NCBI RefSeq assembly: GCF_000968015.1
Contig: NZ_LACH01000016.1
Location: 1-64,000 of the forward strand
Length of the DNA stretch: 64,000 nt
Direction: 5' to 3'
Origin: Pseudomonas fluorescens
GTDB lineage: Bacteria > Pseudomonadota > Gammaproteobacteria > Pseudomonadales > Pseudomonadaceae
The position numbers were made by a program, and so were the translations under genes. Below are positions 1 through 64,000 of the stretch, piece after piece (position 1 is the stretch's first letter; each line of letters begins with the position of its first letter). The notes beneath the pieces are model-generated. The model had not been told where the DNA came from. It ran no database searches and saw only the letters and a program-made list of their open reading frames with translations.

Positions 1-25
1 CCGTAGCAGGAAGGCTATTTACCCC

Positions 26-165
26 TGTAGCAGCTGTCGAGTCTGCGAGGCTGCGTTCGGCTGCGCAGCAGTCGTGAAATCAGGCAATGCGGTTCTTCAG
101 GACTACCTCGCGGCCAGGTTTTACGACTGCTGCGCAGCCGAACGCAGCCTTCGGCAGCTGCTACA
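26..165. repeat. long imperfect inverted repeat (gtagcagctg family)
   Basis: Two arms of about 50 bases, roughly 26-78 and 113-165, are near-perfect reverse complements. Both begin or end in TGTAGCAGCTG and share the core GGCTGCGTTCGGCTGCGCAG. The loop is about 35 bases. The same outer core recurs at 24392-24443 and, as gtaggagctg, at 37.9, 41.9, 46.5 and 54.4 kb, so this is a dispersed hairpin family. It fills most of the 386-base stretch before the first gene. I see nothing else convincing in 166-386 apart from what must be the promoter of the MFS gene. Confidence 0.85.
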
Positions 166-386
166 CGGACTGCGTTATGACTTAACTGGCTGGCATTACC
201 CCTGGGGCTTCTCGATTCATTTGGGTTTAACCAACTGTCAGTGCGCGCTTTCACTAGTGATCTTCGTCGACAAGGTATCCGGCGCCTCAACAACAAGCAC
301 TCGCGTAACCATCGCCAGCAGGCGGCATAAACCGGTACTCTCGCGCCCTCCCTCTATCGACGACGTTTGCCCATCGAGACTGAACA

Positions 387-1628
387 ATGCCCCACGGAGC
401 CATCTTCCAGGGTTCGAGCGTCAGAATCCTGATTTATCTACTGTTCGTGATCCAGCTCGTCTCCATGGGCGCGATGGAAATGAGCGGTCCGTTCTGGCCG
501 GTGTACCTGCGTGGGCTGACCGACTCGGAATCGCTGTTCAGCTTCGCCTGCATCGCGGTCTACGTCGGCCCGATGCTGGGGATTATGCTGACCAGCGCTT
601 TCTGGGGCCGTATCGGCGACCGCCATGGCCACAAGCTGATGATGATCCGTGCGCTCGCCGGTTTGTCGTTGACTCAGCTTGCGCTGGCACTGTGCAGCGA
701 CATCTGGGTGATCCTGATCCTGCGCTTTTTGCAGGGCGCGTTTGCCGGCTACATCGCACCGGCCCAAGCCTACGGTGTCAGCATCGAAGCCCCTTCGCGG
801 CGGGCACGCCTGTTTGCCCTCCTGCAGATCTCGACCAACGTCGGTTCGTTGCTCGGCGCGGTGGTCGGCGGGTTGATTCTCGATTATGCGACGTTCTTCT
901 GGATCAACATCATTGCCTCGGCACTGTGTGCGGTGTGCACCGTGGTAGCGGCGGTGACGTTGCCGGATGTACCACCGGTGAAGAAAACGCTGAAGGTGGA
1001 TGCTACGCAAGTCAGTCGGCCACGCAGCCTCTGGCAGGGTTCACCGTTGCCGTCGCTGCTGGGTGTGATGGGGATTTTGCTGTTGGCGCGGATGCTTCCG
1101 CAGACCTCGTTTTCGCTGTATGTCAGCTCGGTGTTCGAGGTCAGCCATTCGGTCGTGGGCCTGTGCTACGGCTTGCTGGCCCTGGGCTTCATCATGTCGG
1201 CGACGCCGTGGTCGAGGTACTTCGAACACCGTACCCGGCAGGAAACCCTGCACCGTATCACCTACATCGTCATCGGCTGTATTGGCCTGACGGCCCTGGC
1301 CGGCATCACCCGAAACACGGTGGTGTTTGTGATTGCCTACTTCCTTTGGGGCGTGCTGCTGGGCGCAACGACGCCGGTGCTGATGGCACTGATTTCTAAA
1401 ACGGTCGACAGTTCGCAGCAGGGTCACGTGCTGGGAATTGCTCAAGGCACCGCTCAATTTGCCTCCATTGCCGGCATCTCGGCCGGCGGTTTGCTGAGCC
1501 AGGTCTATGGATTGCCGTACATCTACCTGTTCGTTTGCCTGGCTTATGGGGTTGCACTGATCCCCATCGTCGCGCTGCGTTATCGACCGGTGATCATGCC
1601 CGCGAGCGATCCGTCTCCCGGCGACTGA
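387..1628 (+). CDS. MFS transporter (MdtG/EntS-like efflux protein)
   Basis: A 413-residue major facilitator with about twelve hydrophobic segments. The loop after helix 2 carries the MFS signature WGRIGDRHGHKLMMIRA (about residues 72-88), and helix 5 has a typical GSLLGAVVGG. Length and motifs match drug:proton antiporter families such as MdtG. The ATG at 387 puts a complete first membrane helix just after the N-terminus, but its ribosome site is weak, so the start is less sure than the rest. It sits immediately upstream of a siderophore uptake operon. Some MFS proteins in such places export siderophores or recycle them from the periplasm, and that role is an inference from position only. 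The substrate cannot be read from the sequence. Confidence 0.85.
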   Translation: MPHGAIFQGSSVRILIYLLFVIQLVSMGAMEMSGPFWPVYLRGLTDSESLFSFACIAVYVGPMLGIMLTSAFWGRIGDRHGHKLMMIRALAGLSLTQLALALCSDIWVILILRFLQGAFAGYIAPAQAYGVSIEAPSRRARLFALLQISTNVGSLLGAVVGGLILDYATFFWINIIASALCAVCTVVAAVTLPDVPPVKKTLKVDATQVSRPRSLWQGSPLPSLLGVMGILLLARMLPQTSFSLYVSSVFEVSHSVVGLCYGLLALGFIMSATPWSRYFEHRTRQETLHRITYIVIGCIGLTALAGITRNTVVFVIAYFLWGVLLGATTPVLMALISKTVDSSQQGHVLGIAQGTAQFASIAGISAGGLLSQVYGLPYIYLFVCLAYGVALIPIVALRYRPVIMPASDPSPGD

Positions 1629-1671
1629 TCAAGCAGTATCTTCTTGCGTCGCTAGTTCACTGTCATCTAGT

Positions 1672-1690
1672 ATTGGGAATACTTCTCAAT
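1672..1690 (+). promoter_or_regulatory. putative Fur box before the ECF sigma gene
   Basis: ATTGGGAAT-A-CTTCTCAAT is an imperfect palindrome in 7-1-7 form. Its inner bases TGGGAAT/CTTCTCA resemble the pseudomonad Fur site TGAGAAT-N-ATTCTCA. It lies 19 bases before the ATG of a FecI-type sigma factor, the expected place for iron repression of such a gene. A further ATTATCA half-site lies at about 1699-1705. No footprint is implied; this is a motif reading. Confidence 0.5.
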
Positions 1691-1708
1691 CGCTAAAAAT
1701 TATCATCC

Positions 1709-2224
1709 ATGAGCGCTACCCTGCCCGCTTCCCCCGACAATCATCTGCGCGCGATCGAGGCCCTTTACAGCGGCCATCATGGCTGGCTGTATGCCACGCT
1801 GCGCAAAAAACTGGGTAACGCCATGGATGCGGCGGACCTGGCGCAGGACACCTTCACCCGCATACTCGCCTCCCAGGTTGCCGTCATCGAACAGCCCCGG
1901 GCTTACTTGAGTTGTGTGGCGAAGGGCATTCTCGTCAATTGGTACCAGCGCAAGGCGCTCGAACGCGCCTACCTCGATGCGCTCGCGCTGCTGCCCGCCC
2001 CCGAAGTGCCTTCGCCCGAACACCGTTTCATGGTGCTGGAAACCCTGCACGAAATCGACGCAATGCTCGATGCCCTTCCCGCGCTGGTCAAACGCGCGTT
2101 CCTGCTATCACAGATCGGCGGGCTGAAATACGAGGACATTGCCGCGCAACTGGGCGTATCGCTGATCACGATCAAGCGCTACATGAAGCAAGCCTTCGTG
2201 CAATGCCTGATGCTGGTGGAATGA
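1709..2224 (+). CDS. FecI-type ECF RNA polymerase sigma factor
   Basis: A 171-residue iron-starvation sigma factor. Region 2 is visible as ...DAADLAQDTFTRIL (about residues 40-53), the LAQDTF motif typical of the FecI/PvdS/FpvI group, and region 4 as YEDIAAQLGVSLITIKRYMKQA near the C-terminus. It should direct polymerase to the promoter of the downstream receptor when the cognate siderophore binds outside the cell. The stop codon is followed directly by the ATG of the FecR gene, with no gap, so the two are translationally coupled. The Fur-like palindrome upstream suggests iron repression. The partner receptor is almost certainly the one at 3304, because that protein has a signalling domain. 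Confidence 0.92.
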   Translation: MSATLPASPDNHLRAIEALYSGHHGWLYATLRKKLGNAMDAADLAQDTFTRILASQVAVIEQPRAYLSCVAKGILVNWYQRKALERAYLDALALLPAPEVPSPEHRFMVLETLHEIDAMLDALPALVKRAFLLSQIGGLKYEDIAAQLGVSLITIKRYMKQAFVQCLMLVE

Positions 2225-3202
2225 ATGTCGACTCACCGCAGTGACGCGCAGATTGATCCCCAAGTGCTCGACGAAGCCGCCGAATGGCTGATGCGTCTGA
2301 GCGAAGGCGATCTTGACGAAACCCAGCGTGCCGAATGGGAATGCTGGCGTGTCAGCAGCCCCGAGCGTCATCGCGCCTGGGGCCGCGCACAGTTGCTGCA
2401 AAGTAAACTCGGCGGGCTGCCACCGTCCTTGGCGATGTCGGCGCTCGATCGTCCAGGCAATCCGGATCGCCGTATCGCCCTGGGCAAACTGGCGATGATT
2501 CTGGCCGTCCTGCCCGCCAGTTGGGGCAGTTGGAAACTGGTGGAATCGCAGCAATGGTCGGCCGACTACCGGACCGCCCTTGGCCAGCGTCGCGAGCTGA
2601 ACCTGGCCGACGGTTCGCAGATCACCCTGAACACCGACACCGCCATCGATGTGCTGTTCGACGCCCATCAGCGGCTGATCAACTTGCGCGAAGGTGAAAT
2701 CCTGGTGCAAACCGCGCCAGATGCAATGCCTCAGGCTCGGCCCTTTCTGGTCAGCACGCGTCAGGGGCGAATGCAGGCATTGGGCACACGGTTTATCGTT
2801 CGCGAGCAGCAACCTCGCACGCACCTCGCCGTACTGGAAGGCGCGGTCAGGGTTCAATTACCCGATGGCAACCGCGTGCCGCCATTGATCGTAAACGCCG
2901 GGCAACGCACCGACTTTTCATCGCAAGCCTTTGGCCCGTTGAACCCGGTGGATCGCTCCGTCAGCGCCTGGGCCCAAGGCATGCTGATGGCTGACAACCT
3001 GCGTCTGGCCGACTTCGCCGCCGAACTGACGCGTTATCGCAGAGGCTTCGTACGTGTCGATCCGGCGATTGCCGAACTGCGCATTTCCGGCGCATTCCCG
3101 ATCAGCGATACCCAACGCACGTTGAACATGCTGGTGCAAACCTACCCGGTGATCGCCACCGGCCATTTGAGCGGTTATTGGGTGACGCTCTCCCCCGCCT
3201 GA
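2225..3202 (+). CDS. FecR-family anti-sigma/sigma regulator
   Basis: A 325-residue inner-membrane regulator that links the receptor signal to the ECF sigma factor. The N-terminal cytoplasmic part has the DUF4880 pattern (EAAEWLMRLSEGDLDE...ERHRAW, about residues 17-60). A single hydrophobic stretch, LAMILAVLPASWGSW, at about residues 88-102 is the likely membrane anchor. The FecR domain follows (DGSQITLNTDTAIDV; LREGEILVQ; GTRFIVRE). The C-terminal end resembles the STN-like part that contacts the receptor. It starts at the base after the sigma gene stop. In the Fec/Pup/Fpv systems, binding of the receptor signalling domain releases or activates the sigma factor through this protein. The substrate is unknown. 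Confidence 0.92.
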   Translation: MSTHRSDAQIDPQVLDEAAEWLMRLSEGDLDETQRAEWECWRVSSPERHRAWGRAQLLQSKLGGLPPSLAMSALDRPGNPDRRIALGKLAMILAVLPASWGSWKLVESQQWSADYRTALGQRRELNLADGSQITLNTDTAIDVLFDAHQRLINLREGEILVQTAPDAMPQARPFLVSTRQGRMQALGTRFIVREQQPRTHLAVLEGAVRVQLPDGNRVPPLIVNAGQRTDFSSQAFGPLNPVDRSVSAWAQGMLMADNLRLADFAAELTRYRRGFVRVDPAIAELRISGAFPISDTQRTLNMLVQTYPVIATGHLSGYWVTLSPA

Positions 3203-3303
3203 ACCCCGCGCAAAAAAAGTTGCTGCGAGGGTGATACTTTTTTTGATCTCGACTGGCAAGGAAAGGAAGAACTTCTCAACCTCGTCGAAAGGGTCATCAC
3301 TCC
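3203..3303 (+). promoter_or_regulatory. likely ECF-dependent promoter of the TonB receptor gene
   Basis: The 101 bases between the FecR stop and the receptor ATG hold an A-run (CAAAAAAAGTTG), then GTGATAC and a T-run followed by GATCTCGACTGGCAAGG. Receptor genes controlled by FecI-like sigma factors normally have their own promoter in this position, and the layout fits. I cannot assign -35 and -10 elements with confidence, because these motifs differ between sigma subtypes. Confidence 0.35.
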
Positions 3304-5733
3304 ATGCTCGCTGCACGACCTCCGCGTTCGGATCGCTCACTCAAGCTGGCTGTCCGCAGCGCGTTGCTAAGCCTTGCCCTGACCGGCGCCGCCAGCCCCT
3401 TTGCCTGCGCCGCTGCGCCAGCTCAACTGGACACCACCGCTACCCGCGCTTACAACATTGCCCCCGGTCCGCTGGGGTCGACCTTGTCGAGATTTGCTGT
3501 GGAAGCCGGCATTGCGCTGTCGTTTCAGCCGGCGATGACCGAAGGCCTGAGCAGTCCGGGACTTTCCGGCACCTACTCGACCCAGGAAGCTATCAGCCGA
3601 TTGCTGGCCGGCAGCGGCCTGGACATGGTTTTGCGCAGTGACGGCAGTTACACCCTGGCGCCGCGCCCGGCCGACAGTGCCGACCTGACCCTTGCCGAAA
3701 CCACGGTCAACGGTATCGACGCACGGAGCGACAGCTTGCCACCGGTGTACCCGGGTGGTCAGATTGCCCGCGGCGGGCGCCTCGGCATGTTGGGCAACAA
3801 GGATGTGATGGACGCGCCGTTCAGCGTGAGCAACTACACCTCGGCGCTGATGAAAGATCTGCAAGCGGTCACCGTGGCCGACGTGCTGGAGCGCGATTCC
3901 TCGGTACGCTCCACGGGCCAGACCGGTGGCATTGTCGATTCCTTCTTCATCCGCGGCTTCCCGGTGGGTGAAGGCAACCTCGGTGAACTGGCGTTCGACG
4001 GCGTCTACGGCGTCGCCCCCAACTACCGGGTGTTTACCGAATACGCCGAGCGCATCGAAGTGATCAAGGGCCCCGGTGCCCTGCTCTACGGCATGTCGCC
4101 GAACAGCGGCGTGGGTGGCGTGATCAACGTGGTGCCCAAGCGCTCCCTCGACGAAGACCTGACCCGGTTCACCGCCAGTTACGCCATGGACTCACAGATC
4201 GGCGGCCACCTCGACGTCAGTCGGCGCTTCGGTGAGGGGCGCCAGTTTGGCGTGCGCATCAACGGCAGCACCCAGCAAGGTGACACAGCCATCGACGATC
4301 AATCCCGGGATGTCGATATCGGCGCCATCTCGCTGGACTATCAGGGTGAGCGCCTGCGAACCACGCTGGACCTGATCAGCCAGAAAGAAGAGTTCGACGC
4401 TGCCTCCCGGCCGTTCCTTATTGCGTCAGGGCTGGAGGTGCCTTCCGCCGCCAACGGCCGAACCAACGTGAGCCAGGACTGGGGCTGGTCCGAAACCCGC
4501 GACAAGTCGGCGTTGCTCGGTGCCGAATACGACCTCAACGACGCCCTGACCGTGTTCGCCCATGCTGGCGGCGGCAAGTCGGACGTCTCGCGGATGTCCG
4601 ACCAGACCCCAACCATCCTCAACGCTGCCGGCGACACGTCCTCGATCCCCGGTTATTACAAATTCGAAGTCGAACGCTACACCGTCGATGCCGGCGCGCG
4701 CCTGCGCTTCGACACCGGACCGATCAGCCACAGCACCACGCTGCAAGTCACCCGTTACCGCGATGAGTTGTCTCGCGGCATCATTTCCGGCCCGGCTGTA
4801 CGATCGAATATTTACCACCCGATCGACCGTCCAAAACCGTCCATCGCCACGCCGGATGCGTTGAAAGTGTCCGAGACCGAGTTGTCCGGTGTGGCCCTGG
4901 CCGACACCCTTTCGGTGCTGGACGAGCGCTTGCAGGTCACCCTCGGCTTACGCAAACAGAACATCGAGTCCGATAACTTCAACGCGGCCGGCGCGGTCAC
5001 CACTTCATACGATAAGAGCGAGACAACGCCGCTGTTCGGTGTCGTCGTCAAACCCTGGGACCATGTGTCGTTCTACTACAACTACATCGAAGGCTTGAGC
5101 AAAGGCGACATCGCGCCGGCCACGGCCTCGAACTCGGGCGAGATCTTCGCGCCCTACATCTCCCGGCAACAGGAGGTCGGAGTCAAAGTCGACTACGGCA
5201 CTTTCACCTCCACGCTCGCTCTGTTCCAGATCAAAAAACCCAGCGGCGAACTGGCTGCCGGGGTGTTCTCGGTACAGGGCGAGCAACGCAACCGCGGCGT
5301 GGAGCTGAACGTGTTTGGCGAGATCGCCCAAGGCACGCGCCTGCTCGGTGGCGTGACCCTGCTCGACGCCGAACTGACCAAAACCGGTGTTGCCGCCAAC
5401 CGTGGCAATAAACCGGTCGGCGTACCCGAAGTCCAGGCCAACCTCTGGGCCGAGTGGGATACCCCGTGGATCGAAGGTTTTACCTTGACCGGCGGCGCGA
5501 TCTACACCGGCAGTCAGTACATCAATCAGGCCAATACCCAGGAACTCGACCCGTGGACGCGTTTCGATGTCGGCGCGCGGTATGCCACGCGCATCGCGGA
5601 CCGACCGACCACCTTCCGGGCAACGGTGCAGAACGTTTTAGACCGGGAATACTGGTCCGGCGTCGCGTCCTACGGTGCCTTCTCCCAAGGCTCGCCGCGC
5701 ACCCTGCAACTGTCGGCCACCGTCGATTTCTGA
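3304..5733 (+). CDS. TonB-dependent siderophore receptor with N-terminal signalling domain
   Basis: An 809-residue outer-membrane receptor. It has a signal peptide rich in Ala/Leu (about residues 1-35, ending near ACAAAPAQ). An STN signalling domain follows (YNIAPGPLGSTLSRFAVEAGI... to SDGSYTLAPR, about residues 48-120), then a TonB-box-like TLAETTVNG, a plug domain (PFSVSNYTSALMKDLQAVTV...FIRGFP...IEVIKGPGALLYG) and a beta barrel ending in TVDF with the terminal Phe expected of outer-membrane proteins. The domain order is that of FecA, FpvA and PupB, which signal through FecR to the sigma factor, and both partners lie just upstream. Family FhuE/FpvA-like; the ligand is probably a ferric siderophore made by another organism, since no siderophore synthesis genes are nearby. 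Confidence 0.93.
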   Translation: MLAARPPRSDRSLKLAVRSALLSLALTGAASPFACAAAPAQLDTTATRAYNIAPGPLGSTLSRFAVEAGIALSFQPAMTEGLSSPGLSGTYSTQEAISRLLAGSGLDMVLRSDGSYTLAPRPADSADLTLAETTVNGIDARSDSLPPVYPGGQIARGGRLGMLGNKDVMDAPFSVSNYTSALMKDLQAVTVADVLERDSSVRSTGQTGGIVDSFFIRGFPVGEGNLGELAFDGVYGVAPNYRVFTEYAERIEVIKGPGALLYGMSPNSGVGGVINVVPKRSLDEDLTRFTASYAMDSQIGGHLDVSRRFGEGRQFGVRINGSTQQGDTAIDDQSRDVDIGAISLDYQGERLRTTLDLISQKEEFDAASRPFLIASGLEVPSAANGRTNVSQDWGWSETRDKSALLGAEYDLNDALTVFAHAGGGKSDVSRMSDQTPTILNAAGDTSSIPGYYKFEVERYTVDAGARLRFDTGPISHSTTLQVTRYRDELSRGIISGPAVRSNIYHPIDRPKPSIATPDALKVSETELSGVALADTLSVLDERLQVTLGLRKQNIESDNFNAAGAVTTSYDKSETTPLFGVVVKPWDHVSFYYNYIEGLSKGDIAPATASNSGEIFAPYISRQQEVGVKVDYGTFTSTLALFQIKKPSGELAAGVFSVQGEQRNRGVELNVFGEIAQGTRLLGGVTLLDAELTKTGVAANRGNKPVGVPEVQANLWAEWDTPWIEGFTLTGGAIYTGSQYINQANTQELDPWTRFDVGARYATRIADRPTTFRATVQNVLDREYWSGVASYGAFSQGSPRTLQLSATVDF

Positions 5734-5746
5734 AACGTTCAGCCCC

Positions 5747-5770
5747 GGGCAACGGCCTGAGCCGTTGCCC
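5747..5770 (+). other. perfect intercistronic hairpin
   Basis: GGGCAACGGC, loop CTGA, GCCGTTGCCC: a perfect 10-pair GC-rich stem starting 14 bases after the receptor stop. There is no T-run after it, so it is not a standard intrinsic terminator. In this position it may protect the 3' end of the receptor message or lower read-through into the periplasmic binding protein gene. Confidence 0.6.
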
Positions 5771-5798
5771 TGTCTGGCTTCCTGCAAAGGTTTCAACC

Positions 5799-6980
5799 AT
5801 GGCTTCTGTTCTTCGACGCCGCCACGCCTTCACGGCCCTGCTATTGGCAGGGTTTCTCGGCGTGGCGTTGTTTTGTCTGGCACCGCACACCGCATTTGCG
5901 GCCGATCAGGATCCTGCTGCGGTCACGGTGACCGATCTGCTGGGACGCAAGGTCAAGGTCCACCTCCCGGTCAGGCGCGTGATTCTCGGCGAAGGCCGTC
6001 AGTTGTATCTGGTCGCCGCGCTGGATACGCAAAACCCCATCGAACGCATCGTCGGTTGGCGCAAGGACTTGATTCAGTCCGACCCGGACACCTACGGCGC
6101 CTACCTGCGCAAATTCCCGGACATCGCGAAGATCCCAACCTTTGGCGGCTTTGAAGACGGCACGTTCGACATCGAGCAAGCCATCTCCCAACAGCCGGAC
6201 GTGATCATCCTCAACATCGAAGCGCAGCACGCCACCGAAGACGCGCGCTACATCGACAAGCTCGATGCGCTAGGCATCCCGGTGGTCTACGTCGACTTTC
6301 GCAACAACCCGATGCAAAACACTGAGCCGACCATGCGCCTGTTCGGCCAGCTGTTTGGCAAAGAAGCACGCGCCGAGGCTTTCATCGACTTTCGTAACCA
6401 ACAGATCCGCCGCGTCACTGACGTGATTGCCGCCAGCAAGCCGTCGCGCCCGAATGTATTCATCGAACGCATCGGCGGTTACACCGACGATTGCTGCCTG
6501 AGTTTCGGTAACGAGAACTTCGGTCGTTTCGTGGAAATGGCCGGTGGCAACAACATTGCCAAAGGCATCATTCCCAGCACCTTCGGCCAACTGAACCCCG
6601 AACAGGTGATTGTCGCCAATCCCGACCAAGTGGTTGTCACCAGCGCCAATTGGGAAGCCTTTGCGCCGAGTGGTCGCTGGGTCGGCGTCGGACCCGGCGC
6701 GGACCTGACTAACGCCCGAAACAAACTGGCCTGGTACACCCAACGCCCGGCGTATGCCGGGATCAAGGCTCAGGACAACCAGGCCTTTCATGCCATTTGG
6801 CATCAGTTCTACAACAGCCCTTACCAGTTCGTGGCCATCCAGCAACTCGCCAAATGGTTTCACCCGACGCTGTTTGCAGACCTCGATCCCGACGCCTCGT
6901 TTCGTGAACTCCATGAGCGGTTCCTGCCGGTGACTTATGAGTCAGGCTACTTCGTCAGTCTGAAGGAGAGCCATCAATGA
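5799..6980 (+). CDS. iron-siderophore ABC transporter substrate-binding protein
   Basis: A 393-residue periplasmic binding protein of the FecB/TroA-like fold. The start at the ATG of MASVLRRRHAF is chosen because it gives a clean signal peptide (charged N-terminus, hydrophobic ALLLAGFLGVALFCLAP, cleavage after AFA). A longer reading frame upstream would lie inside the receptor gene. The mature part begins VTVTDLLGRKVKVHLPVRRVIL, the typical opening of this family, and includes AISQQPDVIILN and EQVIVANPDQVVVTS. Its stop overlaps the permease start. It should deliver an iron chelate, or a related ligand that has crossed the TonB receptor, to the FecCD permease. Confidence 0.9.
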   Translation: MASVLRRRHAFTALLLAGFLGVALFCLAPHTAFAADQDPAAVTVTDLLGRKVKVHLPVRRVILGEGRQLYLVAALDTQNPIERIVGWRKDLIQSDPDTYGAYLRKFPDIAKIPTFGGFEDGTFDIEQAISQQPDVIILNIEAQHATEDARYIDKLDALGIPVVYVDFRNNPMQNTEPTMRLFGQLFGKEARAEAFIDFRNQQIRRVTDVIAASKPSRPNVFIERIGGYTDDCCLSFGNENFGRFVEMAGGNNIAKGIIPSTFGQLNPEQVIVANPDQVVVTSANWEAFAPSGRWVGVGPGADLTNARNKLAWYTQRPAYAGIKAQDNQAFHAIWHQFYNSPYQFVAIQQLAKWFHPTLFADLDPDASFRELHERFLPVTYESGYFVSLKESHQ

Positions 6981-8038
6981 GTTCCCTGGGTGAAGTACAG
7001 ATCGTGCAGAGCGACACCTACCGTCAACTGGTGCTGCGTAAACGGCTGATCCTCGGTGCGCTCGTGGTGTTGCTGGTGTTCAGCGTGCTGCTCGATCTGG
7101 CCCTGGGCCCGGCCAGCTACAGCCTGAGCGAAGTGCTCGGGGCATTGTTTTCTCCAGATACCGCATCGAAGCAAGTCCGGGTGGTGATGTGGGAAATCCG
7201 CTTGCCGGTGGCCCTGATGGCCGTGGCGGTCGGCGCGGCGTTGTCCCTGGCCGGCGCGCAGATGCAGACGATCCTCAACAACCCGCTCGCCAGCCCCTTC
7301 ACCCTCGGCATTTCCGCCGCCGCCAGTTTTGGCGCGGCGATGGGACTGGCGTTTGGCGTCGCGTTGTTCCCCTTGGCGGCGCAATACATGGTGCCGGTGA
7401 ATGCGTTCATCATGGCGATGCTTTCTGCGCTGCTGATCCACTTCTTGAGCATGCGTCGCGGCGTAACGGCCGAAACCATTGTGCTGCTCGGCATTGCGCT
7501 GGTGTTTACGTTTAATGCGCTGCTGGCGCTGGTGCAGTTTTTCGCCACCGAGCAAGCCGTGGCGGCGGTGGTGTTCTGGACCATGGGCAGCCTGACCAAA
7601 GCCACCTGGCCGAAACTCGGGGTGATCTGTCTGGTGATCCTGATCACCCTGCCGATTTTCGCCAGGCGCGCCTGGGCTTTGACCGCCCTGAGGCTGGGCG
7701 ACGACAAGGCGGCGAGTTTCGGGATCAACGTGCGGCGTTTGCGCTTTCAGACGCTGATCATGGTCAGCCTGCTCGCCTCATTTCCGGTGGCGTTTGTCGG
7801 CACCATCGGCTTTATCGGACTGGTTGGCCCCCACATCGCCCGAATGTTGATCGGTGAAGATCAACGGTTCTTTTTACCGGCCTCGCTGCTGACCGGCTCG
7901 CTGATTCTGTCCGCCAGTTCCGTGGTCAGCAAAACCCTGATCCCGGGCGCGATATTCCCCATTGGCGTGGTTACCTCGCTGATTGGCGTGCCGTTCTTCA
8001 TATCTCTGATCCTCAGCGGGAAGAAAAACTCATGGTGA
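6977..8038 (+). CDS. FecCD-family iron-siderophore ABC permease
   Basis: A 353-residue integral membrane protein with about ten predicted helices. The family hallmark LRLGDDKAASFGINVRRLRF and the coupling region VGTIGFIGLVGPHIARMLIGEDQRFFLPAS are both present (about residues 237-300). The ATG overlaps the stop of the binding-protein gene (ATGA), and the end overlaps the ATPase gene by seven bases, so the three form a coupled transporter set. Only one permease is present, so it probably works as a homodimer like BtuC and FhuB-type systems with a single subunit. The substrate is an iron chelate by context. Confidence 0.92.
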   Translation: MSSLGEVQIVQSDTYRQLVLRKRLILGALVVLLVFSVLLDLALGPASYSLSEVLGALFSPDTASKQVRVVMWEIRLPVALMAVAVGAALSLAGAQMQTILNNPLASPFTLGISAAASFGAAMGLAFGVALFPLAAQYMVPVNAFIMAMLSALLIHFLSMRRGVTAETIVLLGIALVFTFNALLALVQFFATEQAVAAVVFWTMGSLTKATWPKLGVICLVILITLPIFARRAWALTALRLGDDKAASFGINVRRLRFQTLIMVSLLASFPVAFVGTIGFIGLVGPHIARMLIGEDQRFFLPASLLTGSLILSASSVVSKTLIPGAIFPIGVVTSLIGVPFFISLILSGKKNSW

Positions 8039-8787
8039 AGATCCAGCTGGAGAACCTTGGTGCCCACTACGGTCAGCGCCAGATCATTACGGGCGTGACC
8101 ACGACGACGTTTAACGGCGGCCAAGTGGTGGCGGTGGTCGGACCGAATGCGGCGGGCAAGTCGACGCTGTTCAAACGCATGGCCGGGCTGATTGACGGCC
8201 CAGGCCAGGTCAACCTGCAGGACTCGAAAAAAGGCCCTCAGGGAATCAGCTACATGCCTCAGGGCTTGAATGCCAGCGCCCGCCTGACGGTTTACGAGTC
8301 AGTATTGCTGGCGCGCAAACAACTGACGCCAGGCTGGGTTGTCCACGACGATGAGTTGCAGCGGGTGGACCAGATTCTCGGCGCCCTGGGGATCACTGAA
8401 CTATCCTTTCGCAACCTTGGGGAACTGAGCGGCGGCCAGCAACAACTGGTGTCGATCGCCCAAACCCTGGTGCGCGAGCCGGAAATTCTGCTGATGGACG
8501 AACCGACCAGCGCGCTGGACATGCATCGGCAGGTGCAAGTGCTGAACTTCATGCGCGCACTGGCGCGCAGACGCGAAGTCATCGTGTTCATCGCGATCCA
8601 TAACCTGAATCAGGCGCTACGCTTTGCCGATCAGGTATTAGTGATCGCCAATGGCACCAGCCAGGGCAGCGGTCCCAGCGATCAAGTGATTACGGTGAAG
8701 ATGCTGCGCGAAGTCTACGAGGTTGAAGCAAGGATCGAGCAATGCAGCCGTGGACAGCGCCACATTCTGATCGACGACATCGTTTGA
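8032..8787 (+). CDS. iron-siderophore ABC transporter ATP-binding protein
   Basis: A 251-residue ATPase of the FecE/BtuD class. Walker A is GPNAAGKST (about residues 37-45), the ABC signature is [16 protein letters not shown], and Walker B is [12 protein letters not shown]. The final His of the switch region is in IAIHNLNQALRFAD. It overlaps the permease gene by seven bases and ends the first iron operon. It energises import through the FecCD protein at the inner membrane. A 196-base gap then precedes the next iron system, so a separate promoter is likely. Confidence 0.92.
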   Translation: MVKIQLENLGAHYGQRQIITGVTTTTFNGGQVVAVVGPNAAGKSTLFKRMAGLIDGPGQVNLQDSKKGPQGISYMPQGLNASARLTVYESVLLARKQLTPGWVVHDDELQRVDQILGALGITELSFRNLGELSGGQQQLVSIAQTLVREPEILLMDEPTSALDMHRQVQVLNFMRALARRREVIVFIAIHNLNQALRFADQVLVIANGTSQGSGPSDQVITVKMLREVYEVEARIEQCSRGQRHILIDDIV

Positions 8788-8911
8788 TACCCGATCCACC
8801 GCGCAATGGGCTGAGGTGCTGCTAATCTGAATGAAAATGACATGTATTAACGGTTTCTTTAACGTTTTTTTCTCATGTTGTTCTCTACATTCGCTGCAAC
8901 TCAAAACATGC

Positions 8912-8928
8912 CAATGATTCGCATTGTG
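8912..8928 (+). promoter_or_regulatory. putative Fur box before the FbpABC-type operon
   Basis: CAATGATTCGCATTGTG contains AATG-ATTCG-CATT, a palindrome resembling the Fur core AATGATAATCATT. It lies 56 bases before the ATG of the ferric-ion binding protein and downstream of AT-rich sequence (TTAACGGTTTCTTTAACG) that could hold the promoter. Repression by Fur with iron is the expected control for such an operon. This rests on motif similarity alone. Confidence 0.4.
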
Positions 8929-8983
8929 CTACCCGCGAGTCTGCATGCATGACTTCTAAAAAAGAACCGGAGCTGCCCACAGA

Positions 8984-9997
8984 ATGAATGCCCGTATCCC
9001 TTCTTTCCTGAAAAAAGCACTGCTGGCCACCGCGCTGCTGAGCGTCGGCCACGTGTATGCGGCGGATGCCGATGGCATCGTAGTCTACAACGCCCAGCAC
9101 GAAAGCCTGACCAAATCCTGGATCGAAGGTTTTACCAAGGAAACCGGCATCAAGGTCACCGTGCGCAATGGCGACGACACCGAGATGGGCAATCAGATCG
9201 TACAGGAAGGCGCCGCCTCCCCGGCCGACGTGTTCCTGACCGAAAACTCCCCGGCCATGGTGCTGGTCGACAACGCTGGGCTGTTTGCACCGGTTGCGCC
9301 GGCCACCCTGGAACAGGTCGGCAATGCTTACCGCCCGGCCCATGGCAAATGGGTGGGGATCGCCGCGCGCTCCACGGTGTTTGTCTATAACCCGAGCAAA
9401 CTGCCCGAAGCCGAGCTGCCCAAGTCGCTGATGGACCTTGCCGGCCCAAACTGGAAAGGTCGTTGGGGTGCTTCACCGGCCGGTGCCGACTTCCAGGCCA
9501 TCGTCGCCGCCGTGCTGGAACTCAAGGGTGAAGCCGCCACGCTGGAATGGCTCAAAGGGTTAAAGGCCAATGCCACGATCTATCGCGGCAACAGTGCGGT
9601 ACTGAAAGCGGTCAACGCCGGGCAGGTCGACAGCGGTGTGATCTACCACTATTACAGCTTCGGCGACCAGGCCAAGACCGGCGAAAACAGCAAGAACACA
9701 GCCCTGCACTACTTCAAACACAAGGATCCGGGCGCGTTCGTCAGCGTCTCCGGCGGCGGCGTGCTGGCGTCCAGCAAACACAAGGAACAAGCCCAGGCGT
9801 TCCTCAAATGGGTTACCGGCAAAGATGGCCAGGCCATCCTCAAAACCGGCAAATCGTTTGAATACGCCGTGGGCAAGAACGCTGAATCCAATCCAAAACT
9901 GGTACCTTTGCAGCAACTCGACGCGCCGACAGTCGATGCGTCAAAACTCGACAGTAAAAAAGCGGTGGAGCTGATGACTCAGGCGGGACTGCTCTAA
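8984..9997 (+). CDS. ferric-iron ABC transporter substrate-binding protein (FbpA-like)
   Basis: A 337-residue periplasmic protein of the FbpA/FutA/AfuA family. Signal peptide MNARIPSFLKKALLATALL...VYAAD, cleavage after VYA. The early motif VVYNAQHESLTKSW supplies the His equivalent to FbpA His9, and GVIYHYYSFG carries the adjacent tyrosines that bind Fe(III) in that family, with FLTENSPA a likely Glu ligand. This points to capture of naked or citrate-bound ferric ion in the periplasm rather than a siderophore. It is followed by its permease with no gap. Confidence 0.9.
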   Translation: MNARIPSFLKKALLATALLSVGHVYAADADGIVVYNAQHESLTKSWIEGFTKETGIKVTVRNGDDTEMGNQIVQEGAASPADVFLTENSPAMVLVDNAGLFAPVAPATLEQVGNAYRPAHGKWVGIAARSTVFVYNPSKLPEAELPKSLMDLAGPNWKGRWGASPAGADFQAIVAAVLELKGEAATLEWLKGLKANATIYRGNSAVLKAVNAGQVDSGVIYHYYSFGDQAKTGENSKNTALHYFKHKDPGAFVSVSGGGVLASSKHKEQAQAFLKWVTGKDGQAILKTGKSFEYAVGKNAESNPKLVPLQQLDAPTVDASKLDSKKAVELMTQAGLL

Positions 9998-10000
9998 TTG

Positions 10001-11599
10001 ATGCCTGAAACCTTGCCAGCGGGTGTCGCCGAGGCGATACCCGCGAACTTGCGACGACGAACCCGCGGCCTCTTCGCGGGGCGCGGTGGCGCGTGGGTGA
10101 TCGGTTTGTCGGTGCTGGTTTCGCTCCTGTCGCTGCTGCCGATTGCCTTCGTCATCGGCGTATCGTTTCAGACAGGCTGGGCGACCCTTGTGCCGCTGGT
10201 TTTCCGGCCTCGGGTCGCTGAATTATTGATCAACACTGTTTTACTGGTGGTGATCACGATTCCGTTGTGCGTCACGCTAGGCCTGTCTCTGGCCTGGTTG
10301 ACAGAGCGCACCAACCTGCCGGGGCGGCGCTGGTGGTCGTTGTTGGCGACCGCGCCGCTGGCGGTACCGGCGTTCGTGCACAGCTATGCGTGGGTCAGTC
10401 TGGCCCCACCGATTCACGGTCTGTTTGCCGGGGTTCTGGTCTCGGTCATCGCCTACTTCCCGTTCCTGTACTTGCCGATTGCAGCGACCCTGCGCAGGCT
10501 CGATCCGGCCATCGAAGACGTTGCCGAATCGCTGGGGCTAAAACCCTGGGCGATATTTTTCCGCGTGGTCCTGCCGCAGTTGCGCCTGGCCATCTGCGGC
10601 GGTGCTTTGCTGGTGGGCCTGCACTTACTGGCCGAATATGGCCTGTACGCGATGATCCGTTTCGACACCTTCACCACGGCCATCTTCGATCAGTTCAAGT
10701 CCACCTTCAACGGCCCTGCCGCCCACATGCTGGCCAGCGTGCTCGCCCTGTGTTGCCTGGTGATGCTGACCGCAGAATCGGCCGCTCGTGGCTCGGCGCG
10801 TTACGCCCGGGTCGGGTCGGGAAGCGCTCGCGAACAGCGAGTGGTGCGTCTGAAACCCGGAACAACGCTCCTCGCCCTGACCGTACAGATCGCGACCTGC
10901 GCGCTGGCGCTGGGCGTACCACTGGTGACTTTAGGTAACTGGCTGATAGCTGGCGGTATGCAGGTCTGGCAGATGGACGAACTTCTGCCAGCGCTGGAAC
11001 AGACGCTGCTGCTCGGCGTTGTGGGTGCCGCCCTCACCACTTGCGCCGCCATCCCGATTGCCTGGCTGTCGATTCGCTCTCCGGGCCGGTTGCAGCGCGT
11101 ACTGGAAAGCTGCAACTACATCACCAGTTCGTTGCCCGGGATCGTCGTGGCCCTGGCATTGGTGACCGTCACCATCCATTTCGCCCGGCCGATTTACCAG
11201 ACGACCATCACAGTGCTGCTGGCGTACCTGCTGATGTTTTTGCCCCGCGCTCTGGTGAGTTTGCGCGCCGGGATCGCCCAGGCGCCGGTGGAGCTGGAAA
11301 ACATGGCCCGCAGCCTCGGCCGCTCGCCTGCCCGGGCATTGTGGCTGATCACCCTGCGCCTGGCCGCGCCCGGTGCTGCCGCAGGCGCCGCACTGGTGTT
11401 TCTGGCGATCACCAATGAGTTGACCGCCACCCTGCTGCTCGCCCCCAACGGCACGCGCACCCTGGCCACCGGGTTCTGGGCCATGACCAGCGAAATCGAT
11501 TACGCTGCGGCTGCGCCCTATGCCCTGCTGATGATTTTGCTGTCGCTTCCCTTGACCGGACTTCTTTATCACCAATCCAAACGAACGGCTGGCCGATGA
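10001..11599 (+). CDS. ferric-iron ABC transporter permease (FbpB-like, duplicated)
   Basis: An integral membrane protein of about 532 residues made of two fused permease halves with about twelve helices. Each half has an EAA loop: [21 protein letters not shown] in the first and [20 protein letters not shown] in the second. This fused form is characteristic of FbpB, AfuB and SfuB. The stop of the binding-protein gene is followed directly by TTG then ATG. I take the ATG at 10001, though the TTG at 9998 would add one residue. The 3' end overlaps the ATPase start by four bases. Confidence 0.9.
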
Positions 11600-12666
11600 A
11601 CGCTCTTGAACTCCATTCCATTTCCAAGTCCTACGGCTCCCATCAAGCGCTGGAGAGCATCAACCTGTCGGTGCCAACGGGCAGCCGAACGGTTATCGTC
11701 GGCCCGTCCGGCTCAGGAAAAACCACGTTGTTGCGGATGATCGCCGGCTTCGAATTCCCGGATACGGGCCGTCTTTCACTCAATGGCCAAACGCTCGTCG
11801 ACAACACCCACGAAGTCCCGGCGCATCAGCGTTTGATTGGTTATGTTCCCCAGGACGGCGCCCTGTTCCCGCACATGACCGTGGCCGCGAACATCGGTTT
11901 CGGGCTTTCGATCAAGGGCGGTGCAAAACAAGAGCGAGTCGCAGAACTGATGGATAGCGTGGCGCTGGATGCGAACATGGCCAACCGTTGGCCCCATGAA
12001 CTGTCCGGCGGCCAGCAACAACGCGTGGCGCTGGCGCGGGCGTTGGCGCAACAGCCGCGCTTGATGTTGCTGGACGAGCCGTTTTCGGCCCTCGACACCG
12101 GACTTCGGGGCGCCATGCGCAAAATGGTCGCACGGCTGCTGACCGACGCTGGCGTGACCACCATTCTGGTCACCCATGACCAGAGTGAAGCCTTGTCGTT
12201 TGCCGATCAGCTGGCGGTGATGCGCGACGGTCGACTGGTGCAGTCAGGCCATCCGCTGGATCTTTACCGCTACCCCGAGGATGAACAAACCGCGTTGTTT
12301 CTGGGAGATGCCGTGGTCATGCCCGCCAGAATCGAAGCAGGCTGGGCCCATTGCGATCTCGGTCGCATACCGGTGAACAACCACCGGAACAACAAATCGG
12401 CGCAGATCATGCTGCGTCCCGAACAACTGCAACTCGTCAGCATCCAGCCCAGCCCAACCGAGGCTGCCGGGTGTCGTGCCGTTGTGACCGAGCGGGATTT
12501 CAGCGGCAATACCTGCACGTTGACGGTGGAATTGGAAACGTTGGCTTCCGGGCAACAGGCTGGGCGATCATTAATGGTGCGCAGCTCGGGCCTGTATGCG
12601 CCACCCGCCGGCAGTGCGGTTCACGTTTCGACAATCGGCCATGCCCATGTACTGAGCGAATCCTGA
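11596..12666 (+). CDS. ferric-iron ABC transporter ATP-binding protein (FbpC-like)
   Basis: A 356-residue ATPase with Walker [10 protein letters not shown] (about residues 37-45), signature [20 protein letters not shown], Walker [13 protein letters not shown] and switch His in [14 protein letters not shown]. The C-terminal 120 residues form an OB-like TOBE regulatory domain ([10 protein letters not shown]...[17 protein letters not shown]), as in FbpC and PotA-type subunits. In FbpC this domain can mediate shut-off of transport. It ends ten bases before the convergent recombinase gene, with no visible hairpin between them. Confidence 0.92.
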
Positions 12667-12676
12667 ACCTCGTCTA

Positions 12677-13615
12677 TCAAAGATCGAACCGGTCCACGGC
12701 CCGACGCCGTTCGTTGTCATCGCGCACATCGTAGTTGGCGGTGGTCTGGATGTTGCTGTGATGGGCGAGTTTCTGGGCGATCGACAAGTCGTACTCCTCA
12801 ATGACGCGGGTAATGAACGAACGTCGAAAATCATGCGGCATGATTTTCACCCCGACCTGCGCGCCCCGTTGTCGGGCGATGTAATAGATCGCATGTTTGG
12901 TGATGCGCTCGCGGGTGATGTGACTACCGCGGCGGATGCGATTGAACAGGAACGAATCGTCCACTTCACCCTCCTTCAGTAGCGAGCGCCGCAGTTCCAG
13001 CCAGTCATTGAGCTTGGCGAACGCCCAAGCCGGTGCGTACTTGATCAATTGCTTATTGCCCTTGGCGGTCACACGAAGGCTGCGCTCGGCGAAATCGACC
13101 TGGTTCAGGTCCAGGTTCACCGATTCGGATTTGCGCATGCCTGAGCCATACAAAATCCCGATGATCGCCGCATCCCTCAACCCTTGTGGCCGTGGATCGG
13201 CAGCGCAGACCGCCATCAATTCCTGGATCAGCGTGCGCCTGAGGTTACGTCCCTGGGACAAACGCGTGCCGGCAATCCCTTTCACCGAACGCATTTTCAG
13301 CAAGTGCTCCTGACTGATCAGGCTCATGCGCCACGCTTCGTTCATCACCCCGCGCACCGCGTTGACGTACAGCGAAGAGGTGTTCGGCGCATAGCCGTCC
13401 GTGCGCAAAGTGGCCACCAGCGCGATGACATCTTCCGGTTGCAGGTTGTGCCAGGGAATCTCCTCGACGTTCATGTCTTCGAAGCCCAACCGGTCAGCGG
13501 CGTCCTGCAACACGTAACGCATGGTCAGTTGGCTGGAGGGCGCCAGACGTGCCAGATACAGGGTCAACGGATTGGTCTTTGAGGGAATTGGGTCGGTAGC
13601 GGGTAAGTCAATCAA
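12677..13615 (-). CDS. orphan tyrosine recombinase (phage integrase family)
   Basis: A 312-residue tyrosine recombinase with a SAM-like core-binding domain (about residues 15-115) and a complete catalytic domain. The visible catalytic set is Arg161 in GSGMRKSE, Lys185 in TAKGNK, His261 and Arg264 in MPHDFRRSFIT, His285/286 in LAHHSNIQTT and Tyr295 in ANYDVR. It is therefore probably active. There are no phage, transposon or conjugation genes beside it and no tRNA. It faces the FbpC gene tail to tail and sits upstream of the arn operon on the opposite strand. It is close in size to XerC/XerD (about 300 residues), but the context is not that of xerC or xerD. Its target site is not evident. Confidence 0.88.
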   Translation of the reverse strand: MIDLPATDPIPSKTNPLTLYLARLAPSSQLTMRYVLQDAADRLGFEDMNVEEIPWHNLQPEDVIALVATLRTDGYAPNTSSLYVNAVRGVMNEAWRMSLISQEHLLKMRSVKGIAGTRLSQGRNLRRTLIQELMAVCAADPRPQGLRDAAIIGILYGSGMRKSESVNLDLNQVDFAERSLRVTAKGNKQLIKYAPAWAFAKLNDWLELRRSLLKEGEVDDSFLFNRIRRGSHITRERITKHAIYYIARQRGAQVGVKIMPHDFRRSFITRVIEEYDLSIAQKLAHHSNIQTTANYDVRDDNERRRAVDRFDL

Positions 13616-14004
13616 ACGAAACGGCCTTCAGTGGAAACAGTTCATTAAACAACTAAGGATTGAAACATCCTTCATGTAAAGCGGGACACTTCTGTAGGAC
13701 CTTCTACTAGAAAACTCGATGAACGGCAGAAGCCTGAACAGTGGCTGTATGCCCCCCAGATAAACGATTCGCCGACTGGTTTTTCATGTCCCTTTCACAA
13801 AATCAGGAATAACCTCAATGAGTCCAGCCTGTCTCTTTGCGAGGGACCAACCTGCCGACCATGGCAGAAAATGTCAACCTATCTAAATCGTCAGGTATTT
13901 CGAGTAACTTGTTGATACAGCTTTTCTTTTAGCGTCTATGCTTGCACTGGATCCAAATTTTTTTTAGCCTCACAGGCTATTCACTCTTTAGCCCAGAGGT
14001 GCCC
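13616..14004 (+). promoter_or_regulatory. intergenic region with likely arn promoter
   Basis: These 389 bases separate the divergent recombinase and arnB starts. A plausible sigma-70 promoter for arnB is TTGATA at 13912-13917 and TATGCT at 13937-13942, with a 19-base spacer. The arn operon of P. aeruginosa answers to PmrAB, PhoPQ and other cationic-peptide sensors, but I find no clear PmrA repeat (CTTAAG type) or PhoP repeat (GTTTA pairs with five-base spacing). The AT-rich part near 13640-13680 probably holds the recombinase promoter. No gene is visible here. Confidence 0.4.
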
Positions 14005-15153
14005 ATGAGTCAGGCTTTTCTCCCCTTCTCCCGCCCCAGTATCGGCGATGAAGAAATTGCCGCCGTAGAGCAAGTGCTGCGCTCCGGCTGGATCACTACC
14101 GGGCCGAAAAATCAGGAGCTGGAAGAGCAATTCGCCAATTACGTGGGATGTCGTCATGCCGTGGCACTGTCCTCGGCCACCGGCGGGATGCACATCACGT
14201 TGCTGGCATTGGGCATTGGTCCGGGCGACGAAGTCATTACGCCGTCGCAGACCTGGGTGTCCACTGCCAACATGATCTGCCTGTTGGGCGCGACTCCGGT
14301 GTTCGTCGACGTAGATCGCGACACGCTGATGAGTGACCTGGCCAGCATCGAAGCGGCGATCACGCCGCGCACCAAAGCCATTATTCCGGTGCATTACGCC
14401 GGTGCAGCGTTCGATCTCGATCCGCTTTATGCGTTGGCCGACAAACACGGCATCCCCGTCATCGAAGATGCCGCTCATGCCGCAGGCACCTTCTACAAAG
14501 GGCGACATGTCGGCGCGAAAGGCACGGCAATCTTCTCGTTCCACGCGATCAAGAACATGACCTGCGCCGAAGGCGCGATGTTCGTCAGCGATGACGAAGC
14601 CCTGGCCTCGCGAGTGCGCATGCTCAAGTTTCACGGCCTTGGGGTCGACGCCTATGACCGCCTGACTCACGGGCGCAAACCTCAGGCTCAGGTCATGGAG
14701 CCCGGCTTCAAGTACAACCTGGCCGACATTAACGCCGCCATCGCCCTGGTGCAGCTGCAGCGACTGGACGAAATCAACGCCAAACGCACGGAGCTGGCCG
14801 GTGCTTATTTGCAGCGACTGGAAGGTTTGCCGGTGCAACCCCTGGCCCTTCCAGCCTATGCGCAGCAGCACGCTTGGCACCTGTTCATCCTGCGTATCGA
14901 CACCGAGCGCTGCGGGCTGGACCGCGAAGCGTTCATGAAGGCTCTGCAGGAACAGAACATCGGCACCGGCATTCACTTCATCGCCACTCACCTCCACACC
15001 TATTACCGCCAACGCTTCCCCAACATCTACCTGCCCAACACCGAATGGAACTCGGCGCGGCTCTGCTCGATCCCGTTGTTCCCCGACATGACCCTCGATG
15101 ACGTCGATCGTGTGGTCGGCGCCATTGAAAACGTTATGGACTCAAGCCTGTGA
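14005..15153 (+). CDS. arnB: UDP-4-amino-4-deoxy-L-arabinose aminotransferase
   Basis: A 382-residue PLP enzyme of the DegT/DnrJ/EryC1/StrS family. It transfers the amino group of glutamate to UDP-4-keto-arabinose to give UDP-L-Ara4N. The PLP lysine is in [16 protein letters not shown] (about residue 180), with EDAAHAAG and the phosphate-contacting SSATGGMH also present. The start at [17 protein letters not shown] matches the family opening; an upstream in-frame ATG at 13942 would add 21 residues unlike the family. It is the first gene of a nine-gene operon for lipid A modification and polymyxin resistance. Its stop overlaps the arnC start. Confidence 0.96.
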
Positions 15154-16169
15154 AACCTTACCCAATCCGCTGCGTGTCGATCGTCATTCCGGTCTACAAC
15201 GAGCAAGACAGCCTGCCCGAGTTGCTCCGGCGTACCGAAGCGGCGTGTCAGCAATTGCACCATGACTACGAGATTGTGTTGGTCGATGACGGCAGCCGCG
15301 ATGACTCGGCGCAAATATTGGAACAGGCAGCATCGCTCAAAGGCAGCCCGTTCGTAGCGGTCATTCTCAACCGCAACTACGGCCAGCACGCGGCAATCAT
15401 GGCCGGTTTCGAGCAGTGCAAGGGCGATGTGGTCATCACCCTCGACGCCGACCTGCAAAACCCGCCCGAAGAAATCCCGCGGTTGGTGGCTCAGGCCGAG
15501 CTGGGTTATGACGTGGTCGCCACCGTGCGCAGCAATCGTCAGGACTCGGCGCTGCGCCGCTGGCCGTCGAAGCTGATCAATCTGGCCGTGCAGCGCTCCA
15601 CCGGCGTCGCCATGACCGACTACGGCTGCATGCTCCGCGCTTACCGGCGAACCATCGTCGACGCCATGCTCGCCTGCCGCGAACGCAGCACCTTCATCCC
15701 GATCCTCGCCAACAGCTTCGCCCGGCACACCACGGAAATTCTGGTGACCCACGCCGAGCGTGAACATGGTGAATCCAAGTACAGCCCCATGCGCCTGGTC
15801 AACCTGATGTTCGACCTGATCACCTGCATGACCACCACGCCCCTGCGTTTGTTGAGCATTGTCGGCTTCGCCATGGCAGCCCTCGGCGTGCTGTTTGCCA
15901 CGGCGTTGATCGTGTTGCGCCTGGCCTTCGGCGCCCATTGGGCCGGCGACGGGACGTTCGTACTGTTCGCCGTGCTGTTCATCTTCACTGGCGGCCAATT
16001 CATCGGCATGGGCCTGTTGGGCGAATACCTGGGCCGCATGTACGGCGACGTCCGCGCCCGCCCCCGGTTCTTTATTGAAAAAGTCCTGCGTAACCAACCC
16101 GCTGCCCCGGTTCCCGTTGTCACCGTTGACGGTCTCACCTCCATTTCTTCAGATCAGGTTCACTCATGA
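15150..16169 (+). CDS. arnC: undecaprenyl-phosphate 4-deoxy-4-formamido-L-arabinose transferase
   Basis: A 339-residue GT2 glycosyltransferase. The catalytic domain has [17 protein letters not shown] at the N-terminus, [10 protein letters not shown] and the DxD motif in [13 protein letters not shown]. Two C-terminal membrane helices (about residues 235-260 and 268-295) anchor it to the inner membrane. It moves L-Ara4-formyl-N from UDP to undecaprenyl phosphate. It overlaps arnB by four bases (ATGA) and arnA by four, so translation is coupled. Confidence 0.96.
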
Positions 16170-18157
16170 GTGCAAAAGCTGTTGTCTTCGCCTATCACGA
16201 TATTGGCTGTGCCGGCATCGAATCCCTGCTTAGCTCGGGCTTTGACATTGCCGCCGTGTTTACCCACGCCGATGATCCGAAGGAAAACGCGTTCTACGGC
16301 TCTGTTGCGCAACTGTGCGCACGCAAGGGCATTCCGGTGCATGCCCCGGAAGATGCCAACCACCCGCTGTGGATCGAGCGCATCGCCAAGCTCAACCCCG
16401 ATTACCTGTTCTCGTTCTACTACCGCAACCTGCTGAGTGAACCGCTGTTGGCCACGGCCAGCAAAGGTGCCTTCAACCTGCACGGTTCGTTGCTGCCGCG
16501 CTACCGTGGCCGCGCGCCCGCCAACTGGGTGCTGGTCAACGGCGAAACCGAAACCGGCGTGACCCTGCACCGCATGGTCAAACGGGCCGATGCCGGCGCC
16601 ATCCTCGCCCAGAAAACCGTGGCGATTGAACGCAGCGACACCGCGCTGAGCCTGCACGGCAAATTGCGTCTGGCCGCTAGCGACTTGCTACATGACACCT
16701 TGCCAGCGTTACTCGCCGGCAAAGTCAGCGAAACCCCACAGGACGAATCCCAAGCCACGGTGTTTGGCCGGCGTACCCCGGCCGACGGCAAATTGGTTTG
16801 GCAAAAACCGGCGGAAGAACTGTTCAACCTGGTTCGCGCGGTGACTCAGCCTTACCCGGGCGCTTTCTGCGCCGTGGGCGAACACAAGCTGATTGTCTGG
16901 AACGCAGAAGTCGCCAAGGGCAACGAAGGCCAGGCACCGGGCCGGGTCATCAGCGTCGACCCGCTGCGGATCGCCTGCGGCGAAGATTCCCTGGTGATCA
17001 CCGCCGGCCAGCGCAACGACAATGGCCTGTACCTCAGTGGCCCGCAACTGGCCAACGAACTGGGTCTGGTGGACGGTTCCGTGCTGCGTGGCGCCGAGTC
17101 CGGTCGTGCCCCGCGTCGCACCCGCGTGCTGATCCTCGGCGTCAACGGTTTCATCGGCAATCACCTGTCCGAGCGCCTGCTGCGCGACGACCGATACGAG
17201 GTGTATGGCCTGGACATCGGCTCGGATGCCATCGAGCGTCTGCGCAGTCACCCGAACTTCCACTTCGTCGAAGGTGACATCAGCATCCACTCCGAGTGGA
17301 TCGAGTACCACATCAAGAAGTGCGACGTGATCCTGCCACTGGTGGCGATCGCCACGCCGATCGAGTACACCCGCAACCCGCTGCGCGTGTTCGAGCTGGA
17401 CTTCGAAGAGAACCTGAAACTGGTTCGCTACTGCGTCAAATACAACAAACGCGTGATCTTCCCGTCGACCTCCGAAGTCTACGGCATGTGCCAGGACCAG
17501 AACTTCGACGAAGACACCTCCAACCTCATCGTCGGTCCGATCAACAAACAACGCTGGATCTACTCGATCTCCAAGCAACTGCTCGACCGGGTGATCTGGG
17601 CCTACGGCCAGAAAGGCCTGAACTTCACGCTGTTCCGCCCTTTCAACTGGATGGGCCCACGTCTCGACCGTCTGGACTCGGCGCGGATCGGCAGTTCCCG
17701 CGCGATCACTCAGCTGATCCTCAACCTGGTGGAAGGCACGCCGATTCGCCTGTTCGATGGCGGCGAGCAAAAACGCTGCTTCACCGACATTGCCGACGGC
17801 GTGGAAGCGCTGGCGCGGATCATCGACAACGACAACGACGCCTGCAACGGCCAGATCATCAACATCGGCAACCCTGACAACGAAGCCAGCATTCGCCAGT
17901 TGGGCGAGGAGCTGTTGCGTCAGTTCGAAGCGCACCCGTTGCGCGACAACTTCCCGCCGTTCGCCGGGTTCCGCGATGTCGAAAGCAAAGCATTCTACGG
18001 CACCGGCTATCAGGACGTGTCCCACCGCAAGCCGAGCATCGCCAACGCCAAACGTCTGCTGGACTGGACGCCGACCGTGGAGATGAGCGAGACCATCGGC
18101 AATACGCTGGATTTCTTCCTGCGTGAAGCCATGCTCGAAATCGCGGACAAGCGCTGA
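16166..18157 (+). CDS. arnA: bifunctional UDP-glucuronate decarboxylase / UDP-L-Ara4N formyltransferase
   Basis: A 663-residue two-domain enzyme. Residues 1 to about 305 are the formyltransferase, with [19 protein letters not shown] holding the catalytic Asn/His pair. Residues from about 315 are the NAD-dependent decarboxylase, with [15 protein letters not shown] for NAD binding and [10 protein letters not shown] and [10 protein letters not shown] for catalysis. It oxidatively decarboxylates UDP-glucuronate from Ugd and later N-formylates UDP-L-Ara4N. Length matches E. coli ArnA (660). The last base of its stop is shared with the arnD start. Confidence 0.97.
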
Positions 18158-19041
18158 TGCGGGCAGGTCTGCGGATTGATGTCGACACGTACCGGGGCAC
18201 CCGTGAGGGGGTGCCGCGGCTGCTGGAAATCCTCGATGAAGCGCAGGTCAAGGCGACGTTTTTTTTCAGTGTCGGGCCGGACAACATGGGGCGCCATTTG
18301 TGGCGCCTGATCCGCCCGCAATTTCTCTGGAAAATGCTGCGTTCCAACGCGGCAGGCCTGTACGGCTGGGACATCTTGCTGGCCGGCACCGCGTGGCCCG
18401 GCAAACCGATCGGCCGTGATCTTGGGCACTTGATGCGTCAAACCATTGCAGCCGGGCATGAAGTCGGGCTGCACGCCTGGGATCATCACGGCTGGCAGGC
18501 CAATGCCGGGCGCTGGAATGACAAGCAACTGATCGAGCACCTTCGTCGGGGCGTGGACACGCTCGCCGACATCCTCGGGCAAAACGTCGAATGCTCGGCG
18601 TCCGCCGGGTGGCGGGCAGACGAGCGCGTGATCGAGGCCAAGCAGGCGTTCAGCTTTCGCTACAACAGCGATTGCCGGGGCCAGAGCCTGTTTCAGCCGC
18701 GATTGTCCAATGGTGGTTTGGGGGCGCCGCAGATTCCGGTGGACCTGCCAACCTTCGATGAGGTGGTCGGCCCCAGCGTGGCGGCCAAGGACTTCAACGC
18801 TTTTATTCTTGATCGCTTCAGCCCCGAAAAACTCAACGTCTACACGATCCATGCCGAAGTAGAAGGGATTCTGATGGCCCACGATTTTCGTCAACTGCTG
18901 GCCGATGCGCGCCAGCGAAACATCCGTTTTCAACCCTTGGGCGATCTGCTGCCCGAGGCGACCGACACCTTGCCGGTTGGCCGGGTGCTGCGCGGCACCC
19001 TGGAAGGACGCGAAGGCTGGTTGGGAGTGCAAGGCGTATGA
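18157..19041 (+). CDS. arnD: 4-deoxy-4-formamido-L-arabinose-phosphoundecaprenol deformylase
   Basis: A 294-residue CE4 (NodB-like) deacetylase that removes the formyl group from undecaprenyl-phosphate-L-Ara4FN before the lipid carrier is flipped. The metal and catalytic positions are visible in [10 protein letters not shown] (two Asp) and [13 protein letters not shown] (His pair). The ATG overlaps the arnA stop by one base (TGATG). It has no signal peptide and acts at the cytoplasmic face of the inner membrane. It is clearly separate from the two CE4 proteins at 30.4-32.1 kb, which are of the HpPgdA/PuuE type. Confidence 0.95.
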
Positions 19042-20687
19042 GCAAGCGCTGGGCATTACCGTTGTTGCTGGCTATCTTCGCTCTGGCGTACCTGCTGCCG
19101 CTGGGCAGCCATGGCTTATGGATTCCCGACGAAACCCGCTACGCCCAGATCAGCCAGGACATGCTCCTGAGCGGCAACTGGGTGTCGCCGCATTTCATGA
19201 GCCTGCGTTATTTCGAAAAACCGGTGGCCGGCTACTGGATGATCGCCGCCAGCCAAGCGTTGTTTGGCGACAACCTGTTCGGCGTGCGGTTTGCCTCCGC
19301 GATGAGCACCGGGTTGAGTGTGTTGCTGTGTTACCTGATCGCTCGCCGGCTCTGGAACGAACCGCGCAAGAGTTTTGCCTGCGCGCTGCTGTACATGAGT
19401 CTCACCGTCATCGCTGGCGCCGCGGGCTACGCCAACCTCGATCCGCAATTCACCTTCTGGGTCAATTTGAGTCTGGTGGCCTTGTGGTTTGCCCTCGACA
19501 GCGTCAGCCGTGGCCAGCGCCTGATCGGTTGGGCGGCGATGGGCCTGGCCTGCGGCATGGGGTTCATGACCAAGGGTTTTCTCGCCTGGCTGCTACCGGT
19601 GCTGATCGCCTTGCCCTGGATGATCTGGCAAAAACGCTGGCGTGAACTGCTGATCTACGGCCCGCTGGCGATTGCCGTGGCCGTCGCCGTCAGCTTGCCG
19701 TGGGCCTTGGCCGTGCACGCGCAGGAACCCGATTACTGGCGGTTCTTCTTCTGGCATGAACACATTCGCCGTTTCGCCGGCGACGACGCGCAGCATGACG
19801 CACCGTGGTGGTTTTATCTGCCGTTGCTGGTCGCCTTCAGTCTGCCGTGGGTGGCGTTGCTGCCGTCGGCGCTGAAGCAGGCGTGGGACACACGACGCCA
19901 GGCCAACATCGCTTTCCTGCTGCTGTGGCTGCTGATGCCGCTGATTTTTTTCAGCCTGAGCAAAGGCAAATTGCCGAGCTACATCCTGCCGTGCCTGTTG
20001 CCATTGGCGTTGCTGCTGGGCCATGCACTGGTGGACCGCTTGAAGCTTGAGCAAGGCCGGGTACTGGGCATCAATGGTCTGCTGAACCTGCTGCTGGGCC
20101 TGACGATCCTGGTGGCCCTGGTCTACCTGCAACTGAAAAAACCGCTCTACAACCATGAACTGCACAACCTGGTGCTGGTGTTCATCGGCCTGACCGGCTG
20201 GATCATGGCCAACCTGCTGCAAGCCTTTAGACCGTTGCAATGCTGGGCGGCGCCAGCCTTCGGCAGTCTGCTGCTGATCGCCTTGTTGCCGGCCGGGCTG
20301 CCTGAGTCGGTGGTCGCCAACAAGATGCCCGATCAATTCATCCTCGAGCATTCCCAGGAACTCGGCCAGACCGACCAATTGCTGAGCAACGATCTCGGCG
20401 CCGCCGGGGCCCTGGCCTGGCGTCTGAAACGCCCGGACGTGGCGTTGTACAACACGATAGGCGAATTGAAATATGGCCTCGCCTATCCTGACGGCGCACA
20501 GCAGCAAGTTCACCCGAACCAGGTTCAAGCTTGGATGCGCAACGCCCGCCAGAGCGGCTCGGTCGGCGTGGTCATGCGCGTCAAAGGTGACGAGGAACTG
20601 CAAGAAATCGAACGGCTGCCCAAGGATGGCAAGCGTTATGAACAAGGCAACATTGTGATTCTGATCTTCCCTCAGGAGGCGTCATGA
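19038..20687 (+). CDS. arnT: lipid A L-Ara4N transferase
   Basis: A 549-residue GT39/GT83 integral membrane transferase with about twelve helices and a C-terminal periplasmic domain. The first periplasmic loop contains the conserved Asp-Glu in [15 protein letters not shown] (residues 31-32), and [11 protein letters not shown] follows. It moves L-Ara4N from undecaprenyl phosphate to the lipid A phosphates on the outer face of the inner membrane, lowering negative charge and the binding of polymyxin. It overlaps arnD and arnE by four bases each. Length agrees with E. coli ArnT (550). Confidence 0.96.
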
Positions 20688-21028
20688 GCCTGTTACTGCT
20701 CTTGGCCGCCTGCCTGCTGACCTGCCTGGGCCAGATCGCCCAGAAATACGCCGTGGAAAGCTGGCGCGACAAGGTATCGGACTGGAGCGAGAAACTGCGT
20801 TCGCCGTGGTTGTGGCTGGCCCTCGCTGCTCTGGGATTGGGCTTGCTGGTGTGGCTGCTGGTGTTGCAGCGCCTCGAGGTCGGCATCGCCTACCCGATGC
20901 TGAGTCTCAATTTCGTGCTGATCACCCTGGTCGCCCGCTTCGTTTTCCACGAAACCATCGACCGTCGCCACTGGTTGGGTGTGGCACTGGTGATCGGTGG
21001 CGTGGTGCTGCTGGGGCAACACACATGA
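20684..21028 (+). CDS. arnE: L-Ara4N-phosphoundecaprenol flippase subunit ArnE
   Basis: A 114-residue membrane protein of the small-multidrug-resistance/EamA-like fold with four helices: [75 protein letters not shown]. With ArnF it is thought to flip undecaprenyl-phosphate-L-Ara4N across the inner membrane. It overlaps arnT and arnF by four bases each. Confidence 0.94.
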
Positions 21029-21426
21029 ACCTGCGTCGCGGAATCACCTTCGCGCTGGGCAGCGTGCTGCTGGTCAGTGCCGCGCAACTGGGCATGCGCT
21101 GGAGCATGAGCCGCCTGCCGCCACCTGAATACTGGTTCACCGCCAGCATTGATTTGAGCGCTGTCGCCGTGGTGCTGGCGGCGATTCTGGCCTACGCCCT
21201 GTCGATGCTTTGCTGGCTCGCCGCCCTGCGGGATTTACCGCTGGGCCGGGCCTATTCGCTGCTGAGCATCAGCTACGCGCTGGTGTACCTGCTGGCCGCC
21301 AGCCTGCCGCTGTTCAACGAAGCGTTCAGCCTTTCAAAAACCATCGGGGTGGCCTTGGTCATCCTCGGTGTCATTACCATTAACTCTCGGCCTGCTCGCT
21401 CGCGCGAACTCAGGAGTACCCCATGA
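21025..21426 (+). CDS. arnF: L-Ara4N-phosphoundecaprenol flippase subunit ArnF
   Basis: A 133-residue partner of ArnE with four membrane helices ([68 protein letters not shown]). I start it at [12 protein letters not shown], where the ATG overlaps the arnE stop by four bases. The open frame extends upstream, but only inside arnE. The [18 protein letters not shown] segment is typical of the SMR-like ArnF. Its end overlaps the ugd start. Confidence 0.93.
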
Positions 21427-22802
21427 AAATCAGTGTATTTGGTAGCGGTTACGTTGGTCTGGTGCAAGCCGCCGTCCTGGCTGAAGTTGGCCACGACGTG
21501 GTCTGCATGGACATTGACGAGAAGAAAATCGAGCTGTTGCAACAAGGCCACGTGAGCATTTTCGAACCGGGGCTGGCCAGCCTGGTGCGCGAAGGCCTGG
21601 AAGGCAAACGTCTACAGTTCACCACCGACGAAAAACTCGCGGTGCAGCATGGCCAGGTGTTGTTTATCGCGGTCGGCACACCGTCCCGGGACGACGGCTC
21701 GGCGGATCTGAGTTACGTGCTGTCGGTGGGAGAAGCCGTGGCGCGTCATCGTGAACAACCGGTAATTCTGGTGGAGAAATCCACGGTGCCGGTGGGCACG
21801 GGTGACAACTTGCGCGCGCATATCGACAAGTGCCTGATCAAGGTCGGCCGCTTGCTGCAGTTCGATATCGTCTCCAACCCGGAATTTTTGAAAGAGGGCT
21901 CGGCCGTGGCCGATTGCCGGCGCCCGGACCGGATCATCATCGGCTGCGAACGCGATGAGGTGCGTGACGTGATGCGTGACCTCTACGCGCCCTTCAACCG
22001 CAACCATGACCGGGTCATGTTCATGGACCTGCGCAGCGCCGAGCTGACCAAGTACGCCGCCAACTGCATGCTGGCGACCAAGATCAGCTTCATCAACCAG
22101 ATCGCCGAACTGGCCGAACACCTGGGCGCCGACATCGAATCGGTGCGCCTGGGCATCGGCGCCGATTCGCGCATTGGTTACCACTTCATCTATCCCGGCT
22201 GCGGTTATGGCGGCTCGTGCTTTCCCAAGGACATGCGCGCCCTGATCCACAGCGCCGAAGAGGCGCATTGCTCCAGCGATTTGCTGCAAGCGGTGGAAGC
22301 GATCAATGAGCGTCAGAAGCACAAGCTGTACGACCGCATCAACGCGTTCTACAAGGGCGATTTGCGCGGCAAGACCTTTGCCGTGTGGGGCCTGGCGTTC
22401 AAACCGAACACCGACGACATGCGCGATGCACCGAGCCGGGTGCTGCTGGAATCGCTGTGGGCCGCCGGGGCCAATGTCCGCGCGTTCGACCCGGAAGCCA
22501 TGCAGGAAACCCAGCAACTGTATCCCGATGAACCCAAGTTGATGCTCATGGGCACACCGGAATCGGTATTGTCCGGCGCTGACGCGTTGATCATCTGCAC
22601 CGAATGGCAGCAGTTCAAGGCCCCGGATTTCAGCCTGATCCAGCAGCGGCTCAACGCACCGGTGATCTTCGACGGACGCAACCTCTACGACGCCGATCGC
22701 CTGGCTCGCGCCGGCTTCAAGTACTTCCCGATGGGCCGCGGTGAATCGCGCAATCTGCCGATTCCACATCAGCAGTGGCCCGCTGCTTCGGTCATTGCTT
22801 GA
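21423..22802 (+). CDS. ugd: UDP-glucose 6-dehydrogenase
   Basis: A 459-residue enzyme that oxidises UDP-glucose to UDP-glucuronate, the entry substrate of ArnA. The N-terminal NAD fold is [21 protein letters not shown]. The catalytic Cys is in [18 protein letters not shown] (about residues 258-275, Cys near 269), and the middle domain has [15 protein letters not shown]. Its ATG overlaps arnF. In P. aeruginosa the matching gene (pmrE) also ends the arn operon, but here another gene follows and overlaps its end by 28 bases. Confidence 0.96.
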
Positions 22803-24397
22803 TAGCGACATCACCTGGTATCCGCCGACAGTCTCTGGGGTTGGGGCTGTTGGCGCTGCTGCTGTTCAGCGCCGGGGTGTATCAGCAGGCGGTGATCGGC
22901 TTCGATTCGCGCTTTGTGCTGTTCGCTCAGGAAATGCTGCGCCACGGGCCGACATTTTTTCCGACCACCTATGGCCAGCCGTATGCGGATTATTCTGCGC
23001 TGACGACGCTGTTCATCTGGCTGCTGTCGCTGCCGTTCGGGCAGGTCAACAGTTTGACTGCCTGGTTGCCGAGCGCCATTGCCGGGGCGGTGATCGTCAC
23101 GTTGATGTACCGGCTGCTGGCGCCCTACTCCCAGCGCTGGGCGTTGCTAAGCATCGCCCTGATGCTGCTGACCAACACCTTTGTCACCGAAACCCGTGCC
23201 GTGTCCCTGGATTTGATGCTCACGGCGGTGGCTTTCTCGGTGTTCTACCTGGGTTATGCCGCCGATCATTTCGCAGCAAAGCGCCGGTGGTGGTTGATCT
23301 TTGCGTTGTTGCTGCTGGGTTTCGGGATTCGCGGGCCGATCGGGCTGGTGATTCCCACGGGCATGCTGTGCAGCTATTTCTTGCTCAATCGACAATGGCA
23401 GCATTTTTTTGGTTTTGGCCTGATTGCGGCGGTGCTACTGGCCGTGTGCGTGGGCGTGCTGTTGTGGCTGGCGGAAACCATCGGCGGTCCGGACTTCATG
23501 CACGAAGTGGTGCGCATGCAGTTCATGGGGCGCCTGGACGGTAGCGAAGGCGTCAGCGGTTCGCTGTATTACTTCACCGGCTCAGTGGGCAACTATGCGC
23601 TCGCGTATCCGTTGGCGTTGCTGGCACTGGCCGCCGTCTGGCTGACAACGCCTCGGCAGGCCGGTCCCACACTGCGCCTGTTGCAGTACTGCACGGCGGC
23701 CGCCTTGATCGTGATGGTCGGGCTCTCGATCCCCCAGGCCAAAAAGGCCCGTTACCTGCTGCCTATGTTGCCCATGGCGGCGATCATTGCGGCGTATCCG
23801 TTCCAGGTGGCGCAGGGTCGGGTATTCGAGTGGTTGCGGGGGTTGATGCAAGGGGTGTGGTTGTTGATCCCGGCTCTATTGGTGGTTGGATTGATGGTCG
23901 CTCACCGACGTTTTTCCGAGCAAATGCCGGCGCTGACTGCAATGTTGATCATGCTTGGCGTTCTGCAAGTCATCGCGCTGGCAGTGCTTTTTCGGCCCGC
24001 CTGGCGGGCTCAGACACTGGCCTTTTGCGCGGTCCTGGCGTTGTGGTCGGTCTACATTCTGGTATTCGAACCGGTCGAACGCCGACTCTACGATACCCGG
24101 ACTTTCAGCCGCGCGGCATTCGCACTGGTCCAGAAAGACCCGGCGCCTCTGGTGCTGCACGCCATGGGAAAAGACGCCAAGGCGATCAAGTTCATGGTCA
24201 ACATCGAGCAGGACTTACAGCCGGTTTTCACCGAATCGACGCAAGAACTGGAAAACCTTCAGGGGCCGCAATGGCTGATGATGGATGAAAACGACTACCG
24301 CGCCCTGCAGGGCACGCCGTTGGGTGCGTTACCGCCCATTTTGAGCGGCAGCTTCGACAAAAACGATTACGTCCTGCTGCACCTCAATCCTTTGTAG
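22775..24397 (+). CDS. second ArnT-like GT39 membrane glycosyltransferase
   Basis: About 540 residues with roughly twelve hydrophobic segments, of the GT39/ArnT-like superfamily. The GTG start at 22775 lies inside ugd (28-base overlap); a start slightly downstream, at the TTG near 22799, is also possible. The first loop carries GFDSRFVLFAQEMLRHGP (Asp44), so the Asp-Glu pair of true ArnT (DETRY) is Asp-Ser here, and the ArnT FEKP motif is replaced by QPYADYSAL. It is therefore a diverged paralogue and not a spare ArnT. Coupling to the arn operon suggests transfer of a sugar or amino sugar to lipid A or LPS on the periplasmic side. The donor and acceptor are not known. Its stop codon TAG lies inside a dispersed repeat. 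Confidence 0.85.
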   Translation: MARCFGHCLIATSPGIRRQSLGLGLLALLLFSAGVYQQAVIGFDSRFVLFAQEMLRHGPTFFPTTYGQPYADYSALTTLFIWLLSLPFGQVNSLTAWLPSAIAGAVIVTLMYRLLAPYSQRWALLSIALMLLTNTFVTETRAVSLDLMLTAVAFSVFYLGYAADHFAAKRRWWLIFALLLLGFGIRGPIGLVIPTGMLCSYFLLNRQWQHFFGFGLIAAVLLAVCVGVLLWLAETIGGPDFMHEVVRMQFMGRLDGSEGVSGSLYYFTGSVGNYALAYPLALLALAAVWLTTPRQAGPTLRLLQYCTAAALIVMVGLSIPQAKKARYLLPMLPMAAIIAAYPFQVAQGRVFEWLRGLMQGVWLLIPALLVVGLMVAHRRFSEQMPALTAMLIMLGVLQVIALAVLFRPAWRAQTLAFCAVLALWSVYILVFEPVERRLYDTRTFSRAAFALVQKDPAPLVLHAMGKDAKAIKFMVNIEQDLQPVFTESTQELENLQGPQWLMMDENDYRALQGTPLGALPPILSGSFDKNDYVLLHLNPL

Positions 24398-24443
24398 CAG
24401 CTGTCGAGCTTGCGAGGCTGCGTTCGGCGACGGAGTCGCCCGC
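24392..24443. repeat. half copy of the gtagcagctg hairpin family
   Basis: TTTGTAGCAGCTGTCGAG...GAGGCTGCGTTCGGC matches the left arm of the element at 26-78. The right arm is missing. The TAG stop of the preceding glycosyltransferase is formed by the first bases of the repeat, and the ATG of a decayed GNAT gene follows at once. The repeat may have replaced the original intergenic DNA here. Confidence 0.7.
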
Positions 24444-24779
24444 ATGAATTTAACTATTCGCCGTGCCCAACTTGCCGACGCTGACTTCCAGTGCCAGGGC
24501 GCGGGGCGAAAGTTACTGTTAACCGCAATTGCGCATGACCGGGATCGAGCACTCTATGGTCTGTCGCTGACCACGTTCCGCGAGTTGCCATGGAATGAAC
24601 CGTTTTATCAGCGCATGGGCTTTGAAACATTGAGCCCTGCGCAAATGGGTCCATGTTTAAAAGACGTATTGAGTAACAAAGTGGCCCACGGTTTACCTGG
24701 TGAACGCCGTTGTGCGCTGCGTTTCAACCTTAGAGCGGCGCCTTCAAATCAACCCCCAACGCCTGGGCAAAGGCCTTGA
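24444..24779 (+). pseudogene. decayed GNAT N-acetyltransferase gene
   Basis: The frame begins MNLTIRRAQLADAD, a normal GNAT start, but then jumps straight to FQCQGAGRKLLLTAI, the acetyl-CoA-binding motif A (Q/R-x-x-G-x-G/A) that usually lies about 75-90 residues further on. The C-terminal half then continues in the usual way (LTTFRELPWNEPFYQRMGFE...GERRCALRFNL). The central beta strands are missing, so this is an internal deletion and the product cannot fold as an acetyltransferase. The frame then runs past the expected end into the convergent LysR gene, overlapping it by about 50 bases. The in-frame deletion gives a 111-codon remnant. Confidence 0.75.
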
Positions 24780-25695
24780 CCAGCGGGCTGCGCACAGTGT
24801 TGTGGCGCAGGATCAGATTGAACGGCGTGACGATGTGTATGAGGTCTGGACGCACCGCCCGGAACTGCCCCTGCGCCACCATCGACGTAGCGTAATGCTG
24901 GGGAAGAAAACCCACGAAACGCCCGGTCTTAATCAACAATGCCACCGCTTCGACCTGGCTGGCCGACGCGGAAAAGCTGTCGTAATGGGCAAAATTCAGT
25001 TTGTCGCGATGGATCGCGTAGCGGTGGTTGATGCACTCGTAATCCTTGAGCACATGACTGCCGATTTCTGCGTCCGGCACTGTGAACAACGGATGACCGA
25101 CCGCGCAATAAACTTCGGAGCGTTCTTCATACAGCGCGTAGTAATCAAACTCTTCGCGCTTCTGATAAACCGGCACGATCCCCGCTACTAATCGCCCCTC
25201 TACCACGCCTCTTTCCACTTCATCTAGCTGAGACGCTTGAAGTTGAAACCTTACTTTCGGCGACGTCTCATTAATTATTCTAAGAGCAGCAACTAACGGC
25301 GAATTAACGTCGGAAATCGTATTGTCAATAACCCCCACGCCAAGGTCACCGATCAGTTCGTTTTGCGCTGAACTAAGGCGATCACGAAAGTTGTCGACCG
25401 AGGCAAATAAATCAATGGACGCCTGATACACCAAGCGGCCCTCTTCGGTCAGGTGAAACCCCTCGCGACCTCGGGTGCACAGGCGCATGCCGATGCGGAT
25501 CTCCAGGTCGGAGATCTGTTTGCTGATGGCTGCCAGTCCCACATTCAGCTCGTTCTGGGCGGCACTGAAGCCGCCGGCCTCGACCACAGCCTTGAACACT
25601 TTGAGCAGTTTGAAGTCCAGACCGCTGAGGGTCAGCGGTGCCCGATGGCCCGTTTTCAGCGGCGGGTTTCCTGAATTGGAAAGTGGGGTTTCCAT
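24730..25695 (-). CDS. LysR-family regulator of the adjacent catabolic cluster
   Basis: A 321-residue LysR regulator. The N-terminal winged helix is LSGLDFKLLKVFKAVVEAGGFSAA...NVGLAAISKQISDLEIRIGMRLC (about residues 23-75), followed by a linker helix and a two-lobed effector domain. It is transcribed away from the ArgH-like gene across a 307-base region, the standard layout for a LysR protein that controls a divergent operon. The effector is unknown, but by context should be the imported compound or an early product. Base composition is a little lower in GC near the middle of the gene (25.2-25.4 kb) than in its neighbours. Confidence 0.9.
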   Translation of the reverse strand: METPLSNSGNPPLKTGHRAPLTLSGLDFKLLKVFKAVVEAGGFSAAQNELNVGLAAISKQISDLEIRIGMRLCTRGREGFHLTEEGRLVYQASIDLFASVDNFRDRLSSAQNELIGDLGVGVIDNTISDVNSPLVAALRIINETSPKVRFQLQASQLDEVERGVVEGRLVAGIVPVYQKREEFDYYALYEERSEVYCAVGHPLFTVPDAEIGSHVLKDYECINHRYAIHRDKLNFAHYDSFSASASQVEAVALLIKTGRFVGFLPQHYATSMVAQGQFRAVRPDLIHIVTPFNLILRHNTVRSPLVKAFAQALGVDLKAPL

Positions 25696-26002
25696 AATGC
25701 CTATTTACCTCTGGCGCCCTATTCAACAATCTGTGTCCAACAACAAAAATAGTGCTGGTAAATAATAATGACCACAGAAAACCAGGCTTGGCAACCGCTA
25801 ATAAATCCCGCACATCAGTGCCAACCCACTGATTTCGAAACATTAAAAGCTGACACTTCGATCAGCTCTCGTAACGATGCAACTGCGCTTCCCCCCTGCC
25901 CTTGAATAATGTTTAGGCCTCACCACGCCCCATTGATTTGCGACGAGTGTTTCAGGCCCGGCACACCGATTTCAGTTCGCTTTACCGACGAGGAAAACAA
26001 CA
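25696..26002. promoter_or_regulatory. divergent control region with TATTTACC inverted repeat
   Basis: The 307 bases between the LysR and ArgH-like starts contain no gene. TATTTACC at 25702-25709 is repeated inverted as GGTAAATA at 25757-25764, 47 bases apart and just upstream of the lysR start codon, so it could be an autoregulatory operator or the arms of a leader hairpin. The region is AT-rich (AATAATAATG, ATTAAAAG) compared with its surroundings. A ribosome site GAGGAAAAC precedes the ArgH-like ATG at 26003. Confidence 0.45.
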
Positions 26003-27430
26003 ATGTCTCAAACCACCGACCGTCTCTGGGGTGCTCGCTTCAAAAGCGGCCCATCCGAAGCCCTGGCGGCCTTGTCCCGTTGCCCCGAGCGCTACTTTCG
26101 CCTCACCCCGTACGACCTCGCCGGCTCCAAGGCGCATGCCCGTGAATTGCAGCGCGCCGGGCTGCTGAGCGAACAAGAAACCCAAACCATGCTCGACGCT
26201 CTTGAGCGCATCGGTGATGACTTCCGCGCTGGCAGCATCGCACCGACCCTGGACGACGAAGACGTCCACACCTTTATCGAACGCCTGCTGACCGAACGCC
26301 TCGGCGCCCTCGGTGGCAAGCTGCGCGCCGGCCGTTCACGCAACGACCAGACCGCCAACGACCTGCGCCTGTTCCTGCGTGATCACGTCCGCACCCTGGC
26401 CGTTGAAGTCCTGGCCTTGCAACAAGCGCTGGTGGATCAGGCCGAGCAACACATCGAAAGCATCTGCCCGGGGTTCACTCACCTGCAGCAAGCCCAGCCG
26501 ATCGTTTTCGCTCACCACCTGCTGGCCCACGCCCAATCCATGTTGCGTGACGTGCAACGCCTGGTGGACTGGGACGTACGCACTTCGCTGTCGCCACTCG
26601 GCGCGGCGGCGATGGCCGGTTCCGCCATCGCTCGCCTGCCTCAGCAGTCGGCCAAGGAAATGGGTTACAGCGGCGTGTGTGAAAACTCCATCGACGCCGT
26701 GGCCAGCCGCGATCACGTTGCCGAGTTCCTGTTCATTGCCAGCATGCTCGGGATCAACATTTCCCGCCTTGCTGAAGAATTCTGCCTGTGGTCGTCGCGG
26801 CAGTTTCGCTGGGTCGCACTGGACGATGCCTACGCCACCGGCAGCTCGATCATGCCGCAGAAGAAAAACCCGGACATCGCTGAACTGGCACGCGGCAAGG
26901 CGGGTCGCCTGATCGGCAACCTGACCGGTCTGCTCTCCACCCTGAAATCCCTGCCGCTGTCGTACAACCGCGACTTGAGCGAAGACAAAAACGGCGTGCT
27001 CGACAGTGTCGACACCCTGTTGCTGGTGCTGCCTGCCATGGCCGGGATGGTCGCGACCATGAAGGTCAACGTCGAAGAGTTGCGGCGTCAGGCGCCACTG
27101 GGTTTCACCCTCGCCACCGAAGTCGCCGACTGGCTGGCCATGCGCGGCGTGCCGTTCAAGGAAGCCCACGAAATTACCGGTGCGCTGGTCCAGGCCTGTG
27201 AGAAACACGACATCGAATTGTGGGAAGCCTCCCCGGCGTTGTTGGCCGAGATTGACCCGCGCCTGACTGCGGAAGTACGCGAGAGCCTGACCCTCGAAGC
27301 CGCCATCGCCGCCCGCAGTGGCTGGGGCGGCACCGCGCCGCAACAGGTGCGCGAGCAGATCGGCCGGTTGAAAACGGCCCTGGCTGCTCAACAAGAGTGG
27401 ACCGAGAACTATCACGGTTTCCGACTCTAA
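26003..27430 (+). CDS. argininosuccinate lyase-family C-N lyase (ArgH paralogue)
   Basis: A 475-residue member of the fumarase/aspartase superfamily, ArgH branch. The three conserved regions are present: AGRSRNDQTANDLRLF (about 111-126), PGFTHLQQAQPIVFAHH (about 155-171) and the signature GSSIMPQKKNPDIAELARGKAGR (starting near 280), whose mobile serine is the catalytic acid/base. It should cleave a C-N bond next to a succinyl group, releasing fumarate. The opening (LWGARFKSGPSEALAALSR...LTPYDLAGSKAHAREL) looks to me more like actinobacterial ArgH than the usual proteobacterial form with FNASI. With the transporter and hydrolases downstream, a catabolic lyase acting on an aspartate or argininosuccinate-like compound is at least as likely as arginine biosynthesis. 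Confidence 0.88.
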   Translation: MSQTTDRLWGARFKSGPSEALAALSRCPERYFRLTPYDLAGSKAHARELQRAGLLSEQETQTMLDALERIGDDFRAGSIAPTLDDEDVHTFIERLLTERLGALGGKLRAGRSRNDQTANDLRLFLRDHVRTLAVEVLALQQALVDQAEQHIESICPGFTHLQQAQPIVFAHHLLAHAQSMLRDVQRLVDWDVRTSLSPLGAAAMAGSAIARLPQQSAKEMGYSGVCENSIDAVASRDHVAEFLFIASMLGINISRLAEEFCLWSSRQFRWVALDDAYATGSSIMPQKKNPDIAELARGKAGRLIGNLTGLLSTLKSLPLSYNRDLSEDKNGVLDSVDTLLLVLPAMAGMVATMKVNVEELRRQAPLGFTLATEVADWLAMRGVPFKEAHEITGALVQACEKHDIELWEASPALLAEIDPRLTAEVRESLTLEAAIAARSGWGGTAPQQVREQIGRLKTALAAQQEWTENYHGFRL

Positions 27431-27444
27431 AGCAGCACACAGAA

Positions 27445-27539
27445 CCTGTAGGAGCGAGCCTGCTCGCGATAGCGGTGGGTCAGTCAACATCGGTGTTGAT
27501 GTAATACCGCCATCGCGAGCAGGCTCACTCCTACAGGGA
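27445..27539. repeat. REPIN (paired REP), loop type 1
   Basis: Two inverted REP cores (GGAGCGAGCCTGCTCGCGAT and its complement) flank a loop containing CAGTCAACATCGGTGTTGAT. The pair folds into one long hairpin between the lyase gene and the permease gene. Similar loops occur at 30302-30330 and 35713-35740. Confidence 0.9.
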
Positions 27540-27579
27540 TTGTGGTTGGCCTGAATTACCAAGTGTACGGAGAAACAAC

Positions 27580-28458
27580 ATGAGCCAGACTCAGGCAGAA
27601 CGACTCCAGGCGGAGCGCAAACTGGCGGAAAACCAGTTCGATATCACCCAGTACCACCATGTGCCACGGCGTTACTACGGGCGGATTTTCTTCGCCACCG
27701 TCATCGTCATTGCGATTCTCGGGCTGGTGCGGGCCTTCGCCGAAGGCAAGATCGAGTGGTCTTACATCGGCCAGTTCCTCACCTCCCAGGCGATCATGTG
27801 GGGTTTGCTCAACACCATCATCATGGCAGTACTGGCCATGGCGTTGGGCATTGTGTTCGGGGTGATCACGGCAATCATGCGCATGTCGGCCAACCCGATC
27901 CTGCGCTACGTGGCAGTGACCTACACCTGGTTGTTTCGCGGTACGCCACTGATTCTGCAACTGCTGTTGTGGTTCAACCTGGCGCTTATTTTTCCCACCA
28001 TCGGCATCCCCGGTGTGTTCGAGATGGACACCGTGAGCCTGATGACGCCGTTCGTGGCTGCCCTCCTCGGCTTGAGCATCAACCAGGGCGCCTACACCGC
28101 CGAAGTGGTGCGTGCCGGCCTGCTGTCGGTGGACACCGGCCAGTACGAAGCCGCCAAGTCGATCGGCATGCCGCGCCTGCAAGCGCTGCGCCGGATCATC
28201 CTGCCGCAAGCCATGCGGGTCATCATTCCACCGGTCGGTAACGAGTTCATCGGCATGGTGAAAATGACCTCGCTGGCGAGCGTCATCCAGTACTCGGAAC
28301 TGCTCTACAACGCCCAGAACATCTACTACGCCAACGCCCGGGTGATGGAGCTGCTGATCGTCGCCGGTATCTGGTACCTGGCCACCGTCACCGTCCTGTC
28401 CTTCGGTCAAAGCCGTCTGGAGCGTCGTTTCGCTCGCGGCGCCGGCAAGCGTTCTTGA
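27580..28458 (+). CDS. polar amino-acid ABC transporter permease
   Basis: A 292-residue permease of the HisM/GlnP family. The N-terminus is a long cytoplasmic tail (about 45 residues), followed by five or six helices. The EAA loop is visible as [29 protein letters not shown] (about residues 188-216). Only one permease gene is present, so it probably forms a homodimer. It is followed by its ATPase (ten-base gap) and binding protein. By family the substrate is a polar amino acid or a related zwitterion. The neighbouring lyase, hydrolases and PrpD protein suggest an amino-acid conjugate. Confidence 0.92.
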
Positions 28459-28468
28459 GGAGTTCAAC

Positions 28469-29233
28469 ATGAGAAGCATCGTCAAGGCCGTGAGCCTGAA
28501 CAAGTACTACGACCATTTCCACGCGCTCAAGGACATCAACATCGAAGTCGAGCAAGGCGAAGTGCTGTGCATCATTGGCCCGTCCGGCTCCGGCAAAAGC
28601 ACCTTGCTGCGTTGCATCAACCAGCTGGAAAAAATCGACAAGGGTGGCCTGTGGGTCGACGGCGAACTGGTGGGTTACCGGATCGTCGGCAACAAACTGC
28701 ACGAACTCAACGAGTCGCAGATCGCCCGTCAACGCTTGTCCACCGGCATGGTGTTCCAGCGTTTCAACCTGTTCCCGCACATGACCGTGCTGCAAAACAT
28801 CATCGAAGGGCCGTGCCAGGTGCTCAAGCGTTCGCCCAAAGAGGCGCACGAAGAAGCCGTGGAATTGCTCGCTCGCGTCGGCCTGGCCGACAAGCGCAAC
28901 AGCTACCCGATCGAACTCTCGGGTGGTCAGCAACAACGCGTCGCCATTGCCCGTGCACTGGCCATGCGGCCCAAGCTGATGCTGTTCGATGAACCCACTT
29001 CGGCACTCGACCCGGAACTGGTCGGTGAGGTGCTGTCGGTGATGCGCGACCTCGCGCAGACCGGCATGACCATGATCGTCGTCACCCATGAACTGGGCTT
29101 CGCTCGCGAAGTCTCCAACCGCATGGTGTTCATGGACGGCGGGCAGATCGTGGAGGCAGGAAGCCCCGAAGAAATACTAATAAGTCCGCAAAACCCGCGC
29201 ACCCAAAGCTTCATTTCTGCCGTTCGAACCTAA
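28469..29233 (+). CDS. polar amino-acid ABC transporter ATP-binding protein
   Basis: A 254-residue ATPase of the GlnQ/HisP class. Walker A is GPSGSGKST (about residues 38-46), the signature is [21 protein letters not shown], Walker B is [19 protein letters not shown] and the switch His is in [13 protein letters not shown] 12-residue insertion ([12 protein letters not shown]) after the Walker A helix is seen in some members. The ribosome site GAGG is nine bases before the ATG. It powers uptake by the permease just upstream. Confidence 0.93.
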
Positions 29234-29286
29234 GCGCCGTGCTTGTAAAACAAGAGCCGCCTAATAACACTCATAAGAGAACGACC

Positions 29287-30111
29287 ATGAAGAACATAGT
29301 TATCCCCGCAGTACTCGCAAGCGTTATGGCTTCCGGCTTCGCCTTCGCCGCCGAACTACCGGCCAGCATCAAAGAAAAAGGCGAGGTCGTGGTAGCGATC
29401 ATGCCGAACTACCCGCCGATGGATTTCAAGGACCCGGCCACCAACACCCTTACCGGTCTCGACTATGACCTGGGCAATGCCCTGGCCGAACGTCTGGGCG
29501 TGAAGATCAAATGGCAGGAAACCGGCTTCGAGCAAATGATCAATGCGCTGACCACCGACCGCGTGGACATGGTGATGTCAGGCATGACCGACACCGCCGA
29601 ACGTCAGGCCAGCGTGACCTTCGTCGACTACTTCACCAGCGGTCCGCAGTTCTACACCTTGCAGAAAAACAAGGATTTCAACGAGATCACCGACCTGTGC
29701 GGCAAGAAAGTCGGCACCAGCCGCCGCACCACCTTCCCCGCGGAAATTGCTGAATACAGCAAGGCTAACTGCGAAACCGCCGGCAAACCGGCCATCGTGG
29801 TGATCGGCACCGAAGGTTCGGCCGATGCCCGTGCGCAACTGCGTCAGAGCCGTATCGACGCGGCCATGCAGGGCAGCGAAACCCTGCCGTACCTCAAGAC
29901 CCAGGAAAAGGACATGTACAAAACCGTGGGCCTGCCGATCTCCAAGCAGTTCACCGGGCTGGGCGTGAGCAAGAAAAAACCTGAGTTGAGTGAAGCGGTG
30001 AAGGTGGCGATGCAGAGCATGGTGGATGACGGCACGTATCAGACCATCCTGAAAAAATGGGACCTGGAGTTGGGTGCGATCAAGACTGTGACCATTAACG
30101 CCGGCAAGTAA
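29287..30111 (+). CDS. polar amino-acid ABC transporter substrate-binding protein
   Basis: A 274-residue periplasmic protein of the SBP_bac_3 family. I start it at MKNIVIPAVLASVMASGF, which gives a signal peptide cleaved after AFA; a longer frame upstream (from 29239) has no secretion signal at its start and is rejected. The early ligand-pocket pattern VVAIMPNYPPMDFKDP and GLDYDLGNALAERLG are present, with the Arg-containing MSGMTDTAERQASVTFVDYF that binds the alpha-carboxylate in this family. The ligand is therefore likely to have an amino-acid-like head group. Gene order permease-ATPase-binding protein differs from the more common binding-protein-first order. Confidence 0.92.
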   Translation: MKNIVIPAVLASVMASGFAFAAELPASIKEKGEVVVAIMPNYPPMDFKDPATNTLTGLDYDLGNALAERLGVKIKWQETGFEQMINALTTDRVDMVMSGMTDTAERQASVTFVDYFTSGPQFYTLQKNKDFNEITDLCGKKVGTSRRTTFPAEIAEYSKANCETAGKPAIVVIGTEGSADARAQLRQSRIDAAMQGSETLPYLKTQEKDMYKTVGLPISKQFTGLGVSKKKPELSEAVKVAMQSMVDDGTYQTILKKWDLELGAIKTVTINAGK

Positions 30112-30118
30112 TGCTTGC

Positions 30119-30225
30119 CCTGTAGGAGTGAGCCTGCTCCGGGCGGCGTTCCGACGATAGCGGTGTGTCAGTCAGCAGAGATGTTGGATTTGCCGGCCTC
30201 ATCGCGAGCAGGCTCACTCCTACAA
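30119..30225. repeat. REPIN with altered first core
   Basis: CCTGTAGGAGTGAGCCTGCTC opens the element, and ATCGCGAGCAGGCTCACTCC closes it. The first core carries a short extra insert (GGGCGGCGTTCCGA) that breaks the usual stem. The loop has CAGTCAGCAGAGATGTTG. It lies seven bases after the binding-protein stop. Confidence 0.8.
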
Positions 30226-30268
30226 GGTTACGGGTTGACCGGAGATTTGATGATCGACCCAGATCCCA

Positions 30269-30360
30269 TGTGGGAGCGAGCTTGCTCGCGATGAGGCCAT
30301 GCAGTCGACATTGATGTTGAATGACACACCGCTATCGCGAGCAAGCTCGCTCCCACAGGG
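30269..30360. repeat. REPIN, loop type 1
   Basis: TGTGGGAGCGAGCTTGCTCGCGAT and its complement flank a loop with CAGTCGACATTGATGTTGAA. It is the second REPIN in a 284-base spacer between the binding protein and the first CE4 gene, so the spacer is nearly all repeat. Transcription of the hydrolase genes must either read through both elements or start at a promoter in about 30226-30268 or 30361-30395. Confidence 0.9.
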
Positions 30361-30395
30361 TTCGGCGTCTACTTATAGATAGTTGGAGCACCACG

Positions 30396-31244
30396 ATGTC
30401 CTCCTCACCCCAACCCACCTGGCCTGACCAGCACAAAGCCTGCCTCGCCCTGGCCTTCGACCTCGACGGCCCGACCGGCGATGCCATGCTCAACGGCTCG
30501 ATCTGGCGCAAGCCCGAGTACTTCGGTTTCGGCGGTTATGGCCCCTACCGTGCCCTGCCACGCATCCTCGATGTGCTCGATGAGTACCAAATCCCGACGA
30601 CATTCTTCGTCCCGGCCTGGGTCGTGGAGAACTGGCCGAAACAGTGCCAGGCGATTGTCGAGCGCGGGCATGAAGTGGCCTACCACGGCTACAAACACGA
30701 ATCCTTTTACGCCCTGACGCTGGACCAGCAAAAGGACGTGATGAACAAATCCCGCGAGGTGTTCTGGAAGCACTTGAACATCCGCGCCGAAGGTTTCCGC
30801 ACCCCGTCCGGCGACTGGCGGGCCGAAACCCCGGCGATGCTGGTGGAAGCCGGCGTGACCTACTCCAGCAGCATGCGCGGTGATGACCGGCCGTACCTGG
30901 TGAAAGTGCCGGGTTACGAAACACCGCTGGTGGAAATCCCCGGTCGCTGGGAAATGGACGACTACGCCTCTCTCGCCTACACCCGCGCGCCGGACTTTCC
31001 TTCCGGGCTGGACCGCACTGCCAGTTACGCACTGACCCTCGATAACTGGTGCCGCGAGTACGACGGCGCCATGAACGAAGGGTTGTGCCTGACCACCCTG
31101 TTCCACCCCAAGATCACCGGCAAACCGGGACGCATCCTGCTGCTGGAAAAACTCTTCGAACACATGCGCCAGCGCGATGACGTGTGGTTCGCCACGTGCC
31201 GCGATGTCGCCCAGTGGTGGCTGAAGGAGCATCACCATGGCTGA
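30396..31244 (+). CDS. CE4 polysaccharide-deacetylase-family hydrolase (HpPgdA/PuuE-like), first copy
   Basis: A 282-residue NodB-fold enzyme with no signal peptide, so it is cytoplasmic. Metal-site positions are intact: Asp22 and Asp24 in LAFDLDGPTG, and His97 and His101 in HEVAYHGYKHESFY. Later blocks GFRTPSGDWRAETPAML and VEIPGRWEMDDYASLAY match the HpPgdA-like branch, which includes proteins acting on small amides. Related enzymes of known function are the PuuE allantoinase and, as I recall, a cyclic imide hydrolase from P. putida, so a small cyclic amide or imide is more likely than peptidoglycan. It overlaps the second CE4 gene by eight bases. The start at 30396 follows a GGAGCACC ribosome site. 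Confidence 0.88.
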   Translation: MSSSPQPTWPDQHKACLALAFDLDGPTGDAMLNGSIWRKPEYFGFGGYGPYRALPRILDVLDEYQIPTTFFVPAWVVENWPKQCQAIVERGHEVAYHGYKHESFYALTLDQQKDVMNKSREVFWKHLNIRAEGFRTPSGDWRAETPAMLVEAGVTYSSSMRGDDRPYLVKVPGYETPLVEIPGRWEMDDYASLAYTRAPDFPSGLDRTASYALTLDNWCREYDGAMNEGLCLTTLFHPKITGKPGRILLLEKLFEHMRQRDDVWFATCRDVAQWWLKEHHHG

Positions 31245-32124
31245 TTCCACTGTCTGGCCCAAAGGTTACCGCTGCGCTGTGGTGCTGACCGTCGATTACA
31301 ACGACATCCACGGCATCCTCACCCAGGCCCCGGAAGTCGCCGGGCGCGACAAGACGCTGTCGGTCTGGCGCTATGGCACCCAACGCGGCGTCGACCGTTT
31401 GCTCGGTTTGTTCGAAGAACTGGGGGTTTCCAGCAGCTGGTTTGTGCCCGGTATCGTCGCCGAGGAAAACCCCGAGCATATTCGGGCAATCCAGGCCGGT
31501 GGGCATGAGATTGCCTGCGCCGGTTATCGCCATCAGAACTACGACAACCTGAGTCTCAACGAGCAAAGCGCCGAGATTGCCAAAGGCTGTGAGGCATTGA
31601 CCGCGCTGACGGGCCAACGTCCAACAGGCTTTCGCATCCCGGCCGGCAACGGTGCGCCAGGCTTCATCGAGGCGTTGAAGGATCACGGCATTCGTTGGTC
31701 CTCATCCTGGCGCGGTGATGATTTGCCGTTCGCTCATCCGACGGCGCCCGACGTCATCGAGTTGCCGTTGCACTACGAACTGGAAGACGAACCCTACTTC
31801 GCCTTCAACCTCAGCCCGGCCGTGCCGCCAGCACAATCGCGGATCGCTTCTTACAGCCACACCCTGGGCAACCTGCAAATGGACTTCGCCGGGTTTCACC
31901 GGTTTGGTTTGTGTTATGTACTGCGGCTGCACCCGGAGATCATTGCGACACCTGGGCGGATTGGCGTACTGCGCGAGTTGCTTGAGGGGATTCAACAGCA
32001 CGATGACGTGTGGATTGCCACGGGCGCCGACGTCGCGCAATGGTGGGCCGAATCGGCGCTGCCGGTGACCGAGGATCATCCGGCCTCGGTGTATGAGCGC
32101 CATTATCGGGATTACCTCCTATGA
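31237..32124 (+). CDS. CE4 polysaccharide-deacetylase-family protein, second copy with altered metal site
   Basis: A 295-residue cytoplasmic NodB-fold protein, paralogous to its upstream neighbour. The first His of the metal pair is replaced: HEIACAGYRHQNYDN has Ala95 where the neighbour has His97, while His99 is kept. The second Asp is also changed (LTVDYNDIHG, Asp20 then Asn22). The fold motifs GFRIPAGNGAPGFIEAL and ELPLHYELEDEPYFAF remain. Either it is a metal-independent amidohydrolase, as reported for PuuE allantoinase, or a partner subunit for the first copy. It overlaps the PrpD gene by four bases. Confidence 0.87.
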   Translation: MADSTVWPKGYRCAVVLTVDYNDIHGILTQAPEVAGRDKTLSVWRYGTQRGVDRLLGLFEELGVSSSWFVPGIVAEENPEHIRAIQAGGHEIACAGYRHQNYDNLSLNEQSAEIAKGCEALTALTGQRPTGFRIPAGNGAPGFIEALKDHGIRWSSSWRGDDLPFAHPTAPDVIELPLHYELEDEPYFAFNLSPAVPPAQSRIASYSHTLGNLQMDFAGFHRFGLCYVLRLHPEIIATPGRIGVLRELLEGIQQHDDVWIATGADVAQWWAESALPVTEDHPASVYERHYRDYLL

Positions 32125-33470
32125 CCGAGCGGATGCAGCGATTGGCGCAGTTCTGCGTCGACACCCGATTCGAAGACTTGCCGCCCTCACTGGTGACCCA
32201 AGCCAAGCGGCACATACTCGACACCTTCGGCGCGACCCTGGCCGGGGCTGGCAGCGAGGTCGCGAAACAGGCACGGCAGGTCTTCGAAGGTGAAACCGGG
32301 AGCACGCTGATCTGGGGCAGCGATCAGCGCACCGGCGCGGCTCAGGCCGCCATGCTCAATGGTGTCGCCGCCCATGCCCTGGAACTGGACGACACCGGTG
32401 GCTGCGACCATTCCGGCGCGGTGGTGCTGCCGGCCGTCATGGCGGCGGTGTCGATGTCTGGCAAACCGGTGAATGGCCGGGAGTTGATCACGGCCGTGGT
32501 GATCGGCTACGAAATCGGTCGCCGGGTGCTCGAAGCCTGCGGCAGTTATTCGGCCCACAACGGCGCCGGCTGGCACTCCACCGCCACCTGCGGCGTATTC
32601 GGCGCGGCGGCGGCCAGTGCGCGAATTCTCGGACTGGATACCGCGCAAACCGTCTCGGCGCTGGGCATTGCCGGCAGTTTCAGTGGTGGATTGTGGGCAT
32701 TCATCCACGACGGATCGCAAAGCAAAAAACTTCACAGCGGTCGTGCCGCCGAGGGTGGATTGCTGGCGGCGCGATTTGCCCAACGAGGTATCACCGGGCC
32801 GACGAAGTTGTTCGACGATGTCTGGGGCGGGTTTCTGAAAACCCTGGCCGGCGAGAACTCACAACCTGACGCGCTGGATGCGGAACTGGGCGTCGTATGG
32901 AAACTCGCTCGCTGTTCGATCAAACCGTACGCCGCGTGCCGAGGAACCCATTCGGCAATCGATGCGCTGGGCCTGTTGCTGGATCAACTGCAGGTCAGCG
33001 TGGATCAGGTCGAGGATGTCCGGGTGTCGTTGTGCGGGTTTCTTCAGGACATGTGCGGCGGGCGCGACGTCAGCACGCTGGCGGCGGCGCAGATGAGCCT
33101 GCCGTATGCCCTTGCGGCCCGGCTGGTGCAAGGTCATTGCCGGCTGGAGGCTTATGACGATCAACAACGGGGCGATCCACGGATTGCTCACTGGATGTCG
33201 CGCATCCGTCTTGAAGTGGACCCGCAACTGTCAGAGGATGGCGAGCCCATCGTCAGCGTGCGGACCGTGGACGGTCGGCAGGCGAGCCTGTGTGTTGAAG
33301 TGCCGTTAGGTGCACCGGGCAATCCGTTGAGTGATGTGGCGCTGGAAGAGAAGTTTTTCAGTCTGGCTGGGCGGGTGATGCCGCGGGAGCAGGCTGTGGA
33401 ATTGCTTGAGCAGTTGTGGCGGTTGGAGGAACTGGAATCGGTTGGCTCTCTGGATCGGTGGCTGACTTGA
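32121..33470 (+). CDS. MmgE/PrpD-family protein
   Basis: A 449-residue member of the MmgE/PrpD superfamily (2-methylcitrate dehydratase, cis-aconitate decarboxylase and iminodisuccinate epimerase fold). The N-terminal helical domain starts RLAQFCVDTRFEDLPPSLVTQAKRHILDTF. Family landmarks are AAHALELDDTGGCDHSGAVVLPA (about residues 82-104), GWHSTATCGVFGAAAASA and SKKLHSGRAAEGGLLAARFA. There is no prpB, prpC or acnD beside it, so methylcitrate breakdown is unlikely. Because an ArgH-family lyase is in the same cluster, epimerisation or dehydration of a succinyl-amino compound, like iminodisuccinate epimerase, is a reasonable guess. It is coupled to the second CE4 gene. Confidence 0.9.
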   Translation: MTERMQRLAQFCVDTRFEDLPPSLVTQAKRHILDTFGATLAGAGSEVAKQARQVFEGETGSTLIWGSDQRTGAAQAAMLNGVAAHALELDDTGGCDHSGAVVLPAVMAAVSMSGKPVNGRELITAVVIGYEIGRRVLEACGSYSAHNGAGWHSTATCGVFGAAAASARILGLDTAQTVSALGIAGSFSGGLWAFIHDGSQSKKLHSGRAAEGGLLAARFAQRGITGPTKLFDDVWGGFLKTLAGENSQPDALDAELGVVWKLARCSIKPYAACRGTHSAIDALGLLLDQLQVSVDQVEDVRVSLCGFLQDMCGGRDVSTLAAAQMSLPYALAARLVQGHCRLEAYDDQQRGDPRIAHWMSRIRLEVDPQLSEDGEPIVSVRTVDGRQASLCVEVPLGAPGNPLSDVALEEKFFSLAGRVMPREQAVELLEQLWRLEELESVGSLDRWLT

Positions 33471-33491
33471 ATATTGCGTTGCCTTGGCGGG

Positions 33492-33562
33492 CCCCATCGC
33501 GAGCAAGCTCGCTCCCACATTTGAAATGCATTCCCCTGTGGGAGCGAGCTTGCTCGCGATTG
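33492..33562. repeat. REPIN, loop type 2
   Basis: ATCGCGAGCAAGCTCGCTCC and its complement flank ACATTTGAAATGCATTCCCCTG. The orientation of the cores is opposite to the type 1 elements. The same loop, reversed, is found at 53153-53220. Confidence 0.9.
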
Positions 33563-33619
33563 GCAGCGACTCGGTGTTACGTCGAACACTAAAATCTAAA
33601 TAAGGATATTTGCCCCACC

Positions 33620-34798
33620 GTGGCCACTTACTCACTCGTTATCCGCCGGTTGATGATCGTTTCGCTGACCATCGTCGTCAGCCGCGCCATCACCAGCCCG
33701 CTGCTGACGTTGTTCCTGAGCAACAAACTCGGCCTCAACCAACAGGACGTTGGCTTGCTGCTGGGCATCGCGGTGTTCATCGCCACCCTGCTCGCGCTCT
33801 ACGGCGGTTACATCATCGACCGCCTCGAGAAGCGCCGGCTGCTGATCCTGGCGATGCTCTCCAGCGCCATCGGCTTCGTGCTGCTGACCTTCGCCGACAA
33901 CCTCTACCTGACCACCGCCACCCTGGTGATCACCGAAACCGCCTCGGCGCTGTTCCTGATCGGCTCGAAGGCGATCCTCAGTGAAAACCTGCCGATGGGC
34001 CAGCGCGCCAAGGCGTTTTCCCTGCGCTACACCTTGACCAACATCGGCTACGCCACCGGCCCGATGTTGGGCGTGGTGATTGCCGGCGTGTATCCGATTG
34101 CACCGTTCCTGATCGCCGGCGGCATCGCCTTCTTCAGTATTTTTCTGATGATCGGGATACCGAAGGACGCGGCCCAGACACCCGTAATCGGCCAGCCCGC
34201 GAGTTTTCTCAAGACACTGGTCACCCTGAAGAATGACCGCACGCTGATCATGTTCACCTGCGGCTGCCTGCTCAGTACCGTCGTCCACGGCCGTTTCACC
34301 CTGTACCTGTCGCAATATTTGTTGGTGACCCATGATTCCAAACGGGCACTGGAAACCATGGCCGCCCTGCTCGCCTGCAACGCGATCAGCGTGATCCTGC
34401 TGCAATACCAGATCGGCCGCTTCCTCAAACGTGAACAATTGCGTTACTGGATCGCGGGCGGTACCAGTCTGTTCATCGTCGGGTTGATCGGTTTCAGCCT
34501 GGCCGACAGCCTTGTGAGCTGGTGCGTGGCAATGTTCATCTTCACCCTCGGTGAAATGATCATTTACCCCGCCGAATTCCTCTTCGTCGACACCCTGGCC
34601 CCGGAAGAACTGCGCGGCAGCTATTACGGTGCGCAAAACCTCGCGGCCCTTGGCGGAGCCCTGAGCCCAGTGATTTGCGGATACCTGCTGATTCACACCC
34701 CGGCGCCAACGATGTTTTATGCCCTGAGCGCGCTGACCGCCATGGGCGGTTTCCTGTGTTTCATGAGCGGTCGTCGGGTGGCCTTACAGCAAAATTAA
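33620..34798 (+). CDS. MFS transporter
   Basis: A 392-residue major facilitator with about twelve helices. It starts at GTG (MATYSLVIRRLMIVSLTIVV); a later ATG at residue 12 would cut into helix 1. The loop after helix 2 has YGGYIIDRLEKRRLLILAML, a variant of the MFS signature, and LTNIGYATGPMLGVVIAG marks helix 5. It resembles the MdtH-like group of exporters. It is separated from the PrpD gene by a REPIN, on the same strand, so it may or may not belong to that cluster. A strong intrinsic terminator follows. Confidence 0.85.
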   Translation: MATYSLVIRRLMIVSLTIVVSRAITSPLLTLFLSNKLGLNQQDVGLLLGIAVFIATLLALYGGYIIDRLEKRRLLILAMLSSAIGFVLLTFADNLYLTTATLVITETASALFLIGSKAILSENLPMGQRAKAFSLRYTLTNIGYATGPMLGVVIAGVYPIAPFLIAGGIAFFSIFLMIGIPKDAAQTPVIGQPASFLKTLVTLKNDRTLIMFTCGCLLSTVVHGRFTLYLSQYLLVTHDSKRALETMAALLACNAISVILLQYQIGRFLKREQLRYWIAGGTSLFIVGLIGFSLADSLVSWCVAMFIFTLGEMIIYPAEFLFVDTLAPEELRGSYYGAQNLAALGGALSPVICGYLLIHTPAPTMFYALSALTAMGGFLCFMSGRRVALQQN

Positions 34799-34888
34799 TG
34801 CACTCAAACTGCATTAATATGAATTTGTCAGTATCAGGAATGAACGGCACACTGTGCCCGTTCCTCCCCCAATAGTTGGAACAACTTC

Positions 34889-34925
34889 AAGGGCTTTCTG
34901 GGTATCCCAGCTAAGCCTTTTTTTT
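34889..34925 (+). terminator. intrinsic terminator after the MFS gene
   Basis: GGCTT and CTGGG pair with CCCAG and AAGCC around a TAT loop, followed by a run of about nine T. This is a textbook plus-strand rho-independent terminator about 90 bases after the MFS stop. It separates the cluster from the HPP gene. Confidence 0.88.
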
Positions 34926-34956
34926 GCCTCGGTTTTTTCAACGGATCGTCTGCCTC

Positions 34957-35664
34957 ATGTTCGCTCGCTGGTTTCCCGCCGCCATCAACACCCGCCCCTC
35001 CGAATGGAGCCGCGCCGCGATTGGCATGTCCCTGGGCACGATGTTCAGCGTCTGGCTCTGCAGCCAGGTATTCGGCATGCAAGTGGCGCAGCACCTGATC
35101 GGTCCGCTGGGTGCATCGGCCGTATTGCTGTTCGCAGTGTCCTCCGGCGCCCTCGCCCAGCCCTGGTCGATTCTTGGCGGCTACCTCAGCGCCGGGGTGG
35201 TTTCGCTGCTGGTCGCTCACGTGCTCGGACGAACCCTCGGCAGCGCTTGCCTGGCGGCAGGCATGGCGCTGATTCTGATGTGCTGGCTGCGTTGCCTGCA
35301 TCCACCGGCCGGGGCCTTGGCGCTGCTGCTGGTGTTGGCAGACCCGGCGACCATTGCCCTGGACTGGAAAGCCCTCGGCCCGGTGATGCTCAGCGGGTCG
35401 ACCCTGCTGCTCAGCGCCCTGGCCTACAACAACCTGACGCGCATACGTTACCCAAAACGCGCCAGCGAACCGGTGTCCAGGGTACCGGCCGACCACCCGC
35501 CCACCGACAGCCAGGCGATCACCGCCCAGGACCTGAAACTGGCCCTGGCGGAGATGGAAGCGTTCTTCGATGTCACGCCCGAAGACCTCGAACAATTGAT
35601 CCATGCCAGTGAATTGCATGCCAGACGGCGCAGCATTGGTGAAGTACTCAGCAGTAGAACCTGA
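34957..35664 (+). CDS. HPP-family membrane protein
   Basis: A 235-residue protein with four or five membrane helices in its first 165 residues, and the family motif RCLHPPAGALALLLVL at about residues 110-125. The C-terminal 70 residues are soluble and acidic (ITAQDLKLALAEMEAFFDVTPEDLEQLI). Some HPP proteins are associated with nitrite transport, and others carry CBS domains, which are absent here. I start it at MFARWFPAAINTRPSEW; an upstream in-frame ATG at 34924 falls in the terminator T-run. The function is not known from context. Confidence 0.8.
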   Translation: MFARWFPAAINTRPSEWSRAAIGMSLGTMFSVWLCSQVFGMQVAQHLIGPLGASAVLLFAVSSGALAQPWSILGGYLSAGVVSLLVAHVLGRTLGSACLAAGMALILMCWLRCLHPPAGALALLLVLADPATIALDWKALGPVMLSGSTLLLSALAYNNLTRIRYPKRASEPVSRVPADHPPTDSQAITAQDLKLALAEMEAFFDVTPEDLEQLIHASELHARRRSIGEVLSSRT

Positions 35665-35680
35665 AGAAACACAGATCCCC

Positions 35681-35772
35681 TGTGGGAGCGAGCTTGCTCG
35701 CGAGGGGGCCCTGTCAGTCAATATTGATGTTGAATAACACACCGCCATCGCGAGCAAGCTCGCTCCCTCAGG
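35681..35772. repeat. REPIN, loop type 1
   Basis: TGTGGGAGCGAGCTTGCTCG opens the element, and CGCGAGCAAGCTCGCTCCC closes it, around CAGTCAATATTGATGTTGAA. It lies between the convergent HPP and astA genes and probably serves as a two-way barrier. Confidence 0.9.
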
Positions 35773-35796
35773 TTCAGAGCCACCCCAAAAATCTGT

Positions 35797-36831
35797 TTAG
35801 GCCGCTGACAATTGTCGTGCCGGCACCGCCAGACTCACCGCGCGCACCGATGATCCGGCACTCAACCCCAAACTCTTCGCAGTCTCTACATCGACAATCA
35901 ACGTACCAGCAGCCACCCGCGCCGGTGCCGCGGTAATCCGGCACTCGGCAAACTGGCGGTTGTGAATCAGGTAAGTCGCCGCCTGCTCCCCCGGTGTGCC
36001 GATGCTCAGTTGCAGCACCTGGCTGTCACGCACCGCACGGATATCCCCGGTGGCGCATTCGATCAACGGGCCGCCGTCGAAGATGTCGATGTAGTCGCGG
36101 TGTTCGAATCCTTCAGCCTTGAGCATGCCCAGCGCCGGTTCCGTGTTGGGGTGAACGCGACCGATGACGGTTCTTGCTGCTTCAGGCAACAGGCAGGTCG
36201 GCAGCGGAAACTTGGGCATCAGCTCGGCGATGAAGGTCTTGTTACCCAGCCCGGTCAGGTAGTCGGCATCGGCAAAATCCATCTTGAAGAAGTGCCGCCC
36301 CAGACCTTCCCAGAACGGTGAAACGCCCTCCGCGTCCGAGTAGCCGCGCATCTCGGCGATGACCTTCTCTGCGAAATGCTGACGAAATTCCGCCAGAAAC
36401 AGGAACCGCGCCTTGGACAGCAAACGCCCGTTCAGGCCGCTGCGGTGATCGGCATGCAGAAACAGCGAACACAGCTCTGAGTGACCGGTCATATCGTTAC
36501 CGAGGAACAATGTCGGCAGTTGCTGATTGATCCCAAGGTTTTTCGAGGCCGCGACAAACAGGCCCAGTCGATAGTTGTACCAGGGCTCGCGCAGGCCGAC
36601 GGCACCGGCCAGTGCGCAAATGCCGATGGCTTCATGCTGGTCATTCTCGAGCACAAACAGGTAATCGGCATCGGCGCGTTCGGCCTCGCCGGCGAAGGTT
36701 TTCGCCGCCCATTCCAGACGCTGACGCAGACGCCCCGCGTCGGCCGGCAAGGTGGTCAAACCGGTTCCGGCGCTATGGGCCAGGGCTAACAGTGCCGGCA
36801 GGTCTGCCGGTGTGGCTGGACGAACGATCAT
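35797..36831 (-). CDS. astA: arginine N-succinyltransferase (AstA/AruG type)
   Basis: A 344-residue GNAT-fold enzyme that succinylates arginine (or ornithine) with succinyl-CoA, the first step of the AST pathway. It starts MIVRPATPADLPALLALAHSAGTGLTTLP, the family opening; the open frame continues upstream, but only inside ctlX. Diagnostic blocks are LYNYRLGLF-like WYNYRLGLFVAASKNLG, LFLGNDMTGHSELCSLFL, VIAEMRGYSD and GVSPFWEGLGRHFF. Other ast/aru genes are absent here, so this is a stand-alone copy in addition to a presumed main operon. Its ATG overlaps the ctlX stop by four bases, tying it to citrulline or arginine use. Confidence 0.92.
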   Translation of the reverse strand: MIVRPATPADLPALLALAHSAGTGLTTLPADAGRLRQRLEWAAKTFAGEAERADADYLFVLENDQHEAIGICALAGAVGLREPWYNYRLGLFVAASKNLGINQQLPTLFLGNDMTGHSELCSLFLHADHRSGLNGRLLSKARFLFLAEFRQHFAEKVIAEMRGYSDAEGVSPFWEGLGRHFFKMDFADADYLTGLGNKTFIAELMPKFPLPTCLLPEAARTVIGRVHPNTEPALGMLKAEGFEHRDYIDIFDGGPLIECATGDIRAVRDSQVLQLSIGTPGEQAATYLIHNRQFAECRITAAPARVAAGTLIVDVETAKSLGLSAGSSVRAVSLAVPARQLSAA

Positions 36832-37766
36832 CGCACTTGCTCCTGGGTAACCTGATGTCTGGACAGAAAGACCTCGGCCAACATGCAGCGCGCGCTGCCG
36901 CCGCCGATGCGCTCGATGGTGTCGATATTGACGGGGAGTGGCGTGGTGTGGGCTTCGATCAAACGACGTTGCGCGGCATCCAGCGATTGCCAGGCCGTGC
37001 GCGACATCACCAGCAAGGGTTCGCCCGCGGCGTTGTGGACCTCCAGCATGTTGCCGGCGAAGGATTCCAGCTGCTCCCAGCTCAGGGCGATGACCTGCTT
37101 GCCGCTGTCTTCCAGTCGCGAACGCAGGGCCAGGCGTTCGGCCGGGTGCGTGACCGACGCCAGGCAAGCCACGGCCAGGCGCGTGCCGACACTCATCATC
37201 ACGTTGGTGTGGTAAATCGCGACGCCCTGGCGGTCCACCGCATTGAAGGCGCACAGCTCGTAACCCAAATGACTGACCACCTGATCCAGAGCACGGGCAT
37301 GGGTGCGGGTGGAATAACCGGCGTAGCAAATCCGCTGCTGACGATCCAGCACCATGCTGCCGGTGCCTTCGAGGAACACTTCCTGCTGTTCGAGGCAGGA
37401 AAGGTCCAGCAATTGTTCTACCCGGTACTCGTCCCGCAGCCAGTCAAGCACGCCTTTGTCCCGTTCCAGACGCCGGTTGTGGCCCTGCATCGGGTACAGC
37501 ACCAATGTGCCGTCGGGATGGCTGCTCCACCAATTGTTGGGGAAGATCGAATCCGGGGTATGCGGCGCTTCGCGGTCGTTGTGCACGATGACTTCGACGC
37601 CATGGTGACGCAGCGCAGCAACGTAGCCATCGAACTCTTGCAGGGCCTTTTGCTGAACGTCTTCGCTGACCGCGGCCGGCTGCTGGAAACGGTTGTTCGC
37701 CGCCGTGTCCTGATTGAAGGAGAAACGTGTCGGGCGAATCATCAAAACGGTATTGGTGGTTTGCAT
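36828..37766 (-). CDS. ctlX: citrulline-utilisation hydrolase (arginine deiminase-related, CtlX type)
   Basis: A 312-residue member of the guanidino-group modifying superfamily. It starts MQTTNTVLMIRPTRFSFNQDT; a longer frame upstream begins inside a repeat-bearing spacer and is not family-like. The expected catalytic set is visible: Asp in TPDSIFPNNWWSSH, Glu in EVFLEGTGSMVLDR, His in YHTNVMMSVG and the nucleophilic Cys near the C-terminus in GGGSARCMLAEVF. Proteins of this group are reported to hydrolyse the ureido group of citrulline, giving ornithine, ammonia and CO2, so it may feed AstA or ornithine use. It is coupled to astA, and a basic amino-acid transporter lies upstream. Confidence 0.88.
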   Translation of the reverse strand: MQTTNTVLMIRPTRFSFNQDTAANNRFQQPAAVSEDVQQKALQEFDGYVAALRHHGVEVIVHNDREAPHTPDSIFPNNWWSSHPDGTLVLYPMQGHNRRLERDKGVLDWLRDEYRVEQLLDLSCLEQQEVFLEGTGSMVLDRQQRICYAGYSTRTHARALDQVVSHLGYELCAFNAVDRQGVAIYHTNVMMSVGTRLAVACLASVTHPAERLALRSRLEDSGKQVIALSWEQLESFAGNMLEVHNAAGEPLLVMSRTAWQSLDAAQRRLIEAHTTPLPVNIDTIERIGGGSARCMLAEVFLSRHQVTQEQVR

Positions 37767-37903
37767 GGGCACAGATTCAATGAGGGTTAAGAGGTACTCA
37801 TTGTCTGTTTCGCAGGCTGAAAAACCCGGTTGATAAGTGGCTGCGGCGTGATGGAAACGGCTGAAAAACGTGTGTGGCCCAGCCGATTCGGCGAGCACCG
37901 AAA

Positions 37904-37994
37904 AGCAAAAGATCGCAGCCTTCGGCAGCTCCTACAGAATCGGGTTTTCACGCGGTCTGTGTAGGAGGTGCCGAAGGCTGCGATCTTTTGATCT
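37904..37994. repeat. gatcttttgatc hairpin repeat
   Basis: AAAAGATCGCAGCCTTCGGC...AGCTCCTACA and its inverse GTAGGAGGTGCCGAAGGCTG...CGATCTTTTGATC form a long stem with a loop of about 25 bases. It sits between the lrp and ctlX genes on the minus strand. Confidence 0.88.
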
Positions 37995-38005
37995 TGATCT
38001 TGCTT

Positions 38006-38485
38006 CTATTCCATCGTGGTCTTGACCATCGCCAGTTCCGGATGGCTCACCAACTTGTCGATGTGCAAATCCGGATCATCGAACCAGACTTCGGTCAGCA
38101 CCCGATAGTGTTCCATGTCCCGGCAACGCATGCGCAAGCTGTAGTCGAACGCACCGCTGATCAACCGACATTCCAGCACCTGCGGGCAGGCGCGGACCTT
38201 GGCTTCAAACGCCTTTTGCGCCGCCCGCCCACTCTGGTTGGACAACGCCACCAGCACCAGCAACGACAAGCCTGGCGTCAGTTTCTTTTCATCGAGAATC
38301 GCGCCATACCCACGAATGACCCCGAGCTGTTCGAGTTTGCGCACTCGTTCCAGGCACGGCCTGGGCGTCAGGTGCACGCGCTCGGAAAGCTTTTGATAAG
38401 TGATGCGCCCTTCGTGGCGCAGCACTTCGATGATTGCCTGATCGATACGATCAAGCACGATCGACAGATCGCGGATATCCGCCAT
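38006..38485 (-). CDS. Lrp/AsnC-family regulator
   Basis: A 159-residue feast/famine regulator. It has an N-terminal winged helix (LDRIDQAIIEVLRHEGRITYQKLSERVHLTPRPCLERVRKLEQLGVI) and a C-terminal RAM ligand-binding domain (LTPGLSLLVLVALSNQ...CPQVLECRLISGAFDYSLRM). It follows the transporter ATPase gene by twelve bases on the same strand and is probably cotranscribed with it. A regulator at the end of an arginine transporter operon recalls the aot-argR order of P. aeruginosa, although the regulator family differs. It probably senses arginine, citrulline or another basic amino acid and controls this region. Confidence 0.9.
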   Translation of the reverse strand: MADIRDLSIVLDRIDQAIIEVLRHEGRITYQKLSERVHLTPRPCLERVRKLEQLGVIRGYGAILDEKKLTPGLSLLVLVALSNQSGRAAQKAFEAKVRACPQVLECRLISGAFDYSLRMRCRDMEHYRVLTEVWFDDPDLHIDKLVSHPELAMVKTTME

Positions 38486-38497
38486 GTACGTCTTGCC

Positions 38498-39259
38498 TCA
38501 CTTCAAACGACCCGATAGAAATTGCTGCAAACGTTCACTTTTTGGCTGGTCGAGGATCGTAGCGTCCCCCTGCTCCTCGACCTTCCCCTGATGCAAGAAC
38601 AACACCTGGCTGGAAACCTGCCGGGCAAACCCCATCTCGTGGGTCACCATCAACATGGTACGGCCTTCTTCGGCCAGCGCCTGAATTACCTTCAGCACCT
38701 CACCCACCAATTCCGGATCGAGTGCCGAAGTCGGCTCGTCGAACAATAGAATCTCCGGCTCCACCGCCAGGGCTCGCGCGATTGCCACCCGCTGTTGCTG
38801 CCCGCCGGACAGAAATGCCGGGTATTGATCGGCCACTCGTTGCGGCAGACCGACCTTGTCCAGATAGGCCCGCGCACTTTCTTCCGCCGCCTTGCGGCTG
38901 ATCCCCAGCACCCGACACGGCGCCAGCACGATGTTCTCCAGCACCGTCAGATGGCTCCACAAATTGAAATGCTGGAACACCATCGCCAGGCGTGTGCGCA
39001 AACGCTGCAATTGCGCCGGATGAGCGACACGCATGCCACCGGCACCCGGGCGCGTGATGACGCGCTCGCCGTCCAGTTCAATGGCGCCTTCGTCCGCGCG
39101 CTCCAGAAAGTTGATGCAACGCAGCATCGTGCTTTTACCCGAACCGCTGGCGCCGATCATGCTCACCACATCGCCTGCCCGTGCGTTCAACGAGACGCCC
39201 TTGAGCACTTCGTTGTCACCAAAACGTTTATACAGATTTTCAACCGTGAGTTTGTACAT
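38498..39259 (-). CDS. basic amino-acid ABC transporter ATP-binding protein (HisP/AotP-like)
   Basis: A 253-residue ATPase. It is started at MYKLTVENLYKRFGDNEVLKGVS, the normal HisP opening; a nine-residue upstream extension is not conserved in character. Walker A is GASGSGKST (about residues 36-44), the signature is [20 protein letters not shown], Walker B is [19 protein letters not shown] and the switch His is in VTHEMGFARQV. It lies 56 bases downstream of the second permease gene and is followed by lrp. Confidence 0.92.
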   Translation of the reverse strand: MYKLTVENLYKRFGDNEVLKGVSLNARAGDVVSMIGASGSGKSTMLRCINFLERADEGAIELDGERVITRPGAGGMRVAHPAQLQRLRTRLAMVFQHFNLWSHLTVLENIVLAPCRVLGISRKAAEESARAYLDKVGLPQRVADQYPAFLSGGQQQRVAIARALAVEPEILLFDEPTSALDPELVGEVLKVIQALAEEGRTMLMVTHEMGFARQVSSQVLFLHQGKVEEQGDATILDQPKSERLQQFLSGRLK

Positions 39260-39315
39260 GTCAGCACTCCTGGAGCGGCGCGCCAAGCGGCACCGCTCTG
39301 GATAGAAAATGGGAT

Positions 39316-40026
39316 TCAGTGAGTCGGGCCGAGAAAACTCAGCCAGCGCTTCTCCGCCAGGCGGAAGGCTCCGACCAGCCCGAACGACAGCGCGAGGTAC
39401 AGCAGGCCGGCAATGCCGAAGGCCTGGAAGGTCATGAAGGTCGCGGCGTTGGCGTCCCGGGCGATTTTGAGGATGTCCGGAATGGTGGCGGTGAACGCCA
39501 CTGAAGTCGCGTGCAACATCAAGATTACTTCGTTGCTGTAATACGGCAGTGCCCGGCGCAATGCCGAAGGCAGAATCAGCCGCAGGTACAGGCGCCAGCC
39601 ACTCAAGCCATACGCGTGGGCGGCCTCGATTTCACCGTAGGGAATGCTGCGAATCGCCCCGGCGAAGATTTCCACGGTGTAGGCGCAGGTGTTGAGCGTG
39701 AACGCGAGCAAGGTGCAATTCATCGCATCGCGGAAAAATGCTTCGAGCAGCGGTTGCGAGCGCACCACCGCGATGCCGTAGATCCCGCTGTAGCAAATCA
39801 GCAACTGGATATACAGCGGTGTTCCGCGAAACACATAGGTAAACAGCTGAACCGGCCAGCGCAGCAGGCCCCAGCGCGAAGTGCGCATGATTGCCAATGG
39901 CAACGACAGGAAGAACCCCATCACAATGCTCGCCACCAGCAGCCACAACGTCATGGCCAACCCGGTGAGGCTGTAGCCGTCGCTGAACAGAAAGGGTTTC
40001 CAGTATTCGGCAATCAACTCGATCAT
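39316..40026 (-). CDS. basic amino-acid ABC transporter permease (HisM/AotM-like)
   Basis: A 236-residue permease with five or six helices. The EAA loop is EAAHAYGLSGWRLYLRLILPSALRRALPYY (about residues 133-162), and the early FTYVFRGTPLYIQLLICYSG is characteristic of the HisM side. It overlaps the partner permease gene by four bases. With that protein it forms a heterodimeric channel for arginine, ornithine, histidine or a similar amino acid. Confidence 0.92.
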   Translation of the reverse strand: MIELIAEYWKPFLFSDGYSLTGLAMTLWLLVASIVMGFFLSLPLAIMRTSRWGLLRWPVQLFTYVFRGTPLYIQLLICYSGIYGIAVVRSQPLLEAFFRDAMNCTLLAFTLNTCAYTVEIFAGAIRSIPYGEIEAAHAYGLSGWRLYLRLILPSALRRALPYYSNEVILMLHATSVAFTATIPDILKIARDANAATFMTFQAFGIAGLLYLALSFGLVGAFRLAEKRWLSFLGPTH

Positions 40027-40748
40027 CGTGCCATCCCCCGCACACCCTGGTTATAACGTCGTTCCAGCACGCGCAAAACGTAGTTGGAAGCGCTGGTGAT
40101 CAGCAAATACAGCGCCGCTGCGAGCAGCAGGAAATCGAGCATGTTGAAGGTACTTTTGCCGGCTTCCTGCGCGACTTTGACCAGGTCCGACAAACCGATG
40201 ATCGACACCAACGCCGTGGCCTTGAGCAGTACCAGCCAGTTATTGCCGAGGCTCGGCAAGGCGAAACGCATCATTTGCGGGAACACCACGAAGCGAAATC
40301 GCTGCCAGCGGTTCAGGCCAAAGCACGCGGCGGCTTCCTGCTGGCCGCGCGGCACGCTCAAAATCGCCCCGCGAAAGGTCTCGGTGAAATACGCGCCGTA
40401 GATAAACCCAAGGGTGATGACGCCGGCCACGAACGGGTCGATTTCCATGTAGGGCCAGTCCATGGCCTCGGTCAGGCTACTCAGCCAGCCTTGCAAGCTG
40501 TAGAAAATCAGCAGCATCAGCACCAGGTCCGGCACGCCGCGAATCAGTGTCGTGTAGAAGGTCGCCGGCAGGTTCAACAGCTTCAGCGGCGACAGTTTCG
40601 CCGCCGCGCCGAGCAGGCCCAGCGCCATGCTCACCAGCAGCGAGAGCGCTGACAATTTCAGAGTGACCCAGGTGCCGTGCAGCAACAAAGGGCCATAGCC
40701 TTGCAGGGCCGAGAGATCGACCCCGATCAGATTCAGGAAGGAGTTCAC
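40023..40748 (-). CDS. basic amino-acid ABC transporter permease (HisQ/AotQ-like)
   Basis: About 241 residues from a GTG start (MNSFLNLIGVDLSALQGYGP), chosen because AGGTGA lies five bases before it. A TTG at 40781 would add eleven residues with no better ribosome site. Typical features are YTTLIRGVPDLVLMLLIFYS and the EAA loop EAAACFGLNRWQRFRFVVFPQMMRFALP. It is the first permease gene after the binding protein and overlaps the HisM-like gene. Confidence 0.88.
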   Translation of the reverse strand: MNSFLNLIGVDLSALQGYGPLLLHGTWVTLKLSALSLLVSMALGLLGAAAKLSPLKLLNLPATFYTTLIRGVPDLVLMLLIFYSLQGWLSSLTEAMDWPYMEIDPFVAGVITLGFIYGAYFTETFRGAILSVPRGQQEAAACFGLNRWQRFRFVVFPQMMRFALPSLGNNWLVLLKATALVSIIGLSDLVKVAQEAGKSTFNMLDFLLLAAALYLLITSASNYVLRVLERRYNQGVRGMAR

Positions 40749-40824
40749 GTCAGTCACCTGTCTTGAGGCGCCCGCGCTCAAGCGCTGCGCCTGTTACCAG
40801 GACGCAGCCTTCGGGGCGCGAGGA

Positions 40825-41607
40825 TCAGTAGTTGTAAAGGTCCAGATCGCCGAAGTGTTTCTGCTGGATCTGCGCGTAGATACCCTTGTCATGCAGGGCC
40901 TTGATGGCGGCATTGAGCATGCCTTTTAGTTCTTCGTTGTCCTTGCGCACGCCGATGGCGATGTCGGACGGCACTAACGGGTCGCTGATGCCTTCACTGT
41001 TCTTGAAGTCTGCGCCTTGGGGGGACGTCAAAAAGCTCATTTGCGCCTGCATCTTGTCCTGGATCGAGGCGTCGAGACGGCCAAATACCAGGTCGGCGTA
41101 GACCTGATCCTGATTCTGATAGGCACGCAGTTTCACGCCGCCGGGTGCCAGCTTGGCCTTGGCGTAGGTTTCCTGAATCGTGCCCTGCATGTAACCGATG
41201 GTCTTGCCCTGCAGCGACTCGGCTGTGGGCAACAGCCCGGAATCCTTGCGAGTGACGATGGCGGTCGGCCCGGCATACAGGCGATCGGTGAAGTCGATCT
41301 GCTTTTTACGCGCATCAGTCACCGTCATCGACGATTCGATGGCGTCGAACTTGCCCGCCTTGAGCGCCGGAATCAGCCCGTCGAAGTCATTGCTGACCCA
41401 CACGCATTTCAACTTCAATTCAGCGCAGATCGCGTTGCCCAAATCCACGCCAAAGCCCTGCACGCCGCCATCGGCGGTGGTGGATTCAAAAGGCGGGTAG
41501 CTCGGGTTGACGCCGAATCGCAGCTCTTTCCATTCCTTGGCGCTGGCGCCGGTGGTGCAGCACAGCAATGCGATTGCCGGCAAGGTCAGCCATTTGATGT
41601 TGATCAT
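40825..41607 (-). CDS. basic amino-acid ABC transporter substrate-binding protein (HisJ/ArgT-like)
   Basis: A 260-residue periplasmic protein with signal peptide MINIKWLTLPAIALLCCTTGASA. I reject a longer frame upstream because it puts 58 non-secretory residues before this signal. The mature part has the LAO-family pattern LRFGVNPSYPPFESTTADG, then GFGVDLGNAICAELKLKCVW, DFDGLIPALKAGKFDAI and SMTVTDARKKQIDFTDRLY. The paired cysteines (Cys in AICAELKLKCVW) match the disulphide of HisJ/ArgT. It starts the minus-strand transporter operon. Confidence 0.92.
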   Translation of the reverse strand: MINIKWLTLPAIALLCCTTGASAKEWKELRFGVNPSYPPFESTTADGGVQGFGVDLGNAICAELKLKCVWVSNDFDGLIPALKAGKFDAIESSMTVTDARKKQIDFTDRLYAGPTAIVTRKDSGLLPTAESLQGKTIGYMQGTIQETYAKAKLAPGGVKLRAYQNQDQVYADLVFGRLDASIQDKMQAQMSFLTSPQGADFKNSEGISDPLVPSDIAIGVRKDNEELKGMLNAAIKALHDKGIYAQIQQKHFGDLDLYNY

Positions 41608-41902
41608 CTTCTTGAGTCCCGGATTATTTGGATTTATCGCGGCCTGGCGCCTGCGCCTAACCACACTTTTTGACAGGGGCAGAGAGTCGATGCGGTATTC
41701 ACCGCAGCCGTATTTGTTGTTGTTTTCGACCGGCCCGAGCCAGTCGTCGGAGTGCAGTCCGCTCCAGGCGCATCGTCGCAAGCGCTTGAAATGGACCGTC
41801 AGAATGCCAATTGCCAGGCCGGTGCAGGTGTCGTAAGTCCCTGTTCTGACAGCGCAACTGCGCTGAACGAGGGGCTTTCACAGCCGTTTCTGTCGTCGGC
41901 AA

Positions 41903-41997
41903 TCAAAGATCAAAAGATCGCAGCCTGCGGCAGCTCCTACAGGGTGTACGTGTTCTGAGGTAGGAGCTGCCGCAGGCTGCGATCTTTTGATCTTGCT
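41903..41997. repeat. gatcttttgatc hairpin repeat
   Basis: AAGATCAAAAGATCGCAGCC and GGCTGCGATCTTTTGATCTT are perfect complements, with GCGGCAGCTCCTACA and its inverse completing the stem. It sits in the 517-base divergent spacer 41608-42124 between the binding-protein gene and the acyl-CoA gene. The rest of that spacer (41608-41902) has no recognisable gene and probably holds the transporter promoter. Confidence 0.9.
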
Positions 41998-42036
41998 TTA
42001 AGGCAAAAACGCAAACTGACCCTGCACATATGCCGG

Positions 42037-42066
42037 TTGTACATCACAAATTTGCACTGTTACGAT
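42037..42066 (+). promoter_or_regulatory. possible sigma-70 promoter of the valine-branch pair
   Basis: TTGTAC at 42037-42042 and TACGAT at 42061-42066 are separated by 18 bases in an AT-rich stretch (CATCACAAATTTGCAC), about 60 bases before the start codon at 42125. The -35 match is weak, so this is tentative. Confidence 0.35.
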
Positions 42067-42124
42067 CCAGCATCGCTCGCGCGCGAGCTTCTCTATAAAG
42101 AACAATAAAAGCAGGGAGTTAGTG

Positions 42125-43231
42125 ATGACTGCTCAGGTTTCTTCTCCAGGGACTTCGTCCATGGATGCCACGCAAAACGAAGTGCTGGCCGAGGTTCGCA
42201 ACCACATCGGTCACCTGACTCTCAATCGCCCCGCCGGACTCAACGCCATTACCCTGGACATGGTGCGCAATCTGCAGCGTCAGCTCGACGCCTGGGCGCT
42301 GGATCCGCATGTACACGCAGTGGTTTTGCGCGGTGCTGGCGAGAAGGCGTTCTGTGCCGGCGGCGATATTCGTTCGCTGTACGACAGCTTCAAAAACGGC
42401 GACACGCTGCACGAAGATTTCTTCGTCGAGGAATACGCCCTCGACCTCGCGATTCACCATTACCGCAAACCGGTGCTCGCCTTGATGGACGGTTTTGTCC
42501 TGGGCGGCGGCATGGGCCTGGTACAAGGCGCCGACTTGCGGGTGGTCACCGAGAAAAGCCGTCTGGCGATGCCGGAAGTGGCGATCGGTTATTTCCCGGA
42601 TGTCGGTGGCAGCCATTTCCTGCCGCGCGTTCCCGGTGAGCTGGGGATTTACCTTGGCGTCAGCGGCGTGCAGATCCGTGCGGCCGATGCGCTCTATTGC
42701 GGCCTGGCCGACTGGTACCTGGAAAGCGACAAGCTGGGCACCCTCGACGAGCAACTCGACCAGCTCGAATGGCACGAAACACCGTTGAAGGACCTTCAAG
42801 GTCTGCTGGCGAAACTCGCCGTGCAACAACTGCCCGCGGCACCTTTGGCGGCATTGCGCCCGGCCATCGATCACTTCTTCGCCCTGCCCGATGTGCCGAG
42901 TATTGTTGAGCAACTGCGTGAAGTAACGGTCGCCGACAGCCACGAGTGGGCCATAACCACCGCCAACCTGCTGGAAAGCCGTTCACCGCTGGCCATGGGC
43001 GTGACCCTGGACATGCTCCGTCGCGGCCGGCACTTGAGTCTGGAAGACTGCTTCGCCCTTGAGCTGCACCTGGACCGTCAGTGGTTCGAGCGCGGCGACC
43101 TGATCGAAGGCGTGCGCGCCTTGCTGATCGACAAAGACAAGAAGCCGCGCTGGAACCCGCCGACCTTGCAGGCGCTGGACGCCGAGCACGTCGCGAGTTT
43201 CTTCACCGGTTTTGACCAAAGCGGGAGCTGA
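42125..43231 (+). CDS. 3-hydroxyisobutyryl-CoA hydrolase (crotonase superfamily)
   Basis: A 368-residue crotonase-fold hydrolase of the valine pathway, releasing 3-hydroxyisobutyrate from its CoA ester. Oxyanion-hole and active-site blocks are GAGEKAFCAGGDIRSLYDS, FVLGGGMGLVQGADLRVVTEKSRLAMPEVAIGYFPDVGGSHFLPR, where Glu and Asp of PEVAIGYFPD fit HIBCH. It is longer than hydratases (about 260 residues), with the C-terminal extension typical of HIBCH. I use the ATG at 42125 rather than the GTG one codon before it. It lies three bases before the acyl-CoA dehydrogenase gene, with which it is coupled. Confidence 0.88.
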   Translation: MTAQVSSPGTSSMDATQNEVLAEVRNHIGHLTLNRPAGLNAITLDMVRNLQRQLDAWALDPHVHAVVLRGAGEKAFCAGGDIRSLYDSFKNGDTLHEDFFVEEYALDLAIHHYRKPVLALMDGFVLGGGMGLVQGADLRVVTEKSRLAMPEVAIGYFPDVGGSHFLPRVPGELGIYLGVSGVQIRAADALYCGLADWYLESDKLGTLDEQLDQLEWHETPLKDLQGLLAKLAVQQLPAAPLAALRPAIDHFFALPDVPSIVEQLREVTVADSHEWAITTANLLESRSPLAMGVTLDMLRRGRHLSLEDCFALELHLDRQWFERGDLIEGVRALLIDKDKKPRWNPPTLQALDAEHVASFFTGFDQSGS

Positions 43232-43234
43232 GCC

Positions 43235-44386
43235 ATGCACGATATCGAATTGAGCGAAGAGCAAGTCATGATCCGCGACATGGCCCGGGACTTTGCCCGC
43301 GGCGAAATCGCGCCCCACGCACAGTCCTGGGAAAAGGCCGGCTGGATCGATGACGGCCTGGTGGCGAAGATGGGCGAACTGGGTCTGCTGGGCATGGTGG
43401 TGCCCGAGGAATGGGGCGGCACCTATGTCGACTACGTCGCCTACGCCTTGGCGGTGGAAGAGATTTCGGCCGGTGACGGCGCCACTGGCGCACTGATGAG
43501 CATTCACAACTCCGTGGGCTGCGGTCCGGTCCTCAACTACGGCACTGAAGAACAGAAACAGACCTGGCTGCCGGATCTGGCCAGCGGTCAGGCCATCGGC
43601 TGCTTCTGCCTGACCGAACCCCAGGCCGGCTCCGAAGCCCACAACCTGCGCACCCGTGCCGAGCTGCGCGATGGCCAGTGGGTGATCAACGGCGCCAAGC
43701 AATTCGTCAGCAACGGCAAACGGGCGAAACTGGCCATTGTGTTTGCGGTGACCGATCCGGACCTGGGCAAGCGCGGCCTCTCGGCGTTCCTGGTGCCGAC
43801 CGATACCGCGGGTTTCATCGTTGATCGCACCGAACACAAAATGGGTATTCGCGCGTCCGATACCTGCGCGGTGACCCTGAGCAACTGCACGATTCCCGAA
43901 GCCAACCTGTTGGGTGAGCGCGGCAAAGGACTGGCGATTGCCCTGTCGAACCTTGAAGGCGGCCGCATCGGCATCGCGGCGCAGGCGCTGGGCATTGCCC
44001 GCGCAGCGTTTGAAGCAGCGCTGGCCTACTCGCGGGATCGGGTGCAGTTCGACAAACCGATCATCGAGCACCAGAGCATTGCCAACATGCTGGCCGACAT
44101 GCACACCCGATTGAATGCTGCACGACTGCTGATCTTGCATGCTGCGCGGTTGCGCAGTGCCGGCAAGCCGTGTCTGTCGGAGGCTTCACAGGCCAAGCTG
44201 TTTGCATCTGAGATGGCCGAGAAAGTGTGTTCGTCGGCGATGCAGATTCACGGCGGGTATGGGTATCTGGAGGATTACCCGGTGGAGCGTTACTACCGGG
44301 ATGCGCGGATTACGCAGATTTATGAAGGGTCGAGCGAGATACAGCGGATGGTGATTGCCCGGGAGCTCAAAAACTACCTTGTGTGA
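43235..44386 (+). CDS. acyl-CoA dehydrogenase (probable isobutyryl-CoA dehydrogenase)
   Basis: A 383-residue flavoprotein of the acyl-CoA dehydrogenase family. FAD/substrate motifs are [21 protein letters not shown] and [13 protein letters not shown]. The catalytic Glu is in [18 protein letters not shown] (about residue 368). The N-terminal helical domain starts [25 protein letters not shown]. Pairing with a 3-hydroxyisobutyryl-CoA hydrolase points to the valine branch (isobutyryl-CoA to methacrylyl-CoA). The exact chain preference cannot be read from sequence. Confidence 0.88.
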
Positions 44387-44407
44387 GGTCTGGGATCGGG
44401 GGTGGTC

Positions 44408-44591
44408 TTTGAATCCACCCCTCACCCTAACCCTCTCCCCAGAGGGTAGAGGGGACTGACCGAGGTGTTTTTCGAGTTTCATCGACCTGAAAATTCCGGG
44501 TCGAACTCAGGATTTGAAAAGCATGGAGATGGGCTCCCTTTCCCCCTCTCCCCCATGGGGAGAGGGCTGGGGTGAGGGGTGGATTTTGAAT
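44408..44591. repeat. long C/T-rich inverted repeat between convergent genes
   Basis: TTTGAATCCACCCCTCACCC and its inverse GGGTGAGGGGTGGATTTTGA close a stem that also contains paired CCCTCTCCCC/GGGGAGAGGG segments. The middle (44460-44520) is unpaired. It fills the gap between the plus-strand acyl-CoA dehydrogenase and the minus-strand hydratase and probably ends transcription from both sides. It belongs to neither of the two main repeat families here. Confidence 0.8.
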
Positions 44592-44605
44592 CTACCCCAC
44601 TACCA

Positions 44606-45379
44606 TCACTTACCCTTGAACTCGGCCTCACGCTTGGCAATAAACGCCGCCATCCCTTCCTTCTGATCCTGCGTCGCAAACGCCGCATGGAACACCCGAC
44701 GCTCAAAGCGCACACCTTCCGACAGGCTCACTTCAAACGCGCGGTTGACGCTTTCCTTGACCATCATTGCAATCGGCAGCGACTTCTTGGCGATCAGCGC
44801 CGCGACTTTCAACGCTTCTTCCAGCAACTCATCAGCCGGAACAATCCGCGCGACAATCCCGCAACGCTCCGCTTCCACCGCATCGATCAAGCGACCGCTG
44901 AGGCACATTTCCATGGCCTTGGCCTTGCCCACCGCGCGGGTCAGGCGCTGGGTGCCGCCCATGCCCGGCAGTACGCCGAGGTTGATTTCCGGCTGACCGA
45001 ATCTGGCGTTGTCGCCGGCCAGGATGAAGTCGCACATCAGCGCCAGTTCACAACCACCGCCCAAGGCGAAGCCGTTGACGGCAGCAATGATCGGCTTGCG
45101 GCGGTTAGCCACGCGATCGCTGTCGCTGAACAGGTCGTCGAGGTATATCTGCGGGTAGGTCAGCTCGGCCATTTCCTTGATGTCGGCACCGGCGGCGAAG
45201 GCTTTTTTCGAGCCGGTCAGCACGATGCAACCGATGTTCGAATCGGCTTCCAGGCCATCGAGGGCGTGGTTCAGCTCGCTGACAATTTGCGCGTTCAACG
45301 CATTCAGCGCTTGCGGCCGGTTCAGGGTAATCAGGCCCACACGACCGTGGGTTTCCAGCAAAATCGTTTCGTAACTCAC
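44606..45379 (-). CDS. enoyl-CoA hydratase
   Basis: A 257-residue crotonase. GTG start at 45379 with AAGGAG just upstream; the longer open frame beyond this has no ribosome site and runs into the next gene. [29 protein letters not shown] is the standard opening. The two catalytic glutamates are in [14 protein letters not shown] (about Glu114) and [20 protein letters not shown] (about Glu134). It hydrates tiglyl-CoA or a similar enoyl-CoA in the isoleucine branch. It is the last gene of the minus-strand five-gene set. Confidence 0.92.
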
Positions 45380-45392
45380 AGATGACTCCTTC

Positions 45393-46520
45393 TTAAAGAT
45401 TGCGAGAAATAACCATGCGCTGAATATCGCTGGTGCCTTCGTAGATCTGGCAGACACGCACGTCGCGGTAGATCCGCTCCAGCGGAAAATCGTTCAAGTA
45501 ACCGTAGCCGCCGAGTGTTTGCAACGCCGAGGAACAGACTTTCTCGGCCATTTCCGAGGCGAACAGCTTGGCCATGGACGCTTCGACCAAGGCCGGTTTG
45601 CCGCTGTCACGCAGCGCCGCTGCGTAATGCACCATCTGCCGGGCCACAGCGATTTGGGTTGCCATGTCCGCCAGGCGGAACGCGACCGCTTGATGCTCGA
45701 TGATCGGTTTGCCAAAGCTTTCACGCTCGCGGGCGTAGTCGCGGGCTGCTTCGAACGCAGCGCGGGCCATGCCCACCGATTGCGAAGCGATGCCGACGCG
45801 GCCGCCTTCGAGGTTGGCCAGGGCGATTCGATAACCTTCGCCCTCCTCGCCCAACCGATTGGCCACCGGCACCTTCACGTCCTCAAACAGAATCTGGCAG
45901 GTGTCGGAGGCGTGCTGGCCGAGCTTGTCTTCGACCCGCGCGACTTTGTAGCCCGGCGAATCGGTGGGCACGATCAGCGCCGTGATGCCACGCTTGCCGG
46001 CACTCGGATCAGTCACAGCGAACACGATCACCACCCCGGCGTTCTGTCCGGAGGTGATGAACTGTTTGCAGCCGTTCAACACGTAGTGATCGCCTTCCAG
46101 GCGGGCACGGGTTTTCAAGCCGCTCGCGTCGGAGCCGGCCTGCGGTTCGGTCAGGGCAAAGGCCCCCAGCATCGAGCCGCTGGCCAAAGGTTTGAGGAAG
46201 CGTTCTTTCTGGTCGTCGTTGCCGTACTTGAGAATCGGCACGCAACCCACCGAGTTGTGCACGCTCATGATGGTCGAGCAGGCGCCGTCGCCGGCCGCGA
46301 TTTCTTCCAGGGCCATGGCGTAGGCCAGGTAACCGGTGTCGCAGCCGCCCCACTCTTCCGGCACCAACATGCCGAAGAAGCCCAGTTCCGCCATCTCGCC
46401 GATGGCTTCCTTGGGGAAGCGATGCTCGCGGTCCCACTCGGCGGCGAACGGTTTCAGCCGTTCCTGGGCAAACTGCCGGGCCGCTTCGCTGATTTGCAGT
46501 TGTTCGTCATTGGGAATCAT
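45393..46520 (-). CDS. acyl-CoA dehydrogenase (probable 2-methylbutyryl-CoA/short-branched-chain)
   Basis: A 375-residue acyl-CoA dehydrogenase. It has [22 protein letters not shown] for FAD and substrate, [13 protein letters not shown], and catalytic Glu in [17 protein letters not shown] (about residue 363). It lies 13 bases before the hydratase gene. Co-location with a synthetase, SDR and thiolase suggests oxidation of 2-methylbutyryl-CoA to tiglyl-CoA. P. putida has a matching cluster (fadDx/fadAx region), as I recall, which supports the assignment but was not checked here. Confidence 0.9.
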
Positions 46521-46548
46521 GGCAAATCCTTAAAATTACAGTTGCCCT

Positions 46549-46651
46549 TGTAGGAGCTGTCGAGTGCAACGAGGCTGCGATCTTTTGATCTTGATCTTTA
46601 AAAAAGCAAAGTCAAAAGATCGCAGCCTCGTTGCACTCGACAGCTCCTACA
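46549..46651. repeat. gatcttttgatc hairpin repeat
   Basis: CTTGTAGGAGCTGTCGAGTG...GAGGCTGCGATCTTTTGATC is followed after a short AT-rich loop by AAAAGATCGCAGCCTCGTTG...CACTCGACAGCTCCTACA. The stem is about 40 pairs and almost perfect. It lies inside the minus-strand operon, between thiolase and acyl-CoA dehydrogenase, so it may set unequal expression or cut the operon in two. Confidence 0.92.
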
Positions 46652-46677
46652 TTGCTCCTACAGAGACCGTGCAGGCC

Positions 46678-47871
46678 TTAGTAGAGGCATTCAACAGCCA
46701 TGGCCGTGGCTTCACCGCCGCCGATGCAGATTGCTGCAACGCCGCGTTTCAGGCCTTTCTGGCGCAGGGCCGAGAGCAAGGTCACAAGGATCCGCGCGCC
46801 AGACGCACCGATCGGGTGGCCGAGGGCGCAAGCGCCGCCGTGAACGTTGATCTTCTCGTGAGGGATTTCCAGTTTGGTCATGGTGACCAGACTGACCACG
46901 GCGAAGGCTTCGTTAACTTCGACCAGATCGACTTCGTCCAGCGACCAGCCGGTTTTCTTCATCAGCTTCTCGATCGCCCCCACCGGTGCCACCGGGAACA
47001 GGCCCGGGGTGTCGGCAAACGCGGCGTGGCCGTGAATCACTGCCAGCGGTTTCAGGCCGCGCTTTTCAGCTTCGGAACGGCGCATCAACACCAGTGCAGC
47101 GGCGCCATCGGAAATCGAGCTGGAGTTCGCCGCCGTCACCGTGCCGCCGTCGCGGAACGCCGGTTTCAAGGACGCGATCTTGTCCAGTTTGGCTTTCGGT
47201 GGTTGTTCGTCGTTGCTGATCAGCACCTGCTCTTTACCGACGGTCACGGTGAGCGGCACGATCTCGTCTTTGAAGCTGCCGTCCTTGATCGCCTGCTGCG
47301 CGCGGGTGGTCGAGGCAATGGCAAACGCATCCTGGGCTTCACGGGTGAAACCGTTGGTTTCGGCGCAATCCTCGGCGAAGGTGCCCATCAGGCGGCCTTT
47401 GTCGTAAGCGTCTTCCAGACCGTCGAGGAACATGTGGTCGAGTACGCGACCGTGGCCCATGCGGTAACCGCTACGGGCGCGGTCCAGCAGATACGGTGCG
47501 TTGGACATGCTTTCCATGCCGCCGGCGACAACCACGTCGGCGCTACCGGCCACCAGCATGTCGTGGGCCAGAATCGCCGCTTCCATGCCCGAACCGCACA
47601 TCTTGTTCAGGGTGGTGCAGCGGGTCGATTTATCCAGCCCGGCGCCCAGTGCGGCTTGACGCGCAGGGGCTTGGCCGAGGCCGGCGGACAGGACGCAACC
47701 GAACAGCACTTCTTCAACCGCGTCTGGCGCCACACCGGCGCGTTCGACGGCAGCGCGAATCGCCGCAGCACCGAGTTGCGGTGCAGTCAGGCTTTTCAGT
47801 TCGCCCTGGAAACCACCCATCGGGGTGCGGACGGCGCTGACGATAACAATGGGATCGTTGGAAATAGTCAT
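46678..47871 (-). CDS. acetyl-CoA C-acyltransferase (thiolase)
   Basis: A 397-residue thiolase. The acylated Cys is in TTLNKMCGSGMEAA (about residue 91), and the catalytic His and second Cys are in GGACALGHPIGASG and AAICIGGGEATAMA. In the isoleucine branch it splits 2-methylacetoacetyl-CoA into acetyl-CoA and propionyl-CoA. It starts 12 bases after the SDR gene stop. A hairpin repeat separates it from the dehydrogenase gene downstream. Confidence 0.92.
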   Translation of the reverse strand: MTISNDPIVIVSAVRTPMGGFQGELKSLTAPQLGAAAIRAAVERAGVAPDAVEEVLFGCVLSAGLGQAPARQAALGAGLDKSTRCTTLNKMCGSGMEAAILAHDMLVAGSADVVVAGGMESMSNAPYLLDRARSGYRMGHGRVLDHMFLDGLEDAYDKGRLMGTFAEDCAETNGFTREAQDAFAIASTTRAQQAIKDGSFKDEIVPLTVTVGKEQVLISNDEQPPKAKLDKIASLKPAFRDGGTVTAANSSSISDGAAALVLMRRSEAEKRGLKPLAVIHGHAAFADTPGLFPVAPVGAIEKLMKKTGWSLDEVDLVEVNEAFAVVSLVTMTKLEIPHEKINVHGGACALGHPIGASGARILVTLLSALRQKGLKRGVAAICIGGGEATAMAVECLY

Positions 47872-47883
47872 GACAAATCCTCC

Positions 47884-48648
47884 TTACTTGGCGGCCATGC
47901 GCAAGGCGCCGTCGAGACGGATCACCTCGCCATTAAGCATGCTGTTTTCAATGATATGCCTGACCAGCCCGGCATACTCGCCTGGTTTGCCAAGACGTGG
48001 CGGAAACGGCACGCCAGCCGCCAGCGACGCGCGGACTTCCGGGGTCATGCCGGCCATCATCGGGGTTTCGAAAATGCCCGGGGCGATGGTCATCACGCGG
48101 ATGCCGAAGCGCGCCAGTTCACGGGCGGCGGGCAAGGTCAGGCTGACGATTGCGCCTTTGGAGGCGGCATACGCGGCCTGGCCGATCTGGCCGTCATAGG
48201 CTGCAGCCGAAGCGGTGTTGATGATCACGCCGCGCTCGCCGTCAGCATCTGCTTCGGTTTCGGCAATCGCCGCAGCGGCCAGGCGCAGCATGTTGAAACT
48301 GCCGATCAGGTTGACGTTGATTACCTGGCTGAAATTGGCCAACACGTGCGGGCCGTTCTTGCCGAGGATCTTCTCACCGCGCACGATGCCGGCGCAGTTG
48401 ACCAGACCATTCAGGCCACCGAAGGCTTTGACCGTCGCCTGCACAGCGGCTTCGGCCGCCGCTTCGTTGCTGATATCCGCCACCACGCTTTGCGCGCCGA
48501 GACGTTCAGCCTGGGCCGCAACGGCCTCGGCGTTCATGTCCACCAGCATCACTTTGGCACCGGCAGCGACCAGCATTTCAGCGGTGGCCGCACCGAGGCC
48601 CGACGCACCGCCGGTGACGAGAAAAACCTTATTTTCGATCTGCATCAT
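47884..48648 (-). CDS. SDR-family 3-hydroxyacyl-CoA dehydrogenase (3-hydroxy-2-methylbutyryl-CoA type)
   Basis: A 254-residue short-chain dehydrogenase of the HSD17B10 kind. It has the cofactor site [16 protein letters not shown] (about residues 10-25), Asp in [10 protein letters not shown] for NAD preference, catalytic Ser in [11 protein letters not shown] and YxxxK in [10 protein letters not shown]. It starts at one of two adjacent ATG codons (48648 or 48645) after AAGGAAAC. It oxidises 3-hydroxy-2-methylbutyryl-CoA, between the hydratase and the thiolase steps. Confidence 0.9.
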
Positions 48649-48661
48649 TGTTTCCTTGGAT

Positions 48662-50326
48662 TCAAGCTGAAACGTTCTTCGCGACGGCCTCTTGAGCCTT
48701 GGCGATTTCCTGGTTGCGCAAGATAAAGCGCTGCAATTTGCCGCTAGGGGTTTTCGGCAACTCGCTGACAAATTCGATTTCACGGGGGTACGAGTGCGCG
48801 GCCAGTCGTTTGCGCACGTGTTGGCGCAGCTCTTCGGCCAGCTCCGGCGTTGCGCGGTATTGCTCGCAAATCACCACGAAGGCTTTCACCAGTTCGGTGC
48901 GCTCCGGGTCGGGCTTGCCGACAACGGCGGCTTCAATCACGGCCGGGTGTTCGATCAACGCGCTTTCCACGTCGAACGGGCCGACGCGGTAACCGGAGGT
49001 AGTAATCACGTCGTCGCTGCGACCGACGAAGCTGATGCTGCCGTCCGGGTTCCACTCGACGGTGTCGCCGCTCAGGTAATAGTTGCCGACGAAGGCCCTG
49101 GTCGGTGCGCCTTCGTAACCGGCGAACCAGCACATCGGCGACTGGGTGCGGTCGATGGCCAGAATGCCCGGCTGACCGACGCCCAGTTCTTTGTACTCGT
49201 CATCCAGCACCACGATGCGGTGGCCGGGCGAAGCGAAACCGGCGGCGCCCATGTGGATCGGATGCTCGAGGCCATGGTGATTGCACAGGACCATGCCGAG
49301 TTCGGTCTGGCCGTAATGGTCGTGAATCACCACGCCGAGGTTGTCGGCGAACCAGCGAATCACCTCCGGATTCAGCGGCTCGCCGGCGCTGCTGACGATG
49401 CGCAGCTTGCCCTTGATCGAGCGGGCGAATTCGTCACCTCCGGCGATCAACAGGCGATAGGCCGTCGGCGAGCCGGTGAGGTTGGTGATCCCGTATTTGT
49501 TGATCACCCGACAGGTGCTTTCGAGGGAGAACGGGCCATCGTAAAAGGTGATCGGATGCCCCAGGGCCATGGGCCCGGTGACGCCGAAATAGATGCCGTA
49601 GGCCCAACCCGGATCGGCGAGGTTCCAGAAGGCGTCTTCGGGGCGCAAGTCCACGGCGTCACGGGTGTAGTTCTGGAAGGCGACGATGGCCTTGAGCGGA
49701 ACGGACAGCGCTTTCGACGGACCGGTGGTGCCCGAGGTGAACATCAGCAGGAACGGGTCTTCGCCGGTCAACAGGACGGGTTCGCACACAGGAGAATAAT
49801 GGGCCAGTTCGGCCCAGAAGCTGTAATCGCCGCGGACGATGCCTTGGCCTTTCGGGCCGGCAACGGTGACGATGGTCGGGCAGTCGGCGACTTCAGAGAG
49901 TTTGGAGCGATTGCCCGCGTCGGTGACCACCACTTTGGCGCCAGAGGAGTTGAGACGGTGTTCGATGGCTTTCGGGCCGAATGCCGTGAACAGCGGCTGG
50001 TAGACCGCGCCGATGCGCCAGGTGGCGAATACAGTGATCAGCAATTCGATGTTACGAGGCAGGAGACCGGCAACCTTGTCGCCTTTTTTCACGCCTTGGG
50101 CCAGGAGGAAATTGGCTAAACGTGCGGCTTTGTCCTGCAAGTCGCTGAAGGTGTAGGTCGCGCTGGCGCCATCACGGCCTTCCCAGAACAGCGCGATGCG
50201 CCCCGGCAAGGCATGGCGGTCGCAACACTCGACACAGGCGTTGAGGGCAGTCAAATCGCCCGCGAGCGCGGCATCGACGGTGTGCTGATAATTAAACTGT
50301 GATGTAGCAGACAAATAATCGCGCAT
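48662..50326 (-). CDS. AMP-binding acyl-CoA synthetase
   Basis: A 554-residue adenylate-forming enzyme of the acetyl/propionyl/medium-chain acyl-CoA synthetase group. ATP motifs are [17 protein letters not shown] (about residues 193-209) and [17 protein letters not shown], and the C-terminal lysine is in [13 protein letters not shown]. It is the first gene of the minus-strand set and would activate 2-methylbutyrate or another short branched acid to its CoA ester. Its 5' end faces a REPIN and the AraC gene, so the two are transcribed the same way. Confidence 0.9.
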
Positions 50327-50475
50327 TGCCAGAATCCCTTTGTATTTTTATTAGGCCGGGGGAACCTTTATTTACAGGGAAATACTCGCTCTGCGCAGGG
50401 CGCGGGACAATGGTCAAAGCTATCAAGTTGCGTGACTGGTTTGGCCAAGATTTGAGAGATGTGGCGCCTGTAAGG

Positions 50476-50575
50476 GCCTCATCGCGAGCAAGCTCGCTCC
50501 CACAGTAGTTCTTTGGTGTGAACACTATCTATGTCACACCAAATTCCCTGTGGGAGCGAGCTTGCTCGCGATAGC
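50476..50575. repeat. REPIN with distinct loop
   Basis: TCATCGCGAGCAAGCTCGCT and AGCGAGCTTGCTCGCGATAG flank a loop of about 45 bases containing the inverted TTGGTGTGAA/TCACACCAAA. It lies between the AraC gene and the synthetase gene. The rest of the 276-base spacer (50327-50475) probably holds the synthetase promoter. Confidence 0.88.
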
Positions 50576-50602
50576 GTCAGCCCAGGCACAACAGGCTTCG
50601 GA

Positions 50603-51619
50603 TCAATCAGCTTCGTTGAGGATCAGGCTGCGGTAATGCCCGGGATTTGACCCCGACCACTTGCGAAACGCCTTGTAGAACGAGCTGGTATCGGCAAACC
50701 CCAGCCGCGCGGCGATCTCGGCGAAGCTGATAGCGGGTTCGGCCAGCCAGACAATCGCCAGTTCCTTGCGCACGCTGTCCTTGAGCCCTTGGTAAGTCTG
50801 GCCTTCTTCGGCCAGGCGCCGACGCAGGGTGGAAGCCGACATGCACAGCTGTTGCGCCAGGGGTTCGGTTTCCGGCCAGTGTTCGGCGGGGAGTTGCCGC
50901 AAATCGTGCTTGATCCGGCTGGCAAGGCTCTCCGGGTCGCGGTACTTGACCAGGATATTGGCCGGCGCATGGGCCAGGAAACGCTTGAGTTCTTCCGGGC
51001 TGCGCTTGATCGGCAAGTCCAGGCACTCGGCGGAGAAAATCATCCGCGTGCGCGGCCGGTCGAAACGCAGGTTCTCGGAGAACATCACCTGATAGTCATC
51101 GCAGAAGTCCGGTGTCGGGCAGCGCAACTCGATGGCCAGGATCGGAATTCGTCGCCCCGCCAGCCAGCAGGCGACGCCGTGAACGATCATCCAGTAAGTG
51201 AAATACGTGAAGGCGCGGCGCGGGTCCTGGTCGTCTTCGAGCAGGACGATTTCCGCCAGGCTTTGCTGACGAACCAACTGCGCGGGCAGGTGTTCGAGCA
51301 TCAACGACAGGAAGCTCAAGCCCGAGGTCAGGCCGGCGGCCAGGCTCGGCTGGACCATGGAGCAGCGACAGAGAAAAGCCAGGCTGCCGGATTTGAGTTT
51401 GCGCGGATCCATGCCAAAAAATTCATCGTCTCCACGTCGCGCCAGTAAACGCCACAGACGCGCATAAGCTGTGGCCGGAACGCGTGCATCGCTGCTGTCG
51501 AGCAGTGCCGGATCGATGCCGACCTTGTTCAACACCTCATCGGCGGTCGCTCCGGGGGCGCAGCTTTGCAGCAGTGCTTCACGCACCAGTTGAATGGAGA
51601 TGGTGTCTTTTTCCGACAT
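50603..51619 (-). CDS. AraC-family regulator with N-terminal Arabinose_bd-type domain
   Basis: A 338-residue regulator. The C-terminal double helix-turn-helix is clear: EPLAQQLCMSASTLRRRLAEEGQTYQGLKDSVRKELAI and SFAEIAARLGFADTSSFYKAFRKWSGSNPGHYR. The N-terminal 200 residues match the domain found in OruR and related regulators that sense small metabolites. It is upstream of, and in line with, the acyl-CoA cluster, so it is the likely activator of that set, with a branched acid or its CoA ester as signal. Confidence 0.88.
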   Translation of the reverse strand: MSEKDTISIQLVREALLQSCAPGATADEVLNKVGIDPALLDSSDARVPATAYARLWRLLARRGDDEFFGMDPRKLKSGSLAFLCRCSMVQPSLAAGLTSGLSFLSLMLEHLPAQLVRQQSLAEIVLLEDDQDPRRAFTYFTYWMIVHGVACWLAGRRIPILAIELRCPTPDFCDDYQVMFSENLRFDRPRTRMIFSAECLDLPIKRSPEELKRFLAHAPANILVKYRDPESLASRIKHDLRQLPAEHWPETEPLAQQLCMSASTLRRRLAEEGQTYQGLKDSVRKELAIVWLAEPAISFAEIAARLGFADTSSFYKAFRKWSGSNPGHYRSLILNEAD

Positions 51620-51669
51620 TGACCGAGGCGAGCCTTGTTATTTGAGTGCCGGCATCTTAGCGCAGAACC

Positions 51670-51694
51670 CTGTGGGAGCGAGCTTGCTCGCGAA
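51670..51694. repeat. single REP element
   Basis: TGTGGGAGCGAGCTTGCTCGCGA stands alone between the AraC gene (starts 51619) and the pssA end at 51726. There is no inverted partner within 100 bases. Confidence 0.85.
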
Positions 51695-51725
51695 GGCATA
51701 TTCAGACCCGCCACCAACCCTTGCG

Positions 51726-53069
51726 TTACAAAATCCGATAGAGCAACCGCTCGATCCGCACACGACTCACGCGCTTGAGAAACTTGGCCACCGCCGCCGG
51801 GTATTCCAGCAGCGTTTCCAGTTCCTGGTAACGTTCGATGCGGCGGGTGTTCTCGAAAATCTCCGCCAGCTCTTTACGACGGGGCTCCAACAACTCACCT
51901 TTCGGATCATCAATCAGCAAGGCGTTTTCCAGGTCGAGTCGGAACGCCCGCGGGTTGAGGTTGTTGCCGGTCAGCAAGGTGTAGCGCTGATCGATCCACA
52001 TGCCCTTGAGGTGATAGGTGTTGTCGCCGTCACGCCACAGATGCAGGTTCAACTGGCCGCTGTCGACGCTGCGATGATGACGTTTGGCGAAGCGCCGCAG
52101 GCTGATCTCGTAAAGATAAGGCAGCGCCGAAATCACCTTGAACGGCTCGCTCGGCGGGATGTAGAAGTCGTTGGCCGTCTTGTCGCCGACGATGATGTCG
52201 ATCTTCACGCCCCGCGCCAGTGCCCGGTTGATTTCCCGAGTCACGGGCAGCGGCATGTTGAAGTACGGTGTGCAGATGGTCAGTTGATGCTGAGCGCTGG
52301 CGATCAACTCGCAAATCACCCGGCTCAACGGGTTGTTCTTGCCGACACCGAGCAATGGGCTGACCGACAAACCACCTTTTTCCGTGGTGCCTGTCGTGGT
52401 GTCGTACGCCGCGTGCTTGAGGCGGCTGCGCAAGTCGCCGATGTCGTTGCGCAGGCTGCGAGTGGTCGGCAGGTTCGGCAAATCGAGACGATGTACCGCT
52501 TTGGAAGCGATCAGACCGTGCTTGACCAGGTGCTGCATGGAATCGGCCAGCGCGCTGTTATGCAGCAGGTGATAACGGTCGTAGCGGTATTTGTCGAACT
52601 TGTGCAGATAGACGTTGTTCAGACTCGCGCCGCTGTAGATCACGCAGTCATCGATCACGAAGCCTTTCAAATGCAGCACGCCGAACAGTTCTCGGGTCTG
52701 CACGGGAACGCCATACACCGGCACTTCACTGGCGTGAGTGCGGGTGGTTTCCTGATACCAGGCCGAGTTGCCCGGCTGCTTGCCGGCGCCGATCAAGCCG
52801 CGCTGGGCGCGCAACCAGTCAACGACCACCACCACGTCCAGTTCCGGACGCGCCAGTTTGGCCGCATGCAAGGCATCGAGAATTTCCTGGCCGGCTTCAT
52901 CCTGTTGCAGATAAAGCGCGACGATATAAATGCGCCGGGTGGCGCTGGCGATCTTTTCCAGCAGGCACCGACGAAACTCGGCAGCGCCAGAAAGGATGGT
53001 GACGGCATCGGCGGTCAGCGGAAAACTGCGCAGTTTGGGCAGCAGAGAGCGTTTGAAAAGCGACGGCAT
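51726..53069 (-). CDS. pssA: CDP-diacylglycerol-serine O-phosphatidyltransferase (phospholipase D family)
   Basis: A 447-residue phosphatidylserine synthase of the E. coli PssA type. Two HKD motifs are visible: HLKGFVIDDCVIYSGASLNN (about residues 133-152) and HLKGMWIDQRYTLLTGNNLNPRAF (about 350-373). Other marks are RRIYIVALYLQQDEAGQEILDAL and EVIYDRYHLLH-like YRYDRYHLLHN. It makes phosphatidylserine, the precursor of phosphatidylethanolamine, at the inner membrane. Length agrees with E. coli PssA (451). It stands alone between REP elements, so it is probably monocistronic. Confidence 0.93.
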   Translation of the reverse strand: MPSLFKRSLLPKLRSFPLTADAVTILSGAAEFRRCLLEKIASATRRIYIVALYLQQDEAGQEILDALHAAKLARPELDVVVVVDWLRAQRGLIGAGKQPGNSAWYQETTRTHASEVPVYGVPVQTRELFGVLHLKGFVIDDCVIYSGASLNNVYLHKFDKYRYDRYHLLHNSALADSMQHLVKHGLIASKAVHRLDLPNLPTTRSLRNDIGDLRSRLKHAAYDTTTGTTEKGGLSVSPLLGVGKNNPLSRVICELIASAQHQLTICTPYFNMPLPVTREINRALARGVKIDIIVGDKTANDFYIPPSEPFKVISALPYLYEISLRRFAKRHHRSVDSGQLNLHLWRDGDNTYHLKGMWIDQRYTLLTGNNLNPRAFRLDLENALLIDDPKGELLEPRRKELAEIFENTRRIERYQELETLLEYPAAVAKFLKRVSRVRIERLLYRIL

Positions 53070-53152
53070 AGGGCTCGCAAAAAGGTCGAATCCGGAGAAC
53101 CCGAGAGCTTACACCATGGATCGGTTCGGGTCTTGTTACTGACTGTAATGGC

Positions 53153-53220
53153 CCCATCGCGAGCAAGCTCGCTCCCACAGGGGAACGCATTTCAAATGTG
53201 GGAGCGAGCTTGCTCGCGAT
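53153..53220. repeat. REPIN, loop type 2
   Basis: ATCGCGAGCAAGCTCGCTCC and its complement flank CAGGGGAACGCATTTCAAATGTG. The loop is the reverse complement of that at 33492-33562 apart from one or two bases. It lies between the divergent pssA and tetR genes. Confidence 0.9.
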
Positions 53221-53250
53221 AGCAATTTTGTAGACGACAAAAATATCTTC

Positions 53251-53279
53251 TTGACCAAGGAGAACGATCGTTCTACTGT
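53251..53279 (+). promoter_or_regulatory. tetR promoter with perfect 14-base palindrome operator
   Basis: TTGACC (53251-53256) and TACTGT (53274-53279) are spaced by 17 bases. The perfect palindrome AGAACGATCGTTCT (53261-53274) fills most of the spacer. TetR proteins usually bind such sites and exclude polymerase, so autorepression is likely. The only nearby AAGGAG is within the spacer, about 24 bases before the ATG, too far to act as its ribosome site. Confidence 0.65.
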
Positions 53280-53286
53280 TTGCCAC

Positions 53287-53850
53287 ATGAACGAAATAAC
53301 CAGCAACGACACACGCGACATCATTCTGGATGTCACCGAAAAGTTGATCTACAAAAGTGGCATCGCTGCCACCGGGATGGATCTTCTGGTGAAAACCGCC
53401 GGTGTCTCCAGAAAGAGTATTTACCGCTACTTCGCCAACAAGGAGGAGCTCACCGTCGCGGCCCTGCAACGCCGTGATGTGCGCTGGATGCATTGGTACC
53501 GAAGCGAAGTCGACCAGGCTGAAACACCGGCCGACCGGCTGCTCAACCTGTTTACCGTGCTCAAGGCCTGGTTCGCCTCCGAAGGCTTCCGTGGCTGTGC
53601 ATTCATCAATACCAGCGGCGAAACCGGCGACCCGCAAGACCCGGTTCGCCTGGTTGCCAAAGACCATAAACAGAAGCTGCTCGACTACGTGCGCGAGCTC
53701 TGCACCGAACATGGCGCCACAGACCCGGAGACGCTGGCCAAACAGCTGCTGATCCTGATCGACGGTGCCATTACCGTGGCGCTTGTCATGGGTGATCACA
53801 GTGCCGCCGATAATGCGCAATGCATGGCGCGAAAGTTATTGGACCTGTAA
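53287..53850 (+). CDS. TetR/AcrR-family regulator
   Basis: A 187-residue regulator from the ATG at 53287 (MNEITSNDTRDIILDVTEKLIYKSG). An in-frame TTG at 53251 would add 12 residues, but it coincides with the likely -35 box. The helix-turn-helix is ATGMDLLVKTAGVSRKSIYRYFANKEELTVAAL (about residues 29-61), followed by an all-helical ligand domain with WFASEGFRGCAFINTSGE and a C-terminal TetR_C-type end. It is 56 bases upstream of a SnoaL-like gene on the same strand. Together with the operator this suggests a self-repressing two-gene unit that responds to a small toxic or reactive compound. Confidence 0.88.
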   Translation: MNEITSNDTRDIILDVTEKLIYKSGIAATGMDLLVKTAGVSRKSIYRYFANKEELTVAALQRRDVRWMHWYRSEVDQAETPADRLLNLFTVLKAWFASEGFRGCAFINTSGETGDPQDPVRLVAKDHKQKLLDYVRELCTEHGATDPETLAKQLLILIDGAITVALVMGDHSAADNAQCMARKLLDL

Positions 53851-53906
53851 CACTTTAACCAAGCCCGACAACTTGCTAGAACTTTACTTTGATAGGGAGA
53901 CTATTA

Positions 53907-54383
53907 ATGTCTAATGCCGAAGTTCGTCCGCCATTGCCGCCATTCACCCGTGAATCGGCCATTGAAAAAGTACGCCTGGCCGAAGACGGCTGGAACTCCC
54001 GCGACCCGGAACGCGTGTCGCTGGCCTACACCCTGGACACCAAATGGCGTAACCGCGCCGAGTTCGCCTACAACCGCGAAGAAGCCAAAGGTTTCCTGAC
54101 GCGCAAATGGGCCAAGGAACTGGATTACCGCCTGATCAAAGAACTTTGGGCCTTTACCGGCAATCGCATTGCCGTGCGTTATGCCTACGAATGGCACGAC
54201 GACTCGGGCAACTGGTTCCGCTCGTACGGCAACGAAAACTGGGAGTTCGACGAGAACGGCTTGATGGCCAATCGGTTTGCCTGCATCAACGACATGCCGA
54301 TCAAGGAAAGTGACCGCAAGTTCCACTGGCCGCTGGGCCGTCGTCCTGACGATCACCCAAGCTTGTCCGACTTGGGCCTGTAA
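53907..54383 (+). CDS. SnoaL-like/NTF2-fold protein (DUF1348)
   Basis: A 158-residue protein of the NTF2-like superfamily, DUF1348 group. Recognisable blocks are [56 protein letters not shown] and [30 protein letters not shown]. It is started at [13 protein letters not shown] after an AGGGAG site; six further codons upstream are possible but lack one. The group has no firm biochemical function. It is the only likely target gene of the TetR protein before it, and a strong hairpin follows its stop. Confidence 0.85.
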
Positions 54384-54390
54384 ACACTGA

Positions 54391-54494
54391 TCCCCTGTAG
54401 GAGCTGTCGAGTGAAACGAGGCTGCGATCTTTTGATCTCAAAAATCAAAGTCAAAAGATCGCAGCCTCGTTTCACTCGACAGCTCCTACAGGGG
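54391..54494. repeat. perfect long hairpin, gatcttttgatc family
   Basis: CCCCTGTAGGAGCTGTCGAG...AAACGAGGCTGCGATCTTTTGATC and its exact complement form a stem of about 45 pairs with a short AT-rich loop (TCAAAAATCAAAG). It lies between convergent genes (SnoaL-like ends 54383, sfnG ends 54506), so it may end both transcripts. It is the most perfect copy of this family in the window. Confidence 0.93.
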
Positions 54495-54505
54495 TTTTGT
54501 GGTGT

Positions 54506-55606
54506 TCAGGCTACCGCGGCCTGCTGCTTGGCCGCTGCCTTGGCTTCCAGCTCCCTCACCAACGGCAATACCCGCTTACCGAAATACTCCACCTCCTCCT
54601 GAAAGTGCAGAAACCCCGCCAACACCAGGTCCACGCCCACCGCTTTCAACGCGACGATCCGCTCGGCAATCTGCTGCGGCGTACCAATCAGGTTGGTCTT
54701 GAACCCGTCGTTGTACTGCACCAGATCCTCGAACGTCGACTTGGCCCAGTTGCCCTCGCCCTCAGGTGACGCCCTGCCCGCCTGCTTCGCCGCATCGCCA
54801 AACGCATTCACCGCCTCGGGGTCCGCCTGATCGATTATTTGCGCCAGTACGGCTCGCGCTTCTTCTTCGGTGTCGCGGGCAATGACAAACGCGTTCACAC
54901 CGACCTTCACCGAATGATTGTTGGCCGCTGCCTTGGCGCGGATGTCATCGACCTGGGCCTTGATGCCTTCCGGGGTGTTGCCGTTGGTGAAGTACCAGTC
55001 CGAAACCCGTGCCGCCATGTCCCGAGCCGCGCGGGAACTGCCACCCTGGAAGATTTCCGGCTGACCCAGCGGCTTGGGTTTGAGGCTGTAGTTGTCGAAA
55101 CGGTAGAAGTCGCCGCGAAAGGTAAAGTTGTCCTGGCTCCAGATGCCCTTCAGCGAGCGGATGAATTCTTCGGAGCGACGATAACGCTCGTCGTGTTCCA
55201 GCCAGTGTTCGCCAATCGCCTGGAACTCACCCTTGAACCAGCCACTGACGATGTTCACCGCCACTCGGCCGTTAGTCAGTTGGTCGATGGTTGCCAATTG
55301 CTTGGCCGCCAGCGCCGGTTGCCAAGGGCCGGGAAGGATCGCGGCGATGACTTTCAGTTGGGTGGTGGCGGCCAGCAGCGCATGGCTGAAGGCGACCGAT
55401 TCGTGCTGGTACTCGGCGCCGTAACCGGCGGTGAAGCGGATCTGCGTCAGGGCGTATTCAAACCCGGCCTCTTCGGCCAGTTGCGCCAGTTTGCGGTTGT
55501 AGTCGATGCCCCAGTGGGTGCGTTGCTCGATCTTGCTGACCACCAGCCCGCCGCTGACGTTCGGCACCCAGTAGGCAAATTTGACGGCTTGCTGACTCAT
55601 TGACAT
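54506..55606 (-). CDS. sfnG: dimethylsulfone monooxygenase (FMNH2-dependent)
   Basis: A 366-residue luciferase-like flavin monooxygenase matching SfnG. Characteristic blocks are KFAYWVPNVSGGLVVSKIEQRT at the N-terminus, GGRVAVNIVSGWFKGEF-like NGRVAVNIVSGWFKGEF, WLEHDERYRRSEEFI and FQGGSSRAARDMAARVSDWYF. It converts dimethylsulfone to methanesulfinate so that sulfur can be used when sulfate is scarce, and needs a flavin reductase encoded elsewhere. Two near ATGs (55606 and 55600) follow a GAGG site. The sigma-54 promoter just upstream fits the known SfnR-dependent control of sfn genes. Confidence 0.93.
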   Translation of the reverse strand: MSMSQQAVKFAYWVPNVSGGLVVSKIEQRTHWGIDYNRKLAQLAEEAGFEYALTQIRFTAGYGAEYQHESVAFSHALLAATTQLKVIAAILPGPWQPALAAKQLATIDQLTNGRVAVNIVSGWFKGEFQAIGEHWLEHDERYRRSEEFIRSLKGIWSQDNFTFRGDFYRFDNYSLKPKPLGQPEIFQGGSSRAARDMAARVSDWYFTNGNTPEGIKAQVDDIRAKAAANNHSVKVGVNAFVIARDTEEEARAVLAQIIDQADPEAVNAFGDAAKQAGRASPEGEGNWAKSTFEDLVQYNDGFKTNLIGTPQQIAERIVALKAVGVDLVLAGFLHFQEEVEYFGKRVLPLVRELEAKAAAKQQAAVA

Positions 55607-55639
55607 GTCCTCGGGACTTTAGGGAAGTCCTGGGGTAAG

Positions 55640-55656
55640 AGCAGCAACCGTGCCAG
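55640..55656 (-). promoter_or_regulatory. sigma-54 promoter of sfnG
   Basis: On the minus strand CTGGCACGGTTGCTGCT has the -24 GG and -12 GC exactly ten bases apart (TGGCAC-N5-CTGCT), very close to the RpoN consensus TGGCAC-N5-TTGC. The -12 element lies about 36 bases before the sfnG ATG. It needs an enhancer-binding activator, SfnR in the known P. putida system. SfnR is not encoded in this window. Confidence 0.85.
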
Positions 55657-55683
55657 CACCGAAATCTCGGGGTGGGCGAACAC

Positions 55684-55778
55684 TGTGGCGAGGGAGCTTG
55701 CTCCCGCTGGGCTGCGCAGCGACCCTTTTTTTTTGTGAGCGCTGCGCACTCAAGCGGGAGCAAGCTCCCTCGCCACAG
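55684..55778. repeat. inverted repeat between two sigma-54 promoters
   Basis: TGTGGCGAGGGAGCTTGCTC and its complement GAGCAAGCTCCCTCGCCACA are the outer arms. Inner GGGCTGCGCAGCG/CGCTGCGCA segments also pair around a T-run. This is a third repeat type, resembling a REPIN with a GGAGCTTGCTCC core. It lies in the 343-base spacer 55607-55949 between sfnG and the SfnB-like gene, each of which has its own sigma-54-type promoter on its side. Confidence 0.88.
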
Positions 55779-55880
55779 ATGTGGGTGTATCAGAGGCAAT
55801 TTGCTGATGCACTGTTGGTACAGCAACAATTCACTGCGTGTCGGCATCCAGTTCCTCCCGTAAATCCTGGCCCGCGAGCT

Positions 55881-55898
55881 TCGGCATGGACCCTGCAA
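55881..55898 (+). promoter_or_regulatory. putative sigma-54 promoter of the SfnB-like gene
   Basis: TCGGCATGGACCCTGCAA has GG at 55883-55884 and GC at 55895-55896, ten bases apart, with CGGCAT-N5-CTGCA close to the RpoN form. It lies about 52 bases before the ATG at 55950. It is weaker than the sfnG site but is in the matching position on the other side of the shared spacer. Confidence 0.6.
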
Positions 55899-55949
55899 TT
55901 GCCCCTGGCAGACGCAACACTTTCTACTGCCGACCCAAGGAGCCGTCCC

Positions 55950-57188
55950 ATGACCGAACATCAGGTAATCAATCCGCTGTCCACTGGCACTGACTATGAA
56001 ACGCTGGCCGCAAGGTTCCGGCCAATTTTCCAACGCATCGCCGCCGGTGCCGTTGAGCGCGAACAGTCCCGCAGCCTTCCGTACGAACCGATTCAGTGGC
56101 TCAAGGACGCCGGTTTCGGCGCCGTACGGATTCCCGTTGAATACGGCGGTGGCGGCGCCTCCCTGCCACAATTGTTTGAGCTGCTGATCGAATTGGCCGA
56201 AGCCGATTCCAACGTGCCTCAGGCCTTGCGCGGGCACTTCGCCTTTGCCGAGGATCGCTTGAACTCGGCGCCCGGGCCGGCGCGGGATCTGTGGTTCAAG
56301 CGCTTCGTCGACGGCGATATCGCCGGCAATGCCTGGACCGAAATCGGCAGCGTGGCGATTGGCGATGTCATCACCAAAGTCTCACCTCATGGCGATCAGT
56401 GGAGGCTCAACGGCGAGAAGTTCTACAGCACCGGCAGCCTGTTTTCCGACTGGATCGACGTGTATGCGCAACGCAGCGACACCGGCGGCGACGTGATTGC
56501 CGCGGTCCGCACTCGCCAGCCCGGCATCGTGCAGAGCGACGACTGGGACGGCTTCGGTCAACGCACCACCGGCAGTGGCACCTCACGGTTTATCGATGCC
56601 GACGTGGAGGCCGAGAACATCATCGACTTCGCCACCCGCTTCAAATACCAGACCGCGTTTTATCAGTTGGTGCTGCTGGCGACACTGGCCGGGATCGGTC
56701 GTGCGGCGTTGCGCGATGTGGCTCACCAAGTACGTGAACGCAAACGCATCTACAGCCATGGCAATGCGCAGCACGTCAGCCAGGATTCGCAGGTGCAGCA
56801 AGTGGTCGGTGAAATCGCGTCACTGGTGTATGCGGCCGAGGCCAGCGCCTTGAGGGCTGCACAACCGGCGCAGCGGGCTTATCTGGCGCGATTCTCAGGT
56901 GATGAAGCCTTGGAACAAGTGGCGAATGTCGCGGCGGAAATCGAATCGGCCAAGGCGCAGGTGGTGGTGTCGGAGCTGATCCAGCGAGCGACTACAGAGC
57001 TGTTCAATGCATTGGGGGCTTCGGATACTCGGGTGGGTAAATCGCTGGATCGGCACTGGCGCAATGCGCGGACGGTGTCGTCGCACAATCCGGTGATCTA
57101 CAAGGCACGGATTGTCGGGGATTGGGCGATCAACGGGACCGAGCCGCCGTTTGTGTGGCAGATCGGGAATGGGCCACAGACCAAGTGA
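55950..57188 (+). CDS. SfnB/DszC-like oxidoreductase (acyl-CoA dehydrogenase fold)
   Basis: A 412-residue protein of the acyl-CoA dehydrogenase fold, in the SfnB/DszC monooxygenase branch. The usual ACAD catalytic segment IYEG is absent from the C-terminus, which instead reads DRHWRNARTVSSHNPVIYKARIVGDWAINGTEPP; the HxNP pattern is typical of this branch. Other blocks are GAVRIPVEYGGGGASLPQLFELLIELAEADSN and NGEKFYSTGSLFSDWI. It is started at MTEHQVINPL after an AAGGAG site. Divergence from sfnG and a sigma-54-type promoter suggest a flavin-dependent oxygenase or oxidoreductase for organosulfur use under sulfur limitation. Confidence 0.9.
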   Translation: MTEHQVINPLSTGTDYETLAARFRPIFQRIAAGAVEREQSRSLPYEPIQWLKDAGFGAVRIPVEYGGGGASLPQLFELLIELAEADSNVPQALRGHFAFAEDRLNSAPGPARDLWFKRFVDGDIAGNAWTEIGSVAIGDVITKVSPHGDQWRLNGEKFYSTGSLFSDWIDVYAQRSDTGGDVIAAVRTRQPGIVQSDDWDGFGQRTTGSGTSRFIDADVEAENIIDFATRFKYQTAFYQLVLLATLAGIGRAALRDVAHQVRERKRIYSHGNAQHVSQDSQVQQVVGEIASLVYAAEASALRAAQPAQRAYLARFSGDEALEQVANVAAEIESAKAQVVVSELIQRATTELFNALGASDTRVGKSLDRHWRNARTVSSHNPVIYKARIVGDWAINGTEPPFVWQIGNGPQTK

Positions 57189-57208
57189 TGTGTCGTCAGG
57201 GCTGACGC

Positions 57209-57285
57209 CATCGCGAGCAAGCTCGCTCCCACATTGTTCTGTGCAACGCCGCAGATCCCCTGTGGGAGCGAGCTTGCTCGCGATA
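57209..57285. repeat. REPIN with distinct loop
   Basis: CATCGCGAGCAAGCTCGCTC and its complement flank ATTGTTCTGTGCAACGCCGC. It lies between the SfnB-like gene and the TauE/SafE gene. Confidence 0.9.
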
Positions 57286-57379
57286 GGGCCAGAGCGGTCG
57301 CCGCAGAAGTTGGATATAGGTAAGATATCGGCCCTTCCCCCGCAGCCCTGTCCTGCACCCCGCCGAATAAGCCGATTCC

Positions 57380-58159
57380 ATGCCTTTCGAACTCAGTGTT
57401 GACCTCACCACCCTGGCCATTCTGGCCCTCGTCGCTTTCATTGCCGGTTTCATCGACGCCATTGCCGGTGGCGGTGGTTTGTTGACCACCCCGGCGCTGC
57501 TGACCGCAGGCCTGCCGCCGCATCTGGTGCTGGGCACCAACAAACTCAGTTCGACGTTCGGCTCGGCCACCGCCAGTTTCACCTTCTACCGACGCAAGCT
57601 GTTCCATCCAAGGCAGTGGATGCACGCCATTGTCGGCACGCTGGTGGGCGCGCTGACCGGGGCTGTGGTCGCTCACTACCTGCCCGCGGAATGGCTGAAC
57701 AAGATGCTTCCGGTAATCGTTTTCGCCTGCGGCATTTATCTGTTGTTTGGCGGCACGCCGAAAGCGCCGCTGGACAGCGACGCACCGATCAAGAAAAAGT
57801 GGCAATCGACCCAAGGCTTCGGCCTCGGGTTTTACGACGGCGTGGCCGGTCCCGGCACGGGTGCTTTCTGGACCGTCAGCACGATGCTCATGTACCCCAT
57901 CGATCTGGTGAAGGCCAGCGGCGTGGCGCGCAGCATGAACTTCGTCAGCAACATTGCCGCACTGTCGGTGTTCGTATTTTCCGGGCAGGTGGACTGGATC
58001 ATCGGCCTGAGCATGGGCCTGTCGGTGATGGTCGGGGCGTTCTTCGGGGCCCGCACCGCCATCAGCGGCGGTGCGAAGTTCATTCGCCCGGTGTTCATCA
58101 CCGTGGTGCTGGGCTTGACCGTGCGGTTAGCCTGGCAACACTGGTTCAGCGTGGCCTAA
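57380..58159 (+). CDS. TauE/SafE (TSUP) family permease
   Basis: A 259-residue membrane protein with about eight helices in two repeats. The family motif appears as [22 protein letters not shown] (about residues 20-41) with [19 protein letters not shown] after it, and in the second half as [26 protein letters not shown] proteins move sulfite, sulfoacetate or related anions. Its place after two sulfone-use genes fits a sulfur role, but it is separated from them by a REPIN. Its last 33 bases overlap the convergent nudC gene. Confidence 0.88.
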
Positions 58160-58957
58160 GCGCCGCGCCACATAGACGTCGATCAGGTAACGGGCAATCG
58201 AGCGTGACGCCGGCAACGGCGGCAGCTCATGAACGTTGAACCACTGGGCGTCTTCGATCTCGTCTTCCTGACACACGATCTCGCCGCCGGCGTATTCGGC
58301 ATGGAAACCCAGCATCATCGAATGCGGGAACGGCCAGCACTGGCTGCCCATGTACTGGATGTGCTTGACCTCGATCTGCACTTCTTCGCGTACTTCGCGA
58401 ATCAGGCAGTCTTCGGCCGACTCGCCCGGCTCGGCAAACCCCGCCAACGTGCTGTAGACCCCGGCGACAAAGCGTGGCGAACGCGCCAGCAGGACCTCAT
58501 CGCCACGGGTCACCAGCACGATCATGCTCGGCGAAATGCGCGGGTAGCTGCGTAAATCGCACGGCTCGCAATACATCGCCCGTTCCCGGACCACCTGGGT
58601 CATCGCCTGCCCGCAGTTGCCGCAAAAGCGGTGTTCGCGGGCCCAGGTGCCGATTTGCGCGGCGTAACCGAGCACTTTGTAGAGCGTATGGTCGCCTTCG
58701 AGCATGAACGCCCGCAGGCCTTTCCAGTTGCAGCCCGGCACATCGCTGTGACTGCGCAGCTCCAGTAAATAGACCGGTTCGCCGTCCAGGTGACCGATGC
58801 CATGTTCGGCGAGGATCGACAGGTCCTGGCGCTTGAGCCATTCGCGGGGGAACAGCGCGCCATTGTCATCGAACAGAAAGCCTTCGGGGCTGCGCGCCAC
58901 GGCCCAGCCGCCGGGTTGGTCGGTGTCCAGTACTGCAGTGGTCCAGCGTGAAGTCAT
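58127..58957 (-). CDS. nudC: NADH pyrophosphatase / RNA deNADding Nudix enzyme
   Basis: A 276-residue NudC. A zinc ribbon is formed by CGNCG and CEPC (about residues 114-136), and the Nudix box is [23 protein letters not shown]. The NudC-specific signature is [14 protein letters not shown], where the usual Pro after SQ is Cys. It cleaves NAD(H) and removes NAD caps from RNA. It is convergent with the TSUP gene, overlapping it by 33 bases at the 3' end, and lies six bases downstream of the crotonase gene. Confidence 0.94.
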
Positions 58958-58963
58958 TTTTAA

Positions 58964-59776
58964 TCAGTCCAGAAATTCGGGTTTCTGTTTGCTCATATGG
59001 GCGGCCATGGCCACGCGCAGATCGGTGGATTGCAGCATGGCGGCGTTCCAGGTGGCGACGTATTCGAGGCCGTCATCGATGCGATGGTCGCGCATGTAGC
59101 TGATCATCTCTTTAGTGCCGGTGATCGCAATCGGCGACTTGCCGGCGATCTCGCGGGCAATGCCCATGACACCGTCGAGCAGGCTGGCGGTGTCGCTGTA
59201 GACGCGATTGACCAGGCCCATGCCACGCGCTTCTTCGGCACCGAACGTGCGACCAGTGTAAGCCAGTTCACGCAGCATGCCGTCACCGATGATCCGCGGC
59301 AAGCGTTGCAAAGTGCCAACGTCGGCGGCCATGCCTATGTCGATTTCCTTGATCGAGAATTGCGCGTCTTCGGCGGCGTAACGCATGTCGCAAGCCGAAA
59401 TCAAATCAATGGCGCCGCCCAGGCAATAACCCTGAACCGCCGCCAGTACCGGCTTGCGGCAATTGTCGACGGCATTGAAAGACGCTTGCAGGGCGAGGAT
59501 TTTCCGACGCAGCAGGCGCGCGTTACGACCCACGTCCTTGCCCAGTTCATTGGCCACGCCGGCCAGCATCATCAGGTCAATACCGGAAGAAAAATGCTTG
59601 CCCGCACCACTGAGCACCACTACCCGGACTTCGTCAGTGTCGTCTATCCACTGGAAAATCTCGATGATCTCGCTCCAGAACGCGGCATTCATCGAGTTGA
59701 TTTTTTCCGGCCGGTTGATCTGCACATGGGCGATTTTATCGGCCAGTTCGACGGTGAACGCAGTGTACTGAGACAT
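58964..59776 (-). CDS. crotonase, dienoyl-CoA isomerase-like
   Basis: A 270-residue crotonase-fold protein. SGAGKHFSSGIDLMML and GYCLGGAIDLISACDMRYAAEDAQFS form the oxyanion hole. KEIDIGMAADVGTLQRLPRI places Glu and Asp as in the delta(3,5)-delta(2,4)-dienoyl-CoA isomerase ECH1, so isomerisation of dienoyl-CoA from odd-position double bonds is the best guess. It is probably cotranscribed with nudC (six-base gap), without an evident functional link. Confidence 0.88.
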   Translation of the reverse strand: MSQYTAFTVELADKIAHVQINRPEKINSMNAAFWSEIIEIFQWIDDTDEVRVVVLSGAGKHFSSGIDLMMLAGVANELGKDVGRNARLLRRKILALQASFNAVDNCRKPVLAAVQGYCLGGAIDLISACDMRYAAEDAQFSIKEIDIGMAADVGTLQRLPRIIGDGMLRELAYTGRTFGAEEARGMGLVNRVYSDTASLLDGVMGIAREIAGKSPIAITGTKEMISYMRDHRIDDGLEYVATWNAAMLQSTDLRVAMAAHMSKQKPEFLD

Positions 59777-60338
59777 GGCAGTGATCCTTTTACCGGGCAG
59801 AAAATGAGGCCCGGACTATAACAAGGCATCAAGGCGGACCGTAAGGCAGCGGTTCGGCCAAAGACGGGACTGGTCGACGCGCACCATAACGGTGCGCAAG
59901 CCTTGCCGTGCATCGCACATTCATGTGACATCTCGACTTTTTTTTGAGCCAAAACGGTCAAAAAACATGCCCTTCGTCGGTGCGTTTCTCCCTCCAGGCG
60001 GTACGTCCGTACCTCTTTAAACCGATTGTCGAACAATTTTGCCATCTGGTCTCCACCGCTCTAAGTTCTGGCCTAGACTCAGCTCCGCGGGGCGAAACCG
60101 GTCGGTCACAAAGCGGAAAGAAAGTCGAAACTTTTGCCGGGCGTGACGGGTCAGCTTAAAAGGAGGGGCGTTGCGACTGGTGCAATCCTTGCAACGATCA
60201 CTACAGCCATTCTGCTTCATCGTATTGGCAGCGCTTGCTCACCGATGCGTAGCGCGTTTGCGCCCGGCCACAGGAATTGGCCACGAAACACCGTTTGTGC
60301 CAGACCTAAGAATTAGATCAACAACACGGGAGATTCAT
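59777..60338. promoter_or_regulatory. 562-base divergent spacer before glgA
   Basis: No convincing gene is present. CTAGACT at 60073-60079 resembles the RpoS -10 element CTATACT, and glycogen/trehalose genes in pseudomonads are commonly RpoS-dependent, so it is a candidate promoter with a leader of about 250 bases. A perfect AGGAGG at 60161-60166 is followed by TTG at 60171, in frame with glgA (see the finding on the glgA start). GGTACGTCCGTACC at 60000-60013 is a short palindrome. AT-rich sequence near 59938-59965 may serve the crotonase gene. Confidence 0.4.
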
Positions 60339-61925
60339 ATGATCAGTGCGGCTTTAGATATTCAGGGAGAACGTGCTCATCAGCAGGTCGGCGAAACGAG
60401 CGCCGTGAGCGCTCCAAGTCACCAATCGATCAGCGTCCCAGGCACCAAGACGCTGACACCGGTGGCCAGTCAGAATCCCAACAAGAAGAAAGTGCTGTTC
60501 GTCACCTCGGAGATCGCCGATCTGGTGAAAACCGGAGGTCTGGGCGACGTTTCCGCAGCGCTGCCGCGAGCCATGGCTCACTTGCACGATGTGCGGGTGT
60601 TGATCCCCGGTTACCCGCAAGTGCTGCACAGCGAAAACCCGATTCACATCATTGGTGAACTCGGTGGTCACGCCGCGTTGCCCCCCTGCAAGATCGGGCG
60701 CATGGACATGCCCGATGGTCTGGTCATTTACGTGTTGATCTGCCCCGAGCTCTATGAGCGCGAGGGTTCGCCTTACGGTGCCAACAACGGCCGCGACTGG
60801 CCGGACAACCACATCCGTTTCGCCCGCCTGGGCCTGGCCGCCGCCGACATCGCCGCCAACCTTGCACAAATTCACTGGTGCCCGGACCTGGTGCACGCCC
60901 ATGACTGGCCTGCCGGCCTGGCACCCGCTTACATGCACTGGCGTGGTCAGCGCACCCCGACGCTGTTCACCATTCATAACCTCGCCTACCAGGGCGTTAC
61001 CAGTCTTGGCTCGTGCCCGGAACTGGGTATTCCCCTGCATGCCTTGCAACAGGAAGGCATGGAGTTCTACGGCAAGATGTCGTTCCTCAAGGCCGGCATG
61101 GCTTATTCGAGCCACATCACCACCGTCAGCGCCACCTATGCCCAGGAAATCACCACCCCGGCCTTCGGCTGCGGTCTCGACGGCTTTCTTGCCGCCAAGA
61201 CCCAGCAAGGCCTGCTCAGTGGTATTCCCAATGGCATCGATGAAAGCTGGGACGCTGCCACCGACCCGCACCTGTTCTGCCCCTTCAAAATTGGCGATTG
61301 GGAAGGCAAAGCGGTCAACGCCGCCCACGTGCGTGAGCTGTTCGGCCTGGACGATAGCGAAGGTCCGCTGTTCGCCGTGGTTTCGCGACTGGTCTATCAG
61401 AAAGGCCTGGACCTGACCGAAGCCGTCTCCGAGTACATCGTCAAATCTGGCGGGCAGATCGCGATCATCGGTCGTGGCGAGCCGGAAGAAGAACAAGCCA
61501 TGCGTGAGCTGGCCGTGCGCTTTCCAGGTCAGATCGGCGTGCGCATCGGTTTCAACGAAACCGACGCCCGTCGCATGTTCGCCGGCAGTGATTTCCTGCT
61601 GATGCCTTCACGTTACGAGCCTTGCGGGCTGAGCCAGATGTACGCCCAGCGCTTCGGTTCATTGCCGGTTGCACGCAACACCGGGGGTTTGGCCGACACC
61701 ATTGAAAACGGCGTGACCGGTTTCCTGTTCGACGAATCCACGGCCGAGAGCTACGAGGAAGCCCTGAGCCGGGCCTTCAAGGTTTTTGCCTTCCCCGACC
61801 TGCTCAATGCCATGCGTTGCCGGGCCATGGCCGCGCCTTTCAACTGGTGCAAGGCGGTCGAACCATACGCCGAACTCTACGAACAGCTTGTCACTAAGGC
61901 GTTGGGTAAATCGGGCAAACATTAA
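60339..61925 (+). CDS. glgA: glycogen synthase (ADP-glucose)
   Basis: A 528-residue GT5 synthase. The ADP-glucose-binding KTGGLGDV is at residues 64-71, after a 50-residue N-terminal tail rich in Ser, Pro and Thr. The retaining E-x7-E motif is in SRYEPCGLSQMYAQRFGSLPVARNTGGL. It is started at MISAALDIQGERAHQQ, with GGGAG eight bases before; a longer in-frame form from TTG 60171 is possible. It extends alpha-1,4 glucan from ADP-glucose. Its neighbours treZ and malQ belong to glycogen-linked trehalose synthesis and maltodextrin recycling. Confidence 0.93.
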   Translation: MISAALDIQGERAHQQVGETSAVSAPSHQSISVPGTKTLTPVASQNPNKKKVLFVTSEIADLVKTGGLGDVSAALPRAMAHLHDVRVLIPGYPQVLHSENPIHIIGELGGHAALPPCKIGRMDMPDGLVIYVLICPELYEREGSPYGANNGRDWPDNHIRFARLGLAAADIAANLAQIHWCPDLVHAHDWPAGLAPAYMHWRGQRTPTLFTIHNLAYQGVTSLGSCPELGIPLHALQQEGMEFYGKMSFLKAGMAYSSHITTVSATYAQEITTPAFGCGLDGFLAAKTQQGLLSGIPNGIDESWDAATDPHLFCPFKIGDWEGKAVNAAHVRELFGLDDSEGPLFAVVSRLVYQKGLDLTEAVSEYIVKSGGQIAIIGRGEPEEEQAMRELAVRFPGQIGVRIGFNETDARRMFAGSDFLLMPSRYEPCGLSQMYAQRFGSLPVARNTGGLADTIENGVTGFLFDESTAESYEEALSRAFKVFAFPDLLNAMRCRAMAAPFNWCKAVEPYAELYEQLVTKALGKSGKH

Positions 61926-61938
61926 GAGGTTTTCAAAG

Positions 61939-63738
61939 ATGCCGTTACGGACCCTTGAGACCTGGCCCCACGGCGCAATCATGCTGGACGCAGAGCACAC
62001 GCGTTTTGCCTTGTGGGCGCCAGATGCGTATTACGTCAGTGTCGAACTGGAAGATGGACAGTCCTTGCCACTCCTGCCCCAGGCAGATGGCTGGTTCGTG
62101 ATCAACACCCGCTGCCCCGCCGGCACGCGTTACCGCTTCAACATCGACGGGGAGCTTGCGGTGCCCGACCCGGCCTCCCGCGCGCAGGCCGGTGATATCG
62201 ACCGTCACAGCGTGGTGGTCGATCCACTTGCGTATCAATGGCGACACAGCACCTGGTTCGGGCGGCCGTGGAATGAGGCGGTGATCTACGAATTGCACGT
62301 CGGTGCGCTCGGCGGCTTCAGCGAAGTCGAGCAGCACCTGGCGCGCCTCGTGGAGTTGGGCATCAGTGCGATCGAACTGATGCCGCTGGCGCAGTTCCCC
62401 GGTGATCGCAATTGGGGCTACGACGGGGTTCTGCCCTACGCGCCCCAAGCCTCCTATGGCACTCCCGAACAACTCAAACACCTGATCGACACCGCCCACG
62501 GCCATGGCCTGGCGGTGATTCTCGACGTGGTCTACAACCACTTCGGCCCGGACGGCAATTACCTGCATCGCTACGCCAAGGCCTTCTTCCGCGAAGACAA
62601 GCACACCCCGTGGGGCGCGGCGATCGACTTCCGGCGGCGCGAGGTGCGGGACTTCTTCATCGACAATGCGTTGATGTGGTTGCTGGAGTACCGCTTCGAT
62701 GGTTTGCGCCTGGACGCGGTGCATGCCATCGAAGACCCTGACTTTCTTCAGGAACTGGCGCAAAAGGTTCGCCAGCAAATCGATCCGGCGCGTCATGTCT
62801 GGCTGACGGTAGAGAACGAACACAACCAGGCCAGTCTGCTGGAACAAGGCTTCGACGCGCAGTGGAACGACGACGGCCACAATGCCTTGCACGTGCTGCT
62901 GACCGGCGAAACCGATGCCTATTACGCCGACTATGCGCAAAACCCCACCGAGCAACTGGCGCGATGCCTGAGCCAGGGCTTTGTGTTTCAGGGCCACGTG
63001 ACCCGTCACGGTACAACCCGTGGCGAGCCCAGCGGTCATTTGCCGCCCAGTGCTTTCGTGCTGTTTCTGCAAAACCACGACCAGATCGGCAACCGCGCCT
63101 TGGGCGAACGACTGCATCAACTGGCCAACCCCGATGCGCTCAAGGCAGCCACTGCATTACTGCTGTTGTCACCGATGATCCCGCTGATGTTCATGGGCGA
63201 CGAGTTCGCCGCCGAGCAACCGTTCCTGTTCTTCACCAGCCATCACGGTGAACTCGCGGAGCTGGTCCGCGAGGGACGACGTAACGAGTTTGCCGCCTTC
63301 AGCGCGTTTGCTGATCCGCACACACGCGAGCGGATTCCCGACCCCAACGCGCGCCAGACCTTTGAGGCGTCACGCCCCGAGCTGACCTCAACCCGACAGT
63401 CCGCAATGCACGACCTGTATCGCCAACTGTTGCAGATCCGCCATCAGCAGATCATTCCCCGCCTGCCCGGTGCTCAGGCATTGGGTGCCGAGGTGCTGGC
63501 CACCGGCGCGGTAACGGCGCGCTGGCGACTGGGCGATGGCAGTCAGCTGCGCATTGACCTGAACCTCAGCGACACGCTAGTGGTCCACTCCCCACAGGCC
63601 GACGCTTCATTGTTGTTGTTCGAATACCCGCCACAGTCAGCCGGTCTGTTGGATCAGGGCACACTTGCCCCGTATTGCGCGCTAGTCAGCCTCACGGCCG
63701 CAGCCCCTTTGCTAACCCCGGATGGAGAGCGCCAATGA
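61939..63738 (+). CDS. treZ: malto-oligosyltrehalose trehalohydrolase
   Basis: A 599-residue GH13 enzyme. An N-terminal CBM48-like domain (MPLRTLETWPHGAIMLDAEHTRFALWAPDA) is followed by the catalytic barrel. Catalytic residues are in FDGLRLDAVHAI (nucleophile Asp), WLTVENEHNQASL (acid Glu) and FLQNHDQIGNRAL (Asp). It frees trehalose from maltooligosyl-trehalose made by TreY, expected further downstream. The ATG at 61939 is 13 bases after the glgA stop; the long frame upstream of it lies within glgA. It overlaps malQ by four bases. Confidence 0.95.
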   Translation: MPLRTLETWPHGAIMLDAEHTRFALWAPDAYYVSVELEDGQSLPLLPQADGWFVINTRCPAGTRYRFNIDGELAVPDPASRAQAGDIDRHSVVVDPLAYQWRHSTWFGRPWNEAVIYELHVGALGGFSEVEQHLARLVELGISAIELMPLAQFPGDRNWGYDGVLPYAPQASYGTPEQLKHLIDTAHGHGLAVILDVVYNHFGPDGNYLHRYAKAFFREDKHTPWGAAIDFRRREVRDFFIDNALMWLLEYRFDGLRLDAVHAIEDPDFLQELAQKVRQQIDPARHVWLTVENEHNQASLLEQGFDAQWNDDGHNALHVLLTGETDAYYADYAQNPTEQLARCLSQGFVFQGHVTRHGTTRGEPSGHLPPSAFVLFLQNHDQIGNRALGERLHQLANPDALKAATALLLLSPMIPLMFMGDEFAAEQPFLFFTSHHGELAELVREGRRNEFAAFSAFADPHTRERIPDPNARQTFEASRPELTSTRQSAMHDLYRQLLQIRHQQIIPRLPGAQALGAEVLATGAVTARWRLGDGSQLRIDLNLSDTLVVHSPQADASLLLFEYPPQSAGLLDQGTLAPYCALVSLTAAAPLLTPDGERQ

Positions 63739-64000
63739 GCGACGCGCAACTGGAAATACTGGCCACTCGAGCTGGCCTGGCTGTCGACTGGATCGACGCC
63801 AACGGCCGCCCACAGAAAGTCGCTCCATCGGTGTTGCGTAACGTCCTCATCGGACTCGGCCACCCGGCCGGCACCGCCCAGGAAATCGACGCCAGCCTGC
63901 TGGAATTGCAGCAGGTGCAACAGACTCGACACCTGCCGCCGCTGCTGACCGCAGACGTCGGTGTCGGCCTGAGCCTGGCGCATTACTTTGAGCCGGAAAC
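63735..64000 (+). CDS. malQ: 4-alpha-glucanotransferase, 5' part only
   Basis: The first 88 codons, cut by the window edge. MSDAQLEILATRAGLAVDWIDANGRPQKV and PSVLRNVLIGLGHPAGT match the N-terminal domain of MalQ amylomaltase, as found between treZ and treY in pseudomonads. The start overlaps the treZ stop (ATGA). It would rearrange maltodextrins to supply the trehalose pathway. The catalytic part lies outside the window, so this is based on the N-terminus and gene order. Confidence 0.82.
   Translation, partial: MSDAQLEILATRAGLAVDWIDANGRPQKVAPSVLRNVLIGLGHPAGTAQEIDASLLELQQVQQTRHLPPLLTADVGVGLSLAHYFEPE

Follow-up and report, generated by a model that had tools for sequence, protein, structure and literature searches.

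In the window analysed here, a 64,000-nucleotide stretch of the Pseudomonas fluorescens contig NZ_LACH01000016.1, two adjacent genes encode the paralogous CE4/NodB-fold proteins CE4A and CE4B, and we consider it moderately probable that the two assemble in the cytoplasm into a single hetero-oligomeric amidohydrolase, with A2B2 as the likeliest composition, in which CE4A is the catalytic and CE4B the non-catalytic chain and which serves an import-and-degrade pathway. The two genes overlap in a way that likely reflects translational coupling:

30396-31244, + strand: CE4A, CE4/NodB-fold hydrolase, 282 aa (PF01522), proposed catalytic subunit
31237-32124, + strand: CE4B, CE4/NodB-fold paralogue with a degenerate metal site, 295 aa (PF01522), proposed non-catalytic subunit
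31237-31244, + strand: 8-nt overlap of the CE4A end and the CE4B start, from the ORF coordinates

A tandem CE4 pair at 30396-32124 had been described in a sequence-only reading of this DNA, and both open reading frames were found there, on the same strand and above the PF01522 cut-off of 23.1 bits (CE4A, 78.3 bits; CE4B, 64.0 bits). The two products share 33% identity across 268 aa. CE4A carries D22, D24, H97, H101, R135 and H237, the full CE4 set, including the four residues (Asp22, Asp24, His97 and His101) already reported for it. The equivalent positions in CE4B are D20, N22, A95, H99, R133 and H232, and the alignment bears out the earlier assignment of Asn22, Ala95 and a retained His99; as N22 and A95 replace metal ligands, two of the three ligands are gone. 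The roles assigned here to individual residues are those generally known for CE4 enzymes. An alignment shift was ruled out as the explanation of the missing metal His, since both motifs pair without a local gap and the ungapped match of GHEIACAGYRH in CE4B to GHEVAYHGYKH in CE4A places A95 opposite H97, with no substitute His nearby: the closest are H90, which pairs with CE4A H92, and H99 itself. N22 and A95 are invariant among the first eight orthologues, and the losses are therefore no sequencing error. H179 and H281 of CE4B, far from the site in sequence, are invariant in an 11-row alignment. No signal peptide was visible by eye in CE4A or CE4B, in agreement with the sequence-only reading.

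The structures of the two proteins were predicted as single chains, and fold matches were searched with Foldseek, followed by VIA-align 2, which rescored Foldseek's matches only; a family missing from its output is not thereby ruled out. The CE4B model (mean pLDDT, 80.0) aligned with 3RXZ over 273 residues with a Z of 29.3, so the claim that CE4B keeps the fold held. The CE4A model was of modest quality (mean pLDDT, only 70.1), and its best fold match was also 3RXZ (Z, 22.1).

The metal-site residues were compared, from tblastn alignments, in 127 distinct A-B pairs of gamma-, beta- and alphaproteobacteria, an uneven sample in which 77 pairs share a single pattern common in Pseudomonas. Loci L093, L105, L116 and L225 were left out of this set, and L112 was counted, though its B, lyase, permease and LysR genes are each split by frameshifts. 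All six residues of CE4A (D/D/H/H/R/H) were present in 127 of 127 pairs; CE4A thus has the residues of a metal-dependent CE4 hydrolase (catalytic Asp, Asp-His-His, motif-3 Arg and motif-5 His). CE4B, which showed 17 residue patterns, had a complete metal triad in none of the 127 and so lacks the residues of that class. In Pseudomonas, D-N-A-H predominates at the CE4B site; Rahnella has D-N-C-F, the named Burkholderiaceae have D-N-S-C, and four named alphaproteobacteria have L-D-H-F, G-D-H-T, I-N-H-F and L-S-H-I; judged from these residues, clades have lost the CE4B metal site in different ways. CE4B retained the motif-3 Arg in every pair, the motif-1 Asp in 121 pairs and the motif-5 His in 122. 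The six pairs in which the catalytic-base Asp is gone all belong to an alphaproteobacterial clade and have Leu, Gly, Ile or Pro in its place; in five of these six, the motif-5 His is Arg, and the pair is still kept. CE4B also has a conserved block of its own, comprising GDDxP, E.P.H.E and D.PYF. With a retained fold, lost metal ligands and a gene under selection (see below), CE4B has the attributes of a pseudoenzyme, and it would be one without catalysis.

The sequence-only reading had offered two options for the pair, a metal-independent amidohydrolase like PuuE, or one active and one supporting chain. PuuE is an allantoinase that works without metal on this fold, according to the available part of PMC10967932. 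At the six CE4 positions, 23 of 23 PuuE proteins showed the pattern NEHWYH, of which the first two positions are alignment-dependent (N/E; V/N for L039) and the other four unaffected, and all 23 contained the signature HW..Y..H. NEHWYH occurred in 0 of 21 CE4B rows, which had 14 patterns among them, and in 0 of 21 CE4A rows. Against the PuuE equivalog TIGR03212, with a cut-off of 424.6 bits, CE4A scored 84.1 and CE4B 96.4 bits, compared with 529.7-551.1 bits for the 23 PuuE proteins used as the control. The first option, as the common function of CE4B, is accordingly disfavoured by the absence of this pattern, by the loss of the catalytic-base Asp in 6 of the 127 pairs and of the motif-5 His in 5, and by scores well short of the PuuE cut-off.

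A broader form of this option is that CE4B is an independent metal-free hydrolase, with A and B acting on different ring forms or on successive bonds of one imported compound. Because the motif-1 Asp, motif-3 Arg and motif-5 His are so widely retained, CE4B may have metal-free activity outside the alphaproteobacterial clade; the precedent of PuuE and the strongly conserved CE4B block point the same way, and a cyclised N-succinyl compound could give two differently ringed products. We nevertheless regard an independent CE4B hydrolase as unlikely, given the contrast of 23 of 23 with 0 of 21 for NEHWYH, the alphaproteobacterial pairs that are kept without the Asp and mostly without the motif-5 His, and the distribution of the two genes.

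Complete and degenerate paralogues that are always inherited together are one mark of an enzyme with a dead-paralogue subunit, of the deoxyhypusine synthase type, and such co-inheritance was found here. CE4A was adjacent in 52 of 52 CE4B-bearing genomes, once with A frame-broken, and 77 of 80 loci in a species-genome scan were complete pairs, the other three being deletion remnants. In L225, A adjoins B but lies in two frames. L093, L105 and L116 contain B with A cut or missing; in all three, deletions have brought the LysR gene up against one of the pair, and the lyase and importer genes are absent too. B without A in an otherwise intact locus was not found among the loci examined. In every one of the 127 pairs, A precedes B on the same strand; the genes overlap in 111 and are separated by a gap of at most 20 nt in 16 when the nearest in-frame start is taken. 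A natural A-B fusion would have been evidence for a complex; none was found in the 127 pairs, which counts against the subunit reading, and open frames of about 594 aa given for some B genes are not fusions. In the phylogenetic tree, A and B each formed a single clade, sister to the other (supports of 100/100, 100/99 and 100/99), which indicates that they derive from one old duplication. As CE4A and CE4B are inherited together in many bacteria, CE4B is probably a non-catalytic helper subunit, not a second enzyme, although co-inheritance alone would be expected as well if the two were separate enzymes in a shared pathway.

The median dN/dS among Pseudomonas was 0.093 for CE4B versus 0.081 for CE4A, and CE4B is under purifying selection and is no decaying gene. 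Its rate of evolution exceeds that of CE4A (median dN, 0.083 versus 0.052), and this rate, along with a metal site that is degenerate in every pair, is what could be cited for CE4B as a redundant duplicate drifting to loss with no role. Such drift is already largely refuted and has next to no probability, as selection on CE4B is near the level of CE4A, the gene is kept beside A from alpha- to gammaproteobacteria, and its own block is conserved.

CE4B could also be a soluble ligand-binding or regulatory protein (for storage, sensing or importer control) that forms no stable complex with CE4A. The loss of metal ligands while other positions are conserved fits binding without catalysis, and the gene sits within the operon, flanked by CE4A and, in loci that have it, the MmgE/PrpD gene. 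This is, in our estimate, very unlikely: B directly follows A in every pair, mostly with overlap, and no other paralogue in the tree is closer to it than CE4A. In addition, solved relatives are homotetramers, namely HpPgdA (HP0310) and PuuE, as stated in the available parts of PMC3084791 and PMC12283931, respectively. As two solved relatives have this assembly, a mixed A-B assembly would be the simplest outcome. Taken together, the evidence favours one active and one supporting chain, the second option of the sequence-only reading: the genes are strictly co-inherited, they overlap, they trace back to one old duplication, and A is always complete and B always degenerate yet selected.

The pair is embedded in a conserved cluster whose other members are given below, with counts among the 71 loci with enough flank (wide loci):

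24730-25695, - strand: divergent gene, likely the cluster's LysR-type regulator (Pfam HTH_1, LysR_substrate)
26003-27430, + strand: argininosuccinate-lyase (ArgH) homologue (TIGR00838, 529.8 bits; cut-off, 279.5)
27580-28458, + strand: amino-acid-type ABC permease (PF00528 and TIGR01726 above cut-off), in 71 of 71 wide loci
28469-29233, + strand: amino-acid-type ABC ATPase (PF00005), in 71 of 71 wide loci
29287-30111, + strand: family-3 solute-binding protein (SBP; PF00497) with a signal sequence by eye, in 71 of 71 wide loci
30204-30356, no strand assigned: three palindromic REP-like repeats between the SBP gene and CE4A
32121-33470, + strand: MmgE/PrpD family protein (PF03972/PF19305), in 57 of 71 wide loci
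33620-34798, + strand: MFS transporter (PF07690), adjoining the cluster in 62 of 71 wide loci

A LysR homologue of at least 45% identity was present in 63 of the wide loci and the ArgH homologue in 70. The ArgH homologue combines its equivalog score with the motifs RSRNDQ, GFTHLQ and GSSIMPQKKN, and its nearest solved chain is 6IEM, titled 'Argininosuccinate lyase' (499.7 bits). An identity as an EDDS or IDS (iminodisuccinate) lyase was weaker than that as ArgH, 6G3D, presumably EDDS lyase, scoring 205.6 bits. The genome has a second argH-like gene (G000:C78), 43% identical to the cluster homologue. In the loop YN(K/R)DxQEDK, whose Gln we take to hold the arginine end of the substrate, the window's lyase has Ser, and the Gln is replaced by Ser, Ala, Ile, Val or Gly in 15 of 15 aligned gamma- and betaproteobacterial cluster lyases, the window's included. 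The product of this genome's second argH-like gene (L170) has the Gln, and so do the four lyases from the alphaproteobacterial clade. In a Burkholderia pyrrocinia record, the cluster lyase is annotated as ArgH.

For the ABC ATPase, the nearest NCBIfam model was GlnQ, with a score below the GlnQ cut-off. The SBPs adjoining CE4A read QG(S/I/G)ET and lack an Asp that both the top solved match and the second SBP of the window carry there; in amino-acid-binding relatives, this acid presumably pairs with the ligand alpha-amino group. The start of the MmgE/PrpD gene, which is absent from 14 of the wide loci, overlaps the CE4B stop (ATGA). The nearest solved relative of its product is IDS epimerase (2HP3; E = 3.6e-38, 135.2 bits), followed by IRG1/cis-aconitate decarboxylases at 127.7 bits and below, and known MmgE/PrpD substrates have a common 1,4-dicarboxylate backbone, as given in the available part of PMC12290011. 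The REP-like repeat, with 16 matches in the window versus 0.02 expected, lies outside the proposed mechanism. Rfam gave nothing at gathering score between 24000 and 42000, the scans for promoters and terminators gave no more than shuffled sequence did, and no paper on the cluster was found among the open-licence matches listed in literature searches. Arginine/citrulline genes, AstA and CtlX, lie next door in the window, and the Paracoccus cluster is flanked by arginase and ornithine cyclodeaminase genes; among the wide loci, CtlX was nearby in 16 and AstA in 15.

The importer, the ArgH homologue and the frequent IDS-epimerase-like MmgE/PrpD protein suggest that what CE4A/B hydrolyse is an N-linked succinate in the form of a cyclic amide. 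A more specific substrate, compatible with the subunit explanation, would be argininosuccinate, which cyclises to anhydrides: CE4A/B would open the anhydrides (five- and six-membered ring forms), the epimerase-like protein would fix the stereocentre, and the ArgH homologue would release arginine and fumarate. The ArgH equivalog score, the preference for 6IEM over 6G3D and the arginine-related neighbours in the window and in Paracoccus speak for such salvage, and we judge it quite unlikely in view of the loop Gln replaced in 15 of 15 gamma- and betaproteobacterial lyases, an SBP without the acid we take to be usual for a free alpha-amino group, and the scarcity of CtlX and AstA across loci. Bacterial use of the anhydrides did not appear among the matches listed in one literature search.

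Under the proposed subunit mechanism, the ABC importer would bring in an N-substituted or cyclised amino-acid derivative. CE4A would bind a divalent metal through D24, H97 and H101 and, using D22 as base and H237 as acid, cleave a C-N bond to open a small cyclic amide. CE4B has kept its fold and presumably an interface, and its own metal site has decayed; the enzyme would depend on it for assembly, for the shape of the substrate pocket or for activation of A. The complex would most likely be built like the four-fold homotetramer of related proteins, with two A and two B chains. Association of A with B, metal binding by A and inactivity of CE4B are accordingly expected of the proteins. Ring opening by CE4A/B would yield an N-linked succinate, whose 1,4-dicarboxylate stereocentre the MmgE/PrpD protein would invert where needed, and the ArgH homologue would split it into fumarate and an amine or guanidine; these steps and their order are deduced purely from homology. 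Tentatively, and with less confidence than in the subunit assignment, we put forward as possible that the pair is a CE4-fold amidohydrolase in which enzyme and pseudoenzyme are obligate partners, the metal-dependent chain being active only in a mixed tetramer with its dead paralogue. The pair would have been kept since one duplication predating the spread of the cluster over three proteobacterial classes and would be committed to a pathway, of which we found no description, for cyclised N-succinyl amino-acid or guanidino compounds (import, ring opening, stereocorrection and fumarate release).

The routine annotation of a CE4 protein is polysaccharide deacetylase; CE4A and CE4B probably act on a small molecule, as they have no visible signal sequence and lie in an amino-acid-type import cluster. 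They offer a clear example from nature of a complete protein whose degenerate sister has been retained next to it, and because the metal site of CE4B varies by lineage while the rest is selected, the pair can reveal why a pseudoenzyme subunit is retained. The pair also marks an import-and-degrade cluster scattered in pseudomonads, Burkholderiaceae and others, the lyase of which is easily mistaken in annotation for biosynthetic ArgH.

Among known systems, the best solved match of both CE4A and CE4B in sequence and fold is 3RXZ, a putative deacetylase of Mycobacterium smegmatis. According to the available part of PMC10967932, 3RXZ and 3QBU (H. pylori HP0310) keep all five active residues, as does CE4A; they differ from the present pair in that they appear to be single-gene proteins, with no degenerate partner described in that part. 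PuuE (TIGR03212) resembles the pair in its NodB fold type, small cyclic substrate and, in the available text, homotetrameric state, and the CE4B model matched 3CL6 and 1Z7A with Z of 26.9 and 27.6, respectively. PuuE is a single chain with a fixed metal-free pattern, whereas here a complete metal-type chain accompanies a degenerate chain of many patterns. PDB entry 1Z7A is taken here to be PuuE. BA3943 (7BKF, 6HM9 and 6HPA) likewise has the CE4 fold; its PDB titles use the word "pseudoenzyme" and mention no partner chain. It is more distant from the CE4B model (Z of 18.8-19.3 versus 29.3 for 3RXZ). IDS epimerase (2HP0/2HP3), the top solved match of the window's MmgE/PrpD protein, is presumably partnered with an ArgH-superfamily lyase; the present cluster differs in that its lyase is close to true ArgH and in its additional genes for a CE4 pair and an amino-acid importer. 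In trypanosomatid deoxyhypusine synthase, which also has a dead paralogue, the reaction and the organisms are unrelated, and activation by the dead chain has been shown there, whereas for CE4A/B it is a proposal.

The tandem CE4 genes of the window overlap by 8 nt, and their products share 33% identity:

30396-31244, CE4A, CE4 fold, above the PF01522 cut-off
31237-32124, CE4B, CE4 fold, above the PF01522 cut-off

Alignment places D22, D24, H97, H101, R135 and H237 of CE4A (catalytic Asp, metal Asp-His-His, motif-3 Arg and motif-5 His) against D20, N22, A95, H99, R133 and H232 of CE4B. The sequence-only reading of a tandem CE4 pair whose second copy lacks metal-site residues was thereby confirmed, N22 and A95 of CE4B standing against D24 and H97 of CE4A, and no signal sequence was visible by eye in either product, as that reading had also held. 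The predicted structure of CE4B (24 sequences, mean pLDDT 80.0, pTM 0.82; weak at 24-46 and 190-200, with some invariant residues falling in weakly modelled stretches) matched 3RXZ with a Z score of 29.3 (rmsd 3.1, 273 aligned), in agreement with the earlier claim that CE4B keeps the fold, and scored 28.2 against 3QBU, 27.6 against 1Z7A and 26.9 against 3CL6. The CE4A model was poorer (pLDDT 70.1), its best match again being 3RXZ (Z 22.1, rmsd 3.6, 249 aligned). According to PMC10967932, 3RXZ and 3QBU alone among eight members of a NodB-fold subclass keep all five active residues, and substrates other than classical carbohydrates are suggested for this subclass.

Pairs were collected from relatives (7/56, the window's own genome aside), a species-genome scan (best 80 of 117 matches), plasmids (514 records matched; 7 of 11 examined carry the pair), further genomes (7/398 of the phylum and 2/347 of one order, in overlapping sets) and two families (33/299 and 7/149 genomes, also overlapping). 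Dropping identical pairs and four broken loci left 127 distinct pairs. CE4A keeps D/D/H/H/R/H in all 127. CE4B retains Arg133 in 127/127, the motif-5 His in 122, Asp20 in 121, Asn22 in 119, the second metal His in 83 and the first metal His in only 4, and a complete metal triad in none. CE4B showed 17 residue patterns, the metal-site losses varying by clade, in an uneven sample in which the pattern common in Pseudomonas makes up 77 of the 127 pairs. Six pairs form an alphaproteobacterial clade: four come from named members of that class, and L135 (of which L164 is a wider copy) and L174 are placed with them by protein grouping in the tree. These six matter most, because their CE4B has the catalytic Asp replaced in 6/6 and the motif-5 His in 5/6.

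Among single-copy CE4 relatives, 23/24 have D/D/H/H/R/H at the equivalent positions, the exception being a gene of locus L152 that adjoins another CE4 gene. PuuE rows read N/E/H/W/Y/H in 23/23, though their first two positions are alignment-dependent (V/N for L039 in another alignment), and all 23 exceed the PuuE equivalog cut-off of 424.6 (529.7-551.1 bits). As these control rows differ from CE4B, metal-site loss is, within the compared sequences, a mark of CE4B, and CE4B is not PuuE-like by residues. CE4A and CE4B scored 84.1 and 96.4 bits on the same model. The suggestion that CE4B is a metal-independent hydrolase of PuuE type is unlikely, even in a modified form that dispenses with the PuuE residue pattern. 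The exceptional gene of L152 belongs to a second CE4 tandem (1504-3165, a region shared with L162) of one degenerate (D/S/H/H/F/H) and one complete gene, both on very long tree branches; degenerate-plus-complete tandems may have more than one origin. At L154 1510-3331 and at L155 1519-3190 there is an adjacent pair of CE4-like genes whose two members both appear degenerate at the metal site (tblastn, 22-26% identity).

A adjoins B in all 52 genomes where the genome search found B, with A in two frames in one (G1052, locus L225), and both genes are present in 77 of 80 species-genome loci (best 80 of 117 matches). The other three, the Pseudomonas loci L093, L105 and L116, each carry a different large deletion that has removed the lyase and importer genes together with part or the whole of A. 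The deletion joins the LysR gene to what is left of the pair, CE4A or CE4B, so that CE4B (in L116 only part of it) remains without lyase, importer or intact CE4A. A precedes B on the same strand in 127/127 pairs, and no A-B fusion was found among them. The nearest in-frame start of B overlaps A in 111 and lies at most 20 nt away in 16, although true starts may differ.

Maximum-likelihood analysis of 73 proteins (21 rows each for A and B) grouped CE4A and CE4B into one clade each (100/100 and 100/99), and the two were sisters (100/99) with the single-copy proteins outside; some outgroup branches, including L152, are very long, and the tree software cautions that long branches meet in this part. 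Therefore, one duplication seems to have preceded spread through gamma-, beta- and alphaproteobacteria. By a simple pairwise count over 75 Pseudomonas loci (600 random pairs; 597 for A and 571 for B after the dS filter), median dN/dS was 0.093 for CE4B and 0.081 for CE4A, and median dN 0.083 and 0.052, respectively. CE4B is faster-evolving than CE4A, yet constrained.

The pair lies in a row headed by a divergent LysR gene, with an ArgH homologue, ABC permease, ABC ATPase, family-3 binding protein, CE4A, CE4B, MmgE/PrpD and MFS transporter in one direction; an ATGA overlap joins CE4B to MmgE/PrpD. Neighbourhoods were counted in the 71 loci, among the 127 distinct pairs, whose representative has 6.5 kb or more before A and 4.5 kb or more after B. 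All three importer genes occur in 71/71, the ArgH homologue in 70 (the exception is L123, Paracoccus), LysR in 63, MFS in 62 and MmgE/PrpD in 57, the 14 loci without it all being Pseudomonas. Wider copies for some of the other 56 (e.g. L036, L037, L165, L167, L168) contain importer and lyase too. At L161 (6290-10367) and L148-L150, a single metal-complete CE4 gene takes the place of the pair behind a related importer (identities in L161: permease 73%, ATPase 67%, SBP 51%), and the 19.9 kb of L161 contain no ArgH homologue; this arrangement is possibly a one-chain counterpart. Sixteen copies of a REP-like palindrome, GCGAGC...GCTCGC (0.02 expected by chance), lie in window 27448-57281, often paired on opposite strands, three of them between the SBP gene and CE4A. 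By eye, ORFs at 13942-22802 resemble an Arn operon for lipid A modification with a UDP-sugar dehydrogenase gene after it; ArnD, if present, would be the window's third CE4-fold protein.

The cluster lyase exceeds the ArgH equivalog cut-off, and its best solved match is the argininosuccinate lyase 6IEM (499.7 bits), presumably the M. tuberculosis enzyme, against 205.6 bits for 6G3D, which we take to be EDDS lyase although the structure listing says argininosuccinate lyase. Argininosuccinate with its cyclic anhydrides is accordingly one candidate substrate. Against it, the loop Gln is replaced in 15/15 gamma/beta cluster lyases aligned, and the SBPs (solute-binding proteins) adjoining CE4A carry QG(S/I/G)ET, lacking an Asp that is present at this place both in the window's second SBP (40825-41781) and in the best solved match, and that we assume holds the alpha-amino group. 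Extra SBPs from neighbouring places gave one QGTET and one LGPEY. Four alphaproteobacterial-clade lyases keep the Gln, with other loop residues changed (YN to FN, EDK to ESK), and a second argH-like gene lies elsewhere in the genome (G000:C78, 43%). The window MmgE/PrpD is nearest to iminodisuccinate epimerase, and characterised members act on 1,4-dicarboxylates (PMC12290011). Taken together, lyase, MmgE/PrpD and SBP point to uptake of a succinyl compound, N-substituted or cyclised, that probably ends as fumarate and an amine or guanidine. Other single CE4 genes of this branch have telling neighbours: in L129 (3080-11680), genes of agmatinase/arginase type and one of the creatininase family; in L038 (9717-12942), an ORF that by eye looks ureohydrolase-like. 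This is a hint that the branch may act on guanidino compounds or cyclic ureides. Near the CE4 cluster, a minus-strand arginine/citrulline row (35797-41781) encodes AstA, arginine N-succinyltransferase (464.9 bits, cut-off 391), CtlX, citrulline hydrolase (416.9 bits, cut-off 334), and an Lrp-like regulator and HisP-like ABC importer, each under its model's cut-off; AstA occurs near the cluster in 15/71 loci and CtlX in 16/71.

Of the two options in the sequence-only reading, the PuuE type lost ground, and an active chain A with a dead supporting chain B in one enzyme is the best supported and somewhat probable, on conservation, pairing, duplication and selection, which the sequence comparisons show. 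CE4A would bind metal and hydrolyse, CE4B would do neither, and the two would associate, with CE4B required. PMC3084791 and PMC12283931 describe HpPgdA and PuuE, respectively, as four-fold homotetramers. Among the open-licence papers listed by the searches, none was seen to describe this cluster or a CE4 enzyme paired with a pseudoenzyme. A CE4 pseudoenzyme, BA3943, is already known from PDB titles. Dead-paralogue subunits are already known in other folds: in trypanosomatid deoxyhypusine synthase, a heterotetramer, the dead paralogue boosts activity 3000-fold (PMC3663545), so that an active-plus-dead chain design has a workable precedent.
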